Below, piece by piece: positions 1 through 64,000 of a stretch of 64,000 nt of DNA. The notes below the pieces were generated by a model. That model saw nothing but the letters and a program-made list of their open reading frames with translations. It made no database searches and was not told the DNA's origin. The first letter of the stretch is position 1. Every line of letters begins with the position of its first letter. The translations under genes and the position numbers were made by a program. This stretch comes from Bacillota bacterium (GTDB lineage Bacteria; Bacillota; SHA-98; Ch115): the NCBI GenBank assembly GCA_013178415.1, contig JABLXA010000012.1, forward strand, positions 23,437-87,436. The letters are read 5' to 3'.

Positions 1-1
1 G

Positions 2-181
2 GGGGCGAGAAATCCAAGATTACCTTTAGCCTTGGCGATGGAAGCGCTGTTTGGCTTGCCAGCCTCAGAACTATTCCCCGACTTATTTTTTGGCAACAAA
101 CCCAACGAAACGTTGCCATCTATGGGACGTAACGCATCCGACGAGCACGCCGCATCCCTGGACATGACGGGCACGGACTGA
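2..181 (+). CDS. XRE-family regulator, C-terminal part (cut by window edge)
   Basis: An open frame enters from the left edge and ends at TGA 179-181. Its residues NPRLPLALAMEALFG followed by ELFPDLF are the usual end of an XRE helix-turn-helix domain (last helix plus the 'ELFPDL' tail). About 20 further residues end in DEHAASLDMTGTD. The DNA-binding helices lie outside the window, so the operator and the target cannot be judged. The sequence of its last 14 codons recurs in decayed form just upstream of the gene at 821. It is probably part of the prophage lysogeny or accessory region. Confidence 0.6.
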   Translation, partial: GARNPRLPLALAMEALFGLPASELFPDLFFGNKPNETLPSMGRNASDEHAASLDMTGTD

Positions 182-236
182 TTCCATCACCTTAAGCGTA
201 TCTCAGGCTTAGCCTTAGGAAAGGAAGTGAGCATCA

Positions 237-383
237 ATGCCAATACCATTACTGCTGCAGGTAAAGGAACTCTTTGAGACGACCGACATCAACGAAGCGA
301 ACGAGAGACTAAGGAACGGCTGGAAGCTACTCGACACGTATAGCAGCAAGAATGGTTTCACTTATCTTCTGTGTTTGGTTTAG
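237..383 (+). CDS. Small hypothetical protein, paralogue of the convergent neighbour
   Basis: A 48-residue ORF starts at ATG 237, with GGAAAGGAAG about 8 nt upstream as ribosome site. The core ELFETTDINEANERLRNGW and KLLDTY lines up with ELFETEHLDEANRYIKQGW and VLLDIY of the protein on the opposite strand (358-657), so the two are paralogues. This copy loses similarity after the shared core and is about half the length, so it may be truncated. The two genes converge and overlap by 26 bp at their 3' ends. The function is unknown; the family occurs in phage and Bacillota genomes. Confidence 0.5.
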   Translation: MPIPLLLQVKELFETTDINEANERLRNGWKLLDTYSSKNGFTYLLCLV

Positions 384-657
384 TAGGTTCAGGCTCATCG
401 CGTATAACCAAGAAGTCCCATTTAGATTTAGGTGGTTCAGGATGCACCGGTTCATCACTTTTCATCCAGGCTAGGACATAGTGCATTGTGATGTCATTCG
501 GCGCAATCTGGTAGTCATAGGTTGTCTTGTATATATCAAGGAGGACCCAGCCCTGCTTTATATACCGATTAGCTTCGTCAAGGTGCTCGGTTTCAAAAAG
601 CTCTCTAGTGTCACTTAACCTTGGTCCATGTGAGTCGCACATAGCAACTACCTCCAT
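358..657 (-). CDS. Hypothetical phage protein, 99 aa
   Basis: A 99-residue acidic protein on the minus strand, starting at ATG 657. The central block FETEHLDEANRYIKQGW, then VLLDIYKTTYDY and HYVLAW, has the pattern of a small alpha/beta domain seen in uncharacterised phage and Bacillota proteins ('...ANxxLxxGWxLLDxY...'). No catalytic residues or membrane segments are visible. The proline- and charge-rich tail is probably disordered. It converges with, and overlaps, a shorter paralogue on the plus strand. It runs against the main transcription direction, like an independently expressed accessory gene. Confidence 0.6.
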   Translation of the reverse strand: MEVVAMCDSHGPRLSDTRELFETEHLDEANRYIKQGWVLLDIYKTTYDYQIAPNDITMHYVLAWMKSDEPVHPEPPKSKWDFLVIRDEPEPTKPNTEDK

Positions 658-766
658 TCTACGAAATTGGTCTGGATTCAGCGTAAGAGATAACTAAGGT
701 TCCGCCACAAAGCGGGCATTTGGAATAAGAGATCATTAAAATGCTCCTTTATAGGTTGATTTCCCC

Positions 767-808
767 GCCGACCACGCGGCGACCCTAGACATAACGGGAA
801 CCGACTGA
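767..808 (+). repeat. Decayed copy of the XRE gene 3' end
   Basis: This stretch resembles the DNA around 140-181. In the matching frame it reads DHAATLDITGTD then stop, against DEHAASLDMTGTD then stop at the end of the partial XRE gene. A stop codon lies just upstream in frame, so only this tail is left. The copy directly precedes the ribosome site of the gene at 821. Confidence 0.55.
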
Positions 809-820
809 GGAGGCACTACC

Positions 821-1045
821 ATGACTGAGACCAATTCCGGGCGAATACAAACATTCGAAAGGCTTAAAGACTCAGCAGCTCGACATATACGCCGTTTGTG
901 CCTAGCTAATGGCGACTACTTCGACAATATCGAGGTCGAAACTGACATAGATGCAGCCGTCCAGGAAGGCGGCTTCCTCAAGATTCTGGATGGCAAGAAA
1001 ACTGTGTTTGTAAATACGGAATTTATCGTGTCCTATGAGTTCTAG
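821..1045 (+). CDS. Hypothetical protein, 74 aa
   Basis: ATG 821 is preceded by GAGGAGG at a spacing of about 7 nt, a strong ribosome site. The protein is soluble, with a helical first half and a beta-rich second half (FLKILDGKKTVFVNTEFIVSYEF). This reads like a small antiparallel sheet. No family is recognised. It lies between a decayed XRE tail and the minus-strand gene at 1047-1184, in what appears to be the accessory part of the lysogeny region. Confidence 0.5.
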   Translation: MTETNSGRIQTFERLKDSAARHIRRLCLANGDYFDNIEVETDIDAAVQEGGFLKILDGKKTVFVNTEFIVSYEF

Positions 1046-1046
1046 C

Positions 1047-1184
1047 CTATTTGCCTTTACTTTTCTTGGTTTGTGCGAGGGCGCTTCCGGCGACGGACTT
1101 TGAATCATCGCTGAAGCGATCATCCCTCAAGATCTTTGAGGCTTTCTTGGCGACCCTGCGACTGGTCTGTTTCTTGTTGGCCAT
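1047..1184 (-). CDS. Small conserved basic protein, 45 aa
   Basis: A 45-residue ORF starts at ATG 1184, with AAGGAG about 10 nt upstream. The sequence, with KKQTSRRVAKKASKILRD in the first half and SVAGSALAQ near the end, matches a widespread but uncharacterised short family found in bacteria and phages ('...VASKASKxLxD...KSVAGSALAQ...'). It is lysine-rich and probably helical, possibly nucleic-acid binding; that is inference. It lies just downstream of the prophage repressor on the same strand (23 bp gap), so the two are probably co-transcribed. Confidence 0.65.
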   Translation of the reverse strand: MANKKQTSRRVAKKASKILRDDRFSDDSKSVAGSALAQTKKSKGK

Positions 1185-1207
1185 TTGGTCCACGCTCCTT
1201 GAAAACT

Positions 1208-1525
1208 CTACTTAGCAGCCTTAAGGGTCCTGATGAATTCCGTAAGAGCCTTTCGCTGAGCCGGGGTGAGATCCTTAGCTTCGCGGATAAGTTGGTGCAG
1301 ATCCTCAGATATCTGATCGGGTTCCTGTCCAACAAATTGGCTCAGCGAAACCCCTAAAGCATCGCAGATTCGCAAAAGGGTGTCGATGCTCGGGCTCTTT
1401 GCCCCTGTTTCGAGATAGCTTAAACCGGACTGGGCGATTCCAGCCCGACGTGCTAATTCGTTTTGACTTAACCCAGCAGCTTCTCGGAGTTCCTTTATTC
1501 GGATGCCGAAATCCAAGTGGAACAC
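1208..1525 (-). CDS. Prophage repressor, XRE family (CI-like)
   Basis: A 105-residue protein with an N-terminal XRE helix-turn-helix (residues about 7-62): IKELREAAGLSQNELARRAG, then QSGLSYLETGAKSPSIDTLLRI and a C-terminal helical tail. It has no peptidase domain, so unlike lambda CI it would not self-cleave. The GTG start at 1525 has no clear ribosome site; TTG at 1516 with AGGTG six bases upstream is an alternative that removes three residues. It is divergent from the Cro-like gene at 1627 across about 100 bp of AT-rich DNA with repeated AATTACT motifs, the classic lysogeny switch layout. It probably maintains lysogeny by repressing the rightward promoter. Confidence 0.85.
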   Translation of the reverse strand: MFHLDFGIRIKELREAAGLSQNELARRAGIAQSGLSYLETGAKSPSIDTLLRICDALGVSLSQFVGQEPDQISEDLHQLIREAKDLTPAQRKALTEFIRTLKAAK

Positions 1526-1576
1526 CTGCCAGTAATTACTATACTGATTTTACCATGGGGGGAATCAAAAAAGTTA

Positions 1577-1609
1577 TTGACTTCTATCAAATTACTGATA
1601 TAATGTAAT
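1577..1609 (+). promoter_or_regulatory. Rightward lysogeny-switch promoter with overlapping operator
   Basis: TTGACT (1577-1582) and TATAAT (1599-1604) are separated by 16 nt, a near-consensus sigma-A promoter reading into the Cro-like gene. The -10 box lies inside an inverted repeat, ATTAC (1591-1595) and GTAAT (1605-1609). AATTACT also occurs at 1534-1540 near the repressor start. Repeated half-sites around both promoters are what an XRE repressor/Cro switch would use. Confidence 0.7.
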
Positions 1610-1626
1610 CGAAAAGGTGATAACTC

Positions 1627-1818
1627 ATGAACAAGATTAAGGCGTTACGAGAACAGCGTAGACTCTCACAACAAGAGCTTGCAAAAGCCGCAGGTGTGGC
1701 TCAGGCTTCAATCCATTACATCGAGACAGGTCAGAAGAGCCCAACAGTACGCACTTTAGACAAGCTCGCCGCGGCCCTTGGAGTTCCGGTAAGCGAACTC
1801 CTAGATGACAAGATTTAG
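1627..1818 (+). CDS. Cro-like XRE regulator
   Basis: A 63-residue protein consisting of a single XRE helix-turn-helix: IKALREQRRLSQQELAKAAG, then QASIHYIETGQKSPTVRTLDKLAAALG, ending VSELLDD. The size and position, divergent from the repressor, fit a Cro or early regulator. AAAAGGTGATAA upstream supplies the ribosome site for ATG 1627. It is transcribed from the promoter at 1577-1604 and probably opposes the repressor at the shared operators. Confidence 0.8.
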   Translation: MNKIKALREQRRLSQQELAKAAGVAQASIHYIETGQKSPTVRTLDKLAAALGVPVSELLDDKI

Positions 1819-1923
1819 TTTTCAAGGTGCAGCACGGAGCGCATGAAACGCGATGGAGCCATACCTCAATTACAGTCTAACATCGAAGGCGCAGGCAAGG
1901 GAGCCTAACAGGAGGTGAAAAGC

Positions 1924-2463
1924 ATGCAAACCTCGGCGGTTTTGAGAGAAGAGCGGGAGCGGGCCGGATTAACCCAGGCACAATTAGCGCGGAAGTGCGG
2001 GACGAGTGAATCCAGTCTGCGCTGCTACGAGCTCGGGGTGCGTCCAATACCAATCGACATTACAGCTCGGGCTGCAAAAGTGCTCAAGAGCCCCCGACTC
2101 GCCATGACCGCGTGCCAGGAATGCCCGGTCAATATTCTCGTTCCACCTTGGCTGGATAGGGTGGATAGGCACCCGGTAAGCGAGCTGGCCGTTATCCTGG
2201 CCGAAGCGAGGGAAGCGATTGGAGCGTTGGAAAATCTAAGCCTCGTAAACAAGCTCCGGCCCGGCGATTTGTCCCCGGATGAACGCCGAACCCTAGAGCG
2301 CGCGATGGATCAGGTTGCGGATCTCATTCCAGCGGCTGCGATGGCGCTGGCAGCATGGTGCGAGGCATATGGCATTGACATGGTTGCAGTTAGGCATCGC
2401 CAGCTAGCCAAATTCCGGGCGCGGGGCTATATCACCGAAGAGGACGAGGAGGCATCGGCATGA
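1924..2463 (+). CDS. XRE-family regulator with helical C-terminal domain
   Basis: A 179-residue protein. Residues about 5-60 are an XRE helix-turn-helix (LREERERAGLTQAQLARKCG, SESSLRCYELGVRPIP). The remainder is helical, with a CxxC-like pair (ACQECP) and a block resembling a phage regulatory domain. ATG 1924 is chosen because GGAGGTG sits 5-7 nt upstream; an in-frame GTG at 1915 lies inside that site. It is the third XRE protein within 2 kb and may act as a second-tier regulator of early genes. Its end overlaps a short remnant ORF by 4 nt. Confidence 0.7.
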   Translation: MQTSAVLREERERAGLTQAQLARKCGTSESSLRCYELGVRPIPIDITARAAKVLKSPRLAMTACQECPVNILVPPWLDRVDRHPVSELAVILAEAREAIGALENLSLVNKLRPGDLSPDERRTLERAMDQVADLIPAAAMALAAWCEAYGIDMVAVRHRQLAKFRARGYITEEDEEASA

Positions 2464-2516
2464 GCAGGAACGATTCGCCCCTCGCTCTCACAGTCGTGGA
2501 GGAGATCAGTGCATGA
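2460..2516 (+). pseudogene. 18-residue remnant of an excisionase-like gene start
   Basis: ATG 2460 opens an 18-codon frame containing SPLALTV and then a stop. The same SPLALTV follows the start of the excisionase-like gene at 3073 (SPLALTVKDVAHEL). DNA around both starts is similar. It is best read as the truncated 5' end of a duplicated copy. It may survive because its 3' end carries the ribosome site and ATGA junction for the next gene at 2513. Confidence 0.4.
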
Positions 2517-2779
2517 TAAAGCTCCCCGTTGTGGTGGTGAGATGGCGTGATGCGTGTCGAGCAGACAGTTGCGAGTTCCCCAAGCATTTTGAAGATGTCC
2601 TGACTCCGCAATATTCATGTGGGTTCTTGCTAAAGAGGACAAAACGATGTATCGCTATCCTTCAGAATTATGCCCTTGAGCCGGGCGAAAACAAGCATGA
2701 CTACATAGTAATTCCGGCTGGATGGGTCGAGCGCATTGAAAAAATCGGGGAAGTAGAAATCCCCGACAGGAAGATTTAA
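2513..2779 (+). CDS. Hypothetical protein, 88 aa
   Basis: The start ATG 2513 overlaps the previous stop (ATGA) and has GGAGG upstream. The 88-residue product has a beta-rich start (KLPVVVVRWRDACRADSCEF) and a second half with DYIVIPAGWVERIEKIGEVEIP. It has four cysteines in the first 50 residues, but not in a clear zinc pattern. It resembles small phage proteins that precede excisionase-like genes; no function can be assigned. Confidence 0.55.
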   Translation: MIKLPVVVVRWRDACRADSCEFPKHFEDVLTPQYSCGFLLKRTKRCIAILQNYALEPGENKHDYIVIPAGWVERIEKIGEVEIPDRKI

Positions 2780-2796
2780 GGCACCGGGCCACACGG

Positions 2797-2985
2797 TTAA
2801 TCCTTCTTCAGCAACTGGGACAGGGATGGAGCATCCTCCTTCTGGAGGATGGTCTTCAGGTGACGATCGCTACGGCCGTCAGGGATGCTGCCATCATAAA
2901 CCTGCTCTAAGGTTTTCTGGTGCGTGTCACTGCGCTTCTTGCGGAAACGACCGTTTTCATTTCGAGACCTGCTCGGCTTGGACAC
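2797..2985 (-). CDS. Small basic phage protein, minus strand
   Basis: A 62-residue protein with a GTG start at 2985 and a perfect AAGGAGG at 8 nt spacing. NGRFRKKRSDTHQKTLEQVY, then GRSDRHLKTIL and SLSQLL, match a recurring pattern in small phage proteins ('NGRFxKKRxDTLxxTLxxxY...RxDMxLxTLxxxxG...SLxxLL'). The basic start suggests nucleic-acid contact, but function is unknown. It is antisense to its neighbours and is kept as real because of the ribosome site and the pattern match. Confidence 0.6.
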   Translation of the reverse strand: MSKPSRSRNENGRFRKKRSDTHQKTLEQVYDGSIPDGRSDRHLKTILQKEDAPSLSQLLKKD

Positions 2986-3072
2986 GATATCAGCCTCCTT
3001 GCTGGGGAGCCCGGTGCCTGGAGGACTGATTCGATATTACGCATGAAAATCCTGCCAAAAGAAGGTGCTGGC

Positions 3073-3303
3073 ATGAAGGGAAAGGAATCGCCGCTCGCCC
3101 TCACGGTTAAGGATGTAGCTCACGAGCTCCAGGTGAGCGAGTGGCAAGTATACGAGCTAATCCGGCAAGGACAGCTACCGCACGTCAAAATCGGGCGGCG
3201 GAAAATAGTACCGAGGAAGGCGCTGGAACAATGGCTGGAGAGGAGGTGCAAAAACGGAAGTGACGAGAGATCAAATCCTTCGACTTCGGCGGCTGGGTAT
3301 TAA
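3073..3303 (+). CDS. Excisionase-like helix-turn-helix protein
   Basis: A 76-residue protein of the excisionase/AlpA winged-helix type: LTVKDVAHELQVSEWQVYEL, then IRQGQLPHVKIGRRKIVPRK and ALEQWL. This is the standard 'layer-helix, turn, recognition helix, RK wing' pattern. ATG 3073 is chosen over upstream in-frame starts because of AAGGTG six bases before it. Such proteins direct excision by bending DNA at the attachment site or act as small activators; no integrase is in the window to pair it with. It overlaps the next gene by 44 bp. Confidence 0.75.
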   Translation: MKGKESPLALTVKDVAHELQVSEWQVYELIRQGQLPHVKIGRRKIVPRKALEQWLERRCKNGSDERSNPSTSAAGY

Positions 3304-3463
3304 GACAACTAGGGCACGGCAGTTTTATGACGATCTAAAACAGTTTCGATGGCAGAAGGCTGTCCGTTATGTCGGCACCGTCCGGGAATTCCAGCGGGTG
3401 CTCAGGATGGCGTCCGGCGACACGAGGCCGCTGAGAGTGGTGAGACCCGATGAGGCGGCATAG
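3260..3463 (+). CDS. Hypothetical basic protein, 67 aa
   Basis: A GTG start at 3260 with AGGAGGTG about 12 nt upstream. The product is strongly basic and helical (ILRLRRLGIKTTRARQFYDD, then KQFRWQKAVRYVGTVREF). It starts inside the end of the excisionase-like gene. A strong hairpin follows 5 bp after the stop. No known domain is seen; a DNA-binding accessory role is possible. Confidence 0.5.
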   Translation: MTRDQILRLRRLGIKTTRARQFYDDLKQFRWQKAVRYVGTVREFQRVLRMASGDTRPLRVVRPDEAA

Positions 3464-3468
3464 AGAAA

Positions 3469-3497
3469 GGGCTGAGGTATTGGCTCTACCTCAGCCC
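3469..3497. terminator. Strong hairpin after the regulatory genes
   Basis: GGGCTGAGGTA (3469-3479) and TACCTCAGCCC (3487-3497) form a perfect 11-bp stem with a 7-nt loop. No T-run follows on the plus strand (A-rich instead), so it is not a textbook intrinsic terminator. Its place between the lysogeny and early gene blocks suggests a terminator or attenuator. Confidence 0.5.
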
Positions 3498-3567
3498 CGA
3501 AAAAGAAAATCCATACACACCTTCAGCATATCACGCCGGTGCTGGGGTGTCAAGGAGGGATGAGGGC

Positions 3568-3765
3568 GTGGATAAATTGGAACTCGAGTATATCAGGCAG
3601 AGGATTATACAGCTAGGGATAGCGGATAAGATGACGGCGCTCGACTTAATAGATTTGCTACTGGATCAAAGTTTTCACAGTATCATAGCAAAGATTAAGC
3701 ACCCATACCCAGCATTGATGGCTGAGGAGGTGGGAGACGATGTTGCAAACGTCGGTATCGCATAG
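3568..3765 (+). CDS. Hypothetical protein, 65 aa
   Basis: GTG 3568 has AAGGAGGG nine bases upstream; an earlier in-frame GTG at 3547 lies before that site. The product is helical and hydrophobic-patterned (LELEYIRQRIIQLGIADKMT, ALDLIDLLLDQSFHSIIAKI) without a membrane segment. It overlaps the next gene by 26 bp. No family is recognised. Confidence 0.5.
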   Translation: MDKLELEYIRQRIIQLGIADKMTALDLIDLLLDQSFHSIIAKIKHPYPALMAEEVGDDVANVGIA

Positions 3766-3955
3766 CCCGGAATGGTACGAGCCGGAGCCCGAGAAGATTG
3801 CCACAACCTGTGCAGTATGTGGCGGCGATATCTACAAAGGCGAAGAGTGCATTCGACTGGGCGACGAGTATATCCACGACGATCTAAAGTGCCAAACCGA
3901 CTATCTCTTCGATGTGCTAGGAGCCGAATACGTGACGGCGGGTGAGGATGAATGA
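3740..3955 (+). CDS. Small zinc-binding phage protein (YqaI-like)
   Basis: A 71-residue protein. CAVCGGDIYKGEECIRLGDE, then YIHDDLKC, gives a CxxC...C...H...C set that fits one structural zinc. The arrangement is like the small YqaI-type proteins of Bacillota prophages. ATG 3740 follows GAGGAGGTGGGAGACG. It is translationally coupled to the next gene (4-nt overlap). The function of the family is unknown; it sits just upstream of the recombination genes, as it does in related phages. Confidence 0.6.
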   Translation: MLQTSVSHSPEWYEPEPEKIATTCAVCGGDIYKGEECIRLGDEYIHDDLKCQTDYLFDVLGAEYVTAGEDE

Positions 3956-4197
3956 AATGCATCGTAACATGTCCGTTTGCTCGTGGTCACCATATTGACA
4001 ATGAAGATGGAGAGCTGGTTTTCTCTTGTAGGCTAAAGGGACCAAACGACCCAACCCTAATCCTGGGCAAATATCCCGAGTTCGAAAAAGCGGACTGTTC
4101 AGTGCCTGCGGAGGAATTCTGTAGAAGATTGGCTCAACACATCGAATATGCTCAATTTCTCTTGGATAAACGCAGGGCTGAGCAAAGGGGTGAGTGA
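3952..4197 (+). CDS. Hypothetical protein, 81 aa, Cys-rich
   Basis: ATG 3952 overlaps the previous stop (ATGA). CIVTCPF near the start, a later FSCRLKG and DCSVPAEEFC suggest a possible metal site. The C-terminal third is helical (EFCRRLAQHIEYAQFLLDKR). It ends 1 bp before the Cas4-like nuclease gene and is probably expressed with it. Function unknown. Confidence 0.5.
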   Translation: MKCIVTCPFARGHHIDNEDGELVFSCRLKGPNDPTLILGKYPEFEKADCSVPAEEFCRRLAQHIEYAQFLLDKRRAEQRGE

Positions 4198-4198
4198 G

Positions 4199-5182
4199 AT
4201 GGCCGTGGAAATCGTTGACAAGAAGGAAATGATAATCCGCATCAGTTCTGCTGGGGCCTGTCCCCGCAGGCTCCAGCTCGAAGCATGGGGAGTGGAAGGC
4301 GCGCCGCCAACCGAGTATACTCTTCGGGCGTTTGAAGAGGGCAAGATACACGAGGCTAGCATTTTGGAGTGGGCGGCGGAACGCTTGCCGGGCGGGCCGT
4401 ATACGATAGCGGAACAACAACGTGAGGTAACCATTGAGCTTGATTGGGGAAGACTCGTGGGGCACATCGACGCTATCGTTATCAATCCTAATAATCTTGA
4501 AGAACCAGCAAGTTTACTCGAAGCGAAATGCCTCTCACATAGGGCCTTCCAGGAACTACGTGAGAAGGGCGTCAAGATGTCGCATCCCCAATATTACACA
4601 CAGGTTCAGCTATATCTACATGGCATATGCAGAGGATGGACAATACGTCAAGCTTACCTTGTAGCCCGCGATAAAGAAACTCCCAAGAATCGGCTGTGGG
4701 ATCATACCTACGAGAAAATTACATATGACCCCTATTTTGTTGAAGTTCAGTTAGCTTGCTTAAATGAGTTATGTTACAAGATTCAAGAAAAAATAGAGAT
4801 TCATCCCCAATTCAATCCCCTAGAAGATTGGCAATGCAGACCCCCATACTGTCCATACACAAAACTCTGCTGGCCCGACTACGCGAAGCCCAAAGCGAAG
4901 GCTATCGTGGATGATAGCCTCGCAGATGTGGTGGAGCAGTACCAGACTCTAGGCGAAGAAATCAGCGACCTGGAAAAGGCACGGGAGGAGCTAAAAGCTA
5001 GACTCCTTGCCTCCATCAAGGACAGGCCCGTTATGGCAGGCCGGTGGATAGCGCAGAAGGTAGAGCGCAGGCAGGAGAGATTCGATACCCAGCTAGCGCG
5101 GAAAGAGCTGCCTGCCGATGTGCTAGCCAAGCTGGTCAAGGTTGACACCTACGAACAACTAAAGATCGAGGAGGTGTGCTGA
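4199..5182 (+). CDS. Cas4/RecB-like PD-(D/E)XK exonuclease with Fe-S cysteines
   Basis: A 327-residue nuclease. An early cysteine (GACPRRLQL), the motifs GHIDAIV (catalytic D) and LLEAKCLS (E-x-K), then PQYYTQVQLYLHG and a C-terminal cluster CRPPYCPYTKLC give the four-cysteine Fe-S plus RecB-nuclease layout of the Cas4/AddB group. The last 90 residues add a coiled-coil tail (EISDLEKAREELKARLL). ATG 4199 has AAGGGGTGAG just upstream; the longer frame from 4148 overlaps the previous gene. In phages such nucleases resect DNA ends for annealing-type recombination. The gene directly follows this pattern, with a candidate partner 1 bp downstream. It is unrelated in position to the CRISPR cas4 at 59,373. 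Confidence 0.8.
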   Translation: MAVEIVDKKEMIIRISSAGACPRRLQLEAWGVEGAPPTEYTLRAFEEGKIHEASILEWAAERLPGGPYTIAEQQREVTIELDWGRLVGHIDAIVINPNNLEEPASLLEAKCLSHRAFQELREKGVKMSHPQYYTQVQLYLHGICRGWTIRQAYLVARDKETPKNRLWDHTYEKITYDPYFVEVQLACLNELCYKIQEKIEIHPQFNPLEDWQCRPPYCPYTKLCWPDYAKPKAKAIVDDSLADVVEQYQTLGEEISDLEKAREELKARLLASIKDRPVMAGRWIAQKVERRQERFDTQLARKELPADVLAKLVKVDTYEQLKIEEVC

Positions 5183-5183
5183 A

Positions 5184-5990
5184 ATGGCGATGCCTGAAGA
5201 AAAAGCCCTTGCGCGTAAGCCCCAAGGTGTAACTCAATGGGATCCATTTGTTGCGATGGATAGCTTGGACGACGAGGCTATAATAGCAGAACTTCAGGGC
5301 CAGACCGTGAAGGCTTTAGTATATGAATTCAAGCAGGACAGTCAAATAGTCTGCGGCCTATCGAAAGCCGGAGTTGACGCGGTAGTCCGTGAAATGGCGA
5401 AACAAGGCGAAGTATTACGCGAACTAGAACTCAACGTCTTGGAAACTCCTGATGAATTTGTAGCTCATGTCAAGGCCGGGCGTTTTGCTATCCAGACCAA
5501 CCAGCAGACAGGCGAGACAAAGGAAACTCTCCTGGATGTAGTCTTTGGGGTAAAACGGCAACCTAAGCGTCATCCTGGCGGAGCGGTAAATAAGTTTGCG
5601 TATGAACAGGCCGTTAGCAAGGCCGCTAGGAACGCGAAGATGAGACTCCTACGCGAGGATTTGAAGCAGGCGATTATCACCATGGCAAAACAAGAGGGCA
5701 GATACACGAAGGTCACGCCCAACATGAATATCCCCGATATACACTCTAGTAAGCCTGCAAATAGTGAGCGAAAGCCCACAGAAGCACAGCTGAAGAGGTT
5801 ATACGCGATCTCCAAAGAGGCCCGAGCAGACGCAGACTCAATGAAAAAGCTCATGTATGACATGTTCGGCAAGGAGAGCAGCAAGGACCTGACCATCGAC
5901 GAATACAACGAGCTATGCGACATGTTGCTTGAAGCTAAGAAAAACGAGGAAAAGGAAGTCACAGAAGACCAAACCGTTGCGGCTGAGTAG
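5184..5990 (+). CDS. Phage protein adjacent to Cas4-like nuclease; candidate recombination partner
   Basis: A 268-residue protein starting 1 bp after the nuclease stop. The block YEQAVSKAARNAKMRLL resembles the 'A-x-S-K-A-x-R-N-A' signature seen in phage single-strand annealing and related recombination proteins. A conserved-looking core precedes it (IVCGLSKAGVDAVVREMAK, LLDVVFGVKRQPKR). The C-terminal 70 residues look like a separate small helical domain after a linker (KPTEAQLKRLYAISKEARAD). Exonuclease-annealase pairs are common neighbours, so a recombinase role is reasonable but unproven. It is not an obvious RecT, Erf or Rad52 by eye. Confidence 0.55.
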   Translation: MAMPEEKALARKPQGVTQWDPFVAMDSLDDEAIIAELQGQTVKALVYEFKQDSQIVCGLSKAGVDAVVREMAKQGEVLRELELNVLETPDEFVAHVKAGRFAIQTNQQTGETKETLLDVVFGVKRQPKRHPGGAVNKFAYEQAVSKAARNAKMRLLREDLKQAIITMAKQEGRYTKVTPNMNIPDIHSSKPANSERKPTEAQLKRLYAISKEARADADSMKKLMYDMFGKESSKDLTIDEYNELCDMLLEAKKNEEKEVTEDQTVAAE

Positions 5991-6122
5991 CCGCACAGCA
6001 TAGTAAAACGCAGGGCCGCCCACCAATATATTGTGGCAAAAAACATGAAATGAAAGGGGTGAAAAGGTCCCCCTTGGCGATCCTGGGAACTTGCGAGGGC
6101 GGCCCCGAAAGGGGGGTATGTG

Positions 6123-6728
6123 ATGCGCGGGTACTTTGGAATCGGAATCGAGCACACGAAGGCGAAACAGAACATCGGCACACTATACAGGAGCGCAATG
6201 ATTTTCGGCGCCAGTTTCATATTCACCATCGGCAAAAGGTATGAAAGGCAGAAGAGTGATACTGTTAAGGCTTTCAGACACATACCCCTGTATCATTTCC
6301 AGACCCTAGATGATCTATACGAGCACTTGCCTTACGACTGCAAACTGATCGGCATCGAGATAGACGATAGAGCGATTATGCTCAGGAATTTCGTTCACCC
6401 GGAGCGGGCGTGCTACCTACTGGGAGCGGAGGATGAAGGGCTAAGTGAAGAAGCGCGTGATAGATGTCATGCATTGATTCAGTTGCCAGTGAAAGACTTG
6501 GAGATATGCGAAGCGCGGGTAAGGGAGCTTGAAGGTTGGATTACCGATGCCAGCGAGAGAATAAAGGAGCTAGAGGCCCAAGTCGCGGTGCTGCGGAAGG
6601 CCGAAGCTGTAGCGGAATTCGCAGCACAGATTCCTATCAACAAGGGTGCCGATCCCTACTATGATGCACTAGCCGAGGCTATCGCAAAATGGCGGGAAGC
6701 CCAAGAAGGCGGTGAGCAGGATGGATAG
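6123..6728 (+). CDS. SPOUT (SpoU/TrmH)-like RNA methyltransferase domain with coiled-coil tail
   Basis: A 201-residue protein. Residues 1-118 read as a SPOUT-fold domain: GYFGIGIEHTKAKQNIGTLY, RSAMIFGASFIFTIG, then the SAM-knot segment with RACYLLGAEDEGLS and IQLP. The N-I-G-x-x-x-R-S motif and the G-A-E-D-x-G-L loop are hallmarks of SpoU-type 2'-O-methyltransferases. Residues 125-175 form a coiled coil, followed by a helical segment typical of phage early proteins. ATG 6123 has AGGGGGG six bases upstream. The RNA target cannot be read from sequence. It is unusual to see this fold fused to a phage coiled coil. Confidence 0.7.
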   Translation: MRGYFGIGIEHTKAKQNIGTLYRSAMIFGASFIFTIGKRYERQKSDTVKAFRHIPLYHFQTLDDLYEHLPYDCKLIGIEIDDRAIMLRNFVHPERACYLLGAEDEGLSEEARDRCHALIQLPVKDLEICEARVRELEGWITDASERIKELEAQVAVLRKAEAVAEFAAQIPINKGADPYYDALAEAIAKWREAQEGGEQDG

Positions 6729-6954
6729 CCCTTGGGGAGGAGTCACATTTCAAGGCGCAACATATATGATCGGCCCGATACCGGGGATGAAACGAATTCA
6801 GCTATATCGCCAAGATGGATCAGCATTTACGGTGATAGCAGGGTTCCCCGACGAGAGGCAGGCTGCTGAATTCAGCCAATGGCTCATATCTTTAGCCGAG
6901 CAATTGAGCCGGCTCGGGCTGACTGAGATACCGGAACAGGAAGGTGGTGGCTAG
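6721..6954 (+). CDS. Hypothetical protein, 77 aa
   Basis: ATG 6721 follows GGCGGTGAGCAGG; an in-frame GTG at 6712 is less likely because it lies in the ribosome site. The product is a small mixed protein (GVTFQGATYMIGPIPGMKRI, AEFSQWLISLAEQLSRLGL). It overlaps the SPOUT-like gene by 8 bp and ends 2 bp before the radical SAM gene, so the three are coupled. Function unknown. Confidence 0.5.
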   Translation: MDSPWGGVTFQGATYMIGPIPGMKRIQLYRQDGSAFTVIAGFPDERQAAEFSQWLISLAEQLSRLGLTEIPEQEGGG

Positions 6955-6956
6955 GC

Positions 6957-7853
6957 ATGACCCAGCGCGTCGGGCTAATTCAGGTAGACGGAAAGTGGCC
7001 GAATTTGGCGCTCATGAAGTTATCAGCTTGGCACAAGGCGCATGGTGACAGCGTCGAATGGTTTAACGCCCTTGAGGGTAGCCGATATGATGTTATATAT
7101 GCCTCTAAGGTGTTCACCACCACACCGGACTTTCCGTATCTACCAGCCCACGTTTTCAAGGGTGGAACTGGTTATAACCTTGACGTGATTCTACCACTGG
7201 AGGCCGAACAATCCTTTCCCGATTATTCGCTCTATCCAAAATGTGATTTCGCTATCGGATTCACGACGCGGGGCTGTGTACGCCACTGTCCATTCTGCAT
7301 AGTGCCGCAGAAGGAGGGCCGCCTTCGGGTGGTCGGAGATCTCAAGTCCTTTTGGCATGGTCAGCGCAAGGTGATCCTTCTTGATAATAATCTGACGGCG
7401 GCGCCTTGGGAGCATTTCGAATGTGTGATGAGGCAGTTTATTGAGACAAAAGTGGCCGTCGATTTCTCGCAGGGCCTCGACGCACGATTAATCAATGACG
7501 AGCAGGCCGAGCTTCTCGCGAAGGTACGCCTCTGGAAGAGGATTCATTTCGCGTGGGACAAGATGAATGATGAGGCAGCGATCCGGCGGGGGATAGAGGT
7601 ATTGAAACGCCACATATCGCTGCATGATGTAATGTTCTATGTTCTCATTGGATTCGACACGGTATGGGAGGAGGATCTATACAGAGTAGAGACTCTTCGG
7701 GGCATGGGGGTGGACCCGTTCGTGATGCCATATAACCGGCGCGACCCCTACCAAAGGGCATTCGCGCGGTGGGTGAATCATAAAGCGGTGTTCAAGAGCG
7801 TGCCCTGGAATAGGTATCGTGATTCTCAATGGGGAAGGAGTGACCCTGCATGA
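6957..7853 (+). CDS. Radical SAM enzyme, phage-encoded
   Basis: A 298-residue protein with the radical SAM motif CVRHCPFC (CxxxCxxC, about residue 106-113), which binds the 4Fe-4S cluster that cleaves S-adenosylmethionine. ILLDNNLTA and the GIEVLKR/FYVLIGFDT segments fit the later strands of the barrel. The N-terminal 100 residues form a small alpha/beta domain resembling the pre-barrel part of B12-type family members, but no cobalamin motif is seen. Similar genes occur in Bacillota and their phages without assigned substrate. It overlaps the next gene by 4 bp. A role in nucleotide or RNA modification would fit its neighbours, but is inference. Confidence 0.75.
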   Translation: MTQRVGLIQVDGKWPNLALMKLSAWHKAHGDSVEWFNALEGSRYDVIYASKVFTTTPDFPYLPAHVFKGGTGYNLDVILPLEAEQSFPDYSLYPKCDFAIGFTTRGCVRHCPFCIVPQKEGRLRVVGDLKSFWHGQRKVILLDNNLTAAPWEHFECVMRQFIETKVAVDFSQGLDARLINDEQAELLAKVRLWKRIHFAWDKMNDEAAIRRGIEVLKRHISLHDVMFYVLIGFDTVWEEDLYRVETLRGMGVDPFVMPYNRRDPYQRAFARWVNHKAVFKSVPWNRYRDSQWGRSDPA

Positions 7854-8260
7854 CCCGCCGGCGTCGCAAAAAATTTTACTCTTTAATTCTGGCAATATTA
7901 ACCTGCATTGGAATCTACGTTAGCTGTATCCAGCCATATCCACCCCACCCTCCCCCGGGGGCTGGGGACTCCCCCCTGGCCCTGCGATTACTCGATGTAC
8001 GGGAGTGGCACTGGCCAACGCAGGAGTACGAGTGTGTCCCATATATCGTTCAATGGGACGATCACAGCATATGGACCATCGCGGCAAAGCTATATCCGGG
8101 TCAGCATACGGGCCGTATGGTGTGGGCTATTAGGCGGGCGAGCAAATTGGAGGGGCCGGACGGACCAGTAATCAGGCCAGGGCAGGTGCTTTGGATACCC
8201 GATCCGGCGTTATATGGGGTTGGACGAAAACAGAAGATGCAATTGGCGGTGGGGGAGTAA
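7850..8260 (+). CDS. Membrane-anchored LysM-like protein
   Basis: A 136-residue protein: basic N-terminus (MTRRRRKKF), one membrane segment (about residues 9-27, YSLILAILTCIGIYVSCI), proline-rich linker, then a LysM-like domain (YIVQWDDHSIWTIAAKLYPG, GRMVWAIRRASKL, IRPGQVLWIPDP). The cysteine inside the membrane segment could alternatively be a lipidation site. The domain probably binds cell-wall glycan outside the membrane. Starts at the ATGA overlap with the radical SAM gene. CRISPR spacer 3 in this window resembles the last 17 codons (PALYGVG... QLAV), differing by an in-frame 9-nt deletion and a few substitutions. Confidence 0.65.
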   Translation: MTRRRRKKFYSLILAILTCIGIYVSCIQPYPPHPPPGAGDSPLALRLLDVREWHWPTQEYECVPYIVQWDDHSIWTIAAKLYPGQHTGRMVWAIRRASKLEGPDGPVIRPGQVLWIPDPALYGVGRKQKMQLAVGE

Positions 8261-8266
8261 TAAGTA

Positions 8267-9151
8267 ATGTATACACGAGTGGAAAGCAGGTTTTGGCAAG
8301 ACGAAAAAATGCGTGCAGTTTCGGACGACGCGCGCTATCTGATGCTTTATTTCTTAACATCTCCCCATCGTAACATTATAGGTTTCTATTTTCTCCCTTT
8401 GCCTTATGCTTGCTTTGACTTGGGATGGGATGAGAAACGGTTCCATAAAGGGTTACAGGAACTGCTACAAACAGGGCGAGTTAAATATGACGCTGATGCT
8501 CATGTAGTGTTCATCCAAAATTACCTCAAGCACAATCCTTTGGAAAACCCAAATCAAGTTAAAAGCGCTATAGAGAAACTAGAAGAGATTCCGCAAACCC
8601 AGCTATTTCAAGATTTTCTAGCTGTTTTAGAACAATGTGAGAAACAGTTTGTGAAACCCTTGGTTGAACGGTTGCAGCAACGGTTACGTCAACCAGGAAC
8701 AGGTACAGGAACAGTAACAGGTACAGGAAGTACGTACGCGCCGCCTGGCGGCGCGCCTGAGCAACCTCCTAAAGATCCCCTTGAACAAGAGAAGCAACCG
8801 GGCGAGCAGCGAAAGCGGGCCAAGACCCCGGCGGATGATAAGCTCTTCGAGCAATTCTGGACAGCTTATCCAAAGAAACGTTCAAAGGGCCAAGCCGAAA
8901 AGGCGTGGGCCAAGCTCCAGCCGGACGAGCAGCTCGTGGAGACTATGTTGGCTGCCATTGAGCGGGCCAAGACATCCGAGGAGTGGCGCAAGGAGGGTGG
9001 GCGATATATCCCTTACCCTGCGACCTGGCTAAACGCCAAGGGGTGGGAGGATGATTATCGGCCATTGGAGGTGATAAACGGTGGACGAAGTCAAAAGCAT
9101 AGGGGATATCCTCAAGGCGAAGACGATTATTCAGACTTTGTCGTACGATGA
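8267..9151 (+). CDS. DnaD-type phage replication initiator
   Basis: A 294-residue protein. The N-terminal 110 residues (MYTRVESRFWQDEKMRAVSD, YLMLYFLTSPHRN, FIQNYLKHNP) form the winged-helix domain of phage replisome organisers. A low-complexity linker encodes GTGTGTVTGTGS (repeated ACAGG units at about 8,695-8,730). The C-terminal segment FWTAYPKKRSKGQAEKAW with a later YPATWLN is the tail that recruits the helicase loader in related proteins. It probably binds the phage origin, which may lie within its own coding sequence. It overlaps the helicase-loader gene by 71 bp. Confidence 0.8.
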   Translation: MYTRVESRFWQDEKMRAVSDDARYLMLYFLTSPHRNIIGFYFLPLPYACFDLGWDEKRFHKGLQELLQTGRVKYDADAHVVFIQNYLKHNPLENPNQVKSAIEKLEEIPQTQLFQDFLAVLEQCEKQFVKPLVERLQQRLRQPGTGTGTVTGTGSTYAPPGGAPEQPPKDPLEQEKQPGEQRKRAKTPADDKLFEQFWTAYPKKRSKGQAEKAWAKLQPDEQLVETMLAAIERAKTSEEWRKEGGRYIPYPATWLNAKGWEDDYRPLEVINGGRSQKHRGYPQGEDDYSDFVVR

Positions 9152-9914
9152 TCTGGAAGTCCATATTTGTGAAAAATGCGGGCGGGAAATTAAGCCTGTA
9201 AAAGTTATGTTTGAGCAGTTTGGGCATATTGTCTACCCCGCCTGCAAGTGCCGAATTGAGGAGTTGGAAAGGCTCAAAGAAGAATGCCAACAACGCAATA
9301 GGCGTCAACAGATTGAGAGGCTTTTTTCAACGAGCGATCTTGGACCTCGGTTCGGCGAGTGCACAATTGATAACTGGATCATGCGACCGGGGACAGAGAA
9401 AGCATATGAAATGGTTCGCAAATATATAGAGGCATGGCCTGAACAATTACATACGGGAGAAGGACTTGTGCTTTTCGGCCCTCCAGGGAATGGGAAGTCT
9501 CACCTAGCGGCAGCTTGCATAAATGCGGTTATAACGCGGGGATATCCCGCAGTCTTTCAGTCGGTGACTCAGTTGATGTACAGGATCAATGCAACCTATC
9601 GGGGAAATGAGAAAGAGAGTGAGTCAGAGATAATCAATAGCCTTATTGAAGCCGATTTGGTGGTCCTGGACGACATTGGCGCTGAAAAATGGACGGAGAA
9701 GGTTGAGGAGCGGTTATATAGCATCATAGATGGCCGTTATTGGTGGAAGAGGCCAATTATCATCACTGGAAACTTTAGGACTCCAAAGGAGTTAGAAACT
9801 CATATTGGAGAACGAGCATTTGATCGGATTGCTGAGACTAGCATCTTTGTTGCGAATATGGCCGCGAGCTATCGGAAGGAGCAAGCCCGGGCACGACTGA
9901 GGAGGGAAGCATAA
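9081..9914 (+). CDS. DnaC-type helicase loader (AAA+ ATPase)
   Basis: A 277-residue protein with an N-terminal zinc finger (CEKCG... CKC, residues 28-55), then an AAA+ domain: Walker A GPPGNGKSH, Walker B LVVLDDIG, and sensor 1 IIITGNF. It would load the replicative helicase at the phage origin with the DnaD-type partner encoded just upstream. The GTG 9081 start is supported by GGAGGTG seven bases before it, even though it overlaps the upstream gene in another frame. Confidence 0.85.
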   Translation: MDEVKSIGDILKAKTIIQTLSYDDLEVHICEKCGREIKPVKVMFEQFGHIVYPACKCRIEELERLKEECQQRNRRQQIERLFSTSDLGPRFGECTIDNWIMRPGTEKAYEMVRKYIEAWPEQLHTGEGLVLFGPPGNGKSHLAAACINAVITRGYPAVFQSVTQLMYRINATYRGNEKESESEIINSLIEADLVVLDDIGAEKWTEKVEERLYSIIDGRYWWKRPIIITGNFRTPKELETHIGERAFDRIAETSIFVANMAASYRKEQARARLRREA

Positions 9915-9916
9915 TC

Positions 9917-10072
9917 ATGACCAAAAGGGAGCTGCTTGAGCGGATTCGTCAAGGACTGATTGATTACAGGGTCTATGAAGATGATCTAGACATGATGGCA
10001 GAGTGTATAGTGCGGAGGATACTGAACGGGCACGAGGACGACGAGGAGATCAAGGTCGGGGGGACGGATTGA
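9917..10072 (+). CDS. Hypothetical protein, 51 aa
   Basis: A short ORF from ATG 9917 begins 2 bp after the helicase-loader stop (GAGGGAAGCATAATC as ribosome region). It is helical and acidic (MTKRELLERIRQGLIDYRVY, MMAECIVRRIL) and ends in GGTD. Its stop overlaps the next start (TGATG). The tight packing supports it as real; function unknown. Confidence 0.55.
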   Translation: MTKRELLERIRQGLIDYRVYEDDLDMMAECIVRRILNGHEDDEEIKVGGTD

Positions 10073-10293
10073 TGGTTGAGGTAAGACGGTGTGGTGAATG
10101 TAGCTATTTTGATTGGGATGATTATGATGACGATATTGATGGTAACGATGATTTAGGCAATTGCATGTGCCCAGAGGTTAAATTCAAAAGCGTTTGTCCG
10201 GATTGGTATGCTTGTGATTATTTTATCGAAGCAGATGAAGAAGATTGGCCAGAAGATTGGCTGGATGATTATGGGTATGGGGGAACGGATTGA
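10072..10293 (+). CDS. Cysteine-rich acidic phage protein, 73 aa
   Basis: ATG 10072 lies in a TGATG junction. RRCGECSYFDW, then GNCMCPEVKFKSVCPDW and YACDYF give six cysteines in a CxxC...CxC...C...C order that suggests zinc binding. The rest is very rich in Asp, Glu and Trp. It ends in GGTD, as does the previous gene. Such 'CGECxxF' proteins are common in phages; their role is unknown. Confidence 0.55.
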   Translation: MVEVRRCGECSYFDWDDYDDDIDGNDDLGNCMCPEVKFKSVCPDWYACDYFIEADEEDWPEDWLDDYGYGGTD

Positions 10294-10526
10294 TGAAGTG
10301 CTATGTTTGCGGCGCGGAGATGGTCAAGCGACTGAGGGATGTTGAATTGACATGGAAAGGCAAGGACAGATACGTTTTCCCCGACATCGAAGCGTGGGTG
10401 TGTCTGAAATGCGGGGAAGAAGTGTACGAGCCTGAAGATGCTCGTTACATGCTGAACGAGGCCAAAAGAAAGTCGGAGGGACGGACTGATGCGGAAACGT
10501 CTAGGTGCCATCGTGAAAAGAAATAG
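10293..10526 (+). CDS. YgiT/MqsA-type zinc-finger protein, N-terminal domain only
   Basis: A 77-residue protein with MKCYVCGAEM and WVCLKCGEEVYEPEDARYM, the two CxxC knuckles and following strand of the YgiT-type zinc finger found at the start of MqsA antitoxins. The C-terminal helix-turn-helix of full antitoxins is absent and no MqsR-like toxin is adjacent, so it is probably a stand-alone phage protein. ATG 10293 overlaps the previous stop. Its last 38 bp overlap the next gene. Confidence 0.65.
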   Translation: MKCYVCGAEMVKRLRDVELTWKGKDRYVFPDIEAWVCLKCGEEVYEPEDARYMLNEAKRKSEGRTDAETSRCHREKK

Positions 10527-10749
10527 AGTCCTAGACTATTTGGCGGACGGAGAATGGCATACGCTACCCAAGGGGCTGGCAGAGGTTGCGGGCCGCATGG
10601 CAAGTGAGGGGTTACTAGAGCGGAAGCAGGGTTATATCGCTAAGGGGAAGGGCTGCGGTATGCGTGTGCTGTTTCGGTTGCCGAAGGCGGGGAATGCAAA
10701 TGGCAATGTAGGAGGTGCGCGGAATGGGCAGAAGGCTGAGCTGGGATGA
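10489..10749 (+). CDS. Small basic protein, winged-helix-like
   Basis: An 86-residue protein from ATG 10489 with GGAGG eight bases upstream. VLDYLADGEWHTLPKGLAEV, then RMASEGLLERKQGYI and VLFRLP read like a small winged helix (helix, WHT turn, helix, wing). That fold would bind DNA. The tail is Gly/Asn-rich. Overlaps both neighbours. Function inferred only from shape. Confidence 0.45.
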   Translation: MRKRLGAIVKRNRVLDYLADGEWHTLPKGLAEVAGRMASEGLLERKQGYIAKGKGCGMRVLFRLPKAGNANGNVGGARNGQKAELG

Positions 10750-10954
10750 GATCAAGGCGGCGGCGTATCTCGTAGTGGCGTATATCGATCTTCTGGATCG
10801 GGGGCTGCCGCAGAGTGACTATCAGGCATGGAGGGCGAGAGGGGAACGGATATTTGCACCCCATGAACACCGTGAGCCTTGGCATGTGACGATCGGCGAG
10901 ATTATGCGGTCCAAAGGCGTGGACCTGGAGCGGATATTGGGGGTGGCGGCGTGA
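10724..10954 (+). CDS. Hypothetical protein, 76 aa
   Basis: ATG 10724 has GGAGGTG seven bases upstream. The product is helical (LSWDEIKAAAYLVVAYIDLL, VTIGEIMRSKGVDLERIL) with no known motif. Its stop overlaps the next start by 4 nt. It is part of a compressed row of small early genes. Confidence 0.5.
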   Translation: MGRRLSWDEIKAAAYLVVAYIDLLDRGLPQSDYQAWRARGERIFAPHEHREPWHVTIGEIMRSKGVDLERILGVAA

Positions 10955-11265
10955 TCCTTTTTAAGCCTGAGCATGTAGAGCCAATATTGGCAGGTCGAAA
11001 GACACAAACGCGGCGAGTGGGAAAGAAACGTTGGAACGTAGGATCAATACATCAGGCGCGGTTGAATTACTATGCGAAGCCGTTTGCACGCATTAAAATC
11101 CTCGCGGTCAGGCAGGAGCGGTTAGGGGATATCAGCGAGGAGGACGCAAGACGCGAGGGGTATGGGTCGGTAGAGGAGTATCGGAAAGTGTTTGAGCGGA
11201 TCTATGGGCGATGGGTGCCTGACGAGATGGTCTGGGCGATTGATTTTGAGGTGGTGGGATCGTGA
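10951..11265 (+). CDS. ASCH-domain protein
   Basis: A 104-residue protein. ILAGRKTQTRRVGKKRW near the start, then IKILAVRQERLGDISEEDAR, REGYGSVEEY and DEMVWAIDFEVV follow the ASCH beta-barrel pattern (G-x-K-T-x-T-R-R, 'I.ditEedA..EGy...'). ASCH proteins bind RNA or modified nucleosides; phage versions are common and mostly unassigned. The GTG 10951 start in the GTGA overlap is chosen because the domain begins immediately after it. Confidence 0.75.
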   Translation: MILFKPEHVEPILAGRKTQTRRVGKKRWNVGSIHQARLNYYAKPFARIKILAVRQERLGDISEEDARREGYGSVEEYRKVFERIYGRWVPDEMVWAIDFEVVGS

Positions 11266-11627
11266 AGTTGATGATCTCTTGTCCACATCCTAACTGCAAT
11301 AAAGTGATACCATTTGAGGGCGATTTCGTATTTGCTCTTGTCGTTAATTGTATATGCGGAGCCTGCAAATTGGCGCTCAAGAAAGACGATGACGGTTCTG
11401 TTTGGGTCGGCCTTGCTCTACCGGGGAATACCCCCATACGGAAAGGTGATTGGGTGATATTACAGCACACGATATTGAATATACACGGTCCCTCGACGCG
11501 GTACTACACAGCTGTTGAGATCGGATTTGGTGGGAAGAAACCAAAGGAAAAGAATGGAAGTCCTATATACATGGATCGGGTAATTGCTATAGTGAAGGAA
11601 TGGAGAAAATTGGAGGTGGCAGCATGA
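11262..11627 (+). CDS. Zinc-ribbon hypothetical protein, 121 aa
   Basis: GTG 11262 overlaps the ASCH gene stop by 4 nt. SCPHPNCNK and NCICGAC form a zinc ribbon in the first 40 residues. A beta-rich second half (VWVGLALPGNTPIRKGDWVI, YYTAVEIGFGG) ends in a helix. No enzyme motif. Ends inside the start of the next gene (4-nt overlap), so it is part of the same transcript. Confidence 0.5.
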   Translation: MKLMISCPHPNCNKVIPFEGDFVFALVVNCICGACKLALKKDDDGSVWVGLALPGNTPIRKGDWVILQHTILNIHGPSTRYYTAVEIGFGGKKPKEKNGSPIYMDRVIAIVKEWRKLEVAA

Positions 11628-11842
11628 AATTTTTCGCGAACGATTATGCAGTCGTTAACCTCGAGCAATCTCAATGCGGCGATTGTGTGCACATTAAGAT
11701 TTGCCCTTTTCTACGTGATGTTGACGATCTGCAGGACGTATTTGTGCGGCGCGAAGTGACTATCCAAAAGTGCGGGGCGTATATGAGTATAAGCCAAATC
11801 AAGGAGGCCAAGGATGATGCCAGGGAAGGCGCCACGGCGTAA
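11624..11842 (+). CDS. Cysteine-containing hypothetical protein, 72 aa
   Basis: ATG 11624 follows GGAGGTGGCAGC. The product has CGDCVHIKICPFL and a later KCGAYM, a CxxC...C...C set resembling other small phage zinc or cluster proteins. It overlaps the nuclease gene that follows by 29 bp. Function unknown. Confidence 0.45.
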   Translation: MKFFANDYAVVNLEQSQCGDCVHIKICPFLRDVDDLQDVFVRREVTIQKCGAYMSISQIKEAKDDAREGATA

Positions 11843-12116
11843 GGGATTTGGTGCAGAGCGCGAGCTCGCCCGGCTCCTTGGGGGCTCGAGAGTACCCCTG
11901 TCCGGTGCTGCCGGCGGAGACTATGCCGGGGACGTGGTGGTCCCCGGCCTTGGGACTGGAGAGGTAAAGCGCCGGCGGGACGGGTTCAAGCAGTTGTATC
12001 AGTGGCTAGAGGGGCGGGACTGGCTGGCAATTAGGGCTGATTATAAAGGCTGGCTGATCGTGTTGCCGATAGAGAAACTCGTCGAGCTGAAAAATCGGGG
12101 TAGACTGTCCTCTTAA
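11814..12116 (+). CDS. PD-(D/E)XK resolvase-like nuclease, 100 aa
   Basis: A 100-residue protein with GAERELARLLGG (catalytic E), GDYAGDVVVP (D) and GEVKRRR (E-x-K), the archaeal Hjc/phage resolvase order of the PD-(D/E)XK fold. A typical later helix (GFKQLYQWLEGRDWLAIR) and strand (GWLIVLP) follow. It probably cuts branched DNA made during recombination or replication. ATG 11814 has AAGGAGG at correct spacing. It is the last gene before a 196-bp gap. Confidence 0.75.
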   Translation: MMPGKAPRRKGFGAERELARLLGGSRVPLSGAAGGDYAGDVVVPGLGTGEVKRRRDGFKQLYQWLEGRDWLAIRADYKGWLIVLPIEKLVELKNRGRLSS

Positions 12117-12312
12117 AATGGGTCAAAATTGCACAGAAAGGGGTCTATTTTGAGAGATCGAATATGGGGTAGATAGATTTATGTATCGAAAAAAATCTCT
12201 TGTTATAGGGCAAGATAAATGCCGCAGAAAAAATATGGCCAGTTTAGATAGGGGGTAATATCCCCCGATACCCTGGGTGGTATAACACATATCAGGATTA
12301 GGAGGGTTTATT
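12117..12312. promoter_or_regulatory. 196-bp intergenic region with hairpins before thymidine kinase
   Basis: No ORF is supported here. It is AT-rich and contains GGGGG (12251-12255) with CCCCC (12262-12266) as a tight hairpin, followed by an ATACC...GGTAT inverted repeat. A promoter for the thymidine-kinase block is likely, but no clear -35/-10 pair can be defended. The hairpin could block or regulate ribosome access 45 nt before the start. Confidence 0.35.
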
Positions 12313-12927
12313 GTGGCCGGCAGGATAGAGCTTATCACGGGGCCGATGTTCGCGGGTAAGACGACAGAACTTTGCAGACGGTTGGATTGGCGGGAAAAGG
12401 AAGGATATAATGTTCCTTACATCAGAGTGCCTTCAATATTGACGCCTACAATAGTGTTTGAGGGTGGCAACATAATGGCGAAATCGCATGATGGCGAAAA
12501 GAGAATCGTTGTGCCCATCTGTGATCTAGAGGGAGAATTTATTGATTTAAAAGAGATTTATGGCACAAGTAAGGTTGCTGTAGGCATTGACGAGGTCCAG
12601 TTCTTCCCTCCCGAGGCCGTTCCCATCATCAAACGTGCCGCTCGTGAATGGGGCTGGACGGTGATTTGCGCGGGATTGGATTATGATTTCAAGCGATACG
12701 AATTTTCTACTACCTGGGAACTCCGGGAAATCGCGGACGTGCGCATTGATATGTTTGCCAGATGCGCTGTCTGCGGAGGACGGGCAGATGTGACCCAACG
12801 TTTACACCTCGATGGGACTCCTGCGCGGTGGGACGAGCCACAGATAGTACTCGACGACGGCAGCGTGCGATATGAGCCAAGGTGCTGGAGGTGCCATGTG
12901 GTGGCGCCTGCGGGAGGAGGTGATTAA
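12313..12927 (+). CDS. tdk: Thymidine kinase
   Basis: A 204-residue type II thymidine kinase (dT + ATP to dTMP + ADP). Walker A is GPMFAGKTT (residues 10-18), Walker B/lid strand VGIDEVQFF, and the lasso zinc site is formed by CAVCG and CWRC. Y/F and E positions of the thymidine pocket are in place (FSTTWEL, RLHLDG). GTG 12313 has AGGAGGG six bases upstream. The length is normal for the family. It raises dTTP supply during phage replication. It precedes a DUF1599-type nucleotide-metabolism gene. Confidence 0.9.
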   Translation: MAGRIELITGPMFAGKTTELCRRLDWREKEGYNVPYIRVPSILTPTIVFEGGNIMAKSHDGEKRIVVPICDLEGEFIDLKEIYGTSKVAVGIDEVQFFPPEAVPIIKRAAREWGWTVICAGLDYDFKRYEFSTTWELREIADVRIDMFARCAVCGGRADVTQRLHLDGTPARWDEPQIVLDDGSVRYEPRCWRCHVVAPAGGGD

Positions 12928-12928
12928 C

Positions 12929-13192
12929 ATGGGAGACTATGTAATTACTATCAAACTTGGTGGCGTTGGTCATTTGAGAAGGCAAATAGAGGCTATTCGG
13001 GACGGCCTAACGCTAATGGTTGAGAAGCTAGAAAAAGTTGAGACGACTTATTGCATGGACTGCGGGACGGAGCTGGAGTTCAAATCTCAGCTTGCCGATT
13101 CAAATGGGCGGATGGAGACAATGAAGTGGTGTCCAAACTGCGATCAAGTATGCAGGTTTAGAGATACGCAAAAGGTCGGAGAAAAGGTTTAG
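12929..13192 (+). CDS. Zinc-ribbon hypothetical protein, 87 aa
   Basis: ATG 12929 has GGAGGTGAT upstream. A coiled N-terminal part (LRRQIEAIRDGLTLMVEKLE) is followed by YCMDCGTELEF and KWCPNCDQVC, two CxxC pairs that make a zinc ribbon. Starts 1 bp after the thymidine kinase stop. Function unknown; could be a protein or nucleic-acid adaptor. Confidence 0.55.
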   Translation: MGDYVITIKLGGVGHLRRQIEAIRDGLTLMVEKLEKVETTYCMDCGTELEFKSQLADSNGRMETMKWCPNCDQVCRFRDTQKVGEKV

Positions 13193-13234
13193 GTGCTGGA
13201 GGTGCTATAAGGTTGATTATGGGGAGGCGAAGGG

Positions 13235-13729
13235 ATGAGCGGATTAACAAAATGTCCGGTGTGCGGAATTGGAGAGTTTTTTGAAAAATTGCCTAGTGGA
13301 TCCTATCATTGTGTGCATTGCCACAGATATTTCAGATTCGACGGTGTAGAATTTGGACCCCCAGCGGCTGATTTAGAAAATCCCGCAGGCCCCGACAGCG
13401 TGGCGGCGGATCAGGGCCATGCGGTGAAGGCCCCTGCAACATTCGAGGATGCTTTCGATGCTATTATAGCCGAATTGCGGGAACTTATGATCAAGAAGCA
13501 ACGAGATTACGGACACGAGAATATCACGGCATTCGGGGAGTTCGGCGTGCTAGTCAGGCTCAATGACAAGGTGGCGCGGCTAAGGAATCTGCTAAGCAAG
13601 GACAAGGAGCCGCAGAATGAGAGTATTGAGGACTCCTGGTGGGACATCGCAAACTATGCGATTATAGCGCAAATGCTGCGGCGGGGGATATTCACGTTAC
13701 CGCTGAGTGAGGATATACAGGCAAGCTAG
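13235..13729 (+). CDS. Zinc ribbon fused to DUF1599 (nucleotide-modification-associated) domain
   Basis: A 164-residue protein. Residues 7-30 form a zinc ribbon (CPVCG... CVHCH). Residues about 75-155 match the DUF1599/Nmad1 helical domain: LMIKKQRDYGHENITAFGEF, VRLNDKVARLRNLL, SWWDIANYAIIAQMLRRG. This domain resembles MazG-type nucleotide pyrophosphatase folds and occurs with phage nucleotide-metabolism genes; a hydrolase activity is likely but unproven. Lies two genes after thymidine kinase, which fits. Confidence 0.7.
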   Translation: MSGLTKCPVCGIGEFFEKLPSGSYHCVHCHRYFRFDGVEFGPPAADLENPAGPDSVAADQGHAVKAPATFEDAFDAIIAELRELMIKKQRDYGHENITAFGEFGVLVRLNDKVARLRNLLSKDKEPQNESIEDSWWDIANYAIIAQMLRRGIFTLPLSEDIQAS

Positions 13730-13800
13730 GGTGGAGGCAGGGCCGGCGCCCGTTACCGTTCGCCGCGTGGTACGATTAAAAGAACAGGAGAATTCTGGAT

Positions 13801-13829
13801 TTGCGCAGTCTGGGAAATAATGCTATGAT
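13801..13829 (+). promoter_or_regulatory. Candidate promoter for the YezD-like gene
   Basis: TTGCGC (13801-13806) and TATGAT (13824-13829) are 17 nt apart. Transcription would start near 13,836, just ahead of the ribosome site (AAGGGGG) for TTG 13846. The earlier in-frame ATG at 13825 lies inside the -10 box, which argues against it as the start. Confidence 0.5.
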
Positions 13830-13845
13830 TAAGGGGGTGTCCCAG

Positions 13846-14016
13846 TTGGAGCAAAAACAAAAGGTCATAGTCGTCGAGGTAACGGAGCGGGAAAAGATTT
13901 TGCTTGACTACCTCCGGGAAACGAAATATGGCGACATCACAATAACCATGCGGGACGGACAACCCCGAAGGATTTTGGAAGTCAGACGAAGTATAGACTT
14001 GGAAAAAGCGCAATAA
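13846..14016 (+). CDS. YezD-like (DUF2292) small protein
   Basis: A 56-residue protein. EREKILLDYLRETKYGDITI, then DGQPRRILEVRRSIDL match the YezD/DUF2292 pattern ('I..yi..IkYGsvtliIqdGkvvqIe...k.R'). The family is small and of unknown function, often near sulfur or stress genes in hosts. TTG 13846 is chosen over ATG 13825 because AAGGGGG lies nine bases upstream and the length then equals the family norm. It has its own promoter and a terminator-like hairpin after it, so it may be an independent cassette. Confidence 0.6.
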   Translation: MEQKQKVIVVEVTEREKILLDYLRETKYGDITITMRDGQPRRILEVRRSIDLEKAQ

Positions 14017-14047
14017 TGAAATAGCGATATCCCAGAGCGAAGAACGC

Positions 14048-14083
14048 GCGGGAGTTGCTCGAGAGAGTGGCTCCCGCTTTCGC
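14048..14083 (+). terminator. Terminator-like hairpin
   Basis: GCGGGAG (14048-14054) pairs with CTCCCGC (14071-14077), followed by TTTCGCTTT. It ends the YezD-like cassette. Confidence 0.55.
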
Positions 14084-14101
14084 TTTATCGGGGGTGACAG
14101 G

Positions 14102-14407
14102 ATGAAACCGTTAGATTTTGAGTCCCTTACCTTAGCTAGGCGCGAACGAGAGATATTGGGCGAGGGCCAGGCCGTCATGCTTTATACCTGTCCCCGCTGC
14201 GGGTGGCGGACGCTTGTCTGGTCGGGGCAGGTCGAGGGCCGATGGCAATGCGTTAATCGACGATGCGGGCTCGACTATGCAAGTCTGGATGACCTGCTGA
14301 AACATGAAGAGATAGTCAGTGCAAGGAAAGAGAAAGAAATCAAGGAGCTTATGCGCGCACCCGCATATCAGCGCGTCCGGGGCGCGATGAAACAGACGCG
14401 ATATTAG
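14102..14407 (+). CDS. Zinc-ribbon protein with 'MRAPAYxRxRG' tail
   Basis: A 101-residue protein. YTCPRCGW and CVNRRCGLDY form a zinc ribbon (residues 29-56). The C-terminal LMRAPAYQRVRGAMKQTR is shared with the unrelated next protein (MMRAPAYRRSRGGALRQVR). GGGGGTGACAGG precedes ATG 14102. Role unknown; the shared tail suggests a common binding partner. Confidence 0.5.
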   Translation: MKPLDFESLTLARREREILGEGQAVMLYTCPRCGWRTLVWSGQVEGRWQCVNRRCGLDYASLDDLLKHEEIVSARKEKEIKELMRAPAYQRVRGAMKQTRY

Positions 14408-14417
14408 GAGGCGCGAC

Positions 14418-14639
14418 ATGATCACAATACTTGGATATCTTTGGGACAAGAACCCCTTAGTCATAGTAGCTTTGATCCGGTTGAGGCTTTTAGATTGGGC
14501 CTGGGGACGCGATTTATTGCTCGCCGATGCGCAGGCTTGGCTTGGATTAGCAGAGCACGAGGATTATGCTGCGATGATGCGGGCTCCCGCTTACCGGAGG
14601 TCTCGGGGCGGGGCGCTGAGGCAGGTGAGGCGGGGATGA
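14418..14639 (+). CDS. Small protein with the same C-terminal tail motif
   Basis: A 73-residue, Leu/Ala/Trp-rich helical protein (LVIVALIRLRLLDWAWGRDL) ending with MMRAPAYRRSRGGALRQVR, the tail also seen in the gene before it. GAGGCGCGAC precedes ATG 14418. Its stop overlaps the next start. No membrane prediction is certain; the first helix could lie on the membrane surface. Confidence 0.5.
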   Translation: MITILGYLWDKNPLVIVALIRLRLLDWAWGRDLLLADAQAWLGLAEHEDYAAMMRAPAYRRSRGGALRQVRRG

Positions 14640-14854
14640 GTATCTGCACAGGTCACCGAGTTATACTTCGCGATGGAACTGAGTGGTCAATCTTGGATAT
14701 CGACTGGAAACATAAGCTCGTCCGGCTAGGAGACAGGCTCAAGAGACCTCGGGAGTTGCGGGCTGTTGCTTTCAGGGAGATACGTGAGATTGCTGGTTGG
14801 GATGCAGGCGATGGCATTATCCCGATAGAAGAGGAGGACGACTCGGAGGAATGA
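14636..14854 (+). CDS. Hypothetical protein, 72 aa
   Basis: ATG 14636 overlaps the previous stop (ATGA). The product is beta-rich at the start (GHRVILRDGTEWSILDIDWK, HKLVRLGDRLKR), resembling a small SH3-like barrel, with an acidic tail. It overlaps the next gene by 4 nt. Function unknown. Confidence 0.5.
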   Translation: MSICTGHRVILRDGTEWSILDIDWKHKLVRLGDRLKRPRELRAVAFREIREIAGWDAGDGIIPIEEEDDSEE

Positions 14855-15159
14855 ACATCACGGTTGATGAGCTCAGGTCCTGGTGCCCTGAGTGTGCGGC
14901 CACGCTTGACGTGATCGTTCCAGGATGGGTTAGATGCCCTCGGTGCGGTTGGGAAGAATTCAAGCGAGGATTATCTCGACGTGCGGATAGGGCGATCGAA
15001 CAAAGGGAGAGCATCGAAGCCCGGGAATGCTATGAGGATGACACCTCTCCTTTGAAGATACCTTACAAGAGGGGTGGAAGCCGTAAGAGCGGCAGATATC
15101 GGGGGCGTAATAAAAAATCGTGGTGGAAGCCGTGGTATATGCGAAGTGTGGGAATTTAG
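14851..15159 (+). CDS. Zinc-ribbon protein with basic tail
   Basis: A 102-residue protein. SWCPECAATL and VRCPRCGW give two CxxC knuckles (residues 10-33). The C-terminal half is strongly basic and glycine-rich (KRGGSRKSGRYRGRNKKSWW), suited to nucleic-acid binding. ATG 14851 lies in the ATGA overlap. It is the last gene of the early block. A late regulator role would fit the position, but there is no direct evidence. Confidence 0.5.
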   Translation: MNITVDELRSWCPECAATLDVIVPGWVRCPRCGWEEFKRGLSRRADRAIEQRESIEARECYEDDTSPLKIPYKRGGSRKSGRYRGRNKKSWWKPWYMRSVGI

Positions 15160-15170
15160 ACGCTAGGGTA

Positions 15171-15199
15171 TTGACAATTCTTTTTTAAGCTGCTAATCT
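15171..15199 (+). promoter_or_regulatory. Consensus promoter before terminase region
   Basis: TTGACA (15171-15176), 17-nt spacer, TAATCT (15194-15199): a near-perfect sigma-A promoter. A strong terminator lies only about 70 nt downstream of the predicted start, so it either makes a short RNA or drives late genes by antitermination. Confidence 0.65.
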
Positions 15200-15205
15200 G
15201 ATGAC

Positions 15206-15273
15206 AGGTGGTGCGTCTTTTTTTGTCTCAAAATGGGGTATCGTGAGAACGAGCGGCGGAGGCCGCTTTTTTG
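15206..15273 (+). ncRNA. Candidate short phage RNA ending in an intrinsic terminator
   Basis: Between the promoter at 15171-15199 and the terminator (AGCGGC 15252-15257, loop GGAG, GCCGCT 15262-15267, then six T) lies a segment of about 68 nt with no ORF. It would yield a discrete small RNA, or serve as an antiterminated leader for the packaging genes. No known RNA family is recognised. Confidence 0.4.
15251..15273 (+). terminator. Intrinsic terminator upstream of terminase genes
   Basis: AGCGGC/GCCGCT stem with GGAG loop followed by TTTTTT. It separates early from late genes. Confidence 0.75.
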
Positions 15274-15363
15274 TTTAGCGACAACGGGGCGTATTCAGAC
15301 CGCCGGGGCGGATTTGCCTCCTTACCTGCTCCGCGGGGCCCCGGCGCCTAATGGGGATTACAT

Positions 15364-15395
15364 GTTACGTATTACGTAACACGATTTAACGTAAC
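15364..15395. promoter_or_regulatory. Palindromic GTTACGTA-TACGTAAC site and half-site upstream of small terminase
   Basis: GTTACGTATTACGTAAC (15364-15380) is an 8-bp inverted repeat around one central base. A third CGTAAC follows at 15390-15395. It sits 19 bp before the small-terminase start. It could be the packaging (pac/cos) recognition site or an operator for late expression. Confidence 0.5.
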
Positions 15396-15413
15396 GAAAC
15401 GGGGGTGGTCGCA

Positions 15414-15842
15414 GTGGCCAGGCCAAACAAAATCGATCAGAATGGACTCTCCGAGGTGGTCCTGGAAATGGCGACCACCATGACCAGCCGGCAGATATCT
15501 GAAAAGCTAAAGCGAGAATATGGCGTGGATATTAGCTATGTCGCAGTGGCTCGATACATCAAAGATGTCCGACAGGAGCGGGCTGAACAGACCAAAGCCT
15601 TGGTGCAAGAAAAGATTAAGGCCACAGTCCCACGAGATCTAGATATTCTGGACGAGCTTATTGCTCAAGAGTTGGGGTGGTTTAAGGCTGGCGAGATGGA
15701 GATTAACGATAAGCTGGTCGTGGCTAAGGAGTTGCGCCAGACTATAGATACCAAGTTGAAATATAGCGGCGCGGGGGTCCCGGAAAATGAGTTGACGGTG
15801 AAACTTTATGACTTCGACGATGACGCCTACCCGGAAGGTTAA
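15414..15842 (+). CDS. terS: Terminase small subunit (probable)
   Basis: A 142-residue protein with an N-terminal helix-turn-helix (LEMATTMTSRQISEKLKREY, DISYVAVARYIKDV) and helical remainder, directly before the large terminase; this order and fold are typical of small terminases, which bind the packaging site and recruit the motor. GTG 15414 has GGGGGTGG upstream; GTG 15405 in the same frame overlaps that site. It overlaps the large-subunit start by 35 bp. Confidence 0.7.
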   Translation: MARPNKIDQNGLSEVVLEMATTMTSRQISEKLKREYGVDISYVAVARYIKDVRQERAEQTKALVQEKIKATVPRDLDILDELIAQELGWFKAGEMEINDKLVVAKELRQTIDTKLKYSGAGVPENELTVKLYDFDDDAYPEG

Positions 15843-17136
15843 TAGGCTGGAGTGTTTACCGGGCCAGCGCCGTTTCATGGAGTCTACAGCTCCAGAACTC
15901 CTCTACTCGGGAGCCTGGGGTGCGGGGAAGAGTCGGATCCTTTGCGAGAAGGCTCTTTTTTTATGCTTGCGATATCCCGGTAACTTTGTGGGGATTTGCC
16001 GAAAAACGTTTAACGCCCTAAAACAAACCACAATGCGGACGTTTTTCGAGGAGGTTTGCCCGCCAGACCATATTCGGAAGTGGAACAAGACCGATCACCT
16101 TTTGACACTCAAAAACGGCAGCCAGATTTACTTTTTTGGTCTAGATGATCCTCTCAAAATTCAATCCCTTAACCTTGGGGCCTGCGGCGCGGATGAGGTT
16201 ATCGAATTGACCGAAGAAGATTGGACAATGTTGGGTGGCCGTATTCGATTGGGGACGGTGCCATTCCATCAGCTGTTCGCGGCCACGAATCCGGCTCACC
16301 AGGGGCATTGGTGTTACCGGAGGTTTTACGAGGATCGACCAAAACTGCAGGATGGGCGACCGATCACTGATGTTGTGGAGAGCAATGCGCTAGAAAACCC
16401 CTACCTGCCGCCCGACTATGTGGCAAAGATCCAGACCCTTACGGGGCGTTACAGGGACCGGTTCGTTCTCGGCAAGTGGGTGGACTTCGAGGGCCTGGTT
16501 TATGATTGCTTTGACCCGCTAGTTCACGTCGTTGATACCATGCCGGCCGGGTGGCAAGGATGGCCAAAGGTACGGAGTATTGACTTTGGCTATTCAAACC
16601 CGTTCGTGTGCCAGTGGTGGGCTATCAGCCCAGATGATGAGTGGTATCTATACCGGGAGATTTACTACAGCCACCGGCTGGTAGAGGACCACGCTCGTGA
16701 CATCGTAAGGCTGAGCCAAGGGGAGTATTATATTACCACATACGCTGATCACGACGCGGAAGATAGGGCCACCTTGGAGGCCCATGGGATTCCCACTGTG
16801 GCGGCCATCAAGGACGTAAGCCCTGGGATCCAGGCTGTTTATAAAAGGCTCCAGCTAGACGAGCGGGGGAAGCCCGGCCTTTACTTTTTCCGGGGCGCCC
16901 TAGTGGAGCAGGATCCGGCTCTAGTTGACGCTAAGAAGCCCACCTGCACTCTGGAGGAAATCCAAGGTTATCAATACCCTAAACAGAAGGGCGATAAAAA
17001 CGTGAAAGAGGAACCCATCAAACTAAACGACCACGGCATGGACGCTATGAGATATGCAGTTTATTCGTTCGGGGTAAGCGGTAGGTTCGACCCTGCGGCT
17101 CTTGCGATCTTGCGGGGCCTGAAGGTGCATAGCTAA
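15808..17136 (+). CDS. terL: Terminase large subunit
   Basis: A 442-residue packaging motor. The ATPase has Walker A GAWGAGKS (residues 36-43) and Walker B-like GACGADEVIE. The RNase H-type nuclease has SIDFGYSNP (first Asp), TYADHDAED and a C-terminal NDHGMDAMRY. ATP hydrolysis pumps DNA into the prohead and the nuclease cuts the concatemer. ATG 15808 is the longest start; ATG 15820 is possible. Length is standard for this phage-type family (PBSX/SPP1-like). Confidence 0.9.
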   Translation: MTSTMTPTRKVNRLECLPGQRRFMESTAPELLYSGAWGAGKSRILCEKALFLCLRYPGNFVGICRKTFNALKQTTMRTFFEEVCPPDHIRKWNKTDHLLTLKNGSQIYFFGLDDPLKIQSLNLGACGADEVIELTEEDWTMLGGRIRLGTVPFHQLFAATNPAHQGHWCYRRFYEDRPKLQDGRPITDVVESNALENPYLPPDYVAKIQTLTGRYRDRFVLGKWVDFEGLVYDCFDPLVHVVDTMPAGWQGWPKVRSIDFGYSNPFVCQWWAISPDDEWYLYREIYYSHRLVEDHARDIVRLSQGEYYITTYADHDAEDRATLEAHGIPTVAAIKDVSPGIQAVYKRLQLDERGKPGLYFFRGALVEQDPALVDAKKPTCTLEEIQGYQYPKQKGDKNVKEEPIKLNDHGMDAMRYAVYSFGVSGRFDPAALAILRGLKVHS

Positions 17137-17146
17137 GGAGGCAACT

Positions 17147-17464
17147 ATGAAAATACCGGATAAGGTCAAGATCGGGCCCTTTGTTTATATCATTGAACGG
17201 CCCGAGATCGTCGACAGATACGAACGAGAGTTGATAGGCCAATGCGATCACCAGGCCGGGATAATCAGGATCGAAAGGGCATTGACGGGCAGTAAAGCCG
17301 AAGAAACACTACTGCATGAGATTCTTCACGCAGTTACTATGTTTATGTGCCTAGATCTATCAGAGAAACAAATAAGCCAATTATCCAACGGCCTTTACAT
17401 GGTTTTGAAGGAGAATAATCTCCTCGCAGGCGGTGATGAGGATGGCGAAGACAAGGCGAAATAG
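17147..17464 (+). CDS. Small zincin-like metallopeptidase
   Basis: A 105-residue protein with TLLHEILHAV (HExxH, about residue 55), the zinc-binding helix of zincin peptidases. The size and the flanking strand (AGIIRIERALTG) resemble small ImmA/IrrE- or SprT-like phage proteins. A third zinc ligand is not obvious. It lies between terminase and portal, where such proteins recur in phages; substrate unknown. Overlaps the portal start by 23 bp. Confidence 0.6.
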   Translation: MKIPDKVKIGPFVYIIERPEIVDRYERELIGQCDHQAGIIRIERALTGSKAEETLLHEILHAVTMFMCLDLSEKQISQLSNGLYMVLKENNLLAGGDEDGEDKAK

Positions 17465-18974
17465 CCCCCGTTGGCTCAAGTGGGCCGTGGGCGAAATCAG
17501 CAAACTACGCGATAGCCTAACCAGCTCCCTGGGTTGGCGGATCGTGGGCGCCACTTACGCTAAGCCCTACCGGCTAGACAGCAGCCGGGTGGATTATGCC
17601 AAGGCCAGGGCGCTATATGAGAATGTTGATGATAACTACAAGCTCGGCGCCGGGTTTGCCAAGCCCGTCATCAACACGACCGTGGGGTTCATGGGTGTAC
17701 CGCAATTCCGCTCTGAGGATGAGGACGCCCAGGCCGTGCTGGATGACTTCTTCGGCGCCAATACCTCCCGGATGCAGCAGACTCATCGAAATACTCTCCG
17801 AGATGGGGACTGCTTCGTTTGGGTTACCAGGGAGGAGACCGAAGACAAGGCGTTATACCCAGAGGCTAAAACGCGCCTCGTTTACAATATCATTCCACCG
17901 GAGCAGGTCATTCAGATTATTCGACATCCGCTCACCAGGTCGGTCCAGGAGTATGTGCTCAAATCAGAGCATGTATGGCTGGACGAGCGAAACTATCAGC
18001 ATCGGGCTATCATCACCCAGCGGATAAGTAGGGAGCGCAGGCTGATTCAGGTGGACGGTGACATTCCGCCTGGTGTGACGCCGGGGGAGGAGCGCAATCC
18101 CTGGGGATTTATCCCTATTGTGCATTTTCGCAATGAGGGCGACGAGACGGAGGAATTCGGGCGGAGCGACCTGGAGGCCATTGAGCCATTTCTGAAGGCG
18201 TACCATGATGTTTTGCTTTCTGGAATCCAGGGAGCGCGTCTTCACAATACCCCGAGACTGAAGCTTAAACTTAAAGACGTGGCAAGATTCCTGGCAAACA
18301 ACTTCGGCATCATAGACCCGAAAAAATTCACCGAGGACGGCGGGGCCATTAACCTTGACGGGCATGAGCTCCTCATCTTTATGGACGAGGAGGACGCGCA
18401 GTTCATAGAGGTCCAAAGCGCTATCGGGTCCACGGAGCCGTTATTGAAGCTCTTATTCTACTGTATTGTTGATACCTCGGAGACTCCGGAATTCGCCTTT
18501 GGAGTGCATACGCCGTCAAGTCTCAGCTCTGTTAAAGAGCAGATGCCGATCCTGGTGAGGCGTATCGCCCGCAAGCGAGAGCACTTTACCGAAGCCTGGC
18601 AGAAGCTCGCCCGGATCGTGCTTGCCATGACCGCGCAGGCGGAAGGCAAGCGATTCTCGACTTACGCGACCACGCTGCTATGGGATGACATTGATCCTCG
18701 GGACGGCAAGGACGTCGCCGAGGAGCTGAACCAGGTGACGCAGGCGCTCAATACGGCGCTTCAGGGCGGGTTCATTAGCCTGGATGCGGCCGCACAGTTC
18801 CTGGCGCAGTACGTTGAGACCATGAACGACTATATCAGCGATGATCCCGAAGTGCCAGGCGAAAGAGAGCGCATAATCAAGACCCGGATTCTGCAAGCCA
18901 GGCTTGAGGACGGAGAATTGGCCGGCACTGAACAACAGCTAATAGATAAGGCCCTTGGGAATGCGGGTGAGTAA
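17442..18974 (+). CDS. Portal protein (SPP1 Gp6-like)
   Basis: About 510 residues. Patterns of the SPP1-type portal are visible: FVWVTRE near residue 130, NPWGFIPIVHFRNEGDETEE, FGRSDLEAIEPFLKAYHDVL and VKEQMPILVRRIARKREHFT. It forms the dodecameric ring at the head vertex that the terminase docks on. ATG 17442 is preferred (GGCGGTGATGAGG before it); GTG 17433 is an alternative. Follows the terminase genes and precedes the MuF gene, the standard order. Confidence 0.9.
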   Translation: MAKTRRNSPRWLKWAVGEISKLRDSLTSSLGWRIVGATYAKPYRLDSSRVDYAKARALYENVDDNYKLGAGFAKPVINTTVGFMGVPQFRSEDEDAQAVLDDFFGANTSRMQQTHRNTLRDGDCFVWVTREETEDKALYPEAKTRLVYNIIPPEQVIQIIRHPLTRSVQEYVLKSEHVWLDERNYQHRAIITQRISRERRLIQVDGDIPPGVTPGEERNPWGFIPIVHFRNEGDETEEFGRSDLEAIEPFLKAYHDVLLSGIQGARLHNTPRLKLKLKDVARFLANNFGIIDPKKFTEDGGAINLDGHELLIFMDEEDAQFIEVQSAIGSTEPLLKLLFYCIVDTSETPEFAFGVHTPSSLSSVKEQMPILVRRIARKREHFTEAWQKLARIVLAMTAQAEGKRFSTYATTLLWDDIDPRDGKDVAEELNQVTQALNTALQGGFISLDAAAQFLAQYVETMNDYISDDPEVPGERERIIKTRILQARLEDGELAGTEQQLIDKALGNAGE

Positions 18975-18976
18975 AC

Positions 18977-19870
18977 ATGGCCGAGAAGCGCCTGGAGGAT
19001 ATGCTTTGGAAGAATATCCTCCGAATCAAGAACGAGCATGACGAAGCATTTGCCCGCTACATACTAGAGGCTAGAAGTGAATTCCTCCGGTTGAGGCTTC
19101 GCCAGGAACCAGCCCTCCGAAAGATATACCTTGATGCCGCGGACCGGGTGGCCGACGAGATCAAGCATCTCAAGCCGACGATAGGCCCCCTCACGAGGGC
19201 GCACCTGGCAGCATTGGAGAAGTCGCTCAGGGCGGAAGCGGATAGGATTAGCCAGGCGATCACCAGGCAGTTACAACAAGACTTGCCCCAGGCCATTGAG
19301 GCGGGGGCACGGCCATTGCAACAGCAGTTATTGAGGGCCCTCCAGGAGGCCGGGGCCGATCTGGATTTCTTGAAGCTCCAGCGGGGATTTGGCGATGTCA
19401 ACAAGGTGGCGACCGAAGCCATCTGGGCCCGGACCCGAAAAGGGCTGAGGCTCTCGGATCGTATCTGGCAGGCCGGGGAGAATGTGCGAACCTCAATCCG
19501 TGATATAGTCCAGAGTGCGGTTGCCAGAGGTCAGGATGCCGTCAAGACGGCCAGGGAAGTCGAGCGATATCTCAAGACGGGGACCCCAAGCCGCGATTAC
19601 GTAAACATGATGCAGCGGATGGGGAAGCGGGTGCCAGGGAATCTTTCGTATGAGGCCCTGCGGCTTGCACGGACTGAGATGTCCATGGCCTTTATGGAGG
19701 GAACGTATGCGGCCGGCCGGGTGAATCCGAGCTATCGGGGTGTGCGCTGGATGCTCTCAGCCAGCCACCCCATGCAAGATATATGCGACGATCTAGCCTC
19801 AGCGGACTTATATAATCTTGGACCAGGAGGTTATCCAGCGGGGGAGGAGCCAATCCTCCCCCATCCCTAA
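18977..19870 (+). CDS. MuF-type head morphogenesis protein, N-terminal part (frame interrupted)
   Basis: A 297-residue frame. The first 170 residues are helical; residues about 190-295 match the MuF head-morphogenesis domain (GQDAVKTAREVERYLKTG, ALRLARTEMSMAFMEGTY, then WMLSASHPMQDICDDLASAD). The domain should end in 'HPNCRC'-like residues; here the frame reads HP then TAA (19868-19870), while the missing NCLCF continues in the next frame. Skipping one C in the run at 19857-19863 restores a continuous protein with the 19818-20831 frame. So this is either a programmed +1 shift, a mutation, or a sequencing error. MuF proteins sit inside the head near the portal. Confidence 0.8.
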   Translation: MAEKRLEDMLWKNILRIKNEHDEAFARYILEARSEFLRLRLRQEPALRKIYLDAADRVADEIKHLKPTIGPLTRAHLAALEKSLRAEADRISQAITRQLQQDLPQAIEAGARPLQQQLLRALQEAGADLDFLKLQRGFGDVNKVATEAIWARTRKGLRLSDRIWQAGENVRTSIRDIVQSAVARGQDAVKTAREVERYLKTGTPSRDYVNMMQRMGKRVPGNLSYEALRLARTEMSMAFMEGTYAAGRVNPSYRGVRWMLSASHPMQDICDDLASADLYNLGPGGYPAGEEPILPHP

Positions 19871-20831
19871 CTGCCTTTGTTTTACAGTCCCGATAACAGA
19901 GGATACAAAAGAGTTTGTCGAGAGGCTGAAGCGCTGGCACGATGATCCGGCGCTTGAACCTGACCTGGAGAAATGGTACAATGAGACTTACAGAGGATTG
20001 TTGCCAAGTCCGATAGTCATCAAGTCGGCGCCCAAGGCGGCAAAGGTCACCTCAAGATGGAAACCTGGGAAGTTGCCCAAGAGCGGTTTTCAATCGGTTG
20101 ATGAAGCCGCAGAGTGGGCGAAGGCGACATATCCGCATATTGAATGGGATTTTGAGGGGGCATCAATCGAAGCAATCAACCCGACCATAAGTCAGTTTCA
20201 CAAGCTGGCAAAGGAATACCCGGAGGTGGCAGCGAAGCTCAAATATGTCGGGACACACAGAGGGGCCAATACTCCGAGGCCGGGATTCCAATGGGACCCA
20301 AATACATGGGCGCATGCAGCTCGAGATGGCTCATATATAGGATTAAACCCTACTTATTACAGCGACATAGTGAAGTTCCAAAGTGACCTTACAATATGTG
20401 AGCAATCATCGTTTCACCCATACAATTGCAACAGTATTGAGTCAGTAGTGACGCACGAGTTCGGCCACTGTGTCAGGAGTTGGCTATTGGAGAGCAAACA
20501 GGCGTTCACGAGATATGTTTCTGCAGACGGTTTTGGCCTGGTTGAGGATACAGTCCGGCTTTGGGAGACACAATACGGTAAAAGACTATCCAGCATATCT
20601 AGATATGCCTGTGAGGATGAACATGAGGCATGGGCTGAAACCTTCAGCGCAATGTATCACAGCGAAGGGAAATACGCCATTGCAAAGAAGATGAAGACGT
20701 TGCTTAAAGTTGTGGCCGATCCCTCGAAATGGCGGGGTGATTTCACTTGGGTTATGAATGCACCTCAAGATGAGCGCGAAATGATCATAGAGGAGCTTAA
20801 GAAGCTTAAGAGAATGCTCGGGATCAAATGA
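19818..20831 (+). CDS. C-terminal metallopeptidase part of the MuF protein (other frame)
   Basis: This frame carries PIPNCLCFTV, the end of the MuF domain, and then about 300 residues with SVVTHEFGHCVRSW (HExxH zinc helix) and a downstream EHEAWAETFS that could supply the third ligand. The whole resembles phage polymorphic toxins with a MuF N-terminus and a variable C-terminal effector, here a zinc peptidase. No ribosome site supports an independent start at TTG 19818, which favours expression by frameshift or a broken gene. The small gene just downstream is a candidate immunity protein. Confidence 0.7.
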   Translation: MDQEVIQRGRSQSSPIPNCLCFTVPITEDTKEFVERLKRWHDDPALEPDLEKWYNETYRGLLPSPIVIKSAPKAAKVTSRWKPGKLPKSGFQSVDEAAEWAKATYPHIEWDFEGASIEAINPTISQFHKLAKEYPEVAAKLKYVGTHRGANTPRPGFQWDPNTWAHAARDGSYIGLNPTYYSDIVKFQSDLTICEQSSFHPYNCNSIESVVTHEFGHCVRSWLLESKQAFTRYVSADGFGLVEDTVRLWETQYGKRLSSISRYACEDEHEAWAETFSAMYHSEGKYAIAKKMKTLLKVVADPSKWRGDFTWVMNAPQDEREMIIEELKKLKRMLGIK

Positions 20832-20843
20832 GGAGGAACAGCC

Positions 20844-21059
20844 ATGACCATAGGCGGAGCTCCAATCTGCATGGTCTGTAAGCACCTAGAGAGGGAAGGA
20901 CTTAAGTGTAAAGCCTTCCCCGACAAAATCCCGGATGACATTATTTTTGGAAGGTCGTTGCATAGGGATCCTTATCCAGGAGATCATGGAATCCAATTTG
21001 AAGCGAAGAACGAAAAGGATTTCAAGCACTGGCTGGATGCCCGTCAGATCAAACTGTAG
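20844..21059 (+). CDS. Small conserved protein after the MuF-peptidase gene
   Basis: A 71-residue protein: CMVCKHLEREGLKCKAFPDK, IPDDIIFG, RDPYPGDHGIQFE. This 'CxxCxH...CxAFPxxIPxxI...H..P.PGDxGI.FE' pattern is a recurring small bacterial family of unknown function with a likely metal site. AGGAGG precedes ATG 20844. Position directly after a toxin-like C-terminal domain makes an immunity role possible, but the family is also found elsewhere. Confidence 0.6.
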   Translation: MTIGGAPICMVCKHLEREGLKCKAFPDKIPDDIIFGRSLHRDPYPGDHGIQFEAKNEKDFKHWLDARQIKL

Positions 21060-21061
21060 CC

Positions 21062-21445
21062 ATGGGAGATATTTGTAGTCTTTATTATGATAAGTGGATT
21101 CGCGCATCCTATCGGCTCCTCGACTACCTTGTCGAGGCCGCCGAGGTCTGGGACGCTTTGCCCGATTACCGCAAGGAGGGTAAGCTGGTCTATTTTGGCC
21201 AGCTTGTTTCTTATCTGGCCATTCTGCGCACAGGAGAATCTACAGGGAAGCTGACGAGGGCACAAATTCGTAAACTGAGGAATCTTGAACGCCTGGCCGA
21301 GAAGGCCCAGAAGCTTATTGGTTATCTGGAGGCGAAGGAGAATGAACGAAGAGTCAAGGCTGAAACCGGCGCAGCCACCAGTGAGACAGCCGCCTCCGGT
21401 GAAGAGGCTGGAGGTAAACCCGGCGAACCAGAAGCTGATAGCTAG
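21062..21445 (+). CDS. Hypothetical virion-module protein, 127 aa
   Basis: Starts 2 bp after the previous stop (ATG 21062). Residues 1-100 are helical (YRLLDYLVEAAEVWDALPDY, TRAQIRKLRNLERLAEKAQK). The last 30 residues are Ala/Gly/Glu-rich and disordered. No family recognised. Overlaps a small ORF in another frame at 21342. Confidence 0.45.
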   Translation: MGDICSLYYDKWIRASYRLLDYLVEAAEVWDALPDYRKEGKLVYFGQLVSYLAILRTGESTGKLTRAQIRKLRNLERLAEKAQKLIGYLEAKENERRVKAETGAATSETAASGEEAGGKPGEPEADS

Positions 21446-21482
21446 GGACTTGAGAACAGGGCAATTCAGTAACAAGAAGTAA
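21342..21482 (+). CDS. Small ORF, 46 aa, overlapping
   Basis: ATG 21342 has AAGGAGA directly before it. The C-terminal half (VNPANQKLIARDLRTGQFSN) resembles 'RDPRTGRF' tails of small phage proteins, and the stop lies just before a terminator. It overlaps the 127-residue ORF in a different frame for 104 bp, so one of the two may be spurious over that stretch. Confidence 0.35.
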   Translation: MNEESRLKPAQPPVRQPPPVKRLEVNPANQKLIARDLRTGQFSNKK

Positions 21483-21513
21483 CCGCCAAGGCAAAGGGCT
21501 GAGGCGGTTTTCT
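21481..21513 (+). terminator. Intrinsic terminator between MuF block and protease gene
   Basis: AACCGCC (21481-21487) pairs with GGCGGTT (21503-21509), followed by TTCTT. It lies inside the late operon, so it may modulate capsid versus portal expression. Confidence 0.6.
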
Positions 21514-21535
21514 TATGCCCAAAGGAGGTGAGACT

Positions 21536-22993
21536 GTGCCAAAAGTATTCAAGATATCTAAGTCAGTATCGAATGCTGCGTGGGGAGACATAGACAAAAG
21601 CCGGATATGGCAGCTGCTCAAACAAGGCATTGAGGAGGGCGCTGAAGGAGTCGCTGAAGCCGTCCGCGAGGTTTACGCTATTGTGGGCGCCGACATAAAC
21701 AAGGATCTAACTCAGGCCGATTGCAAGCTCCCCCATCACGAGGTCCGGGAGGATGGAACCGTAATCCTCAATCGGGGCGGGCTAATCGCGGCTGCCGCGG
21801 CTCTTGCAGGAGCCCGTAGCGAGGTAAGCGCAACGCCAGAGCAAAAAGCTCAGGCGAGACGACACCTGCTCAGACATTACCGGGAGCTTGAGATGCCGGC
21901 ACCGGAGAGCCTGGTCGGCGAGATGTCGGCGGTCATGGCTGTGGTGTCCGGCGAGATGCGGGTCGAGGATGTACCGCTGGCGCCATGGGCGGACCTGGCT
22001 GCACTTAAGGCGGGGGACCCGGAGCCAATGGAAGTGGTCGTCGAGATTCCGGCTGGCCGGAGCAAGCGAGGCTGGAACTATACTCCCCAGGCCTTGCAAA
22101 GGATCGTCGGCGAGGTGATGAATCAGGGATTGCCAGGTTTTCTGGGCCACCAGAAGCCCGAGGATGTGGATCATGAGTTTCCGGTCCCGGTGACGCACTG
22201 GGTGGGGGCCCTTTGGAAGGACGGCAAGGCATATTTCAGGGGTGTGATCGACAAAGCCGCCTCGGACCTGAAGCGTTGGATCAAGGCGAAGACAGTTCGG
22301 ACCGTCAGCATTTTTGGCATCCCCAAACTGGAGCAGACCGCTGGCGAGACGCGAGTGATAGACTACCAGCCGCTGAGCATCGACTGGACCCCCTTGGGCC
22401 GGGCCGGAATGCAGACGGCGGTCGTCGCGGTCGGCGAAATGGACGAGATCATATCGGGAGGTGGGCAAAAACCAATGACGTGGAAGGAGCTTGTTGCACA
22501 GCTAAAGACCATGCTGGCTAGTAGAGAGGTTACCCTTAGCCAGGTGGTGGGCGAAATGGGATGGAAGGTGCAGGAGATAGCCGGTGAGATTGCTCCTGAC
22601 TGGCTGAAAGTGGCAGAGAACTCGATGGAGACTATGGCTAAGGTCAAGCAGGCCCTTGGAGTCACCGGCGAGATGGACGTTGTCAAGGTTGCAGAGGAGG
22701 CCCGGAAAGCTGTCGAAGCTCAGCGGAGGGCAGAGCATGATAAGCTTGTGGCCGACACCATCAAAGAGAAGGTCACTGGCGAGATGGCGCAAGGGCTAAT
22801 CAGCAAGATGCTGCACGTAGCAGACAACGCCACCAAGGAGCAGATCGCCGGGGAGATTGACAATCTGCTCAAGGATCAGGCGGTGAAGGATATGCTTTCT
22901 AAACTCCACATCGACATTCCGCCTGGGACCGGTGGCTCTGGCGGCGGTGGCAATACTCCCCAGAATCTCAAAATCAAGCGGGTAACGCTGTAA
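21536..22993 (+). CDS. Prohead protease fused to scaffold
   Basis: A 485-residue protein. Residues 1-115 are the helical entry domain often fused to phage proteases (CKLPHHEVREDG, ARRHLLRHYRELEMPAPES). Residues about 160-300 resemble a Mu I-like/S78-type prohead protease (VVEIPAGRSKRGWNYTP, GFLGHQKPEDVDHEFP, TVSIFGIPKLE). The rest is a helical scaffold with a glycine-rich linker at the end. The tripeptide GE followed by M, I or V occurs nine times (VGEM, SGEM, TGEM, AGEI), also twice at the capsid N-terminus, and may be the cleavage signal. GTG 21536 is chosen because AAAGGAGGTGAG precedes it. Confidence 0.75.
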   Translation: MPKVFKISKSVSNAAWGDIDKSRIWQLLKQGIEEGAEGVAEAVREVYAIVGADINKDLTQADCKLPHHEVREDGTVILNRGGLIAAAAALAGARSEVSATPEQKAQARRHLLRHYRELEMPAPESLVGEMSAVMAVVSGEMRVEDVPLAPWADLAALKAGDPEPMEVVVEIPAGRSKRGWNYTPQALQRIVGEVMNQGLPGFLGHQKPEDVDHEFPVPVTHWVGALWKDGKAYFRGVIDKAASDLKRWIKAKTVRTVSIFGIPKLEQTAGETRVIDYQPLSIDWTPLGRAGMQTAVVAVGEMDEIISGGGQKPMTWKELVAQLKTMLASREVTLSQVVGEMGWKVQEIAGEIAPDWLKVAENSMETMAKVKQALGVTGEMDVVKVAEEARKAVEAQRRAEHDKLVADTIKEKVTGEMAQGLISKMLHVADNATKEQIAGEIDNLLKDQAVKDMLSKLHIDIPPGTGGSGGGGNTPQNLKIKRVTL

Positions 22994-23007
22994 GGAGGGA
23001 TTGACAG

Positions 23008-23436
23008 ATGGCATTTACTGGACAGCCGGTTCCCTCGACCGTTTACAATGCGGCGAGGGCGAAGATCAGCGATGGTAAGAGCGTAAAGGTTACGGTTCCA
23101 CAGAACACCACCATAGAGGCCGGGAAGCTCTATCTCCTTGATGGGTTTTTCGGGTTCGCGATGCAGTCGGTGACGACCGGGGCCGGAGAGACGGCACAAA
23201 TTACCCTGAACATCGAGCAGGCCGAGTATGAGACGGATCAGATCACTTTAGCCGATGCATTCAATAAGGGCGACAAGATTTACTGGGATGCGGTAAATAA
23301 GCTGCTCACCACGGTGCCCAACAATGACGCTAGCGGAAACCCGCAGAACCGGCCAGTCGGGCGGGTGACGGCGGCGAAGGATGCCAACAACGTGATCTGG
23401 TTCATCCTCGGGCCGCAGATTCAGGCTCATGCTTAA
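23008..23436 (+). CDS. Capsid decoration-type protein (DUF2190-like)
   Basis: A 142-residue beta-rich protein: VKVTVPQNTTIEAGKLYLLD, NKGDKIYWDAVNKLLTTV and RPVGRVTAAKDANNVIWFIL match the DUF2190 pattern of small proteins encoded between protease and capsid genes. GGAGGGATTGACAG precedes ATG 23008. It probably decorates or stabilises the head. Confidence 0.75.
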   Translation: MAFTGQPVPSTVYNAARAKISDGKSVKVTVPQNTTIEAGKLYLLDGFFGFAMQSVTTGAGETAQITLNIEQAEYETDQITLADAFNKGDKIYWDAVNKLLTTVPNNDASGNPQNRPVGRVTAAKDANNVIWFILGPQIQAHA

Positions 23437-23458
23437 TAAATCCGTGGAGGCGATATAA

Positions 23459-24481
23459 GTGAAGGTATGGTCTATTGACGAATTGAAAGCCGCGCGGCGA
23501 CAGGGCACCTTTGAAACGAAGGTGCCTTTCGTTTTGAACGGCAAGGTTTACGAAGTCACCAAGAAGATAGTCAACGGCGAGATGGAAGCCTTCGACCTCG
23601 ACAAGCCGATCGGCGAGATGCTGATATCGGAGGCCTCGCGTAAGGAACTCGTGCAGAAGGTCGTTCTGGACGTGGAACTTGGCCGGGAGCAGGTGCCGGT
23701 GCTCTATCCTCCTATCTACGAGCGGATGCAGGATGCCAATTTCCCCAAGCTCTTGGAGGCCAAGTGGGCTCAGTATGGGACTGTCATCTTTACCGAGCAC
23801 CTTGAGGGTGAGGAAGTTAAGTTCGGTTCCCTTCAGGCCGAACAGGGTCCGACGGTGGCGATTCTTGGGTATGCGGCTGGGTTCGAATATACCAAGGAGA
23901 TGGAGATATTCAATCAGGTATTCAACCTGGAGGTGCTCAACCGGGCATTCGGTGAGGCATATAACGCCAAGCTGAATGACATGCACCTGGGGCCGATTCT
24001 GTCGTTCGTGTATCCTGCGGGCAACAAGACGGCATTTCAGGGCGACGTTGCAGATCCCAGGTGGCTGCGGATTTACAAGACCTTGGTCAAAGCCCTGGCA
24101 GATACCGCTGTGGCAAAGCGGCCGGCGACGGTGCTTCTAGCGTCTGGCGCGGATCGTCCTGACATCGAGCAGGCCCTACGGGGCGGTCAGGTGAACGGTA
24201 CGACCTACCCGCCTGTTTCCGGCATCTCCGACATCATCTACTACGACGGATGGCAGACGCAGGTAGGGAAGAAGGCCTACACCTACTCGGGTGTAACCGC
24301 TGGTAAGTGCTATTTTATCCGGCCGAAGCGCGGCTTCAAGGAGTTGGTCAAGCAGGATCTCCAGATCAACGCCACCATGGGCGACATCACCAGGTTGGTG
24401 GAGAGCCAAATCGTGGGTGATTTCTGGAGAGGCGTCTTTTGTGCCCCCACTGAGAATATTCAGGAAGTGGCACTCGCCTAG
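23459..24481 (+). CDS. Major capsid protein (probable)
   Basis: A 340-residue protein after the decoration gene. It shows the pattern of a phage major capsid (E-loop-like segment, YNAKLNDMHLGPILSFVYPA, C-terminal DFWRGVFCAPTENIQEVALA). The first 60 residues contain NGEM and IGEM, which may be cut by the prohead protease. GTG 23459 has GGAGG eight bases upstream. The order protease, decoration, capsid supports the call. Confidence 0.75.
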   Translation: MKVWSIDELKAARRQGTFETKVPFVLNGKVYEVTKKIVNGEMEAFDLDKPIGEMLISEASRKELVQKVVLDVELGREQVPVLYPPIYERMQDANFPKLLEAKWAQYGTVIFTEHLEGEEVKFGSLQAEQGPTVAILGYAAGFEYTKEMEIFNQVFNLEVLNRAFGEAYNAKLNDMHLGPILSFVYPAGNKTAFQGDVADPRWLRIYKTLVKALADTAVAKRPATVLLASGADRPDIEQALRGGQVNGTTYPPVSGISDIIYYDGWQTQVGKKAYTYSGVTAGKCYFIRPKRGFKELVKQDLQINATMGDITRLVESQIVGDFWRGVFCAPTENIQEVALA

Positions 24482-24499
24482 ATGGGATGGTGATAACAG

Positions 24500-24760
24500 A
24501 TGGCACGGTGTATAGACTGCGCCTGGTTCCCATGGGAGCCGGGCGCTAATCTTTCCGGGATAGCGGTGACGATGGCATGCTACCCGAACTCCCCGAGACG
24601 GCGATGGACGAACGAGGGAGCGGCATCTGAGCATACCTGCGAGTACTTCAAGCCGCGGATGGTCATGAATCCCGCTCCTGAGGTCGTCCAGGAGATCATT
24701 GCGGGTGAGTCGGAGACGGCAGAGCCGGAAAAGCCGAAAGCCAATAAGCGGAAGAGGTGA
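24500..24760 (+). CDS. Cysteine-containing head-region protein, 86 aa
   Basis: ATG 24500 follows GGGATGGTGATAACAG. CIDCAWFPW, then ACYP and HTCEYF give a CxxC...C...C set. The C-terminal 30 residues are charged and disordered (EPEKPKANKRKR). Similar short Cys-proteins follow capsid genes in other Bacillota phages; role unknown. Confidence 0.5.
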   Translation: MARCIDCAWFPWEPGANLSGIAVTMACYPNSPRRRWTNEGAASEHTCEYFKPRMVMNPAPEVVQEIIAGESETAEPEKPKANKRKR

Positions 24761-24765
24761 GATAG

Positions 24766-25092
24766 ATGGCGGTTTTGACTGTACAGAAACTTGCAAGCGC
24801 TGGGGTGACTCCGACTTACGGGGCCGCTGATGCAGCCGGGGACAAGTTCGCCAACAACGGGCGGACGTTCCTGGTCGTGAAGAATGGCTCGGCGTCGGCT
24901 GTTACAGTAACAGTGAACAGCCAGAAGCAATGCGACCAGGGTTTTGACCATGACATTACGGTGAGTGTCGGAGCCTCCGGCGAGAAATGGATTGGGCCGC
25001 TTGATCCGAACCGATTTAACAACGCGAGCGGCCAGGTCGAGGTGGCATATTCGGCGGTCGCCTCGGTAACGGTGGCAGCGGTACAGGTTTAA
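24766..25092 (+). CDS. Small beta-rich virion protein, 108 aa
   Basis: A Ser/Thr/Val/Gly-rich protein: TFLVVKNGSASAVTVTVNSQ, then DHDITVSVGASGEKWIGPLD and VEVAYSAVASVTVAAVQV. It reads as an immunoglobulin-like or jelly-roll sheet, typical of head fibres or decoration proteins. Located between capsid and connector genes. Ribosome site GAGGTGAGATAG before ATG 24766. Confidence 0.55.
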   Translation: MAVLTVQKLASAGVTPTYGAADAAGDKFANNGRTFLVVKNGSASAVTVTVNSQKQCDQGFDHDITVSVGASGEKWIGPLDPNRFNNASGQVEVAYSAVASVTVAAVQV

Positions 25093-25108
25093 GCGGGGGT
25101 GATATAGC

Positions 25109-25462
25109 ATGACCCCAGATGAGAATCTCCGGGCCAGGCTCCGCAAGCTCCTTGATGAGAAAATCCCCGCTGGAGGGACAGAAACGGATACCCGATTCAC
25201 CGACGCCGACCTGGACGAGCTGCTCCTGGAAGCCGATAGCATCTTCGAGGCCGCGTCTGCTGGTTGGACGATGAAAGCCGGGATGTATCAGGCTGAGATG
25301 GGCGACGTGGATCAGATGACCCTCGGACAGGAGACTGAACGCCTCACCTCGCTGAAGGAACGCCAGGAGTATGCCCTCAAGATGGCCGATAAATACGCAG
25401 CTATGGCAGAGGCGCAGGTCGGCAGCGTGATACTTAAGCTCACCCTGCCGGAGGTGCTGTAG
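25109..25462 (+). CDS. Head-tail connector protein (probable)
   Basis: A 117-residue helical protein: LRARLRKLLDEKIPAGGTET, RFTDADLDELLLEADSIF, ASAGWTMKAGMYQ. 'FtDaeL..lL..A' with the later tryptophan is typical of Gp15/Gp6-type connectors that sit below the portal. Abuts the next gene without a gap. Confidence 0.65.
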   Translation: MTPDENLRARLRKLLDEKIPAGGTETDTRFTDADLDELLLEADSIFEAASAGWTMKAGMYQAEMGDVDQMTLGQETERLTSLKERQEYALKMADKYAAMAEAQVGSVILKLTLPEVL

Positions 25463-25828
25463 ATGAATCCAGCGATCGCGCGGCGGAACGTGGAGAGACA
25501 GATTCAGCGCAACCCCACGGATATCTGGATCAAGCGGATAGTCGAGGCAGACGACGGGGCCGGGGGCACGATCCGGCAGGAGATAATGCTCCCGGTTCAA
25601 ACTGTGCGGGTATTCATGGGCACGTATTCGCAGTCAAAGGAGATCGCAACCGAGGCCGTGCAGATGCAGATTCAAAGGTGGGGAATGCTCGCCAGGTGGG
25701 ATGCGGATATTCAGCTAGGCGACGTGTTCACAGCGCAGGGCCGGAGCTTCCGGATTCGAGATATCGACCAGGTTGCAACAGGAGGCGATGTAATAGCTCT
25801 CCACGTCGACCTTGAAGAGGTGAGCTAA
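25463..25828 (+). CDS. Head-closure/stopper-type protein
   Basis: A 121-residue beta-barrel-like protein: DIWIKRIVEADDGAGGTIRQ, QTVRVFMGTYS, then RWDADIQLGDVFTAQGRSFR and DIDQVATGGDVIALHVDLEE. This is the Gp16-type (SPP1) head-tail adaptor pattern. It starts immediately after the preceding stop. Confidence 0.65.
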   Translation: MNPAIARRNVERQIQRNPTDIWIKRIVEADDGAGGTIRQEIMLPVQTVRVFMGTYSQSKEIATEAVQMQIQRWGMLARWDADIQLGDVFTAQGRSFRIRDIDQVATGGDVIALHVDLEEVS

Positions 25829-25829
25829 T

Positions 25830-26165
25830 ATGCCGGGAGCAGATAAAGTCATAGCAAACATGCAGGAGTGGGAACGGCGGACAAAGGCCGCTCTTTTTGC
25901 GCTTGGGCAGCACTACGGGGCCAAGATGGAGGGCGAGGCGAAACAAGAGGCCCCCTGGACTGACCGGACTGGACATGCACGACAAGGGCTTTTCGGTGAA
26001 GCCATGGAGGAAAGCGATGCTCTCCGGGTCCGGATAGCGCACAGCATGGATTATGGGCCTTACCTTGAACTCGCTCATAGCCAGAAGTATGCGATCCTTG
26101 AGCCTGTAGCTAAACACAACGCCCCCGAGTTCATCAGGGATGCTCAAGAGGTGATTCGCAGGTGA
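25830..26165 (+). CDS. HK97 gp10-like tail completion protein
   Basis: A 111-residue protein with APWTDRTGHARQGLFGEA and YGPYLELAHSQKYAILEPVA, the 'W.DrtG.aR..l' and 'YG.yLE..hg.kYail.P' signatures of the gp10 tail-completion family. It would join head and tail. Overlaps the next gene by 4 nt. Confidence 0.8.
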   Translation: MPGADKVIANMQEWERRTKAALFALGQHYGAKMEGEAKQEAPWTDRTGHARQGLFGEAMEESDALRVRIAHSMDYGPYLELAHSQKYAILEPVAKHNAPEFIRDAQEVIRR

Positions 26166-26551
26166 GAAAAGCCCTATATCAATACCTCACGGCGAATTGC
26201 CAGAGCGTGAAGACATGGAAGCAGCCCTACCAGGCCGATGCCTCAACTCCGAAACCATATGGGGTAATTCTCTTCGGCGAGAGGCCCCGGAGCCCGTTCA
26301 ACCGGCGAGGCGTGTTCCAGGATGTGACGATCTGGGTCTACTTTCAGCCGGGGAGCTATCTCCTGGTGGATGCGGCGGTCGCAGAGATCAAGGCGCTCCT
26401 GTCTGGCCCAAACGGCACAGGCAAAGTCCTTACAACTGAAGACGGTCGGGACTTTCTGATCGAGTGGAACCAGGACGGACGAGACTTCCATGATGACGTA
26501 TTGCAGGCACTAGCAAAGCGCATTGATTTCACAATTCCGTTAGGAGGTTGA
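26162..26551 (+). CDS. Tail terminator-type protein
   Basis: GTG 26162 is in the GTGA overlap. The 129-residue product (VILFGERPRSPFNRRGVFQD, VTIWVYFQPGSYLLVDAAVA, FLIEWNQDGRDF) fits the small minor tail protein that caps tail tubes (Gp17-type), encoded between completion and tube genes. Fold inferred mainly from context. Confidence 0.6.
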   Translation: MRKALYQYLTANCQSVKTWKQPYQADASTPKPYGVILFGERPRSPFNRRGVFQDVTIWVYFQPGSYLLVDAAVAEIKALLSGPNGTGKVLTTEDGRDFLIEWNQDGRDFHDDVLQALAKRIDFTIPLGG

Positions 26552-26557
26552 TAGAAG

Positions 26558-27142
26558 ATGGCAAGTGTTGGGCCGACCTATGGTGTTAGGCTCTTGGTGC
26601 TTACGGAGCTTAACCAAGATGGGTCTGATAAAACAGGTGCTAAGGTTGTCCGAGTGACTACTCCCCAACAGGTTAGCTTCGATCCGCAGATCATCGAGGG
26701 CTCCCGGCAGGAGCTCCGAGGCGGAGATGGGCTTGTCGCGACGGTTGAAGACGATGACGTCCTTGTCGGGATGAACGCCACGTTCCAGGATGCCGTCCTC
26801 GATTTTGAGGCCATGGCTATGATCGGTGGCGGAACGCTAGTGGGCACTCCGCCGAACTATACGGGCTACATCCCCAATACTGTTGCTCAGGAGAAGGCTA
26901 ATCCGAGGCTGCCATTTAAGGCGGAGATTTACGCGGCGGAGTATGCGGAGGGGTCTCAGGACTCCTCTGACGTGGTGGGCTACGTCAAGGTAACCCTCTG
27001 GAATGCGAAGGGCCGCATCCCGACATTCGCTCAGCAGGATCGCAACTTCGCTGTGCCTAGCTACACCATCAAGTCTCGGGAGAACAAAGCACAAAGTAAA
27101 CCCGCATTTACGATTGATAAGGTAGCCAACCTGCCCGCGTAA
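26558..27142 (+). CDS. Major tail (tube) protein
   Basis: A 194-residue beta-rich protein just before the tail chaperone genes. The pattern QVSFDPQIIEGSRQELRGGD, DDDVLVGMNATFQDAVLDFE and SDVVGYVKVTLWNAKGRI is typical of siphovirus tail tube subunits. AGGAGG precedes ATG 26558. Confidence 0.75.
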   Translation: MASVGPTYGVRLLVLTELNQDGSDKTGAKVVRVTTPQQVSFDPQIIEGSRQELRGGDGLVATVEDDDVLVGMNATFQDAVLDFEAMAMIGGGTLVGTPPNYTGYIPNTVAQEKANPRLPFKAEIYAAEYAEGSQDSSDVVGYVKVTLWNAKGRIPTFAQQDRNFAVPSYTIKSRENKAQSKPAFTIDKVANLPA

Positions 27143-27164
27143 CAGATGAGGGGGATAAAGTGTT

Positions 27165-27617
27165 ATGAGTGATGAACTCAGGGTAATGTCCATAGACGAG
27201 ATCAGAAACAAAGCCTGCCAGGTCATCCCCCTGCCTGGCTGGGAGCCCGGCGAGGTCTTCAACGCGAAGGTCCGCCGGGCCTCGCTTTTGGCGCTGGTCC
27301 AACAGGGGGTTATCCCGAACGAGCTTTTGCCAATCGTCTACAAGATCATCTCCAAGGGCGGGGAGTTCAATCCCATGACCGACTCCACGCCGGAGGAATT
27401 CAAGCAGTTCATCGAGATGCTGAATGCTATCTGTAAGGCTGTTCTCGTGGAGCCGGCCTATGATGAGGTGGCGGAATATCTAACCGACCTTCAACGGACT
27501 GCGATATTCCTCTATACACAGCAGGGCTTAAAAGCCCTGGAGCTTTTTCGCGCGCGACAAGAATATCTTATTGCGCCTGGCGGTGACGGCGAAGGAGTTC
27601 GGGGCAAGGCCAAGTGA
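27165..27617 (+). CDS. Tail assembly chaperone, G-type
   Basis: A 150-residue helical protein between tube and tape-measure genes, the position of tail assembly chaperones. It contains RRASLLALVQQGVIPNELLP and a C-terminal helix before a stop at 27615-27617. The next frame encodes the T-type extension and overlaps it by 47 bp. A +1 shift on CTT TTT C at 27543-27549 would fuse them. Confidence 0.75.
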   Translation: MSDELRVMSIDEIRNKACQVIPLPGWEPGEVFNAKVRRASLLALVQQGVIPNELLPIVYKIISKGGEFNPMTDSTPEEFKQFIEMLNAICKAVLVEPAYDEVAEYLTDLQRTAIFLYTQQGLKALELFRARQEYLIAPGGDGEGVRGKAK

Positions 27618-27840
27618 CTACTTGCCAGAACTGGGGACATATGAAGCGTTCTGTCTCGACGAAGCCTGCGCGCACATGCTGATTCATATGCGCGAGGAGG
27701 CGCGGAAGGAGGCAGAGCGCGAGATCAAGGGTAAAGCCGGGACGGGGGATCGGGAGCCGGTGGCAAAAGGCCCGGTATCACTCGACTGGCTCAAACAACA
27801 GCAAGAGCAGTTCAAGCAGAGCGGGAAATACAAGCTGTAG
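27571..27840 (+). CDS. Tail assembly chaperone, T-type extension (frameshift product)
   Basis: The frame begins after TAA near 27,529 and runs to 27840. LAVTAKEFGARPSDYLPELG, FCLDEACAHMLIHMREEARK match the T-domain that binds the tape measure ('akeFg.rPSdll......ayclDea'). It lacks a good ribosome site and lies +1 to the G frame, so it is probably made as a G-T fusion by frameshifting, as in SPP1. The shift must occur between 27,530 and 27,617. Confidence 0.65.
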   Translation: MRLAVTAKEFGARPSDYLPELGTYEAFCLDEACAHMLIHMREEARKEAEREIKGKAGTGDREPVAKGPVSLDWLKQQQEQFKQSGKYKL

Positions 27841-27843
27841 TAG

Positions 27844-30800
27844 GTGATGGGCATGCCGTGGGGAAGTATGGGGACAATTTGGGCTGAGGTTGGCCTCAAT
27901 TATGCGGGGCTTACGAGAGGGATGCAGGATGCTACCCGGCAGGTCGAGGCTTTTGACCGGAATATCAACGCCCGGTTCAAGGCTATCGGGGAATCTTTCT
28001 CTCAAGTGGGCCGTTCCCTCTCTCTTGGCGTGACAGCCCCTCTTTCGCTACTTGGCGGGATAGCGGCTAAGACGAGTATGGACTTTGAGACCTCCATGGC
28101 TAATGTCTGGACTATTGTCGATACGGGCAAGGACAGCATAGCCGCGATGAGCAGACAGGTTGAAGCCCTAAGCCTCGAGCTCCCCCAGACAGCTAAGCAG
28201 CTTGCGGACGGACTCTACCAGGTCATCTCCGCTTCTATCCCTGCGGAAAAGGCCATGGGCGTCCTGGAGGTATCGGCGAAGGCTGCCGCCGCAGGGCTGT
28301 CCGATACTTTTACCTCCGTGGATGCGATCACCTCGGTGCTCAACGCCTACGGCATGGCTGCTGAAAATGCCGGAGCCGTCTCTGATATTATGTTCAAGAC
28401 GGTGGAACGCGGCAAGACGACGTTCCCTGAGCTGGCTCAGAATATCGGTGACGTGGTGAGCACGGCTTCGACAGCGGGGGTATCATTCGAGGAGCTATCG
28501 GCTGCAATTTCAACCCTTACAAAGGTCGGTGTCAGGACCCCTGAGGCCGTGACCGCTATCAACCAGGCTATACTGACATTCATAGACCCCAGCGATGAGG
28601 CCGTTAAGCTCGCAAAGCAACTGGGGATAGAATTCAGCGCGGCCTCGCTGGCCTCAAAGGGCCTGTATGAATCGCTCCAGCAGGTCTACAAGGCAACAGG
28701 AGGCAATATCGAGGCCCTCTCTGCCCTCTTTCCGAACGTCCGAGCCCTAAAGGGAGTCTTGGGGTTAGGTCGCCAGGAAATGCAATTGTTCAAGGACGAC
28801 CTCGATGTCATGCGGACCTCTCTGGGCGCCACTGATAAAGCATTCGAAAAACAGGCCCAGACAAGCGGGCACGCGGTGCAGATATTCAAGAATGAGCTAT
28901 CTGCTCTTGCCCGGTCTTTTGGGGCTGAATTGATGCCGATGCTGACGGCAGGGATCGAAGGTATCCGGCCTTTTGTGGAGGCTTTTAGTAACCTGCCTGG
29001 GCCGGTGAAAGAGGCGGCTATCATGTTTGGGATGTATGCGGCCTCCATTGGCCCCGTCCTTGCTGGGCTAGGCTCGCTGATAGGGATTCTTACTGGCCCC
29101 ACTGGGCTAGCCCTCGCTATTGGCGCGGTGGTGGCGGCAATAGCCGCCTGGGTGCGGACAAGTAGGGATGTTGACGGCGCGATAGAGAGGCAGATTAACT
29201 CCGTGCGCCGGGCCGTAGACGAGGCTACGAAACAGGGTGACACCTACGGCAAGCAGGCCGAGGAGCTAGACCGGCTCATAAAGGAGTATGAGGAACTCCA
29301 AGGTAAACCCGATAAATCCCAGCAGGAGCATGAGCGCCTCCGTCAGGTGATAGACAAGATAGTCCAGCTAGCCCCCCAGGCTGTGACGGGCTATGACAAC
29401 ATGGGGAAGGCCCTTATAGGGAATGCCGATGCCGCGAAACGAGTGAGAGACGAACTCTGGCAACTCCGCAAAGAACAACTAGAGATGGCTGCTATGCGGG
29501 TGAAGTATGAGCTTCCCGGGCTGGAGGAACAGGTCAAGCTATTAGAACCGCAGTTCAATAAAGTGAAGGCTCAGCTAGACGAAATTGCCCCGCGCTATTA
29601 CAAGATGCGGGAGGTTGTCCTGGCGATGAGCCGGGCCACCTCGGACGCGCAACGAGAGCAGATTCTCCAGGCTGCGATAGCTAAGGGGATATTTGATGCC
29701 TTCACTCCGCCCGCGACTCAATTTGCGGTTGCGGAACAGGCATATAACAAGCTGTATGGCACCTTCTCAGAGCTATCTTCGGCACTCTATAAGGCAAAGA
29801 CTGGGATTCTGGAACTCAAGAACGCCCAACAACAATTGCAGGACTTTCTCACGACTAAGCCTGGGGCCAGACCAAGCGAAGCTGTCTCTTTGCCGCCGGT
29901 TGCTCCTTCTCCCACGAAGAAGATCAAAGAAGTGACGAAGGAGGAGTTATCCGAATTCGAGGCGTTTGGCAAGAAGGTGAAGGCCCTCGGCAAGGGTGCT
30001 TTCGGGGATCTCCAGAGGGCATGGGCCGACATCGGTGCTGGGTTAAAGTCCGAGGACGTAGCGGTAAAGTCCTGGGCCGAACAGCGAGCACGGGACTTGC
30101 TTAATGTGATCAACGAATCTATCGCCCAATTCGGAGGGGACTGGCTGAAGGCTGCTGCTGCTGCGAGTGTGGAGGTAAAATCGGGCTATCAGCGCATCAA
30201 AGAGAAGGTCGACGAAGGACAAAGCGAACTTGCCAAGGCCATGGCGACTCTCAGATATCGGGTGTCTGTTGAGGGTCTGGGAATTGAGGAGCAGGTCAAA
30301 GAGCTTGAAGCTATTCAACAGACGGATGCCTACCGCCGTGCCAGCATCGAAGAACAAAGGCAGCTCGAGATGCAATTGGCTGGCCTCCGGGAGGAGCTAC
30401 GCCAGAAGAAAGTCCGGGATGCATATGACGAATATCAATTCTATGCCCAGCTATATGACTTTGATGCACAGAATCATATCGATTACTTAAACCGATTGCT
30501 GAAAGATAAGAACCTGAAAGACGAAGAGTATAAGAAACTCGAAGAGGAACTCCGGCTTTGGGAAAAACGAAAGCAAGAGGAGGACCTTGAGTATCGCAAA
30601 AAAGTCGAGGATGCCTGGAATACCTACTATTTGGAGTCCGGTAAGAAAACCAAGGCCGACCTCCTGCGCGAGGAATTAAAGAAACGCGAGGCCGAGCTTG
30701 AGGCTGCCCGCAAGGCCGGGAAAGGTATTGAGCTTGCCGAGGCCGCCGTTGCCCAGGCGAAACTTGACCTGAACAAACAAATTCGCCAGGATGAAGAAGA

Positions 30801-33800
30801 TCGATTCCGGTTCCTTGTGCAGATGGGCGCCCTCTCCACCAAGGAGCAGCTTGCCCAGATCCAGGCATGGCTAGCAACGGAGACCGAGGGCTCCACCGAA
30901 TGGCGGAGGCTCAAGCTGGAGGAACTGGAGCTTCAGAAGAAAGTCAACCTTGAGGCCGCCCAGGCGCGGATTAAAGGACTCGGCCCAATTGACGAGGCTG
31001 GTCTTGACCAGCTAAAGGCATGGCGGACTGAGTTAGGCCAGGCGTATGATGCTGCTGTCGCCTTGGGGGTGCAAGGAGAGGATGCGGCGAAGGAATATGC
31101 CCGGGCGCTCGAGGAGATCAACGGGCAGATAGATAAGCTCACCAAGCACCAGGAGGAGCTTGGGATCACTCAGGCGCGGTGGGAATATGAGCAGGGGCAG
31201 AAGTCTGCCGCTGACTACAAGGCATTCTTGGAGGCCCGGCTCGCCGCCGTAGAAAAATATGGCTCTGAGTGGATCGCCATTCAGCGTGAACTTGCCCAAG
31301 TGGAATCGGATATCAATAGGCGCACCGCTGAAGAATTCGTGGCTGGTCTGGGGGACTTAACTGCCGTTGAGGTAGATTCTGCCCGCGAGAGGTTGCTTGC
31401 TGAACAGCTTGCCTATGCCGCTATGGGCGAGAAAGGCAAGGCCGCTGTAGAGGTCATTAAGGCGGCTCTGGAGGAACTACGCCGGATCGAGCGCAACCGG
31501 TATGAGGATCAGGTCGAACGAGGGGAGTTGACGACTCAAGAGCAGATAGATCGGGTGAGGAAATGGCTCGCCGCCGAGAAGGAAGGGTCCGACGAGTGGA
31601 AACGGCTCCGTTCTGAAGAATTCAGGCTCCTCAAACGCCAGCAGGCCGAGATAGCCGAAGCCAAGGTGACGGAAGCCATCGGGGTTATGCCGGTTGACCG
31701 TGCGGGGCTGGAGGCCGCAAAGCAGGCCCTTGGTGCCCTCTATGACGAGGTCAAAAAGATGGGGCCTCTCGGAGAGGACGCTGCGACAAAATACACAGCA
31801 GCTCTGGAAAAGATCAATCAAGCTCTCGAGAAAGTGAAAACACAGGAGGAGAAAGATGCAGAGGAAGCCCAGAGGCGCGAAGACGCTAGGCTACAACAAG
31901 AATACCAGCGAGGGCAGATCTCTGTCGAGCAATATAAGAAGCACCTGTCTGACCGCATGGCCGCCCTTGAATCCGCCGGGGATAAATGGTCATCGGCATG
32001 GCTTGCTTATGAGCGCGAACTCACAGAGGTCACAAAGGCCGAGAATGAGAAGGCTGCCCAGGCCGTGATCGATAGCCTCGGTGACCTGGAGACGGTGCAT
32101 ATTGAGTCCGCAAAACGAATACTGGAGGCAGAGCGGGCGAAGTACGCCGGGATGGGCTATCTTGGGGAAGGGGCAATCAAAAAGATTGACGAGGCCCTCA
32201 AGATTTTGTCCAAGCGGGAGCAGGACTGGGCCAAGACAATAGAGCAGATTGATGCTGAAATAGCGACATCCTATGAGGCCCGGCTGAACAAGATCGTCGA
32301 GGATGGCGCGAAGCTCCTTGCAAACGCCAAAACTGAGGCAGAGCGGCAGAAGATCCTAGTGAAGATCGCCCAGGATGCCGCCAAGGTCCATGAAGACGCG
32401 GCACGGGACCGGGTTGCCCAGGCCCAGGAGGTCGCGAAGACCAATGTCCAGGCGGCAATTGCGATGCTGCAAGAGTGGCGTGAGTCTTATGCGAATATAG
32501 GCCTTGCGGGCCAGCTTGCGGTGCAGGTAATAGACAAGGCCCTGGCAGACCTTAATCAGAAAGTGCAGACCACAACTGATGAAATGGCCAGCTATGTAGA
32601 CTCTCGGACAAAAGATAGTCTCCTTGTCGCATTGGAAAGCCTCGACCAACAGCGGAAAGAGAAGGAGGCTGCCGTTAAGGATCAGGCCCTCGTCGACGCC
32701 TGGTACAATGAGCGGGTCGAGGAGGAAACCGAAAAGGCCCTCAAGACCCGGATCGGCGCCATCGACCGGATGAATGAGGAAGAGGTCCAGAAAGCCCAGG
32801 AGACTCTTGATGCCATCCGTGCGATTGTAATTGCCAAGGTCGGTGCTGAGAGCGATGCCGCCAAGGCTATCGAGGCTATCCAAACTGAGCTCAACATGCG
32901 GCTTTACCAACTCAGCCAGGAACGGGCCGAGAAGGACAAGGAGCTTGCTGATGCCCGTCTTGAGCATGAGCGCGAGGTGGCGCAGGAGCTTGCCGAGCTT
33001 CGGGGGCAGGATGAAGAAGCGTATATGCTTTCCCTGGAGCAGAAGATCGCGGCCCTCCGCAAGGCTGGCTGGACCGAGAGTGAAATCATCGCCTGGGCCG
33101 TGGCCCATGGCGAGAAGATCCGCCGTGATGCCGCCGAAGCTGAGTATGAATTCCGGAAGAAGCTCGGCCTGGTTAGCCTCCAGGAGCAAATAGCCCATGA
33201 GCAAGAGATCGCCGAGAAGAGCCAGTGGAGCATAGAGAAGCGGGCCACCGCGGCCCAGAACTACTACGGCGCCCTCATGGATCTTGTCAAGGAGGCGAAG
33301 CTGGACGAACTCAAGGCCATCCGCGAAACCCTCGAGGCTCAGCTGAAGAAGTATGAAGCCATGGGTGAGGAATGGGAGGTCTACGTCCTGGCCGTCAAAG
33401 CGGCGCTTCAGGAGGTAGATAACCTCATCTATGATAAGAGTAAAGGCTGGGCTGCGCGGCTCGGTGAATCGTTCCTAAATGCCCTCGGTGACTTCGGGAG
33501 GATGATCCAGACCTTCCAGAAGGGTTATAAGGAGGGCGGCATCTGGCGTGGGTTGTCAGATGTGTTCATGGAGCTTATCACTAAGAGCAGAGCCTTTGCC
33601 GCGCTTCTGGATGCCTTAAACCCTATTATCCAAGCCGTAGCTGACATGTTTGGGGAGCTCATAGCCCCTCTGGTGCCCTTAGTTAAGATATTGGCCCAAT
33701 TTCTGATTCCCATTTTCAAAGCCGTTGGCCAGGTATTCCGTTGGGTGGCGGATATTGTAGTCGGGATTTGGAATGCGATAACTTCAGTGATTAATTGGGC

Positions 33801-34218
33801 TCTGGGTTGGCTCGGGGTGCATATTCCAACCATAAAGCCGACCTGGCGGGAGGAGGAAGGGATAGAGGAACCGGAAACTCCATCTGAATCTGGAGGGAAG
33901 CAGGGCACTCAGATATCAGAAATCACCGGTCCCACCCGGGACCTCCTGGTCGAGCTCCTGAGGCCGCTTACGGTGCTGGATAGCCTTCCGGTTTATGCGA
34001 TGGCGATCGAGAAGGCCATCTATGAGATGCGGGACGCATTTCTTGCCTTCGTGGGGATAAATTCCGCAGTAGAGCGCGGGACAGCAGCTGTAATCAATCA
34101 ATATAACATCGAGAACATGACCATAAATGCGAGTATCAACAGCAAGGAGGAATTCGACCGGCTCATGGCCTCGCTGTCCAGGCGGGCCGAGCTGGCTACA
34201 CTGGGGAGTGGTGCATAG
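27844..34218 (+). CDS. Tape measure protein, 2,124 aa
   Basis: A giant tail-length protein. Residues 50-330 match the phage tail tape-measure core (MDFETSMANVWTIVDTGKDS, LADGLYQVISASIPAEKAMG, VKLAKQLGIEFSAASLASKG). A hydrophobic stretch lies at about 390-440. From about residue 900 to 1,650 the sequence is coiled coil built of diverged repeats of roughly 110-130 residues ('YxxGxxSxxxYKxxLxxRLAxxEKxGxxW... LGxLxxVxxxSAxxxLxAExxxYxxMGxxGxxAxxxIxxAL'). Hydrophobic segments near the C-terminus (LIAPLVPLVKILAQFLIPIF) may enter the host membrane. At about 0.15 nm per residue it predicts a tail near 300 nm. Confidence 0.9.
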   Translation: MMGMPWGSMGTIWAEVGLNYAGLTRGMQDATRQVEAFDRNINARFKAIGESFSQVGRSLSLGVTAPLSLLGGIAAKTSMDFETSMANVWTIVDTGKDSIAAMSRQVEALSLELPQTAKQLADGLYQVISASIPAEKAMGVLEVSAKAAAAGLSDTFTSVDAITSVLNAYGMAAENAGAVSDIMFKTVERGKTTFPELAQNIGDVVSTASTAGVSFEELSAAISTLTKVGVRTPEAVTAINQAILTFIDPSDEAVKLAKQLGIEFSAASLASKGLYESLQQVYKATGGNIEALSALFPNVRALKGVLGLGRQEMQLFKDDLDVMRTSLGATDKAFEKQAQTSGHAVQIFKNELSALARSFGAELMPMLTAGIEGIRPFVEAFSNLPGPVKEAAIMFGMYAASIGPVLAGLGSLIGILTGPTGLALAIGAVVAAIAAWVRTSRDVDGAIERQINSVRRAVDEATKQGDTYGKQAEELDRLIKEYEELQGKPDKSQQEHERLRQVIDKIVQLAPQAVTGYDNMGKALIGNADAAKRVRDELWQLRKEQLEMAAMRVKYELPGLEEQVKLLEPQFNKVKAQLDEIAPRYYKMREVVLAMSRATSDAQREQILQAAIAKGIFDAFTPPATQFAVAEQAYNKLYGTFSELSSALYKAKTGILELKNAQQQLQDFLTTKPGARPSEAVSLPPVAPSPTKKIKEVTKEELSEFEAFGKKVKALGKGAFGDLQRAWADIGAGLKSEDVAVKSWAEQRARDLLNVINESIAQFGGDWLKAAAAASVEVKSGYQRIKEKVDEGQSELAKAMATLRYRVSVEGLGIEEQVKELEAIQQTDAYRRASIEEQRQLEMQLAGLREELRQKKVRDAYDEYQFYAQLYDFDAQNHIDYLNRLLKDKNLKDEEYKKLEEELRLWEKRKQEEDLEYRKKVEDAWNTYYLESGKKTKADLLREELKKREAELEAARKAGKGIELAEAAVAQAKLDLNKQIRQDEEDRFRFLVQMGALSTKEQLAQIQAWLATETEGSTEWRRLKLEELELQKKVNLEAAQARIKGLGPIDEAGLDQLKAWRTELGQAYDAAVALGVQGEDAAKEYARALEEINGQIDKLTKHQEELGITQARWEYEQGQKSAADYKAFLEARLAAVEKYGSEWIAIQRELAQVESDINRRTAEEFVAGLGDLTAVEVDSARERLLAEQLAYAAMGEKGKAAVEVIKAALEELRRIERNRYEDQVERGELTTQEQIDRVRKWLAAEKEGSDEWKRLRSEEFRLLKRQQAEIAEAKVTEAIGVMPVDRAGLEAAKQALGALYDEVKKMGPLGEDAATKYTAALEKINQALEKVKTQEEKDAEEAQRREDARLQQEYQRGQISVEQYKKHLSDRMAALESAGDKWSSAWLAYERELTEVTKAENEKAAQAVIDSLGDLETVHIESAKRILEAERAKYAGMGYLGEGAIKKIDEALKILSKREQDWAKTIEQIDAEIATSYEARLNKIVEDGAKLLANAKTEAERQKILVKIAQDAAKVHEDAARDRVAQAQEVAKTNVQAAIAMLQEWRESYANIGLAGQLAVQVIDKALADLNQKVQTTTDEMASYVDSRTKDSLLVALESLDQQRKEKEAAVKDQALVDAWYNERVEEETEKALKTRIGAIDRMNEEEVQKAQETLDAIRAIVIAKVGAESDAAKAIEAIQTELNMRLYQLSQERAEKDKELADARLEHEREVAQELAELRGQDEEAYMLSLEQKIAALRKAGWTESEIIAWAVAHGEKIRRDAAEAEYEFRKKLGLVSLQEQIAHEQEIAEKSQWSIEKRATAAQNYYGALMDLVKEAKLDELKAIRETLEAQLKKYEAMGEEWEVYVLAVKAALQEVDNLIYDKSKGWAARLGESFLNALGDFGRMIQTFQKGYKEGGIWRGLSDVFMELITKSRAFAALLDALNPIIQAVADMFGELIAPLVPLVKILAQFLIPIFKAVGQVFRWVADIVVGIWNAITSVINWALGWLGVHIPTIKPTWREEEGIEEPETPSESGGKQGTQISEITGPTRDLLVELLRPLTVLDSLPVYAMAIEKAIYEMRDAFLAFVGINSAVERGTAAVINQYNIENMTINASINSKEEFDRLMASLSRRAELATLGSGA

Positions 34219-35309
34219 TGCAAGTGAAACTTGTGAATGCGAAGGGTGAAACAATGCTGCTCCCGGATGAGATGGCGGTCGAGGGCTGGCCCTCGGAAAT
34301 GGATCTGCCGGGGATCAAGATCCAGGGCCGTCATGGGCGAATCATAGATATGCCGATGGCCTCCCTCAATTCCCGGACCATCCGGGTAAGCGGGATGATG
34401 GCTGGAGTGGACAAAGACGATGCAGACGCAATACGCGAGATGGTGGTGGGGTTCGTCCACAGGGCGAACCCCCTCAAGTTGTATCGGCATGAGAATGATG
34501 ACAAATACATGCTGGTTTATGCGAAGAGCGTGGATCACAGCTACAGGGTGGGGTATTTCCTGGGTCGGGTCTTCACCTTGTCGATTACACTTGAGGCCGG
34601 GGATCCGTTTCTCTATGCCGACCAACTCACCCAGCTTGAGATTAACCCAGTGACATTCACACCGCCGGTGACGATGCTGAACGTCACAAATTCGGGGGGA
34701 GCCCAGGCGGAGCCGGTCATCTGGCTGTATGGCAAAACGTCCGGCGCGTTAAATGTGCAGAACCCGCAACTCACAAATTACACTACAGGGCTAGCGGTGA
34801 AATATACTGGGGTGCTTGCGGCAGGCGAAGTGCTAATATTGGACGCCGCCAGGCACAATGCCGTCAAACTCTCAAACAATATTGAGCACTCGGGCACAGC
34901 CCAAGGCGGAGGATCCGACTATATCACATTGGCGGCTACCGCATCGAGCCAGGATGGCTACTATGTGGATAAAATCATCAAGATAACGGGTGGTACTGGG
35001 GCAGGTCAATACCGGAAGATCATCGGATATAACGGGACAACAAAGGTCGCAACTATGGCGACGGCCTGGGATACAACCCCGGATGCCACGAGCACATATG
35101 AGATATACAAGCTAGGCTTCCTGGCAGGCTATTTTGTCAGCGAGGCTCTTCAAGGAATATTCAGCGGTGCGGTGCCGGTAATCAATAGCGTCAACGAGGG
35201 ATATCTGATAAATGGGTTCCCCTTGGCACCGGGCGTAAATCAGATTGAGGTAGAGGATGAAAATCAGTTAATGGGCATTTCAATTCTTTTTAGAGCGAGG
35301 TGGTATTGA
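34218..35309 (+). CDS. Distal tail protein (Dit-like)
   Basis: A 363-residue protein after the tape measure. The N-terminal 150 residues (SRTIRVSGMMAG, PLKLYRHENDDKYMLVYAKS, FTLSITLEAGDPFLYAD) match the Dit belt/ring domain; the C-terminal part with GTGAGQYRKIIGYN and PGVNQIEVEDE is a galectin-like insertion. It forms the hub that joins tube and baseplate. GTG 34218 overlaps the previous stop by one base. Confidence 0.75.
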   Translation: MQVKLVNAKGETMLLPDEMAVEGWPSEMDLPGIKIQGRHGRIIDMPMASLNSRTIRVSGMMAGVDKDDADAIREMVVGFVHRANPLKLYRHENDDKYMLVYAKSVDHSYRVGYFLGRVFTLSITLEAGDPFLYADQLTQLEINPVTFTPPVTMLNVTNSGGAQAEPVIWLYGKTSGALNVQNPQLTNYTTGLAVKYTGVLAAGEVLILDAARHNAVKLSNNIEHSGTAQGGGSDYITLAATASSQDGYYVDKIIKITGGTGAGQYRKIIGYNGTTKVATMATAWDTTPDATSTYEIYKLGFLAGYFVSEALQGIFSGAVPVINSVNEGYLINGFPLAPGVNQIEVEDENQLMGISILFRARWY

Positions 35310-36502
35310 TGCCTTTCCCTCCGATTTTGCGAGACAGCCAAGGCAACCCCATTCCTCAGGTATATGACGGGGCGAACTGGCAGGCTTACCGGGGCAACAT
35401 GCCCCTGGTGACCACACATCAGAATGCGGCAACTGCCAATGGTAACGGTGTAGCCGCTAACGTCGATGGCTATGGCTCTGCGGCCATACAGATAAGCGGG
35501 ACATTCAACGCGAAAGTAAATTTTCAAGGGTCGGTAGACGGCATCAATTACGTTCCTATTGGCGTGCTAGATTCCAATGGTAACAAGGTTTTCTCTGCCA
35601 CGGCTCCTGGAATATATCGGGCGGAATTAGGTGGTATACAATTCCTCCGGACGCCTATTTCCGATTATGTCTCCGGGGCGGTGACGGTAGTATCCAGGGC
35701 CCTCCCTGTAGCCAGGCCCATTGATGGGGGTTCATTTTCGCTAAATGGGAGTTATGCTTCAAGCTCTCCTTACACAACCACCGACAGCTACGGCGATGCC
35801 GCCGTTTATGACTTGGCGGGCAAACAGGGGGCCAAAACGCTCGTTATCCGCAATACGGGCGCGAATCCAGCCGTCATAGCTATTCTCGGTTCTGTAGACG
35901 GCGGGGCCACGTATCCGCTCACAATTTACCGTGGCATCGAGATTGGAAGCGCTAAGACGTTTTGGATTGGTCTCAAGATCTTCCTGACACATCTCAAGGT
36001 GCAGGCGAAGAGCAAGAACACTGGGGCATCGACAACCGTCACTACTCAGCTCGCTGGAACATCCGCACCCGGCGAGACGGTGACGTTCGGCAACATCAGC
36101 AAGAACAGGTATGGCTCGCTAGCAGCCAACACGGAAGAGACAATCCTCGACATCATGGGACCCTTCGAGCTTGAGGCGCTGACGGTGGGCACAGATAGCT
36201 CCATAGCATCGATCCGCATCAAGACCTACGCACCGGACGGCTCCACAAACTACGAGTACGTCGTCCCGACGGCTAATGGCACCACTATTCAGGTCGTGAC
36301 GCCGAACAACCTGGCCGTCTATGCTAACGGAGAAAACGACTTCTTCAAAAACTTCGTGTATGACACCACCAACAACAAATATAGCTTCGGGATGAAGCGC
36401 CAACTTCCGTTGCGCGGAGGCGGCGTGGTTAGCATCAAGAACTGGTCAGCCACTGCGCAAAACATCGCCTGCTTCATGGAGGTGAGCCTTGGATGCGACT
36501 AG
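35309..36502 (+). CDS. Tail/baseplate structural protein, 397 aa
   Basis: ATG 35309 is part of a TGATG junction. The product is beta-rich throughout, with GYGSAAIQISGTFNAKVNFQ and GSVDGINYVPIG, repeated later as ILGSVDGGATYPL. The duplicated 'GSVDG..Y' suggests two carbohydrate-binding-like modules. No enzyme motif. It probably forms part of the baseplate or a side fibre. Confidence 0.55.
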   Translation: MPFPPILRDSQGNPIPQVYDGANWQAYRGNMPLVTTHQNAATANGNGVAANVDGYGSAAIQISGTFNAKVNFQGSVDGINYVPIGVLDSNGNKVFSATAPGIYRAELGGIQFLRTPISDYVSGAVTVVSRALPVARPIDGGSFSLNGSYASSSPYTTTDSYGDAAVYDLAGKQGAKTLVIRNTGANPAVIAILGSVDGGATYPLTIYRGIEIGSAKTFWIGLKIFLTHLKVQAKSKNTGASTTVTTQLAGTSAPGETVTFGNISKNRYGSLAANTEETILDIMGPFELEALTVGTDSSIASIRIKTYAPDGSTNYEYVVPTANGTTIQVVTPNNLAVYANGENDFFKNFVYDTTNNKYSFGMKRQLPLRGGGVVSIKNWSATAQNIACFMEVSLGCD

Positions 36503-36771
36503 ACGAGTGGGTGCGCGCAACCTTCCGAGTGATACCAGATGGATGGATGCGCCAGGACTTCAGCAAGGAGGATGCGTTTGAATTCTCATCTAAAACCACC
36601 GACGGGGAATCCACATCCGTGATTGCGCCCATCTCCTGGTTCATGGAGCACTTTGGTGGTGCCGACGCGCCGCCGACAGCCAGTGCGCTCAAAGCGCAAG
36701 ACCCAAATGACGAAACTGGCTGGCATCGCCATTTTGATGCTTGGGCGGCGCAGGGGATCATTCAACCATAG
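36493..36771 (+). CDS. Small tail-region protein, 92 aa
   Basis: ATG 36493 overlaps the previous gene by 10 bp, with GAGGTGAG upstream. DEWVRATFRVIPDGWMRQDF, then ISWFMEHFGG and GWHRHFDAWAAQGIIQ are Trp/Asp-rich and unrecognised. A hairpin follows, and the opposite-strand gene at 36818 converges on it. Confidence 0.45.
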   Translation: MRLDEWVRATFRVIPDGWMRQDFSKEDAFEFSSKTTDGESTSVIAPISWFMEHFGGADAPPTASALKAQDPNDETGWHRHFDAWAAQGIIQP

Positions 36772-36791
36772 AGAGATTTAGCGAAACTCAG

Positions 36792-36812
36792 GAGGGGCCA
36801 TATTGGCCCCTC
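36792..36812. terminator. Shared hairpin between convergent genes
   Basis: GAGGGGCCA and TGGCCCCTC form a perfect 9-bp stem with a TAT loop. No T-run follows on either strand, but it separates convergent genes and may act in both directions. Confidence 0.5.
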
Positions 36813-36817
36813 TATGC

Positions 36818-37000
36818 CTATTTCTCATGGTGTCTTGATGCTTCAATGAGCGCACGATAGACGGTTTTATAGAATTGGCTTACTTTATCTTCGGTAACGT
36901 ATTGGAGGATAAAAGCCGCATTCCCATTCGCGGCATTGCCAAAGCTACTTATCCAAGCGATGGTAATTTCTGTAGCCAATTCGTCAAAGGTTTTACTCAT
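36818..37000 (-). CDS. Minus-strand small protein inside the tail module
   Basis: A 60-residue protein starting at ATG 37000 with AAGGAGGTGGC at ideal spacing. It reads FDELATEITIAWISSFGNAA, then FILQYVTEDKVSQFYKTVYR. It is helical and antisense to all neighbouring tail genes, with its own hairpin terminator, the usual look of a lysogenic accessory gene. The longer frame to 37243 is antisense to the next tail gene and is not used. Function unknown. Confidence 0.65.
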   Translation of the reverse strand: MSKTFDELATEITIAWISSFGNAANGNAAFILQYVTEDKVSQFYKTVYRALIEASRHHEK

Positions 37001-37073
37001 AGATGCCACCTCCTTATAGAATAGATGGCATATTATTCTCCAATCGCAGGGAATTTTCCTTTGAGGTGATCCC

Positions 37074-40000
37074 ATGGCTCGATACACAGTTGAGCTTTTC
37101 GATGCCAACGACAATCGCATAGCAATGCTAGAACCCATATCTCCCGAGTACCGCCGGCGAGCCAACCAAGCCACCGGCTTTTCTTTTGGGGTCCTTGCTG
37201 ACGATGAGTCTGTTGGCGACCTCCAGGCGGCGCGGCACTGCATCCTCTACCGGGACGGAGTGGAGAAGGCGGCCGGTTATATCACGGCCAGGGATTTCAC
37301 CGCGAACCCCTACCGTATTGAGTGCATTACCAATGAGGCCCTCTTGCGTCGGATCATCGTACCTCGTGCCTGGAAGCGGTGGAACGGGATGGACCTGGCC
37401 GACGCGGTACGGGATCTGCTGCTTGGATTCAAGACCCAGGTGGCGAACACGGCCAGCGACTGGAACGCCGCTATCGAGAAGTGGAACGTCGACCTAACGA
37501 CCTGGCCGGGGAAGGTGGTCCTCGCGAAAGACGCTAATGGGGCTTACTACCCGCATGGCTACATTACCGTCCAGTTCGACTTTGGGGCCATTACGCGGTA
37601 TGATCTCCTTCGCTGGGCCGAAGACGTAGGCGAGGCCGTCCGAATCCGGGCACAATTCCGGACCTCGCCGGACGGCGTAACCTGGAGCGCATGGAGTCCC
37701 GAGCTGGCTTCGGTATTCCCGGCTGAGGATGGCGTGGCCCTAACCGGGAATGACCGGTTCATTCAGGTAAAATTACACCTTTACACTGATGATACGACGA
37801 GCAAAGATCCAAACGGCGTTCCCACAGGCTACACCCCGATTCTGAACGGTGTTGAAGTGATAGCCCGGGTGCCGGGGCCGGTGAGCGAGGGAAGTATTCC
37901 GACCTCGACAGGGGTGACGTTGCAGGGCTATACATTTAATCGCGAGAACGCCCTCCGTATTCTGCAAACCTGGTGCGAGGAATATGGCTACGAGTTCGCT
38001 GTAGACGGGGCTAAGCGGCTGCATTTCGCCCAGACCCTGGGGAGCGTGAAGAACGTGGTGCTCCGCCGAACCAGCACCATGGACATTCAGCGGCTCCAGG
38101 ATAATGCTGACGAGCTGGAGAACGTTGTGCTATGCCTGGGTGCGGGGGAGGGCCCTGCGCAGTTGCAGACGGTCCTCACGGATGCCGATAGTGTAGCCGC
38201 ATTCGGCGAGCATCCCGGCGTCCTCGAGGACTCGCAGGCCGATACCATGGATAAGCTCATCGCCGCCGGTAATAAGTATCTTCAGGAGCACGCTTGGCCG
38301 AAGGAGGAATTCGTGGCGTCTCGCGTCCCGGTATGGGAGCTGGAGGACTTTGGGATCTATGACACGGTAACTGTAGTGGATCCTCTCCGTGGGATAGTCA
38401 CCACGGCCCGGATTCTCGACGAGGAGCGCAAGTGTGATACGTCGGGCGAGGACGTGACCCTTGGGTTGAATACAACCCTTGACAACATCATCGAGCGGAT
38501 CGTCAAGGGCCGAATCCCTAAACCGGGCTCAAGTGGAATCCCGCCGGCAGCTCCTGTGGATGTGCGGGCCACTGGAGGGTATACCTACATCCTGGTCACT
38601 TGGCGTGGGGAGGGTGACTATTTCATCGTCGAACACTCGACGGATGGAGCCACGTGGAATGTACTGGACAGGCCGACGAGCACGAGCTACTTGCATTCCC
38701 AGTTGGCCGTAGGGACTACACATTACTATCGGGTTTATGCGGTGAAGGGCAGGATGATGAGTGCTCCGAGCGCGGTGGTGTCAGCGACGGTCTCGAATGT
38801 GCCGCCAGGGGATCTTGATCTCCTGCCACCAGCTACACCGACAGGACTTAACCTTGCATCAGATACCGTTATTACCACCGCGAATATCATCATCGTCCGG
38901 GTGATCGCCTCCTGGAACGCCAATACCGAGGAAGACTTGAAGGAGTATTACCTGCGGCGCTCGGAGGATCAGATCAACTGGAGCATTGTCGCTGCTGTCC
39001 CAGCAGGCACAACCTCATATGTGGATACCCAGGGCCTCAAAGATCACACGCGCTACTACTATCAAATAGCCGCTGCCGATAAAACTGGGAATATGAGTCC
39101 CTGGTCCGGATCCGTATATGTCGATACTACCCCGGACGCGACGCCGCCCAACATTCCGAGCAACCCGCCCACAGTGCTCATTGGGAAGAAGCTCCTAAGC
39201 GTGGTGCTGCCAGGATCTGATGACCTGGACCTCGCTGTGTATAAAATTCAGCGTAGGGAGGCGCCAGCTGAATGGGATGCGGCCAATGGTGTCTGGAAGG
39301 TGCCAACTAACCCGGCCTGGGGTGCATGGGCTGATGTTCCTGGTGGTCTGGTCCGGGCCGAGACGTGGCAGGACGTGAATGTCGAATATAGTAAGTGCTA
39401 TAGTTACCGATACTGCGCCATAGATACCAGCATGAATCCAAGCCAGTGGTCCGATCCTAGCCCAGGGGCCGTCCCCAGTCAGACAGGCGAGCAGGATTTG
39501 GCTGTGCGGTCTATCCACGCCCAGATGTATTATGAGATCCGGAATGTTATGCCCTACAATTACCTGGATTCTCTGGATTCCTCAAAACCCTTTGAGTGTG
39601 ATTTTTACATACCGTCCGAGACTACGGGGATAGTGAGTATTAAGCTATCTGCTCGTGGATTGAGATATAGAGCATATTCCAAGGCCGCTCTTCTTTTTGA
39701 GATTTTCGGTTCGCCAACTAGTTCTGTCGGAGACCATTCGCATGGGGTAGATTCATTGATGGGTACTACCCTCACTACCTCTGCGGCTGGGGCAGTAAGC
39801 GCGCATACTCATAGCTTCGAGGACACCATACCTAGCTCATCGACTGGTAGCGCAGGAAGCCATAGCCATGGAGTGACATATAATTTTTACGCCTATACGT
39901 CTTATGGCGGAGATCCCAGCCACTACCATGGGTATGATCGAGCCAACGGGACCAGTTCAGCTGGCGACCATTATCATGGCATTTCTACCACGACGACCAG

Positions 40001-40361
40001 CAAGAGCACCGGTTCAGCTGGTGCTATATCGGCACATTCGCATACTGTCACGGTTGGGATTCAGTCCGCAGGTGCACATAACCACACAATTAATCTTAGC
40101 CATGGCCATGGGCTGGAGTTTGGGATATACGAGGATACGACGCCAGCTGGCGTTAAGCTTTACTGCGACAATGGTGCCGGCTATGATGCGGGGCAGAGCC
40201 TTGCGGCTGCTCCGGATACTACTACGCCATATACTCTCTGCACCGAACTTGATCTAACGAGTAAATTCACCGGGACCGGATGGAAGCGCATAAAATTCAC
40301 AAGCACGCGGTTGGGGAGAATCGCAGCGGTGCTCATAGTGAAAGTAGATGTATCAGCATAA
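37074..40361 (+). CDS. Tail tip/fibre protein with Fn3 domains and His-rich tip
   Basis: A 1,095-residue protein. Residues 1-480 resemble the tail-associated baseplate protein (GYITARDFTANPYRIECITN, YSVASRVPVWELEDFG-type region). Three fibronectin type III domains follow at about residues 495-580, 590-690 and 690-800. The C-terminal 250 residues have repeated H-x-H signatures (HSHG, HTHS, HSHG, HYHG, HYHG, HSHT, HNHT, HGHG), as in trimeric fibre tips where His pairs hold metal ions. It probably contacts the host receptor. The start ATG 37074 follows GAGGTGATCCC. Confidence 0.75.
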   Translation: MARYTVELFDANDNRIAMLEPISPEYRRRANQATGFSFGVLADDESVGDLQAARHCILYRDGVEKAAGYITARDFTANPYRIECITNEALLRRIIVPRAWKRWNGMDLADAVRDLLLGFKTQVANTASDWNAAIEKWNVDLTTWPGKVVLAKDANGAYYPHGYITVQFDFGAITRYDLLRWAEDVGEAVRIRAQFRTSPDGVTWSAWSPELASVFPAEDGVALTGNDRFIQVKLHLYTDDTTSKDPNGVPTGYTPILNGVEVIARVPGPVSEGSIPTSTGVTLQGYTFNRENALRILQTWCEEYGYEFAVDGAKRLHFAQTLGSVKNVVLRRTSTMDIQRLQDNADELENVVLCLGAGEGPAQLQTVLTDADSVAAFGEHPGVLEDSQADTMDKLIAAGNKYLQEHAWPKEEFVASRVPVWELEDFGIYDTVTVVDPLRGIVTTARILDEERKCDTSGEDVTLGLNTTLDNIIERIVKGRIPKPGSSGIPPAAPVDVRATGGYTYILVTWRGEGDYFIVEHSTDGATWNVLDRPTSTSYLHSQLAVGTTHYYRVYAVKGRMMSAPSAVVSATVSNVPPGDLDLLPPATPTGLNLASDTVITTANIIIVRVIASWNANTEEDLKEYYLRRSEDQINWSIVAAVPAGTTSYVDTQGLKDHTRYYYQIAAADKTGNMSPWSGSVYVDTTPDATPPNIPSNPPTVLIGKKLLSVVLPGSDDLDLAVYKIQRREAPAEWDAANGVWKVPTNPAWGAWADVPGGLVRAETWQDVNVEYSKCYSYRYCAIDTSMNPSQWSDPSPGAVPSQTGEQDLAVRSIHAQMYYEIRNVMPYNYLDSLDSSKPFECDFYIPSETTGIVSIKLSARGLRYRAYSKAALLFEIFGSPTSSVGDHSHGVDSLMGTTLTTSAAGAVSAHTHSFEDTIPSSSTGSAGSHSHGVTYNFYAYTSYGGDPSHYHGYDRANGTSSAGDHYHGISTTTTSKSTGSAGAISAHSHTVTVGIQSAGAHNHTINLSHGHGLEFGIYEDTTPAGVKLYCDNGAGYDAGQSLAAAPDTTTPYTLCTELDLTSKFTGTGWKRIKFTSTRLGRIAAVLIVKVDVSA

Positions 40362-40374
40362 AGGGAGGGGCACT

Positions 40375-40584
40375 ATGATGGCAGAAGATAATGTCGGATA
40401 CATCAGAATCTCGATAGATGGAAAGACGGAAATTCAAGGGCTAACGCTGGATATGGCCCTGGAATTGGTCCATCATGAATATCTCTATCTTGAAGAGCTC
40501 TATCGACATCAGATCCGGCAAAGGATAGCAGGAGATCAAACAAGAGAGGAGAATAATTCCAAAAGAAAGGAGGGCAACTCATGA
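40375..40584 (+). CDS. Small hypothetical protein, 69 aa
   Basis: ATG 40375 with GGAGGGG upstream. VGYIRISIDGKTEIQGLTLD, MALELVHHEYLYLEELYRHQ and a polar tail. Overlaps the next gene by 4 nt (ATGA). No function recognised; tightly coupled with the exported protein that follows. Confidence 0.45.
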   Translation: MMAEDNVGYIRISIDGKTEIQGLTLDMALELVHHEYLYLEELYRHQIRQRIAGDQTREENNSKRKEGNS

Positions 40585-41171
40585 AAAGTTCTATCATTGC
40601 GATAATCGTTTTGGTTCTGTGTCTCACGATGGCTATGCCGGCATGGGCTGGAGAAGGCCAATTTTTCTATGGCCTTGGCGAGCGCCATCCTATGGAAGTA
40701 GAGATGGACTGGGCCTGTTTCTCATTCTTGCTGTTCGGGGATAACCATACAATTCCATCTCCAGGACCGGATATATCCATTCAACCTATAGATGTAAGCC
40801 AGTGGGCGACCGAGTTGGCATACCGGCATGGTATTGGAGTATTAGGGATAGAGGCTGGGGTTCGAAACATAAGCCACAAGCAAACGGGAGTAATAAAGCA
40901 ATGGGATGAAGAAAAGGGAGAATGGGCTCTGGTCACAGTTACGATCAAAGACGAAAGTTATATACGGCCTTTTGGGGCTCTTGAGATTGCTTCAGGATTT
41001 GGGCAGTTTGAGCTCAAAGGCCGAGCCGGGATATCACAGGATGGAGCTGACTTCAAAGGCAGCTTGGGATGGCGGATTACGGACCATGCCACAATCACAG
41101 CGGGCTATAGATATTGGCCGATGGATGCATGGTACCAGGGGCCTTTCGTAGGATTTAGTGCTACCTGGTAG
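40581..41171 (+). CDS. Exported beta-barrel-like protein
   Basis: A 196-residue protein with a clear signal peptide (MKSSIIAIIVLVLCLTMAMP, cleavage after AWA). The mature part alternates hydrophobic and polar residues in about eight strands (IGVLGIEAGVRNI, GALEIASGFGQFELKGRAGI, ITAGYRYWP) and ends in FVGFSATW, an aromatic C-terminus like outer-membrane barrels. If this is a barrel, the host has an outer membrane and the gene may alter the lysogen surface. A secreted beta-sandwich is the alternative. Confidence 0.55.
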   Translation: MKSSIIAIIVLVLCLTMAMPAWAGEGQFFYGLGERHPMEVEMDWACFSFLLFGDNHTIPSPGPDISIQPIDVSQWATELAYRHGIGVLGIEAGVRNISHKQTGVIKQWDEEKGEWALVTVTIKDESYIRPFGALEIASGFGQFELKGRAGISQDGADFKGSLGWRITDHATITAGYRYWPMDAWYQGPFVGFSATW

Positions 41172-41202
41172 ATGCGAGTACAAACGATATAATAGCAAAT
41201 TT

Positions 41203-41225
41203 AGCCGCCTCCGGGCGGCTTCTTT
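41203..41225 (+). terminator. Intrinsic terminator
   Basis: AGCCGCC (41203-41209), loop TCCG, GGCGGCT (41214-41220), then TCTTT. It separates the exported protein from the lysis genes. Confidence 0.7.
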
Positions 41226-41261
41226 ATGTACTCGATGTACTCGGGAAAGGGGCGGTGTCAT

Positions 41262-41510
41262 ATGGAAGAAGCCATCAAGCCTCTTAAGGATCGCGTGGAT
41301 CGGCTGGAAAAACGACAGGACATGGTTGAGGAAAGAGTTGGCCGTCTGGAGCAAAGCCAGGCGGCCAATGTCGTCGAGATCGGAAGTATAAAAAGCGATA
41401 TCGAGGAAATCAAGGAAGGCCAAAAGTGGGCAACGCGATATACGCTAGGAACACTCATAACCGTGATCTTGGCGATCTTAGGGTTTTGGCTGAAATTTAT
41501 TGCCCATTGA
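41262..41510 (+). CDS. XhlA-like holin-associated protein
   Basis: An 82-residue protein: N-terminal coiled coil (LKDRVDRLEKRQDMVEERVG, RLEQSQAANVVEIGSIKSDI) and one C-terminal membrane segment (YTLGTLITVILAILGFWLKF), the XhlA layout. Such proteins assist or act as holins. ATG 41262 has AAGGGGCGG upstream. First gene of the lysis cassette. Confidence 0.75.
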   Translation: MEEAIKPLKDRVDRLEKRQDMVEERVGRLEQSQAANVVEIGSIKSDIEEIKEGQKWATRYTLGTLITVILAILGFWLKFIAH

Positions 41511-41523
41511 ATGGGGTGATTAA

Positions 41524-42021
41524 ATGACCGGTAGAGAAAGGTTTAACAAGATTGTCGAGACCGTACTCGCTCACGAGGGAGGTTATGTAAACGATCCGGT
41601 CGATCCTGGAAAAGAGACCCGGTATGGGATCTCGAAAAGGTCATACCCTCACCTGGACATTCAGGGCCTGACAATCGATCAGGCGAAGGATATCTACTAC
41701 CGCGACTGGTGGCTTCGGCTCCGGCTGAATGAGATCCAGGATGACCGGGTAGCGGGGAAGGTGCTTGATACCTGCGTCAATGTCGGGGCCCGCACTGGCA
41801 TCCGTCTGCTCCAGCTGGCGCTACACACGGCGGGGCAGCGGCATGTAGTCGTTGACGGGATAATGGGCCCGCAGACCATCCAGGCAGTAAATCAGGCGAA
41901 CCCGGAGTTGGTCTTGGGGGCGCTGCGGTGCGAGCAGGCTAACCATTACAGGACGTTAATCAAACGAAATCCGAAATTGGCCCGCTTTGAACGGGGCTGG
42001 ATGACCAGGGCTTACTCATGA
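41524..42021 (+). CDS. Endolysin, GH108-type muramidase
   Basis: A 165-residue protein. The N-terminal HEGGYVNDPVDPGKETRYGI (catalytic Glu in EGGY) is the signature of GH108 lysozymes; the C-terminal 60 residues with VDGIMGPQTIQAVNQ are the linked peptidoglycan-binding fold. There is no signal peptide, so it depends on the holin to reach the cell wall. AATGGGGTGATTAA precedes ATG 41524. Confidence 0.85.
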   Translation: MTGRERFNKIVETVLAHEGGYVNDPVDPGKETRYGISKRSYPHLDIQGLTIDQAKDIYYRDWWLRLRLNEIQDDRVAGKVLDTCVNVGARTGIRLLQLALHTAGQRHVVVDGIMGPQTIQAVNQANPELVLGALRCEQANHYRTLIKRNPKLARFERGWMTRAYS

Positions 42022-42034
42022 GGAGGAGAGAAGC

Positions 42035-42319
42035 ATGGAGGCATTAAAATTGACTGCTACTGACACGTATTTAATAGCCGGCATAATAGCTATCTCAGAG
42101 ATCGTAAAAAGGGCCCTGGGCCCCAGAGTGCCACGTAGATTGGTTCCCCTGATCCCTGTCCTGGTGACGCTGGTGGCTGGCATCGCCGTAGTGGTCATTA
42201 CTGAGGCGTGGATATCACCAGGGCTGTTTGTAGCCAAGGTTCTCAGCTGGGCGACCATGGCCATGGGGGCATATAGCCTGACCAAAACTACGGTGCTCGG
42301 CAAGACCGGCACGAAATGA
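42035..42319 (+). CDS. Holin-like membrane protein
   Basis: A 94-residue protein with three hydrophobic stretches (TYLIAGIIAISEIV, LVPLIPVLVTLVAGIAVVVI, VLSWATMAMGAYSL) and short charged ends. Directly after the endolysin, with GAGGAGAG as ribosome site. It fits a holin that opens the membrane for the endolysin. Confidence 0.65.
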   Translation: MEALKLTATDTYLIAGIIAISEIVKRALGPRVPRRLVPLIPVLVTLVAGIAVVVITEAWISPGLFVAKVLSWATMAMGAYSLTKTTVLGKTGTK

Positions 42320-42328
42320 GGTGACAAC

Positions 42329-43003
42329 ATGATAACTTGGTTTCGGAAATCATGGCGGTGGCTCCTGGGCCTCTTGGCGGCCGTAGGAGCCATTTGGCTG
42401 GGCTGGAATAATCAGTCCAGACGCGTCGTAAAAGAGGCCCAGAAGGCAAAATCTGAGGCGGACAAGCTGGAGGTAGACAGTGCGGTCGAGGCGGAGAGAC
42501 AGCGGCAGCGTCTCCGGGAGGCGGCGGCGAATGCCGCCAAGGTCGAGGGGCTGGATAAACGATTAGAGAGACTGAAAAAGAAGCATGGAATGCTGCCATT
42601 CGTCTTAATTGGACTGTTATTCCTAAGTCTATGCGGCCCAGTTAGGGCTGAGGAACCTTCCTTGCCCACAGACTATGCTTCCCTCGCTAAACTCTATTTC
42701 GCGGCCCTTGATAAGATCACGGAGCTTAAAGCCGATCTCGAGGAGGCTATCTCTATCGCCGACGGTTACAAACAAGCGTATGAGACCGAGAAGCGGCTCC
42801 GGGAGGAAACTGAGGCCGCCGTCACCCGGGGACTGGAGAGGGAGAGGCAGCTACAGGATGTAATCAACAAGCAGCACGAGATTATTCTGAAACTCAGTGG
42901 CGGGAAAAATCTCGGAGTGGTTGTCGGCGGGATCGTGCAGCCCGGCGATACGCCTGGGACAATTCGCCCAGGGGCCCTCATTGCTCTGCAAATAGGATTC
43001 TAA
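42329..43003 (+). CDS. Two-membrane-segment coiled-coil lysis protein (spanin-like candidate)
   Basis: A 224-residue protein: first membrane segment (WLLGLLAAVGAIWLGW), a coiled coil of about 60 residues, a second hydrophobic segment with a signal/lipobox-like end (LIGLLFLSLCGPVRA), another coiled coil (ITELKADLEEAISIADGYKQ onward) and a small glycine-rich sheet at the end. The shape recalls spanins, which fuse inner and outer membranes in two-membrane hosts; in a one-membrane host a different role would be needed. It is the last prophage gene, followed by a terminator. Confidence 0.5.
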   Translation: MITWFRKSWRWLLGLLAAVGAIWLGWNNQSRRVVKEAQKAKSEADKLEVDSAVEAERQRQRLREAAANAAKVEGLDKRLERLKKKHGMLPFVLIGLLFLSLCGPVRAEEPSLPTDYASLAKLYFAALDKITELKADLEEAISIADGYKQAYETEKRLREETEAAVTRGLERERQLQDVINKQHEIILKLSGGKNLGVVVGGIVQPGDTPGTIRPGALIALQIGF

Positions 43004-43007
43004 TACT

Positions 43008-43034
43008 GTCCGGGCTTCGGCCCGGGCTTTTTAA
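43008..43034 (+). terminator. Intrinsic terminator ending the late operon
   Basis: TCCGGGC, TTCG tetraloop, GCCCGGG, then CTTTTTAA. It is the strong stop at the right end of the prophage. Confidence 0.85.
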
Positions 43035-43067
43035 TTGAGAGGTGCGGTTCCGGTTCTAGAAGGGTAA

Positions 43068-43092
43068 GGGCACCGGTGCCGAATCGGTGCCC
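43068..43092. other. Inverted repeat near the right attachment site
   Basis: GGGCACCG (43068-43075) and CGGTGCCC (43085-43092) form an 8-bp stem with a 9-nt loop. It lies between the last prophage gene and the tRNA fragment and could be an arm site for recombination proteins or a second transcription stop. Confidence 0.35.
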
Positions 43093-43203
43093 AAATCTAT
43101 ACGATGAGGCCAAATTGTACCCCAAAAGGCACTAAGAAAAGACCAGAAAATCGTATGAAATCTGAACCTACCAGATTCAACCAAACTCCACAGGAATACT
43201 CTT

Positions 43204-43253
43204 TCGCATTCGTAATGCGCAGGTTATGGGTTCAAGTCCCATTGTCGGCTCCA
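43204..43253 (+). other. attR: 3' fragment of tRNA-Thr(CGU)
   Basis: Reading back from CCA (43251-43253): discriminator T, acceptor strand TGTCGGC, T-arm ATGGG-TTCAAGT-CCCAT, variable loop AGGTT, anticodon arm TCGCA-TTCGTAA-TGCGC with anticodon CGT. The 5' half (acceptor and D arms) is missing: upstream sequence is unrelated. This is the 3' end of a tRNA-Thr gene as left by phage integration. The outermost anticodon-stem pair is mismatched, which fits a crossover just there. The intact tRNA should lie left of the window at the other prophage end. Confidence 0.8.
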
Positions 43254-43466
43254 ATTATTTCAAAGAGTTGAAGGAACCAAGAGTGCAGTACAGAGCTTAT
43301 TGACAGTAATGCTACAGGAACGTCTTATAATCGGGATTGATCTGCTTCTGTTCCCATATATTCCTAACCTTAGAAATGAGGTTTCGTATTTCAAAATATT
43401 ATAATGTATATAAAATATTATAGAAAATCATAGAAACTGCCGGAGCTACTCCGACAGCGAACAGAA
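43254..43466. other. AT-rich chromosomal junction
   Basis: No ORF, RNA or clear promoter is supported here. It separates the attachment site from a truncated HD-GYP gene and is rich in A/T (runs of TATAAAATATTATAG at about 43,400). Confidence 0.4.
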
Positions 43467-43799
43467 TCAGTCTTGTTTCTTAATATGGACGGGGACTTCC
43501 CGGCGGGAGACTTTAAAATCTGATGGCTTCCGCTCTGATATTATTCCCTCGAACACCTTCACCATCTCTGAATCGAACTGCGAGCCAGCACCCCTCATGA
43601 TTTCCTCAAGAGCCTCTTTCTCGCTGACCGCCTTCCTATGTGGGCGCCCATGAGTCATAACGTCATAAGCATCGATAATCGCAATTCTCGGGAAAATAAT
43701 ATGGGCCAGATTAATCTCTTTCCAGGTGAGTGGGCTAAAATAAGCTCCAGTTGGGCCGAAGACAATATTAGTACTACATTTCGAATCAAGTGTTAGATC
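43467..43799 (-). pseudogene. HD-GYP phosphodiesterase, C-terminal remnant
   Basis: Reading leftward from about 43,799 the frame encodes NLAHIIFPRIAIIDAYDVMT then HGRPHRKAVSEKEALEEIMR and GAGSQFD, the end of an HD-GYP domain ('ARIIaiaDAYDVMT..RPYRkAlS.eEAl.eI..GaGtqFDP'). The HD and GYP metal motifs and a start codon are missing; an in-frame TGA lies just upstream. It probably lost its 5' part through the insertion or decay near the attachment site. Functional members degrade cyclic di-GMP. Confidence 0.7.
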
Positions 43800-43848
43800 G
43801 TATCACGCTTACAATGTACCCCTTCGTCCGGAAAAGAGGAAAAGAGAC

Positions 43849-44235
43849 ATGAAGAATGACTATACGAAGGATAATTATGCGGAGGGAATGAAACAGAAAG
43901 TTGGGATGCGCCTGCGCGAGTTGCGCCAGGAGCAGCACCTGAAGCAAGAGGAACTCGCTCAACGGGCCCAGTGTCATCCTACTTACATAGCAAAAATTGA
44001 ATCGGGCGAGCGGATCCCGAGCCTGGACGTGCTCAAGCGCCTCGCCGATGCCCTTGAGGTTCCGGCTACCAGTATAATCGGAGTCATCGATGAAATCGAG
44101 GGGGTGCCGTCCAAAAGCCGCCTGATAGATGAAGTGACACTTCTCCTTTACGACTGCAGCCCGCAGAGAATATATCTTGTGAGGGATTTCATCAGGCTCA
44201 TAAAACACTATTTCCCCGAAAAGACTCAATCTTGA
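43849..44235 (+). CDS. XRE-family regulator, 128 aa
   Basis: ATG 43849 with AGAGGAAAAGAGAC upstream. Residues about 17-75 form an XRE helix-turn-helix (LRELRQEQHLKQEELAQRAQ, HPTYIAKIESGERIPSLDVL). The C-terminal 50 residues are helical (VRDFIRLIKHYFPEK). The domain is close to regulators with a short tail for dimerisation. No adjacent operator is recognised; it may control the genes downstream or its own expression. Confidence 0.75.
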   Translation: MKNDYTKDNYAEGMKQKVGMRLRELRQEQHLKQEELAQRAQCHPTYIAKIESGERIPSLDVLKRLADALEVPATSIIGVIDEIEGVPSKSRLIDEVTLLLYDCSPQRIYLVRDFIRLIKHYFPEKTQS

Positions 44236-44239
44236 CTCA

Positions 44240-44608
44240 ATGTCAAATCCGCTTACCCGAAGAAGTGGACTCACGGCAGTTCCCCACCGCGAGCTGAATC
44301 CTCACGTTAATATGATCGTGCACCCGTGCAACCCGGCCTATCCTGTGGATATGGAAGAACTCGTAAGGGCAGGCGCGCACTTCGGGGTCATAATCGAACT
44401 AAACGCCCGATCATTTTCACCGCTCATGACCGGGAAGCGCGATAGCCGTGAGCTATGCATATCCTATTCCCGCCCATTGCCTCCCTTCGGGTGGAAGGAT
44501 TTTGAGATCGAGAGTCGAACATTTCTTTTTGATACGCCATTTAACATTCGCCATGGTTGCGGTCCCTTCTCCTCACTATTAATAGATTATCCGGAGGTGT
44601 CAACGTAA
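44240..44608 (+). pseudogene. PHP-domain phosphatase remnant (YcdX/histidinol-phosphatase-like)
   Basis: The frame contains IVHPCNPAYPVDMEELVRAG and VIIELNARSF, matching the central part of PHP phosphatases ('viaHPGNP.yPvDie.vv.aA...gv.lEINNsSF'). The N-terminal metal motifs and the C-terminal half are absent; the last 50 residues lose similarity. The frame stops at the permease start. It is most likely a decayed gene fragment rather than an enzyme. Confidence 0.6.
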
Positions 44609-45690
44609 TGTCTTTCAACGACGTCCTTGCAGCACTGGGTGTAGTGCTAAATGGAATTCCACAGGGGCTCCTGGCGCTAAGCTTCGGGTTTGCCGCAATG
44701 CCCAGCGCACTGGCTTTTATCGTGGGGATGGTGGGTGTCATCGTTTTTCACTCTGTAGCGCCAATCTCCTTCCAGGCCGAGACCATCACCATTGCCGGGC
44801 GAATAGGGAAGGATATGCCAGAAAGGCTCACCGCCATCTTTCTTGAAGGCATAATCATGGCGCTGCTAGGTAGCTTTGGCCTTCTTGAGACCATAGTTCA
44901 CCTTATAGGACCGCAGATAACCAACGCCATGATGGCAGGGGTTGGCATCATGCTAGCGTTCGTCGCGATCGATATGGGGATGACGGATCGCACGATAGGT
45001 GTAGTCTCGGTGACTATAGCTATCCTGGTCTGGGTGGCAACGAGAAGCCTGGTTCACACCATCGTATGGTCTGTGGTTATAAGCAGCCTGGTTGGACGTT
45101 TTGTTAAATTTGAACCCGTCCAGCATGACGAGAGTAGAGAAAGGATCAAGCTTCAGCCCCTCATATGGCGTTTTTGGGAGAATCCAACGGTAATAAGAGG
45201 GGCGCTGGCCCTGTCAATGCTCAATATCGGGGCCAACATTACATTCGGCAAATTAACAGGCCAGCTGGCCGACGCCTACGTTAATGTGGACCACCTCTCC
45301 ATTTACTCCTCCCTTGCAGATATGGCGTCCTCGCTCTTCGGGGGCTCGCCCGTCGAGAGCATAATCTCGGCGACTGCCGACGCCCCGCATCCGCTGCTTG
45401 CCGGCGTCCTCATGATGGGGATTTTTGCTGTCATCCTGCTCTTGCGACTCCTGCCTAGGATCGGCCATTACGTGCCGAGGGCGAGCATCGCCGGCTTTCT
45501 TCTGGTTCTGGGCGCCATTGTCACCTTGCCCGTTAATATGCAGCTGGCGTTTAACGGGGTGGAGCTTCAGAGCCCTATGGCGGCTGTGCTGGGCCTGACG
45601 ACGGTAGTGACGGCCAAGTTTGATCCATTCTCGGGCATGGTGGCAGGGCTGGTCTTAAGAGGCCTCTTTATTCTGGCGGGCCTGATGTAG
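44608..45690 (+). CDS. NCS2-type purine/uracil permease
   Basis: A 360-residue membrane protein with about ten hydrophobic segments. It shows the NCS2 (AzgA/PbuG-like) outline: early GIPQGLLALSFGFAAMPSAL, SVAPISFQAETITIAGRIGK, VGIMLAFVAIDMG, and a segment GGSPVESIISATADAPHPLL in place of the usual substrate-binding helix. It is about 70 residues shorter than typical members, so the first segments may be reduced. ATG 44608 has GGAGGTG ten bases upstream. With the phosphoribosyltransferase that follows it makes a base-uptake and salvage pair. Confidence 0.75.
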   Translation: MSFNDVLAALGVVLNGIPQGLLALSFGFAAMPSALAFIVGMVGVIVFHSVAPISFQAETITIAGRIGKDMPERLTAIFLEGIIMALLGSFGLLETIVHLIGPQITNAMMAGVGIMLAFVAIDMGMTDRTIGVVSVTIAILVWVATRSLVHTIVWSVVISSLVGRFVKFEPVQHDESRERIKLQPLIWRFWENPTVIRGALALSMLNIGANITFGKLTGQLADAYVNVDHLSIYSSLADMASSLFGGSPVESIISATADAPHPLLAGVLMMGIFAVILLLRLLPRIGHYVPRASIAGFLLVLGAIVTLPVNMQLAFNGVELQSPMAAVLGLTTVVTAKFDPFSGMVAGLVLRGLFILAGLM

Positions 45691-45810
45691 CTATAAGAAG
45701 AAGCGTAGCCATAAGAAGTAATAAGATGCAACTGTAGAATAAAATCTGTGACCAGAGGCCGTAGCCGGAAGCTATGGCCAAAAACAGTAGCCTGAATCAA
45801 AGTTGACGAG

Positions 45811-46383
45811 GTGAAACCAAAGGAAATGCTGTATACCGGGCAGAAATACTATGATCTTGAGATATGCGGTTTGAAGCGACGGCTTCCAATAGTCAAAGTA
45901 GGCGACAATCTATGGATAGCATCCTTTGTGATGCTGGGAGACGTCCAGCTCGTCAATATATGCGCGGGAAGCCTTGCAGCCAGGCTTTCCGCATTCGACT
46001 TCGACATAATGGTAGGACCGGAAGCCAAAGTAGTCCCATTGTTGCAGGTTCTGGCCACCTTCATGGCTCACAAGAGATATATTGTCTGCCGTAAGAGCCT
46101 GAAAGCCTACATGGAAAACCCTCTTTGGGTCGAGGTGGCATCGATAACTACAAAGGGAGCCCAGCGGCTCGTGCTGGACGGTCCGGATGTGGAGCTGATA
46201 CGGGGGAGACGGGTGGCCGTCGTGGATGATGTAGTATCAACGGGTGGAAGCCTGAAAGGAGTGGAAGAGCTTATCCAAAAGGCCGGCGGGGATGTAATTT
46301 GCCGGGCCTGCGTTCTCAAGGAAGGGAACGAGTATGTGGGGGACCTTATATACCTGGGGGAACTGCCGACCTTTAGTAAGTAG
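45811..46383 (+). CDS. Purine phosphoribosyltransferase
   Basis: A 190-residue PRTase. The PRPP loop is VAVVDDVVSTGGS (about residues 131-143), preceded by the substrate and pyrophosphate loops (VGPEAKVVPLL, RKSLKAYM). It would join a base with PRPP to form a nucleotide. The fold and size are closest to adenine/xanthine PRTases, without certainty on the base. GTG 45811 is the longest start; ATG 45826 with GAGGTG upstream is also good. Confidence 0.8.
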   Translation: MKPKEMLYTGQKYYDLEICGLKRRLPIVKVGDNLWIASFVMLGDVQLVNICAGSLAARLSAFDFDIMVGPEAKVVPLLQVLATFMAHKRYIVCRKSLKAYMENPLWVEVASITTKGAQRLVLDGPDVELIRGRRVAVVDDVVSTGGSLKGVEELIQKAGGDVICRACVLKEGNEYVGDLIYLGELPTFSK

Positions 46384-46532
46384 TAGACCATGCCGCCGCC
46401 GGGCGCCACCCACTGAGCGGCCATCACTTCACCCACTGGCCGTCCATCAGGAATGGGTCTCGGAAGCGGCCAACAAAGGCGCGGACAGAGACCTTCTTCC
46501 ACTTCGCGAATATGGGCGGGACCTGGGCGATC

Positions 46533-46575
46533 ATGGGGTATGGAGTATCGGGTATAGGGTATGGGGTATAGGGTG
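46533..46575 (+). repeat. Short tandem repeat of about 7 bp
   Basis: Six imperfect units of GGGTATA/GGGTATG in a row, including GGTATAGGGTATGGGGTATA. It is probably replication slippage in non-coding DNA. Confidence 0.6.
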
Positions 46576-46655
46576 GCCATATCTAGCTAGGCCGCCCTCA
46601 GGCTCCTCCCTAAGGCTCCTAGCGGAAAACCCAATCCATCTCTAGCTCAAAGCCG

Positions 46656-46808
46656 TCAAGCAGGGGACTTACAAGCGTTGTGCCTGACGGGTAGACCTGG
46701 ACAGTAGCAAGCTCCCTGCATGTCCATCTCCGGGTTCTTTGGCGCATCCGGGTCCTTCACTACTTCTTTCACAACGTCCGGTTTCACAACATCCAGGTCC
46801 TTCACCAT
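46656..46808 (-). CDS. Possible small protein, 50 aa
   Basis: ATG 46808 with GGGGTGATT just upstream. The product has VVKPDVVKEVVKDPDAPKNP, a short repetitive charged stretch, then GACYCPGLPVRHNAC. No family; the ribosome site is the main support. May be a remnant. Confidence 0.25.
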   Translation of the reverse strand: MVKDLDVVKPDVVKEVVKDPDAPKNPEMDMQGACYCPGLPVRHNACKSPA

Positions 46809-47001
46809 AATCACCCCGCTCGCTCATATCCATCAAATTTCCATATTGCCATCCTTATTCTACCAGAAAGAAGACGGCCTGTCAATGAACCAAGGCCAGG
46901 CCAATGCCATGAACCAATGCAGGCCCTCCTAATATGGGCTCCCTTTCATTGATAGAACATTCGTGCATAGAACATCCGTGGGACATCTTCGGAGACTACC
47001 G

Positions 47002-47715
47002 TCATCTCCCGGTACCGGATTCGACCAGCGCTGTGAGTCCCGGGGGACGTGGAACGCGACAGCTATCATATAGCTTTAGTCTTAAATACACCCATGGATC
47101 ATCACAATCCCCACCGCGGTTCCTATCCAAGATGACCGTGACGCGCGCACTGATATGCATCCCCTCATCCATTCTTGGCGCCAGCATCTCTGCCAGCGTT
47201 CGCCGGAGGTAGCCCAAATCCTTACTTGCGGTGGTGATGACCCGGATGGCGTTGGGATCGTACGGATTAACCGTCTCATGCAGCAAATATACTTCATCAC
47301 CCACCTTGAGAGTCTTGATATTCTTCGGACGGTCGTCATATCTGGTCCCGACCACGCGTGCATAGAATTCATCTACTTTTTCATAATAGTCATAGACCTC
47401 GGTCATCCGCTCGCCAAGGAGCACTCCCCACATGAAGCCCTGCGGAACATACTTCCCACCGGGGGGATGGCTGAAGGAATGGTGATACTCATCCGCAAAT
47501 GCATTGAGCAGAATATCGGATGGAACAAGCTCCTTTACCAGCTTGATCTCCTGCCGTCTCCACCTGGGAACTTCATTGAGATCACAAATCCCGGGCAGCA
47601 AGGCGCCCTGGCGCAAAAACGCGATGCCCCTCAGCATGGTACCTAGATGGTAATCATGCTCGCCGAAATCATCGAGCAGCCCCTTCGAAAGTGCCTCTTG
47701 AATGACATCCTTCAT
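47002..47715 (-). CDS. HIRAN-domain protein
   Basis: A 237-residue protein on the minus strand. Residues about 115-215 match the HIRAN domain: EFYARVVGTRYDDRPKNI, VGDEVYLLHETVNPYDPNAI, RVITTASKDLGYLRRTLAEM. HIRAN binds single-stranded DNA ends and is often fused to helicases; here it follows a 110-residue helical N-terminal domain without known motif. It may act in repair. It is transcribed toward the phosphoribosyltransferase gene, convergent with it. Confidence 0.7.
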   Translation of the reverse strand: MKDVIQEALSKGLLDDFGEHDYHLGTMLRGIAFLRQGALLPGICDLNEVPRWRRQEIKLVKELVPSDILLNAFADEYHHSFSHPPGGKYVPQGFMWGVLLGERMTEVYDYYEKVDEFYARVVGTRYDDRPKNIKTLKVGDEVYLLHETVNPYDPNAIRVITTASKDLGYLRRTLAEMLAPRMDEGMHISARVTVILDRNRGGDCDDPWVYLRLKLYDSCRVPRPPGLTALVESGTGR

Positions 47716-48077
47716 TATGCATCCCCCGCAGAATAAGACTTCGTGGAAAGACCGAGCGTATCCTGGTCATATCTCTAGCCCCTGCCGAAGGTGAGAAAGG
47801 CGCTTGACTCCGCCGTTCGGGTTCCCTTACTTCCGCGTCTCCTCGGTTAGGCTGCTTCAACACTCATCAGTATGGTACAATTATGGAACACTGCCCGGGG
47901 AAATACAAGAGGACCCTGTAAGGATGCGCCCCGCAAGGATACATTCTCTGCTTGGATGCTTCCTCTTTCTGGCCAGTCAGTAAGGAGCCCCGGCTTTCTC
48001 CTTAAGGCCTCCAGATATGCCTACGAAAGCTTCTTGATCTTGGTTTGATGGTAGAAGCCGGCATTCGAGGGAAAATA

Positions 48078-48107
48078 TTGACAACAGAAAAGATAATATG
48101 ATAAAAT
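48078..48107 (+). promoter_or_regulatory. Predicted cas operon promoter
   Basis: TTGACA (48078-48083), 18-nt spacer, TAAAAT (48102-48107) with a TG one base before it (extended -10). Transcription would start near 48,114. That leaves a 5' leader of about 340 nt before cas6, which contains the degenerate repeats. The start region is the predicted target of the guide-like segment downstream. Confidence 0.65.
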
Positions 48108-48109
48108 TA

Positions 48110-48127
48110 TTACATTAACAACTAACA
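48110..48127 (-). promoter_or_regulatory. Predicted target of the guide-like RNA at the cas promoter
   Basis: The minus strand here matches the first 18 nt of the spacer-like segment (48214-48231) at 16 of 18 positions; the mismatches are at 6 and 12. The 3 nt 5' of the matching strand read CCT. It overlaps the predicted transcription start, so a bound Cascade would block initiation. Confidence 0.6.
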
Positions 48128-48176
48128 AGGAAAGTATTGATTTTTATATCTTCGCGGACGGAAGACAGATCTTCAG

Positions 48177-48290
48177 CCCGCTATGTTAGACCGGCAGAAA
48201 ACGGGACTGAAAATGTTAATTGTTTATGTAAAGAAATGGCGATACATGTTTTTTGACCCGATTTTGACCCGATGACGAGGGGGTGACACG
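48177..48290 (+). ncRNA. CreR-like element: two degenerate CRISPR repeats around a pseudo-spacer
   Basis: Aligned without gaps to the 37-nt array repeat, 48187-48212 matches positions 11-36 at 18 of 26, mainly the 3' handle side (GGGACTGAAA against GGGATTGAAA). 48264-48282 matches positions 11-29 at 19 of 19 (TTGACCCGATGACGAGGGG). The two copies lie 77 nt apart, the same as the first array unit. Between them is a 40-nt pseudo-spacer (48214-48253) starting TGTTAATTGTTTATGTAA. An 11-nt tandem duplication (TTTTGACCCGA) marks the second repeat. This is the pseudo-repeat/spacer/pseudo-repeat plan of cas-regulating RNAs known from type I and V systems. Processing by Cas6 is inferred. Confidence 0.65.
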
Positions 48291-48454
48291 GTTGATTGAG
48301 TGTGGTAAAGCGTCGCGGCGGGTGGAAATACGCCGGACGAAGCGGCGGAAATTTGTGGCGACCGACGCGACTGGCCTGACGCTTGTGCCGGAATGGGTAC
48401 AGCAAAGTGCATCAAGAGAGTATAGCGCAAGCTATCACGAAAGGGATGGGGCCC

Positions 48455-49672
48455 ATGAACACATGTGATTATGAGTCAGCTTTTCCTGAAACCATCCCGG
48501 CCAGGGGTATCGAGGGTTTCAGGGTTGCCAGGTATGAGTTTGTCATTGAAGCTCTTGAGACCCTCTCCTTGCCCGATTATAAGGGCTCCACATTGAGAGG
48601 CGGGTTTGGAGCGGCATTCAGAAATGTCTCCTGTTCAGCTCGGAAAAGCGATTGCCGGACATGTGTACTCAAGCCTGCATGTCCATATGCTTATGTTTTC
48701 GAGACCGCGCCACCTGAAGGATCAGAGGTATTGAAAAAATTCGAGCATGTGCCTCATCCCTTTGTCCTGGAGCCGCCTCAAACTCGAAAACGGGAATTCG
48801 CCCCGGGTGAGGAGATTCCTTTCGGGCTGGTCCTCATCGGTCGAGGAATCGAGTTTCTCCCCTATTTTATCGTGGCCTTCCAGGAATTTGGGAGGACGGG
48901 GATCGGGCGGGGTCGAGGAAGATTTCGACTGGCACGGATTTATTCTACTATAGGAAGGAGCCTCAATAGCCTTGCCAGCCCGCCACTGGCGGCTGCCGTG
49001 GATGACCGCGATGAATCCGGCAGCTTATCGTCGACCACTATTGAGAGGCGCCTCGATGCAGCCCACGGCCCGCTCATATTCGACGGCCAGGAGAACAAGG
49101 TCTATACCCGTGATACAGTCATTAGCTGGGACGACATCCAGGAGACCGCAACCGCGCTCCTGACACATATCTCCGGAGATACCGGACGACAGCTGGCCCA
49201 CGGTGATCCTACTATTTCCAATAGCGGCCCCCATGTAATGGCCCCCCGCGTAATGGTTGTATTTCAGACCATGACACGTCTGAAGTTCCAGGGGGGGTTC
49301 GAGGATCGCCCGGAGTTTCATATCTTGGTCCGCAGCTTGCTCCGGCGGATCTCATCACTTCTCTACTTCCATCACGAGACCAGGCTGGACATAGACTTTC
49401 GCGGATTTATCTCCCGCGCGGAGGGGGTCCACCTGGTAGCACATGACACGCACTGGGTTGACTGGGAGAGGTACTCAAGCAGGCAGGATGCCCGGATGAA
49501 ACTAGGCGGGATTGTCGGTACTGCGGTTTATGAGTTCAAGGATATGGGCTCCGTGGTACTCTTCCTACCGTGGCTTGTTCTCGGGCAGTATGTTCACGCG
49601 GGGAAGGGAGCGACTTTCGGACTTGGTCAACTCGCCGTTATGTCCCATTCTCCACAGGCAGCCAATGGCTAA
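48455..49672 (+). CDS. cas6: Cas6 pre-crRNA endoribonuclease
   Basis: A 405-residue RAMP protein. KGSTLRGGFGAAFRNVSC near the start, a four-cysteine insertion (CRTCVLKPACPYAYV) and the C-terminal glycine-rich loop GKGATFGLGQL are typical of the Cas6 family that carries a zinc-like insert. It cuts repeats in the pre-crRNA to leave an 8-nt 5' handle, here probably ATTGAAAT. ATG 48455 has GAAAGGGA eight bases upstream; the earlier in-frame ATG at 48446 lies within that site. First gene of the operon, about 100 bp before cas3'. Confidence 0.85.
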   Translation: MNTCDYESAFPETIPARGIEGFRVARYEFVIEALETLSLPDYKGSTLRGGFGAAFRNVSCSARKSDCRTCVLKPACPYAYVFETAPPEGSEVLKKFEHVPHPFVLEPPQTRKREFAPGEEIPFGLVLIGRGIEFLPYFIVAFQEFGRTGIGRGRGRFRLARIYSTIGRSLNSLASPPLAAAVDDRDESGSLSSTTIERRLDAAHGPLIFDGQENKVYTRDTVISWDDIQETATALLTHISGDTGRQLAHGDPTISNSGPHVMAPRVMVVFQTMTRLKFQGGFEDRPEFHILVRSLLRRISSLLYFHHETRLDIDFRGFISRAEGVHLVAHDTHWVDWERYSSRQDARMKLGGIVGTAVYEFKDMGSVVLFLPWLVLGQYVHAGKGATFGLGQLAVMSHSPQAANG

Positions 49673-49719
49673 ATCCAGCCATCATCGCCGGGCAGCGACA
49701 TTTATCGTGTGTCGCGACA

Positions 49720-49748
49720 TGGTGATATCATCAATAGTGATATCACCA
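49720..49748. other. Perfect hairpin between cas6 and cas3'
   Basis: TGGTGATATCA (49720-49730) and TGATATCACCA (49738-49748) form an 11-bp stem with a 7-nt loop, 28 bp before the cas3' start. No T-run follows. It may adjust the ratio of Cas6 to the rest (attenuation or RNA cleavage) or be an operator. Confidence 0.55.
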
Positions 49749-49776
49749 GGGGAAAGAATACAGGGGGAGATCGCCG

Positions 49777-52524
49777 ATGCCCACAAATACCATAAACATA
49801 TGCGTAACCAACACTGCGCCAAAACCCGCGGAGCGCATCCCGTCGAGATCTCTCGCGCTGTTCCAAGCATATGCTTCCAAGGAATACGGTCAGGCCCTAT
49901 GCCCTTTCGAGCATCAAGCCTCGGTGTTTGAACGTATAGAGAAGGACCAGGAAGTTCGCCTCATCGCCGGGACCGCCTCGGGGAAGACTCTGGCCGTCGC
50001 TGTGCCTCTTTTCGCCAAGCTCAAGGCTAGCGAGATTCGCCACGCGCTTTTCATGTATCCGACGGTCGCCCTGCTTGAAGACCAGCGGCGCGTCATGGAT
50101 AGCCTCGCGGAAATATCAGGGCTAGAAGCTGGCGAGCTGCGCGGCGGCATGAGCCGCTCCCGGTTGATAGCGGCACTTATCAAACCAGTGATCCTGGCGA
50201 CACCTGACGAGATATACTGGTTCTTTCGGAGGAATATCAAGTATAGCGGCTTGCTCATATATGGCCTGTGCCAGGTCGACGAGTTCGTCCTGGATGAGGC
50301 TCACCTCTTCAACGGGCTAATGTTGAGGAATTTTGAGCATCTATGGAAGCGCATAAGGTTCCTGGCGGGTAACCTAGGTAAATCGCCGAGGTTGCATATT
50401 CTTACAGCAACTCCCACAGAAGGTCTAGAGCGGCTCAACGACGCACATCCCATCGTAGGAAAGTCAAAATGCGGTGATGTGCAGGTTGAATTCCGTGTGA
50501 GCGGTCGCCGTGAACGTGCGCAAGATTTGGCGCATACGGTCGACGAGGCGCTCGTGGAGGGCGGGAAGAAAGTGCTCGTCGTGTGCAACTCTGCTCGCAC
50601 AGCACACCAATTGTTTGAGAAGTATAAGGTCGAAGACACCGCCGCGATACCGGTTCAACACAAGCTGAGGTTTGGAAAGCTTCCTCTCGGTGCTCTCAGC
50701 GCATGGCTGGACAGGATCGGCGCTGACAGACAGCTCATGAATGAGCTGGGCCAGCGGCTATTTAAAGAGGAGGATGTGGTTCTCGCGGATGTCCCTGGCG
50801 GAACACACCTGGAAGTCCCGCTCCAGGATCTGGTTGCGCACGCTATGGAGGCACTAGAACGGCAGTGTTGGCGCATCAAGAGGGCACTTTGGGAACGTGC
50901 CCAGCGCCCGGGTGAGACCTGCGAGTCCCTGCTGAACAACCGTCCTTTGCCTTGTCGCATAATCGCCGTAGTACGTAGAGAGCTGGAAGCCGCAACAGAC
51001 ATCAAGGAACAGCAGACCATCATAGACCAGTGGCTTGCTGACACCGGAGATAAGATAAGCGGCATTCAGCAGGATCCCATTCACTGCGAGGCGCCTGAGT
51101 TCAAAGAATTGGGGGATGCATTTGTATCCGTAGGTATCGATAAAAACCTGGCATTTCTCATGGTAAAACGATTGGTTCTTGAAATGAAAGCTGACCCAGC
51201 GCAAGTCCCTGTGCGTGGCATGAGCCACCGCCCCGTATATTTGCGCTGGCTTGATCAAGCGGTAGGGACCGAAGCCGCAGAGGCAATACGGCGTGCCGCC
51301 GCACAAGGTCTGCAATCGGGTGAACTTGATGTAGAATGCCGGCACATCGGGGTATGGAAAGATGCAGGCATCCCCGTCATCGTTTATTCAGGTAGTATGG
51401 CGAAGCAGGCGCGCACGGGCCTGATAGATGTATTCAGGGATCTGGAGCAGGCGGTGTTGATATCTACGTCAGCCGTCGAAGTGGGCGTTGACTTTTATGC
51501 AGATACGCTCATCACTGAGGAATGTGAGAGTAGCTCTTTCCTCCAGCGCTTCGGGCGAGTTGGACGGCATGAAGATGCCAGCAAGGTGATCACGCTGGTG
51601 GATGGTGATTCATATTCCATCCTCAGCCCTCTTGACGGGACAAGTATGGATAGAGAAAGATTCTCCTCTAAGATCAGAGAAGTTTTCCCCCAACGAAACT
51701 ACACGGATGGTTCGCAGCTTCTTGACGCAAGCCACTACCTTGTCAATGAGCAGCTGGGGCGGACCGGCCGGAGGCTTAATGAAATGGCAGAATTCTTGAA
51801 GGTCAGGCCAATTGCCGAAAAGGTGCGCGCAGCAGACATTGAGCTCAGTTTTGGGCTACGAGGCACTATGCCACAGATTGCGCTCCGAGATGGGGTCGCC
51901 AAGGACGCGTTTTATCTACTCCGCTACATAAACGATGAAGATCTCCGTCCTTCTGATTCGCCATTTTTGGCGGCGCGGGCAAAGACCTGGTTTACTTCAT
52001 TGATTTTCAAGCCGGCGTCGTCTGATATATTAGTGGACCTGGAAGAGACTCTTAAGGCGAGTAAGTATCTTTTCGTATTGGAAGGGTCCAATGTTTGCGT
52101 TCTCTCACAACCCGCAGTGGGCTGGACTTATCTGGAGAAAATGCTCGCGTACTTTGGCCGGGTCGGCGCTTGGAACAAGACACATCCCGGCAACTTCATG
52201 CTCCTTTATGGCGATGTTTATCTATCCCGCGTCGACCGTGAAATACAGGATCTTATGCCAGTGCGGAACAGCGATCAGGACCCGGTATTCATTCCGAATC
52301 AAACTTACCTCTTCTTATTTGGCTGGACCAATGCGGACGAGACGCGCCGTCTTCTAGAGGAAACGAGAGTGGCAGATTGGGAGGAATTGTATTACGATTG
52401 GAACCAACTCAAATACGCCTCGGGGGCCGGCATGCCAGGAGGCATGGTCATCCTGGAAAACGCCACAGGTGCATGCTTTGCCGCATACAGGGAGTTGGTG
52501 AATCATGTTGGTCGAAAAGTTTAA
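49777..52524 (+). CDS. cas3: Cas3' helicase (no HD domain)
   Basis: A 915-residue DExD/H helicase. Motif I is AGTASGKT (about residue 67-74), motif Ia FMYPTVALLEDQ, motif II LDEAH, motif III LTATPTEG, and motif VI FLQRFGRVGRHE. There is no HD nuclease at either end, so the nuclease must come from the next gene (52505). It unwinds target DNA recruited by Cascade. The helicase-only form is the type found in I-D. Starts at ATG 49777 with GGGGGAG upstream; overlaps the HD gene by 20 bp. Confidence 0.85.
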   Translation: MPTNTINICVTNTAPKPAERIPSRSLALFQAYASKEYGQALCPFEHQASVFERIEKDQEVRLIAGTASGKTLAVAVPLFAKLKASEIRHALFMYPTVALLEDQRRVMDSLAEISGLEAGELRGGMSRSRLIAALIKPVILATPDEIYWFFRRNIKYSGLLIYGLCQVDEFVLDEAHLFNGLMLRNFEHLWKRIRFLAGNLGKSPRLHILTATPTEGLERLNDAHPIVGKSKCGDVQVEFRVSGRRERAQDLAHTVDEALVEGGKKVLVVCNSARTAHQLFEKYKVEDTAAIPVQHKLRFGKLPLGALSAWLDRIGADRQLMNELGQRLFKEEDVVLADVPGGTHLEVPLQDLVAHAMEALERQCWRIKRALWERAQRPGETCESLLNNRPLPCRIIAVVRRELEAATDIKEQQTIIDQWLADTGDKISGIQQDPIHCEAPEFKELGDAFVSVGIDKNLAFLMVKRLVLEMKADPAQVPVRGMSHRPVYLRWLDQAVGTEAAEAIRRAAAQGLQSGELDVECRHIGVWKDAGIPVIVYSGSMAKQARTGLIDVFRDLEQAVLISTSAVEVGVDFYADTLITEECESSSFLQRFGRVGRHEDASKVITLVDGDSYSILSPLDGTSMDRERFSSKIREVFPQRNYTDGSQLLDASHYLVNEQLGRTGRRLNEMAEFLKVRPIAEKVRAADIELSFGLRGTMPQIALRDGVAKDAFYLLRYINDEDLRPSDSPFLAARAKTWFTSLIFKPASSDILVDLEETLKASKYLFVLEGSNVCVLSQPAVGWTYLEKMLAYFGRVGAWNKTHPGNFMLLYGDVYLSRVDREIQDLMPVRNSDQDPVFIPNQTYLFLFGWTNADETRRLLEETRVADWEELYYDWNQLKYASGAGMPGGMVILENATGACFAAYRELVNHVGRKV

Positions 52525-53272
52525 GGGTATGCTGGGCAAGTCGGCGCATGGAGGCCAAACACTCTATGATCATTCCATGGCTTCCGCGAGGATCGCATGC
52601 CGGGTGCTTACCGACAGCCGATTTGCGCCCGATTGGTTCCCAAGCCAGAAACGCGACCAGATCCTGTTCGCGATATTCATGCACGATGTGGGTAAACTCG
52701 ACCCTGCATTCGGGGCTATGTTGGAGGCTGCCCGAAGCGGGCAACCGTTACCCTCAAAGCGAGTAAAGCATGAAGCGAGTACCCTCGACTTTGAATCGCT
52801 GATCATCGAAACGGAAGAGGAAGTGAAAGACCATCTGCGCGCTATTTTTGGGTACCGTTTCACGTCGACGATTGACCTCAACGAGGTGTTTGCATTCGCG
52901 GTCACACACCACGGATTATTCTATATCTCCTTCGAGAAGCGGGACGATCAAATAGTCCGACGTATCCGTCGCGAATGGACGGTGTTCAACTATGGCGAAG
53001 TGGCCCGCATTACATTGGCGGACCTACTTTTCGACTATCACCCAATGGGCGGTCTGGTGATGATTTCGGATCTGCTTGCCTCCTTTTGCCATGAGCGACA
53101 GATTGACGATGCCGATGAAATCATCAATAAGGCTCATTCTCTGAGGGAATTGGTGGATCTCTTGCTCCGGGAAGGAGCGGATCAGGTGGTTGAGCGCAGC
53201 ATTCAGGAGTATGAACCACGCACCGGAGGCCTGCATGATATACTCACTTTATTAGCGGGAGGGCTAACATAA
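52505..53272 (+). CDS. Stand-alone HD nuclease (Cas3''-like)
   Basis: A 255-residue HD-domain protein. Metal ligands are visible in order: LYDHSMASARI, FAIFMHDVGKLDP (the HD pair), RVKHEAS, VTHHGLFYI (paired His) and MISDLLAS (C-terminal Asp). The order matches Cas3/Cas10d HD nucleases that cut single-stranded DNA. In ordinary I-D systems this domain forms the N-terminus of Cas10d; here it is its own gene, overlapping both cas3' and the large-subunit gene. It probably acts with Cas3' or docks on the large subunit. Confidence 0.75.
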   Translation: MLVEKFKGMLGKSAHGGQTLYDHSMASARIACRVLTDSRFAPDWFPSQKRDQILFAIFMHDVGKLDPAFGAMLEAARSGQPLPSKRVKHEASTLDFESLIIETEEEVKDHLRAIFGYRFTSTIDLNEVFAFAVTHHGLFYISFEKRDDQIVRRIRREWTVFNYGEVARITLADLLFDYHPMGGLVMISDLLASFCHERQIDDADEIINKAHSLRELVDLLLREGADQVVERSIQEYEPRTGGLHDILTLLAGGLT

Positions 53273-55407
53273 TGGACGATATTGGCGATATTATCCTGAG
53301 TCAGGCGGAAAATGCTGTCAAGAAGTTGGGAGTAAGAGATATCGTTTCACCTGAAGAGGTTGCCCGCAGCATAACCAGTCGGTCCACATATTGGGAGAAG
53401 CCCATGCCGACCGGCGAGCGTTTGCTGTTTATCCGGCTCTTCTCAGGTGTCGTCCAACGAGAGGAGACTTTCCTCGGGAATATTCTCTTTAATGCATTCT
53501 TGAGTAAGGCGTTTCTGCGGGCGGTCTCGGAGAGAAATCTGGGCCACATGGAGCTGGTGGCAAACGACCTCGAGAATTACTACTTCCTGGCGCGCACCAC
53601 AGGCGGCATAGAAGAGCTTGCAGGCGCGCTGCGCGCCGAGGTAGAGCGCAGCTTGCCGGATCTATTCTTCGGCGCCCCCAGCGAGTCGCAGGGGATCTAT
53701 GGAGACCTGGGCCGCATGTTTACTTTTCGTAAGAGCGACTTTGAGCCATTCCCTGTATATGCTATACCACATTTCCTTGCGCCTAATCTCGAAAAGGCGG
53801 TTCGCGAGCAGGTACGGAAGCTGCTGACAGGAGATCAATCCGCCAATTCTATCAGAACGATACTTGCTGCAATTGCATTTTTTTACGGTCGCACGAGCAG
53901 CGGCAGCGGTGACGCTCAAAGCTTCCCCAATTTCGCCGACCATCTTGTAAATGACGCCGGTTACGATGGGTTGCTTAAGGCGGATGAGGTAAGGCGAGCA
54001 TTCAATATTCCTGAGGTTACCAAGGCCGCTATAAAGGAAAGCATCGACACTGAAAGGTATAGCAGGCAGGAATTAAGAGCCCTGCTCTCGGGGCTACTGG
54101 ACTCCTTCGCGACAAGTATTGATAGTGGCTCGGGCAAATGGTTTATGGGGTTCTTACATAAGAAGGAAAAATTCATAGCCCTGCCGGCACATGATTATGT
54201 TGATTTGCTCCTTGCCGACATCCAGCTTGGATACCATCTATTTCGACGAATAACCGTCGCAAAGCGGGTACCCTGCCGGCTATGCAACATAGCAGAGGCT
54301 CTTGTCGAGGATCGGTACGTGACAATGGGCCTCAACTCATTCAAGTTCAACAACCAAAGTGTCCGACATCAGGCAGCAAAAGTATGCCCAAGGTGCGCGC
54401 TATATTCATACCTCGCTCAAAAGCTGCTGGGCACCGAGATGGTATCGGCAGGTGGCAAGCTGCCGCAGGTTCCAAAGACCTATAACCTCATTTTTCATTA
54501 TGGCATGCATACCAATGATGAAATACAGCTCCTGGCCTCCCGGATCGACCAACTCTGGGATCTGATACGGCGACACCGTGACATAGAACAGATAAGACGA
54601 GAGAACGTAAGGCAGGTTCAGGCGCTGGCTGAGAAAATGGACCATGAACGAGATGCCGCGAGAAGGTCAAAGCTGGCAGAAGAGCTCGCTTCCAAGAAGT
54701 CCGATCTGGAAGTGGTGCAGGCCAACCTTGCCAATGCCGAACAAGACATAACACATAGTTTCCCATGGCTGAAGGAAATGGGCGGGTCGCTTGTTCCCGC
54801 TGAAAATTGTTTTCTCGATATAATGGCCAATCTGCAAATTTCGGAGACCAGAGTGGAAAGGCATGTGTTGGGGCTGGGAATTGACGGCTATCGAATGATA
54901 CTCTTTGTGCTCCCTCAGATCCGCGCGCCACGCGATGCCAAGGAACACGATTTCGCGCAGCGCCGATTTTCCAATAGCCGTATCACCGTGACCGTGCTCC
55001 TGTCATTTCTGCGAGAGCTATGCGGCTGTGACGGTCCATTTTATTACCAGTCGCTCCCGACGCTCAGTCTCGATGCATTCCGGCGCGACACGTTCTACGT
55101 CCGAAATGAACCAATTGATATTGCGCAGGTACATGATGAATATGAGGTCGTCACCCAATTGGCCTGGAAACTTGTCCACCAGCGTGGAAGCGAGGGGTTT
55201 GTTCGAAAGGTGGTGCTTGCCGAGAGACTGCTCGAAGATCCATTAGCCACTTTTGCGGAGGTGATGCGAGATAGCCCGGTACTAGGGCAGACGAAAGGAT
55301 CGTACAAACGGCTCCCGGGAAACTACCGGCAGGATTGGGGCGCATATAACATGACAGAATATGCAAAGTTCATCAACAAGCTCTGGAGACTTCAGGAGGT
55401 GAAATAA
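53272..55407 (+). CDS. cas10d: Cas10d-like large subunit without HD domain
   Basis: A 711-residue protein between HD nuclease and Cas7. It has a treble-clef zinc finger (CRLC about residue 343, CPRC about 379), a long coiled coil (about 445-500) and a palm-like C-terminal region, but no GGDD cyclase motif, consistent with the inactive Cas10d palm. The first residues have no HD motif, unlike normal Cas10d. It would recognise the PAM and hold the complex. Its start overlaps the HD gene stop (TAATG). Assigned by context, size and zinc finger rather than by close sequence match. Confidence 0.65.
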   Translation: MDDIGDIILSQAENAVKKLGVRDIVSPEEVARSITSRSTYWEKPMPTGERLLFIRLFSGVVQREETFLGNILFNAFLSKAFLRAVSERNLGHMELVANDLENYYFLARTTGGIEELAGALRAEVERSLPDLFFGAPSESQGIYGDLGRMFTFRKSDFEPFPVYAIPHFLAPNLEKAVREQVRKLLTGDQSANSIRTILAAIAFFYGRTSSGSGDAQSFPNFADHLVNDAGYDGLLKADEVRRAFNIPEVTKAAIKESIDTERYSRQELRALLSGLLDSFATSIDSGSGKWFMGFLHKKEKFIALPAHDYVDLLLADIQLGYHLFRRITVAKRVPCRLCNIAEALVEDRYVTMGLNSFKFNNQSVRHQAAKVCPRCALYSYLAQKLLGTEMVSAGGKLPQVPKTYNLIFHYGMHTNDEIQLLASRIDQLWDLIRRHRDIEQIRRENVRQVQALAEKMDHERDAARRSKLAEELASKKSDLEVVQANLANAEQDITHSFPWLKEMGGSLVPAENCFLDIMANLQISETRVERHVLGLGIDGYRMILFVLPQIRAPRDAKEHDFAQRRFSNSRITVTVLLSFLRELCGCDGPFYYQSLPTLSLDAFRRDTFYVRNEPIDIAQVHDEYEVVTQLAWKLVHQRGSEGFVRKVVLAERLLEDPLATFAEVMRDSPVLGQTKGSYKRLPGNYRQDWGAYNMTEYAKFINKLWRLQEVK

Positions 55408-55408
55408 A

Positions 55409-56104
55409 GTGGCGATGCAGGTTGACCGCGAAGTCATTGATGACTTTTGTCCTCGGTTATTCCGATTGCTTGACAACCTGGATTTGCTCCCCCGCCGTTT
55501 ATCGGCGAAACCAAATGAATTCGAGAAATATCCGCGTCTACTTTTTGGGTGCATCCAGCGGTACAACGACGTAGAGGCAGGTTTCAAGGAGTGGGAAAGC
55601 CGTATCCTCCGCGAAACCGCATATAAGGACGAGTATTATCTTGAAATCGAAGCCTTAAGGCAGTGGATGCTTGCCCATGGCGAGGCATTTGCAAAGAAGT
55701 CAAATATCCAACATCTCTCCACCAGTCTATATGCAAGATTATTCCAGTATCTTTACCCTCGCAGGGTGCTGGCTAATGCATATTGCCTAAAACATAGGGG
55801 CGAACCAGAGGTCCTAAGCAGGTTTAAGAGATTTGTTGACGCGAGAGATGGAGAGACAAGGCAAGCTGCAAAGGTAGAGTTGGAGCAGCTTCTTGACACC
55901 GATTTTCAACAATCGGTCGAGCCGGCAGTCGCGAACCTGATGACCGCATATGCCGACGATTGGAAAACAATTATCAACGATGTAAAGAGAAATGTGATGG
56001 CCGGGGCCAGGTATTACCACAAGGTACTAACCGGTGAACAGGCGCCTGTTTCATCAGAGGCGGGAGCTCAAATCGAAAACTATGAAAAGGCTGAGGAGGA
56101 ATAA
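55409..56104 (+). CDS. Helical Cascade-associated protein, candidate Cas11-like small subunit
   Basis: A 231-residue protein located between the large subunit and Cas7. It is almost wholly helical (PRLFRLLDNLDLLPRRLSAK, EIEALRQWMLAHGEAFAKKS, EPAVANLMTAYADDWKTIIN) with acidic tail. In I-D, the small subunit is made from the 3' end of cas10d by internal translation; here a separate gene of suitable size and fold sits exactly there. This makes a dedicated Cas11-like role likely but unproven. GTG 55409 has GGAGGTG eight bases upstream. Confidence 0.5.
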   Translation: MAMQVDREVIDDFCPRLFRLLDNLDLLPRRLSAKPNEFEKYPRLLFGCIQRYNDVEAGFKEWESRILRETAYKDEYYLEIEALRQWMLAHGEAFAKKSNIQHLSTSLYARLFQYLYPRRVLANAYCLKHRGEPEVLSRFKRFVDARDGETRQAAKVELEQLLDTDFQQSVEPAVANLMTAYADDWKTIINDVKRNVMAGARYYHKVLTGEQAPVSSEAGAQIENYEKAEEE

Positions 56105-56106
56105 CC

Positions 56107-57105
56107 ATGGCAGACGAGAGAATAGACCGGTTTGCTGAGCAGCTGGTTGGCGTCGATACCCTGCTGCCGCGGGAAATCACCAAGGGGAATAAAACAACAA
56201 AAATTGCCCAGGCGATTTATACCAGACAGGTCGTGACGATTGTTGGCGTAAAGATTGCGGCGAGCCGCTTTCTCCCGGTCTCGCACGCAGGATATTCTAA
56301 TGAAACTTATGTGGACAAGATTGACTTGCTGGGTAAAAAGCGCGCCGAGTTCATTGGCCGCAAGCTGAAAGGAATCGAACGGCGGGCCCATATGGCATTG
56401 TTTCGCGAGATGACGGAGGCAGAAACCGGCGCCAAATGGGGCGAATTCTTCTCTGAGAAGTTCGGCAAGGAATGCACCATCCCGGATGGTCTATGTATTG
56501 CGTGCTGGAATTGCTCCCTCTTTGGCGGCCTTGAGACCGGTAAAGGCGCGACTTTCTCGAGGGTACGCTATTTCGACACATTTTCTATTGAAGATGCCAC
56601 TGAGTGCATTCAGAGCGACGAATCACCAGAGCAAATGGCAATAGGCAACACGGTAGGCGAGGACCTAAGCGTCGAGCGAGGTGAGGCGTCCTTCCATCGT
56701 TATGAGTATGTCAAGACTGGCACCCATTTCCCATTTATAACCATCATCGAAAGCCCAGCTTTACTAGATATAGCAGGTTATCTGGCTGCTGTCAAGCTCG
56801 CAGATCAGCACGGCTATGGGAAGTATTCAGCGAACCATGGAAAGTTTACTACAGATTTTATAGCCGTATCAACTGGGTACCCCCTCTTTTCGATCCTTGA
56901 TATGCTTGTCTGGCTGGACGAAGGTAACCTATCCAATGTTCAAGATAGGCTCAAGTTCGAAGCTGCGATTGACAAACCAGTGACCCTATTTGGAACCGAC
57001 ATTGATGAATTGGGTAGCAGGCTCAATGAGGAATTTAAAGCCTACATCGCTGCATTAAGCGTTCCGCCTAGGGATAGGGAACCACGGAGAAGGGGCACCA
57101 GATGA
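56107..57105 (+). CDS. csc2: Csc2 (Cas7) backbone subunit, type I-D
   Basis: A 332-residue Cas7-family protein. CIACWNCSLFGG (zinc-binding cysteines before the LFG turn), FSRVRYFDTFSIEDA, EASFHRYEYVKTGTHFPFIT and a C-terminal GYGKYSANHGKFTTDFIAVS follow the Csc2 pattern of I-D Cascades. Several copies would coat the crRNA. GAGGAGGAATAACC precedes ATG 56107. Its basic tail (RDREPRRRGTR) may contact RNA. Confidence 0.75.
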   Translation: MADERIDRFAEQLVGVDTLLPREITKGNKTTKIAQAIYTRQVVTIVGVKIAASRFLPVSHAGYSNETYVDKIDLLGKKRAEFIGRKLKGIERRAHMALFREMTEAETGAKWGEFFSEKFGKECTIPDGLCIACWNCSLFGGLETGKGATFSRVRYFDTFSIEDATECIQSDESPEQMAIGNTVGEDLSVERGEASFHRYEYVKTGTHFPFITIIESPALLDIAGYLAAVKLADQHGYGKYSANHGKFTTDFIAVSTGYPLFSILDMLVWLDEGNLSNVQDRLKFEAAIDKPVTLFGTDIDELGSRLNEEFKAYIAALSVPPRDREPRRRGTR

Positions 57106-57116
57106 GGTGATTGTTG

Positions 57117-57908
57117 ATGCTCTATGCTAGAGCGCTACTGCTCCGCAACTGCGGTCGGTTTACCCATGTGAGTTCAGATTTTGGCTCGCAGTATCATACG
57201 CACATATTCGTCACGAGCGAGGCCCTGCATGCCGGTCTGACCCGAGGAGCGACATGGCGTCACACAGATAGATATGTAGACCTGACCCTCGACGCGGCCA
57301 AGGGTCTTGGGAGGGATTATTTCCACTGCGATTATGATGTAAGTCGCATGCCTGTATGGTTCACCCCTGGCCTGTTCGTAGACGAAGGCCTCCAGGTACT
57401 TGGCAAGTCACATCAAGCGGTGGATAGTCACTACTTCAATGTCGTAGACGAGGGCTATCCAAGCACCGGAGCCAATGGGCGGCCTTATTTCGTCCCGACC
57501 TATGGAACTATCGAAGGAGTACTACCGGACCACCGGTTGTTTACCTGGGCACTTTCTCCGTCCCGCACAGAACTTGAAGGATACATCCGTGGTCAGGTCT
57601 TCCTCCTGGGCAAGAAACGCACCATGTTTCAGATCGTCAGTATGGGGAATATAGTGGATGGACAACGAACGAATGAAAAATGCAATGTGCCCTACCTTGA
57701 ACTTCCCCCTGCCGATTCTCAAAGGTTCGCGAGTTTCAGCGTGCTGGCCGTAACGGCCCGATATATTCTCCTCCAGGGCGAGACCCGCGATTCTGTGCCG
57801 TGCTGGAAGTTTTACGACGGTTTGCCTTTCGGGGAACTCATATTGCCAGAGTTCTATCTCAACAGCACACCGCTGCCACGAACTCTATGGGACGCGAACC
57901 GGCCCTAG
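57117..57908 (+). CDS. csc1: Csc1 (Cas5) subunit, type I-D
   Basis: A 263-residue protein following Csc2. It shows the RAMP-like start LYARALLLRNCGRF, later DYDVSRMPVWFTPGLFVDEG, RTELEGYIRGQVFLLGKKRT and an ELILPEFYLNSTPLP end that fits the Csc1/Cas5 family. It would grip the 5' handle of the crRNA. ATG 57117 is chosen with GAGGTGAT five bases before it over two upstream TTG codons. Similarity by eye is moderate; the place in the operon carries weight. Confidence 0.65.
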   Translation: MLYARALLLRNCGRFTHVSSDFGSQYHTHIFVTSEALHAGLTRGATWRHTDRYVDLTLDAAKGLGRDYFHCDYDVSRMPVWFTPGLFVDEGLQVLGKSHQAVDSHYFNVVDEGYPSTGANGRPYFVPTYGTIEGVLPDHRLFTWALSPSRTELEGYIRGQVFLLGKKRTMFQIVSMGNIVDGQRTNEKCNVPYLELPPADSQRFASFSVLAVTARYILLQGETRDSVPCWKFYDGLPFGELILPEFYLNSTPLPRTLWDANRP

Positions 57909-57960
57909 GTACCGTAGATTACATTAGACCGTTGCACATGTCCGGGGGGTATTGAAGCCT

Positions 57961-58995
57961 ATGCCAGCAGAGTCAGGATCGAGTTCCGGTCAGATTATTA
58001 TCTCAGACTTCGGAGCTTTCGTCGGGAAGAAAAGCGAAAGACTGATCATCAAACAAGGTAAGGAGATTATCGAGCAGGTCCCATTCCACAACCTCCAATC
58101 TCTCATAATCAGTGGTTCCGGAATCTCCATCTCTGCTGACGTCATCCAGGAGTGTATGGAGCACGGTATCCAAATCGATTTTTTGACATTTTCGGGGAAA
58201 CCCTACGCAAAGTTAACTTCACCGGGCCTGTCCGGGACCGTGATCACGCGCCGTGAACAACTCCTGGCTTATTATGAAAAGCGCGGATTAAGGCTAGCGA
58301 AGGCTTTCATCGAAGGCAAGCTCCGCAATCAGCAGGGCCTACTTCATTACTTCGCAAGATACCGGAAATCTGAAAACTGCGAGACGTTTGATGTGCTATC
58401 CAATATGGAAAACCAGATAGCCGACATGGTGAAAGAACTTGAAACCATCGACGGCAAATGTGTGGATGACGTGCGAGAGCAGCTCCTGTCCGTTGAGGGC
58501 CGTGCCGGGGCGATTTACTGGGGCGGTATTAAAAAACTACTGGCAAGTAATATCGAGTTCGAGACTCGAGAGCACCGTGGGGCCAACGACCCTTTCAATT
58601 CGTTACTCAACTATGGGTACGGTATCCTCTACTCGACCGTATGGGGAGCTATTGTGCTCGCCGGTCTCGAGCCCTTTGCCGGATTCATCCATACCGACCG
58701 CCCCGGCAAGCCCAGCCTCTGCCTGGATCTCGTCGAGGAGTTTCGCCAGCGAGTCGTGGACCGCACCGTGGTGAGTCTCGTAAATCGAGGATCGACAATC
58801 AAGTTGCAGGAAGGCCTGCTTACGGACCAGATCAGGAGAAAGCTCATCGAAAACATCCAGGAACGACTCGAGGCAAAGGAAACATATCGTGGGAAGCAGC
58901 ACAAGCTGAAAACCATCATTCAGCTTCAGGCCCGCCGGATCGCCAGTTATCTTAGAGGCGAGACGGACTATAAGCCATTCATTGGACGCTGGTAG
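57961..58995 (+). CDS. cas1: Cas1 integrase
   Basis: A 344-residue Cas1. The N-terminal beta domain (ISDFGAFVGKKSERLIIKQG, LQSLIISGSGISISAD) is followed by the helical catalytic domain with VEGRAGAIYW (Glu), GFIHTDRPGKPSLCLDL (His) and VEEFRQRVVD (Glu). It inserts spacers at the leader end of the array. ATG 57961 is taken over TTG 57952 because GGGGGG lies 11 nt before it. Adaptation genes follow in the order cas1-cas2-cas4-csa1. Confidence 0.9.
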   Translation: MPAESGSSSGQIIISDFGAFVGKKSERLIIKQGKEIIEQVPFHNLQSLIISGSGISISADVIQECMEHGIQIDFLTFSGKPYAKLTSPGLSGTVITRREQLLAYYEKRGLRLAKAFIEGKLRNQQGLLHYFARYRKSENCETFDVLSNMENQIADMVKELETIDGKCVDDVREQLLSVEGRAGAIYWGGIKKLLASNIEFETREHRGANDPFNSLLNYGYGILYSTVWGAIVLAGLEPFAGFIHTDRPGKPSLCLDLVEEFRQRVVDRTVVSLVNRGSTIKLQEGLLTDQIRRKLIENIQERLEAKETYRGKQHKLKTIIQLQARRIASYLRGETDYKPFIGRW

Positions 58996-59042
58996 GCCTA
59001 CAAAATATCTCCACCAGAGGGGGGTCAGTCCTGAACACCCTG

Positions 59043-59363
59043 GTGATTTACGATATCCCAAGCACAAAGATCCGCAACAAGATTGCCGAGGCGTGCATGG
59101 ACTATGGCCTTGACCGGATCCAGTGGAGTGCATTCCTTGGAGACATTAATCATAATCGTCGTGAGGAACTTGAGGCCAGGCTGAAAAAAGTCCTCGGCAG
59201 ACGGGCAGGAAATATCCAAATTTTTCCGGTATGTGAAAAAGACCTGGGCTTGCGCGTCATCATAGAAGTCCGAAAAGAAGACGAGAGGATTGGGGCCGAC
59301 AGCAAGTCACGAAAGCGTCGGAAGTGCAAAGATAGACCTGACGAGAAACAAAAGGAAGAGTGA
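59043..59363 (+). CDS. cas2: Cas2
   Basis: A roughly 100-residue Cas2: IYDIPSTKIRNKIAEACMDY, RIQWSAFLGDI, FPVCEKDL, with the first-strand Asp in place. It dimerises and bridges two Cas1 dimers. GTG 59043 cuts into the first strand; upstream the frame reads LNTLV from CTG 59031, which has GAGGGGGG about 7 nt before it and would restore the full strand, so the real start may be this rare CTG. The charged C-terminal 30 residues are an extension. Confidence 0.8.
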   Translation: MIYDIPSTKIRNKIAEACMDYGLDRIQWSAFLGDINHNRREELEARLKKVLGRRAGNIQIFPVCEKDLGLRVIIEVRKEDERIGADSKSRKRRKCKDRPDEKQKEE

Positions 59364-59372
59364 TCACCTGCC

Positions 59373-59978
59373 GTGTTATCTGAGCTTGAAAGGCCCGGGC
59401 AACTTCAACTGCGCGTGACCGACGTAAAACAATTCGTCTACTGTCCGAGAGTCGTGTACTTCTCTTATCTCCTGCCAATCGAAAAGAAAGTCACCCGTAA
59501 GATGGAGTACGGTAAGGAAGAGCACATCGAGCTCGACCGGCTAGAAAAGCGGCGCACGTTCCGCGCGTACGAGCTCACGGATGACGCTGAGCGAAGATTC
59601 CATGTCAACCTAAGTTCCGAGAGGCTGGCGCTCTCAGGGGTCCTAGACATGCTCCTGGTACAGGGAAACGCCTATTACCCCGTAGAGTTCAAATATACCC
59701 GCCGTCCCCCTGAACTGAATCATAAGTACCAGCTCATGGCCTATGCAATGCTCCTGGAGGATACTGTAGGGAAGCCGGTGCGGGCAGGGTTCGTGTATGT
59801 GAGTGAGGATAGGATCGCCTACCCGATAGACTTCACGCCGAATATGCGCAAATTTGTCCGTGAGATTCTCGCCTCTATTCGGGAGATGATCAAACGCGAG
59901 CAGATGCCTCACCGAGCCCGCCAAAAAAAGAAATGCGTGGACTGTGAGTTTCGCCGGTTTTGTAACGACATTGAGTGA
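59373..59978 (+). CDS. cas4: Cas4 nuclease
   Basis: A 201-residue Cas4. FVYCPRVVYFS gives the first cysteine, LSGVLDMLL (Asp) and YYPVEFKYTR (E-x-K) are the RecB nuclease core, and CVDCEFRRFC supplies the other three Fe-S cysteines. It trims and selects PAM-end overhangs before integration. GTG 59373 starts it 9 bp after cas2; no strong ribosome site is visible. A second, longer Cas4-like protein follows. Confidence 0.85.
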   Translation: MLSELERPGQLQLRVTDVKQFVYCPRVVYFSYLLPIEKKVTRKMEYGKEEHIELDRLEKRRTFRAYELTDDAERRFHVNLSSERLALSGVLDMLLVQGNAYYPVEFKYTRRPPELNHKYQLMAYAMLLEDTVGKPVRAGFVYVSEDRIAYPIDFTPNMRKFVREILASIREMIKREQMPHRARQKKKCVDCEFRRFCNDIE

Positions 59979-59996
59979 AACTGCGAGGTGAGATGG

Positions 59997-60914
59997 ATGT
60001 ATTTTCTGACCGATGAGGAGCGCCAGAGACTCCTCAAGGGTATTCTTCCTAAGTCAAGGTCACTTGAAATCGCCCAAGAATTGCGCGGCTGGAATTGGCA
60101 TCAGCCGCCGCTCGAACCAGTGTATGATATACCTCTTGCCGTCTACGAGATCGCCGGTAAATATTGTTCCACAGGCCGGGATATCTACCTCCGGCGGATT
60201 CAGCACCTGCGTGCTGCACCAAACAAGGACATGATCATGGGCTCAGCCTTCCATGAGACTCTTGCGAGCATCCTCGTAAGGGCTAAACGTCTGATATATC
60301 TACATGGTGTAGATAATCTGCGTCAGATTCTAAAAGAGCTTCCAGAGCCTCCCCAAGGCATTGTCGAAAGACGCAAGCACGATCTCTCGACTGAGGATTG
60401 TACCGAGCTCGAACGTCGGGTCAGCACTATACATGAGTTTGAGGTTGCCCGGCTCTCTACCCGGATCCAGGATACTGTGGCAAAGCAACCTTACATCAAG
60501 GAAGATTCCCTTGTTGCCACCGCCATCCCGGTGATGATCGAGCAGAGACTTGATGGCTCTTTCCTGGGATTAAGCCAGATGCTCAGCGCGGACGCATTTG
60601 TTTTGCCTGAGCCAATGATCATGGATTTGAAATATGGTGAACCTAGACAATTCCATAAGCTTGGGACAGCCGGGTATGCACTTGTAATGGAGTCCCTTTA
60701 TGAATACCCTGTCAATCTGGGATGTGTCGTTTACCTCAATTTCAATGGTGACCGTATTACGGTGTCAAAGGACATCCATATTATTGATGACGAACTTCGC
60801 CAACGGTTCATGGAGGAACGTGACCAAAAAGCACGCATGATTTATGAAGAAATTGACCCCGGCGTCGCGAAGGACTGCTACCCAGCCTGTCCATTTAGAA
60901 AGCACTGTAAATAA
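59997..60914 (+). CDS. csa1: Csa1-type second Cas4 protein
   Basis: A 305-residue protein: YFLTDEERQRLLKGILPKSR, ELRGWNW, CSTGRDIYLRR (first cysteine), IMDLKYGEPR (core E/D-x-K-like strand) and C-terminal CYPACPFRKHC (three cysteines). This is the Csa1/Cas4-2 layout known mainly from archaeal I-A loci. Paired Cas4 proteins there define the two ends of each prespacer. ATG 59997 has GAGGTGAG before it. Last gene of the operon before the leader. Confidence 0.8.
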   Translation: MYFLTDEERQRLLKGILPKSRSLEIAQELRGWNWHQPPLEPVYDIPLAVYEIAGKYCSTGRDIYLRRIQHLRAAPNKDMIMGSAFHETLASILVRAKRLIYLHGVDNLRQILKELPEPPQGIVERRKHDLSTEDCTELERRVSTIHEFEVARLSTRIQDTVAKQPYIKEDSLVATAIPVMIEQRLDGSFLGLSQMLSADAFVLPEPMIMDLKYGEPRQFHKLGTAGYALVMESLYEYPVNLGCVVYLNFNGDRITVSKDIHIIDDELRQRFMEERDQKARMIYEEIDPGVAKDCYPACPFRKHCK

Positions 60915-61457
60915 TTGCTCATGCAGGCATTTACGTTGTGACACCCTTACCATCATTGTTGTGGAGCGCGGATGGGCTTATAATTATAAGTGGTATCGCC
61001 GCCTTCACCAGACGATAGTTAAAGGGCGGGTATCGGGGGTGGACTATGGTCCTCGCGTGGTGCGGGTTCATACGGTTTAATGGAATTGGCTGAGACTGCC
61101 GGCTCTAATGGTGTGATATCTTGTACAAATACCTGCAATTGTGGAGGAGAATCCCGCTCAAAGTAGAATATGTAAATTCAGTAGTATATCATAGTGTATT
61201 GTATGGTAATATCTGTATCAAATATGCTAAAATCCCTCTGATTTCGTACTGAATGACACTCAGCGCATCCATAGCAATATATGGAGAATGTGTCCCAATC
61301 CCTTGTGACACAAGGAGCAGGGGAGAGGTATTCAAATGTTAAAATCCCCGGGGTTTTTATCCCGAAAACCGATTTTGACATAGAGGAGACGGGCAGCTAT
61401 GATTGGAAGAAGGCGAAACGCAATAATGGTGCGAGGCGCACCGAGGCACCGAGGTCG
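60915..61457 (+). promoter_or_regulatory. CRISPR leader
   Basis: A 543-bp region without supported gene between csa1 and the first repeat. It is AT-rich in its middle part. It contains a 15-nt palindrome CCTTGTGACACAAGG (61301-61315) and a promoter: TTGACA (61375-61380), 17 nt, TATGAT (61398-61403), which would start the pre-crRNA about 48 nt before repeat 1. New spacers should be added at its right edge. Confidence 0.75.
61375..61403 (+). promoter_or_regulatory. Pre-crRNA promoter in the leader
   Basis: TTGACA and TATGAT at a 17-nt spacing, near-consensus. The predicted start is about 61,410. Confidence 0.75.
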
Positions 61458-63649
61458 GTTGCAGTCCTTGACCCGATGACGAGGGGATTGAAATTATTAT
61501 TATCGCCGAAGCATTGCACTACCTGTTAAGGGGAGTTGCAGTCCTTGACCCGATGACGAGGGGATTGAAATAGTTGAGTGTCGGAGACTATTGCGATTTT
61601 GAGATGCGTGTTGCAGTCCTTGACCCGATGACGAGGGGATTGAAATGCCGCCAACTGTGCTTTCCCAACCCCATACAGCGCCGGGTTGCAGTCCTTGACC
61701 CGATGACGAGGGGATTGAAATTACTCGGAGGTTATTCATCTGCGCCGGCATTATTACAAGTTGCAGTCCTTGACCCGATGACGAGGGGATTGAAATTTGT
61801 CAATTCTGCCCAATACCATAATATCACGGGAAACGTTGCAGTCCTTGACCCGATGACGAGGGGATTGAAATTTCCTCGTAGATGTCGGCAGTATCCTTCG
61901 GGAGGAGTTGCAGTCCTTGACCCGATGACGAGGGGATTGAAATTATCAATCGTTGCCGATAGTACGATCTCAGCATTCTGTTGCAGTCCTTGACCCGATG
62001 ACGAGGGGATTGAAATAGCATGGAAGGAAGACACCCAGACCTGGATTGATGGTTGCAGTCCTTGACCCGATGACGAGGGGATTGAAATAGTCAACCTCTC
62101 CTGCAATTCCCCGGCTAATTTAACCGGTTGCAGTCCTTGACCCGATGACGAGGGGATTGAAATCGCTCCGGGCCGGATTGGATAATCTCCGGCACGATGT
62201 TGCAGTCCTTGACCCGATGACGAGGGGATTGAAATCTTTCCTAGCCCCAGTAAATAGACCAATGACTCGATGAGTTGCAGTCCTTGACCCGATGACGAGG
62301 GGATTGAAATTCTGCTGCTCCTCGATGTTGGTATGAGTGGCGCGGCTCAGTTGCAGTCCTTGACCCGATGACGAGGGGATTGAAATGCTATCAACAGGTA
62401 ATGCGTGGGGAGATTCCTCATGTTGCAGTCCTTGACCCGATGACGAGGGGATTGAAATTCCCCTGCGCTGCCGAGGATATTTAAAGCTATGGCGGTTGCA
62501 GTCCTTGACCCGATGACGAGGGGATTGAAATTTTATCCTCAGCCCCAGCCAGCTAGGACCGATCAAGTGTTGCAGTCCTTGACCCGATGACGAGGGGATT
62601 GAAATTAACTCTATGTCATTGCCTCGGTAAAAAGAGATGTCCAGTTGCAGTCCTTGACCCGATGACGAGGGGATTGAAATTGCATATGGCGGTCTGTCAC
62701 AATCCCAGGGCTTTCTTGGTTGCAGTCCTTGACCCGATGACGAGGGGATTGAAATAATTGGACGGAGTGACATGCAAGGCGCGATATTTCAAGTTGCAGT
62801 CCTTGACCCGATGACGAGGGGATTGAAATCGAAACGAAGCCCATCCGAAGATACGATCGCGAAAGAGTTGCAGTCCTTGACCCGATGACGAGGGGATTGA
62901 AATTCCCTGATTCTGATGGCGGCGAGATAGGAATAAGGCCGGTTGCAGTCCTTGACCCGATGACGAGGGGATTGAAATGTCCCTACAGAGGCAAGTCTGA
63001 ATGGGAGATATACAACGTTGCAGTCCTTGACCCGATGACGAGGGGATTGAAATGCTTCCCGCAGCGGCACTATCAACGCCTTACGATCCTCGTTGCAGTC
63101 CTTGACCCGATGACGAGGGGATTGAAATTCCCTGATTCTGATGGCGGCGAGATAGGAATAAGGCTGGTTGCAGTCCTTGACCCGATGACGAGGGGATTGA
63201 AATATGTACTACATGGCTTTCCGATATCGCTATCCATGTTGGTTGCAGTCCTTGACCCGATGACGAGGGGATTGAAATGTAGTGTCCCGCCGCCTCACTT
63301 CTGAGCGCCGCCAAAAGTTGCAGTCCTTGACCCGATGACGAGGGGATTGAAATGCCGGAGCTTAGGGTCATTCCCCACTTCCTTGCGGTTGTTGCAGTCC
63401 TTGACCCGATGACGAGGGGATTGAAATACAACGTGGATATGTGGCGCGAGTGCCTGCGCGTTCGTTGCAGTCCTTGACCCGATGACGAGGGGATTGAAAT
63501 CCTCCCCAAGGCGGTGGAGGCTGTACGAGGGCAGTTAGTTGCAGTCCTTGACCCGATGACGAGGGGATTGAAATCCTTACCCGTAGGGAGTTCGGAGCGG
63601 GATCAGCTATATGTTGCAGTCCTTGACCCGATGACGAGGGGATTGAAAT
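61458..63649 (+). CRISPR. CRISPR array: 30 repeats, 29 spacers
   Basis: A 37-nt repeat starting GTTGCAGTCC and ending GGATTGAAAT occurs 30 times, apparently without variation, at 61458, 61535, 61610, 61685, 61760, 61835, 61907, 61980, 62052, 62127, 62199, 62274, 62350, 62422, 62495, 62569, 62644, 62719, 62793, 62867, 62942, 63017, 63092, 63167, 63242, 63317, 63391, 63464, 63538 and 63613. Spacers are 35-40 nt. The ATTGAAA end and the adjacent leader set the direction left to right. Spacers 20 (62904-62941) and 23 (63129-63166) differ by one base. Spacer 3 resembles the prophage gene at 7850. The last repeat is intact, so there is little trailer decay. Confidence 0.98.
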
Positions 63650-63686
63650 TTTTCTTAGCACGCATAAGGTCTGGGATGACCGGTCA

Positions 63687-64000
63687 TTAAGCGGCCGCTT
63701 GACGGGTCCAGTAACCATTCCATTCACCGTTATGCCAAAGAGTAGTCAAAGCGCAAAGGGTATTTGAACCTTCTATGGACCAACTCATCCCAGCCCCCTT
63801 CTGGCGCCTCGCTACCAAAATGTCATTTGCTTTCTCTACAACGCCATTTCCGTTATATTCGCGGTTTATCCTCCGTGTATTATAGTCCTTTATGGCTGGC
63901 TTCCTCGCCTCAAGATACGAGAGCAACTCCTCAAACCGCTCCGGATTCCGCGGCTCGGGCAGTAGAGTACGCAGTCTGTCTATCGACTCGTCCACTTTCC
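63687..64000 (-). CDS. Transposase-like protein, C-terminal part (cut by window edge)
   Basis: The minus-strand frame runs in from the right edge and ends at 63687. VVEKANDILVARRQKGAGMS, then WSIEGSNTLCALTTLWHNGE and WNGYW match the end of ISLre2-type transposases ('...v..aR.KgrGMSWs..Gs.ALa.lr.l..N..w...W'). The catalytic part is outside the window. An IS copy directly beyond the array end may mark the limit of the CRISPR locus. Confidence 0.55.
   Translation of the reverse strand, partial: KVDESIDRLRTLLPEPRNPERFEELLSYLEARKPAIKDYNTRRINREYNGNGVVEKANDILVARRQKGAGMSWSIEGSNTLCALTTLWHNGEWNGYWTRQAAA

Follow-up and report, generated by a model that had tools for sequence, protein, structure and literature searches.

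Organization of the cas locus

The window, by which we mean the whole 64,000-nt stretch of DNA analyzed here, carries a cas operon and a CRISPR array on the same strand, with a small CRISPR-like unit in the operon leader (Table 1). The type I-D effector set of Cas10d, Csc2, and Csc1 was recognized in the operon with PADLOC profiles; NCBIfam and Pfam gave no match for Cas10d. The HD nuclease is encoded by a separate gene rather than fused to Cas10d as in canonical type I-D, which makes the system a split variant of that type. The initial annotation, made from the sequence without database searches, had called the system type I-D-like, a label now borne out by the Cas10_Id, Cas11d, Cas5d, and Cas7d profiles together with the separate HD gene. 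The genes for the cognate Cas effector thus share the locus with the leader guide unit. The array repeats are 37 nt long and occur in 30 identical copies from 61458 on, the first unit measuring 77 nt.

Table 1. Features of the leader, cas operon, and CRISPR array, with window coordinates
Feature	Position	Strand	Evidence
Predicted cas-operon promoter, TTGACA-18-TAAAAT, TG before the -10 box	48078..48107	+	11/12
Protospacer-like guide target, 16/18, over the predicted start site	48110..48127	-	
PAM position, CCT on the - strand	48128..48130	-	
Upstream pseudo-repeat, 21/37 against the array repeat, stem CCG/CGG	48177..48213	+	Gapless alignment
Predicted 8-nt 5' handle ACTGAAAA, end of the upstream pseudo-repeat	48206..48213	+	
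40-nt pseudo-spacer; seed 48214-48231 matches the cas promoter region	48214..48253	+	
Downstream pseudo-repeat, 23/37; exact core 48264-48282 equals repeat positions 11-29	48254..48290	+	
Predicted guide handle, window host/Orenia metallireducens, ACUGAAAA			
cas6, first recognized operon gene	48455..49672	+	Domain/profile matches
cas3' helicase	49777..52524	+	Domain/profile matches
cas3'' HD nuclease, separate 255-aa gene	52505..53272	+	Domain/profile matches
Cas10d, type I-D large subunit	53272..55407	+	PADLOC PDLC01506, E 9.1e-171
Cas11d, small subunit	55409..56104	+	PADLOC PDLC01499, E 1.4e-66
Cas7d/Csc2	56107..57105	+	Profile matches
Cas5d/Csc1	57111..57908	+	PADLOC PDLC01497, E 6.8e-94
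cas1, cas2, cas4, second cas4 (Csa1-like)	57952..60914	+	Profile matches
CRISPR array, 30 repeats and 29 spacers of 35-40 nt	61458..63649	+	

Three further features of the neighborhood were observed. Within the array, spacers 20 and 23 (62904-62941 and 63129-63166) are identical over the first 36 of their 38 bases, reflecting either a near-identical protospacer stored twice or duplication of a unit. A gene for a HIRAN-domain protein (47002-47715) is divergent from the cas operon. Farther away, ORFs at 35300-43003 resemble phage tail and lysis genes by eye, which suggests a prophage upstream of the CRISPR locus.

The predicted promoter and the leader unit

The predicted cas promoter is the sole plus-strand promoter match in 47716-48500; a weaker minus-strand match (9/12) overlaps it, and shuffled sequences average 0.9 matches. 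The guide target begins 3 nt past the -10 box and covers the predicted transcription start. Between the target and cas6, neither a further plus-strand promoter nor a terminator-like site was found, and for this reason the guide is probably transcribed within the cas mRNA. It would then probably be made, inside the mRNA leader, from the very promoter that it targets.

In the leader unit (48177-48290), the two pseudo-repeats lie 77 nt apart, equal to the spacing of the first array unit, and the next-best gapless placement of the repeat in the leader stretch reaches only 17/37. The downstream pseudo-repeat retains 19 consecutive repeat bases and scores 38, compared to a best score of 26 in 100 base shuffles. 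The upstream pseudo-repeat taken by itself scores 20, no higher than expected by chance (shuffle median, 19); it gains weight because of its register, its ACTGAAAA handle, and a swapped stem pair. The ACTGAAA contained in this handle is the repeat end in 8 of 9 related arrays, and the stem, read by eye from the alignment, has gone from CCC/GGG to CCG/CGG, with one pair exchanged on both sides. Decay of the two copies is complementary: the upstream one keeps the handle and stem, and the downstream one keeps the hairpin core and has lost the handle, as would the parts of one functional unit. RNA folding of 48114-48300 showed nothing unusual (z -0.82), and an Rfam search of 47700-48500 gave no match. 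Separately, two copies of TTGACCCGAT, which makes up the first ten bases of the repeat core, are spaced one base apart at the downstream pseudo-repeat (48253-48273).

The first 18 nt of the pseudo-spacer match the reverse complement of the target with mismatches only at positions 6 and 12, leaving guide positions 1-5, 7-11, and 13-18 paired. Several claims of the initial annotation concern this stretch, and all of them stood: two degenerate repeat copies 77 nt apart around a 40-nt pseudo-spacer were recovered by gapless alignment, the 16/18 match with its two mismatch positions and the CCT at the PAM position were confirmed, and the placement of the target over the predicted start of the cas promoter agrees with the 11/12 consensus match.

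The match was compared with chance in several ways. With positions 6 and 12 left out, the window guide pairs at 15/15, a value that none of 3000 dinucleotide shuffles reached (best, 13). When 275 real spacers from nine arrays were set against their own cas upstream regions, the best result was 13/15; for one locus (L032) the region before Cas10d was used, cas3 not having been found there. In the window's genome, the PAM plus seed has a single exact site, the cas promoter, and four two-mismatch sites, the guide itself included, compared to six for a reversed control pattern.

Recurrence in other split type I-D loci

To look beyond the window, we scanned 23 loci, comprising 20 named loci from a Csc2 alignment, the window, G084 (L015), and G187. 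A first scan covered 22 of these, skipping positions 6 and 12 and requiring an exact A[CT]TGAAA handle. At a threshold of at least 13/15, it returned three matches, all with CC at the PAM position: the window, L035, which is Orenia metallireducens, and L027, a Clostridiales metagenome-assembled genome (MAG) in the window's phylum (G134). As controls over the same 22 loci, six sets of decoy handles yielded 11 matches that reached 13/15, one of them with CC (13/15), and none that reached 14; six other pairs of skipped positions found, at 14 or more, only the Clostridiales locus. The 3000-shuffle control applied to the window is weaker for Orenia, whose score of 14 was reached by 1 shuffle in 3000; for the Clostridiales guide, 15 was reached by none and 14 was reached 30 times.

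A second scan of all 23 loci used 153 exact-handle starts and imposed no rule on PAM or mismatches. It gave 127 matches of at least 12/17, headed by the Clostridiales guide (16/17, CCC), the window (15/17, CCT), and Orenia (14/17, CCA). Two more matches of 14/17, in L035 and G187, tie the Orenia guide; they lack CC and their mismatches are scattered. One match of 13/17, in L025, has CCA. Within positions 1-16, the Clostridiales guide is mismatched at 12 and the window and Orenia guides at 6 and 12; the Orenia guide is additionally mismatched at position 17. That positions 6 and 12 go unread, as the initial annotation had argued, is consistent with this pattern, in which every mismatch within 1-16 of the three guides falls at one of them.

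All three top guides are situated before effector operons, each with a CCN PAM. Their seeds are unrelated to one another, which argues that guide and target have changed together. In Orenia and the Clostridiales MAG, the guide lies upstream of cas3 on the strand opposite the effector operon; the window guide is on the cas strand. The Orenia pseudo-repeats match their own array repeat at 21/37 and 25/37, where a shifted, meaningless placement scores 20/37 compared to 21/37. Those of the Clostridiales locus match at 21/37 and 18/37; the downstream copy is weak and the pseudo-spacer is about 46 nt.

A consensus scan found no plus-strand promoter at the target in either of these two loci, and promoter-like matches on the guide's own strand overlap the target. 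Such matches number 4 in Orenia against 5.6 in shuffles and 6 in the Clostridiales locus against 3.7, at most about 1.4 standard deviations above; a TATAAT follows the Orenia target by eye. In these loci the guide may control the cas promoter, the promoter of the guide itself, or both. In Orenia, a small ORF that we take to be transposase-like (L035:2846-3105) is located between the guide target and cas3 and may be read together with the cas genes.

The unit is far from universal. The nearest relative, L017 on the G006 contig (Cas10d 71%), has no such unit in the roughly 1.1 kb before cas6, and handle and pseudo-repeat scans found none in G187, which has the gene order of the window. A guide was thus present in 3 of 23 scanned loci, about 15 of which include the region before the effector operon according to gene maps. 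The leader guide is not a fixed part of the split I-D family. The initial annotation had proposed aligning this leader in related genomes, and the outcome was divided: across genera, unrelated seeds fit their own targets, but the closest relative is without the element. The broader proposal of a CreR-like self-repressing guide gains support from the recurrence, as a similar anatomy was recovered de novo at two other loci, with unrelated seeds that each match a site upstream of their own effector operon.

A pseudo-repeat search of the ten loci with known repeats found units in the window, L027, and L035, along with many weak matches of 17-19/27. It also returned a lone good repeat after the L027 cas4 genes and another past the end of the L036 array. 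In L028, a repeat core at 12016-12042 keeps its hairpin, has lost its handle, and abuts the cas6 start codon at 12043; the search found no upstream partner for it, and it may serve Cas6 as a binding site and so limit cas6's own message. Elsewhere, a solitary perfect array repeat stands near the start of another contig (G000:C26:213-254; L045, L105), with no second copy in 600 nt and no good seed match in the 1.75-kb locus. No relative turned up when viral contigs were scanned with the Csc2 alignment.

Spacer matches and the PAM

To address the PAM of these systems, we compared the spacers of the window array with 149 relative genomes and those of the G187 and L015 arrays with 121 genomes each. 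In L052, a locus from the same order, window spacer 22 has a 29/38 match that includes 26 of the first 29 positions, with CCA in front. Spacer 6 of G084 (L015) matches L092 at 29/36, including 21 of the first 22, with CCT in front; the matched sequence is itself a spacer stored in the CRISPR array of G113, and the stored spacer includes the CCT. Spacer 10 of G187 is exact over its first 18 nt in the cas10d gene of L018 (7711-7728), another split I-D locus, and matches no further, with GCC as the flank. This last match goes against CCN, though it could be fortuitous; alternatively, the spacer may encode a guide that targets a rival CRISPR system. CCN therefore stands at two of three PAM-proximal spacer matches and at all three guide targets, and GTN, given as the canonical type I-D PAM in the cited portions of two papers (PMC10212523; PMC9123187), stands at none.

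A recheck compared the first 17 nt of the 275 spacers with the fetched loci, leaving out matches flanked by a repeat end, and at 16/17 or better returned two pairs only, spacer 6 of L015 and spacer 10 of G187 in L018. In the initial spacer search, dropping repeat-end flanks left ten spacer-locus pairs, eight of which, with distal or diffuse matches, were not counted; their flanks are ATC, ATC, TAA, TTA, CTC, CTC, CCT, and TGC, the CCT being an edge effect, as L050 is G084's own array. Window spacer 28 (24/37, CAT) and two diffuse pairs (CTT and GGA) were also left uncounted. Spacers of the window, G187, L015, and L036 arrays had no match among phages, and the L035 array gave one weak match to an Enterococcus phage (34 nt, 88%, E 0.5). 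Exact patterns of three window spacers and of the repeat core had no match in viral contigs. Should the leader guides work as proposed, CCN would point to a PAM in the split I-D branch that differs from the canonical GTN.

Interpretation of the leader unit

We put at roughly 85% the probability that the leader mini-CRISPR is a CreR by which the type I-D complex represses its own operon, a judgment drawn from comparison of DNA sequences; transcription, Cas6 processing, binding, and repression are steps that we infer. Cutting of both pseudo-repeats by Cas6 would release a predicted product of 48206-48282, with a 3' hairpin and an 8-nt handle at its 5' end. Loaded with this guide, the type I-D complex would pair with the predicted start-site region over 15-16 positions and stop there; with only about 18 of the 40 nt pairing, repression rather than destruction of the target is expected. 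Repression of the cas operon would then rise with the amount of Cas proteins and would be lifted when ordinary crRNAs compete for the complex or anti-CRISPRs disable it.

Observations counted against the CreR reading include the upstream pseudo-repeat that is not significant by itself, the promoter scans and less clear shuffle controls of L035 and L027, the GCC flank, the GTN of canonical type I-D, the ordinary RNA fold, and the absence of the unit from the nearest relative, G187, and most scanned loci. Another concerns the register of the unread bases: a type I-D review, in the portion cited, has every sixth base flipped "starting at position one" (PMC10212523), unlike the guides here, which spare 6 and 12.

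The main alternative of the initial annotation was an ordinary inverted-repeat operator. Under this reading, a DNA-binding regulator would recognize the two similar 18-mers, and the likeness of their flanks to repeats would be incidental. The window's target and pseudo-spacer do form an inverted repeat 86 bp apart, and genes that we take to be WYL-like regulators lie upstream in L035 and L027, which would suit such an operator. However, the inverted orientation of guide and target holds for the window and Orenia only; in the Clostridiales locus the two form a direct repeat, which is easier to reconcile with a guide RNA than with a palindromic operator. Guide copies, moreover, follow the A[CT]TGAAA handle and target copies follow CC, the mismatches within 1-16 are confined to 6 and 12, and the 19-nt exact repeat core would have no role. 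The operator is accordingly disfavored by the direct repeat, and we regard it as quite improbable.

A second alternative is feedback by Cas6 at the level of mRNA, in which Cas6 would cleave or bind the pseudo-repeats and thereby limit cas6 mRNA, the seed match being secondary. Within one predicted transcript, about 170 nt separate the end of the repeat core from the cas6 start, and the L028 core abutting its cas6 start codon is in keeping with this idea. Yet the 16/18 match and the CCT at the PAM position are left unexplained, as are L035 and L027 with their guides on the strand opposite the effector operon, and such feedback alone seems very improbable. Least credible of all is a decayed remnant of an old array with a self-matching spacer and no present function, since the degenerate repeats and the nearest relative without the unit accord with it but the kept parts are those that one guide needs, and decay would not maintain one match pattern in three guides of unrelated sequence. 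The operator, Cas6-only feedback, and relic were rejected on these grounds.

The self-repressing guide could also be part of a one-transcript loop, a rather unlikely elaboration in which Cas6 would cut its own mRNA leader and the guide would bind both promoter DNA and nascent leader RNA. An RNA arm is conceivable because the guide is antisense to the first bases of the cas transcript. Binding of single-stranded RNA is known for type I-D complexes, according to the cited part of PMC9123187.

Relation to known systems

CreR is described as a mini-CRISPR regulatory RNA (PMC12948488) and, following Liu et al. 2023 (Cell Host Microbe), is known for types I-B, I-E, and V-A (PMC13131331), with the types given elsewhere as type I and V-A (PMC12737573); these statements come from excerpts of the three papers. 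As far as the excerpts describe it, CreR resembles the window unit in being a mini-CRISPR with partial complementarity to a cas promoter and in having the cognate complex as repressor, a role that is predicted for the window. The sequence traits are found in the window, where a short spacer stands between two repeat-like sequences of the cognate array and a seed partially complementary to the predicted cas promoter lies beside a PAM. The window unit differs from CreR, within the same excerpts, in its split type I-D context, the CCN at the PAM position, the roughly 15 paired positions in three segments, and the location of the guide inside the cas leader on the cas strand. We found no type I-D CreR in the open-licence literature searched, which is not proof of absence. 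The CreR type of regulator is a known kind, and its occurrence in type I-D would be a new variant.

CreA of the CreTA system offers a second comparison, which follows the sections of PMC8501985 cited here. There, the guide requires positions 1-5 and 7-11 but tolerates changes at 6 or 12, and measured Cas6 cuts leave an 8-nt 5' handle and a 3' hairpin (PMC8501985). The window unit shares with CreA two divergent pseudo-repeats that would give the 5' and 3' handles, a putatively self-controlled operon promoter, and the freedom at positions 6 and 12. CreA represses a toxin gene (PMC8501985); here the recognized downstream genes are cas genes, and pairing continues through 13-17. The first recognized gene past the target is cas6, and a small RNA toxin could escape notice.

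Other CRISPR-derived regulation bears a looser resemblance. Shmakov et al. reportedly described, in 2023 in NAR, CRISPR-derived RNA regulatory elements, with stand-alone repeats or mini-arrays lying close to the cas promoters of many type I systems, and the window unit is like them in being a mini-array near a predicted cas promoter. SpyCas9 is said by Workman et al. (2021 and 2024) to undergo autorepression by a natural single guide, reportedly derived from tracrRNA. The likeness would lie in an effector repressing its own expression through its own guide, whereas SpyCas9 belongs to type II.

Implications for type I-D systems

Orenia metallireducens is a named strain record, and tests of the guide need not await the window host. 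If the CreR reading is correct, RNA-guided self-repression would extend to type I-D, a type I/III hybrid, by the same rule of positions 6 and 12 going unread and with a longer pairing of three five-base segments. Three loci in which unrelated seeds fit their own targets would point either to repeated origin or to fast joint change of guide and target, making the evolution of such guides testable.
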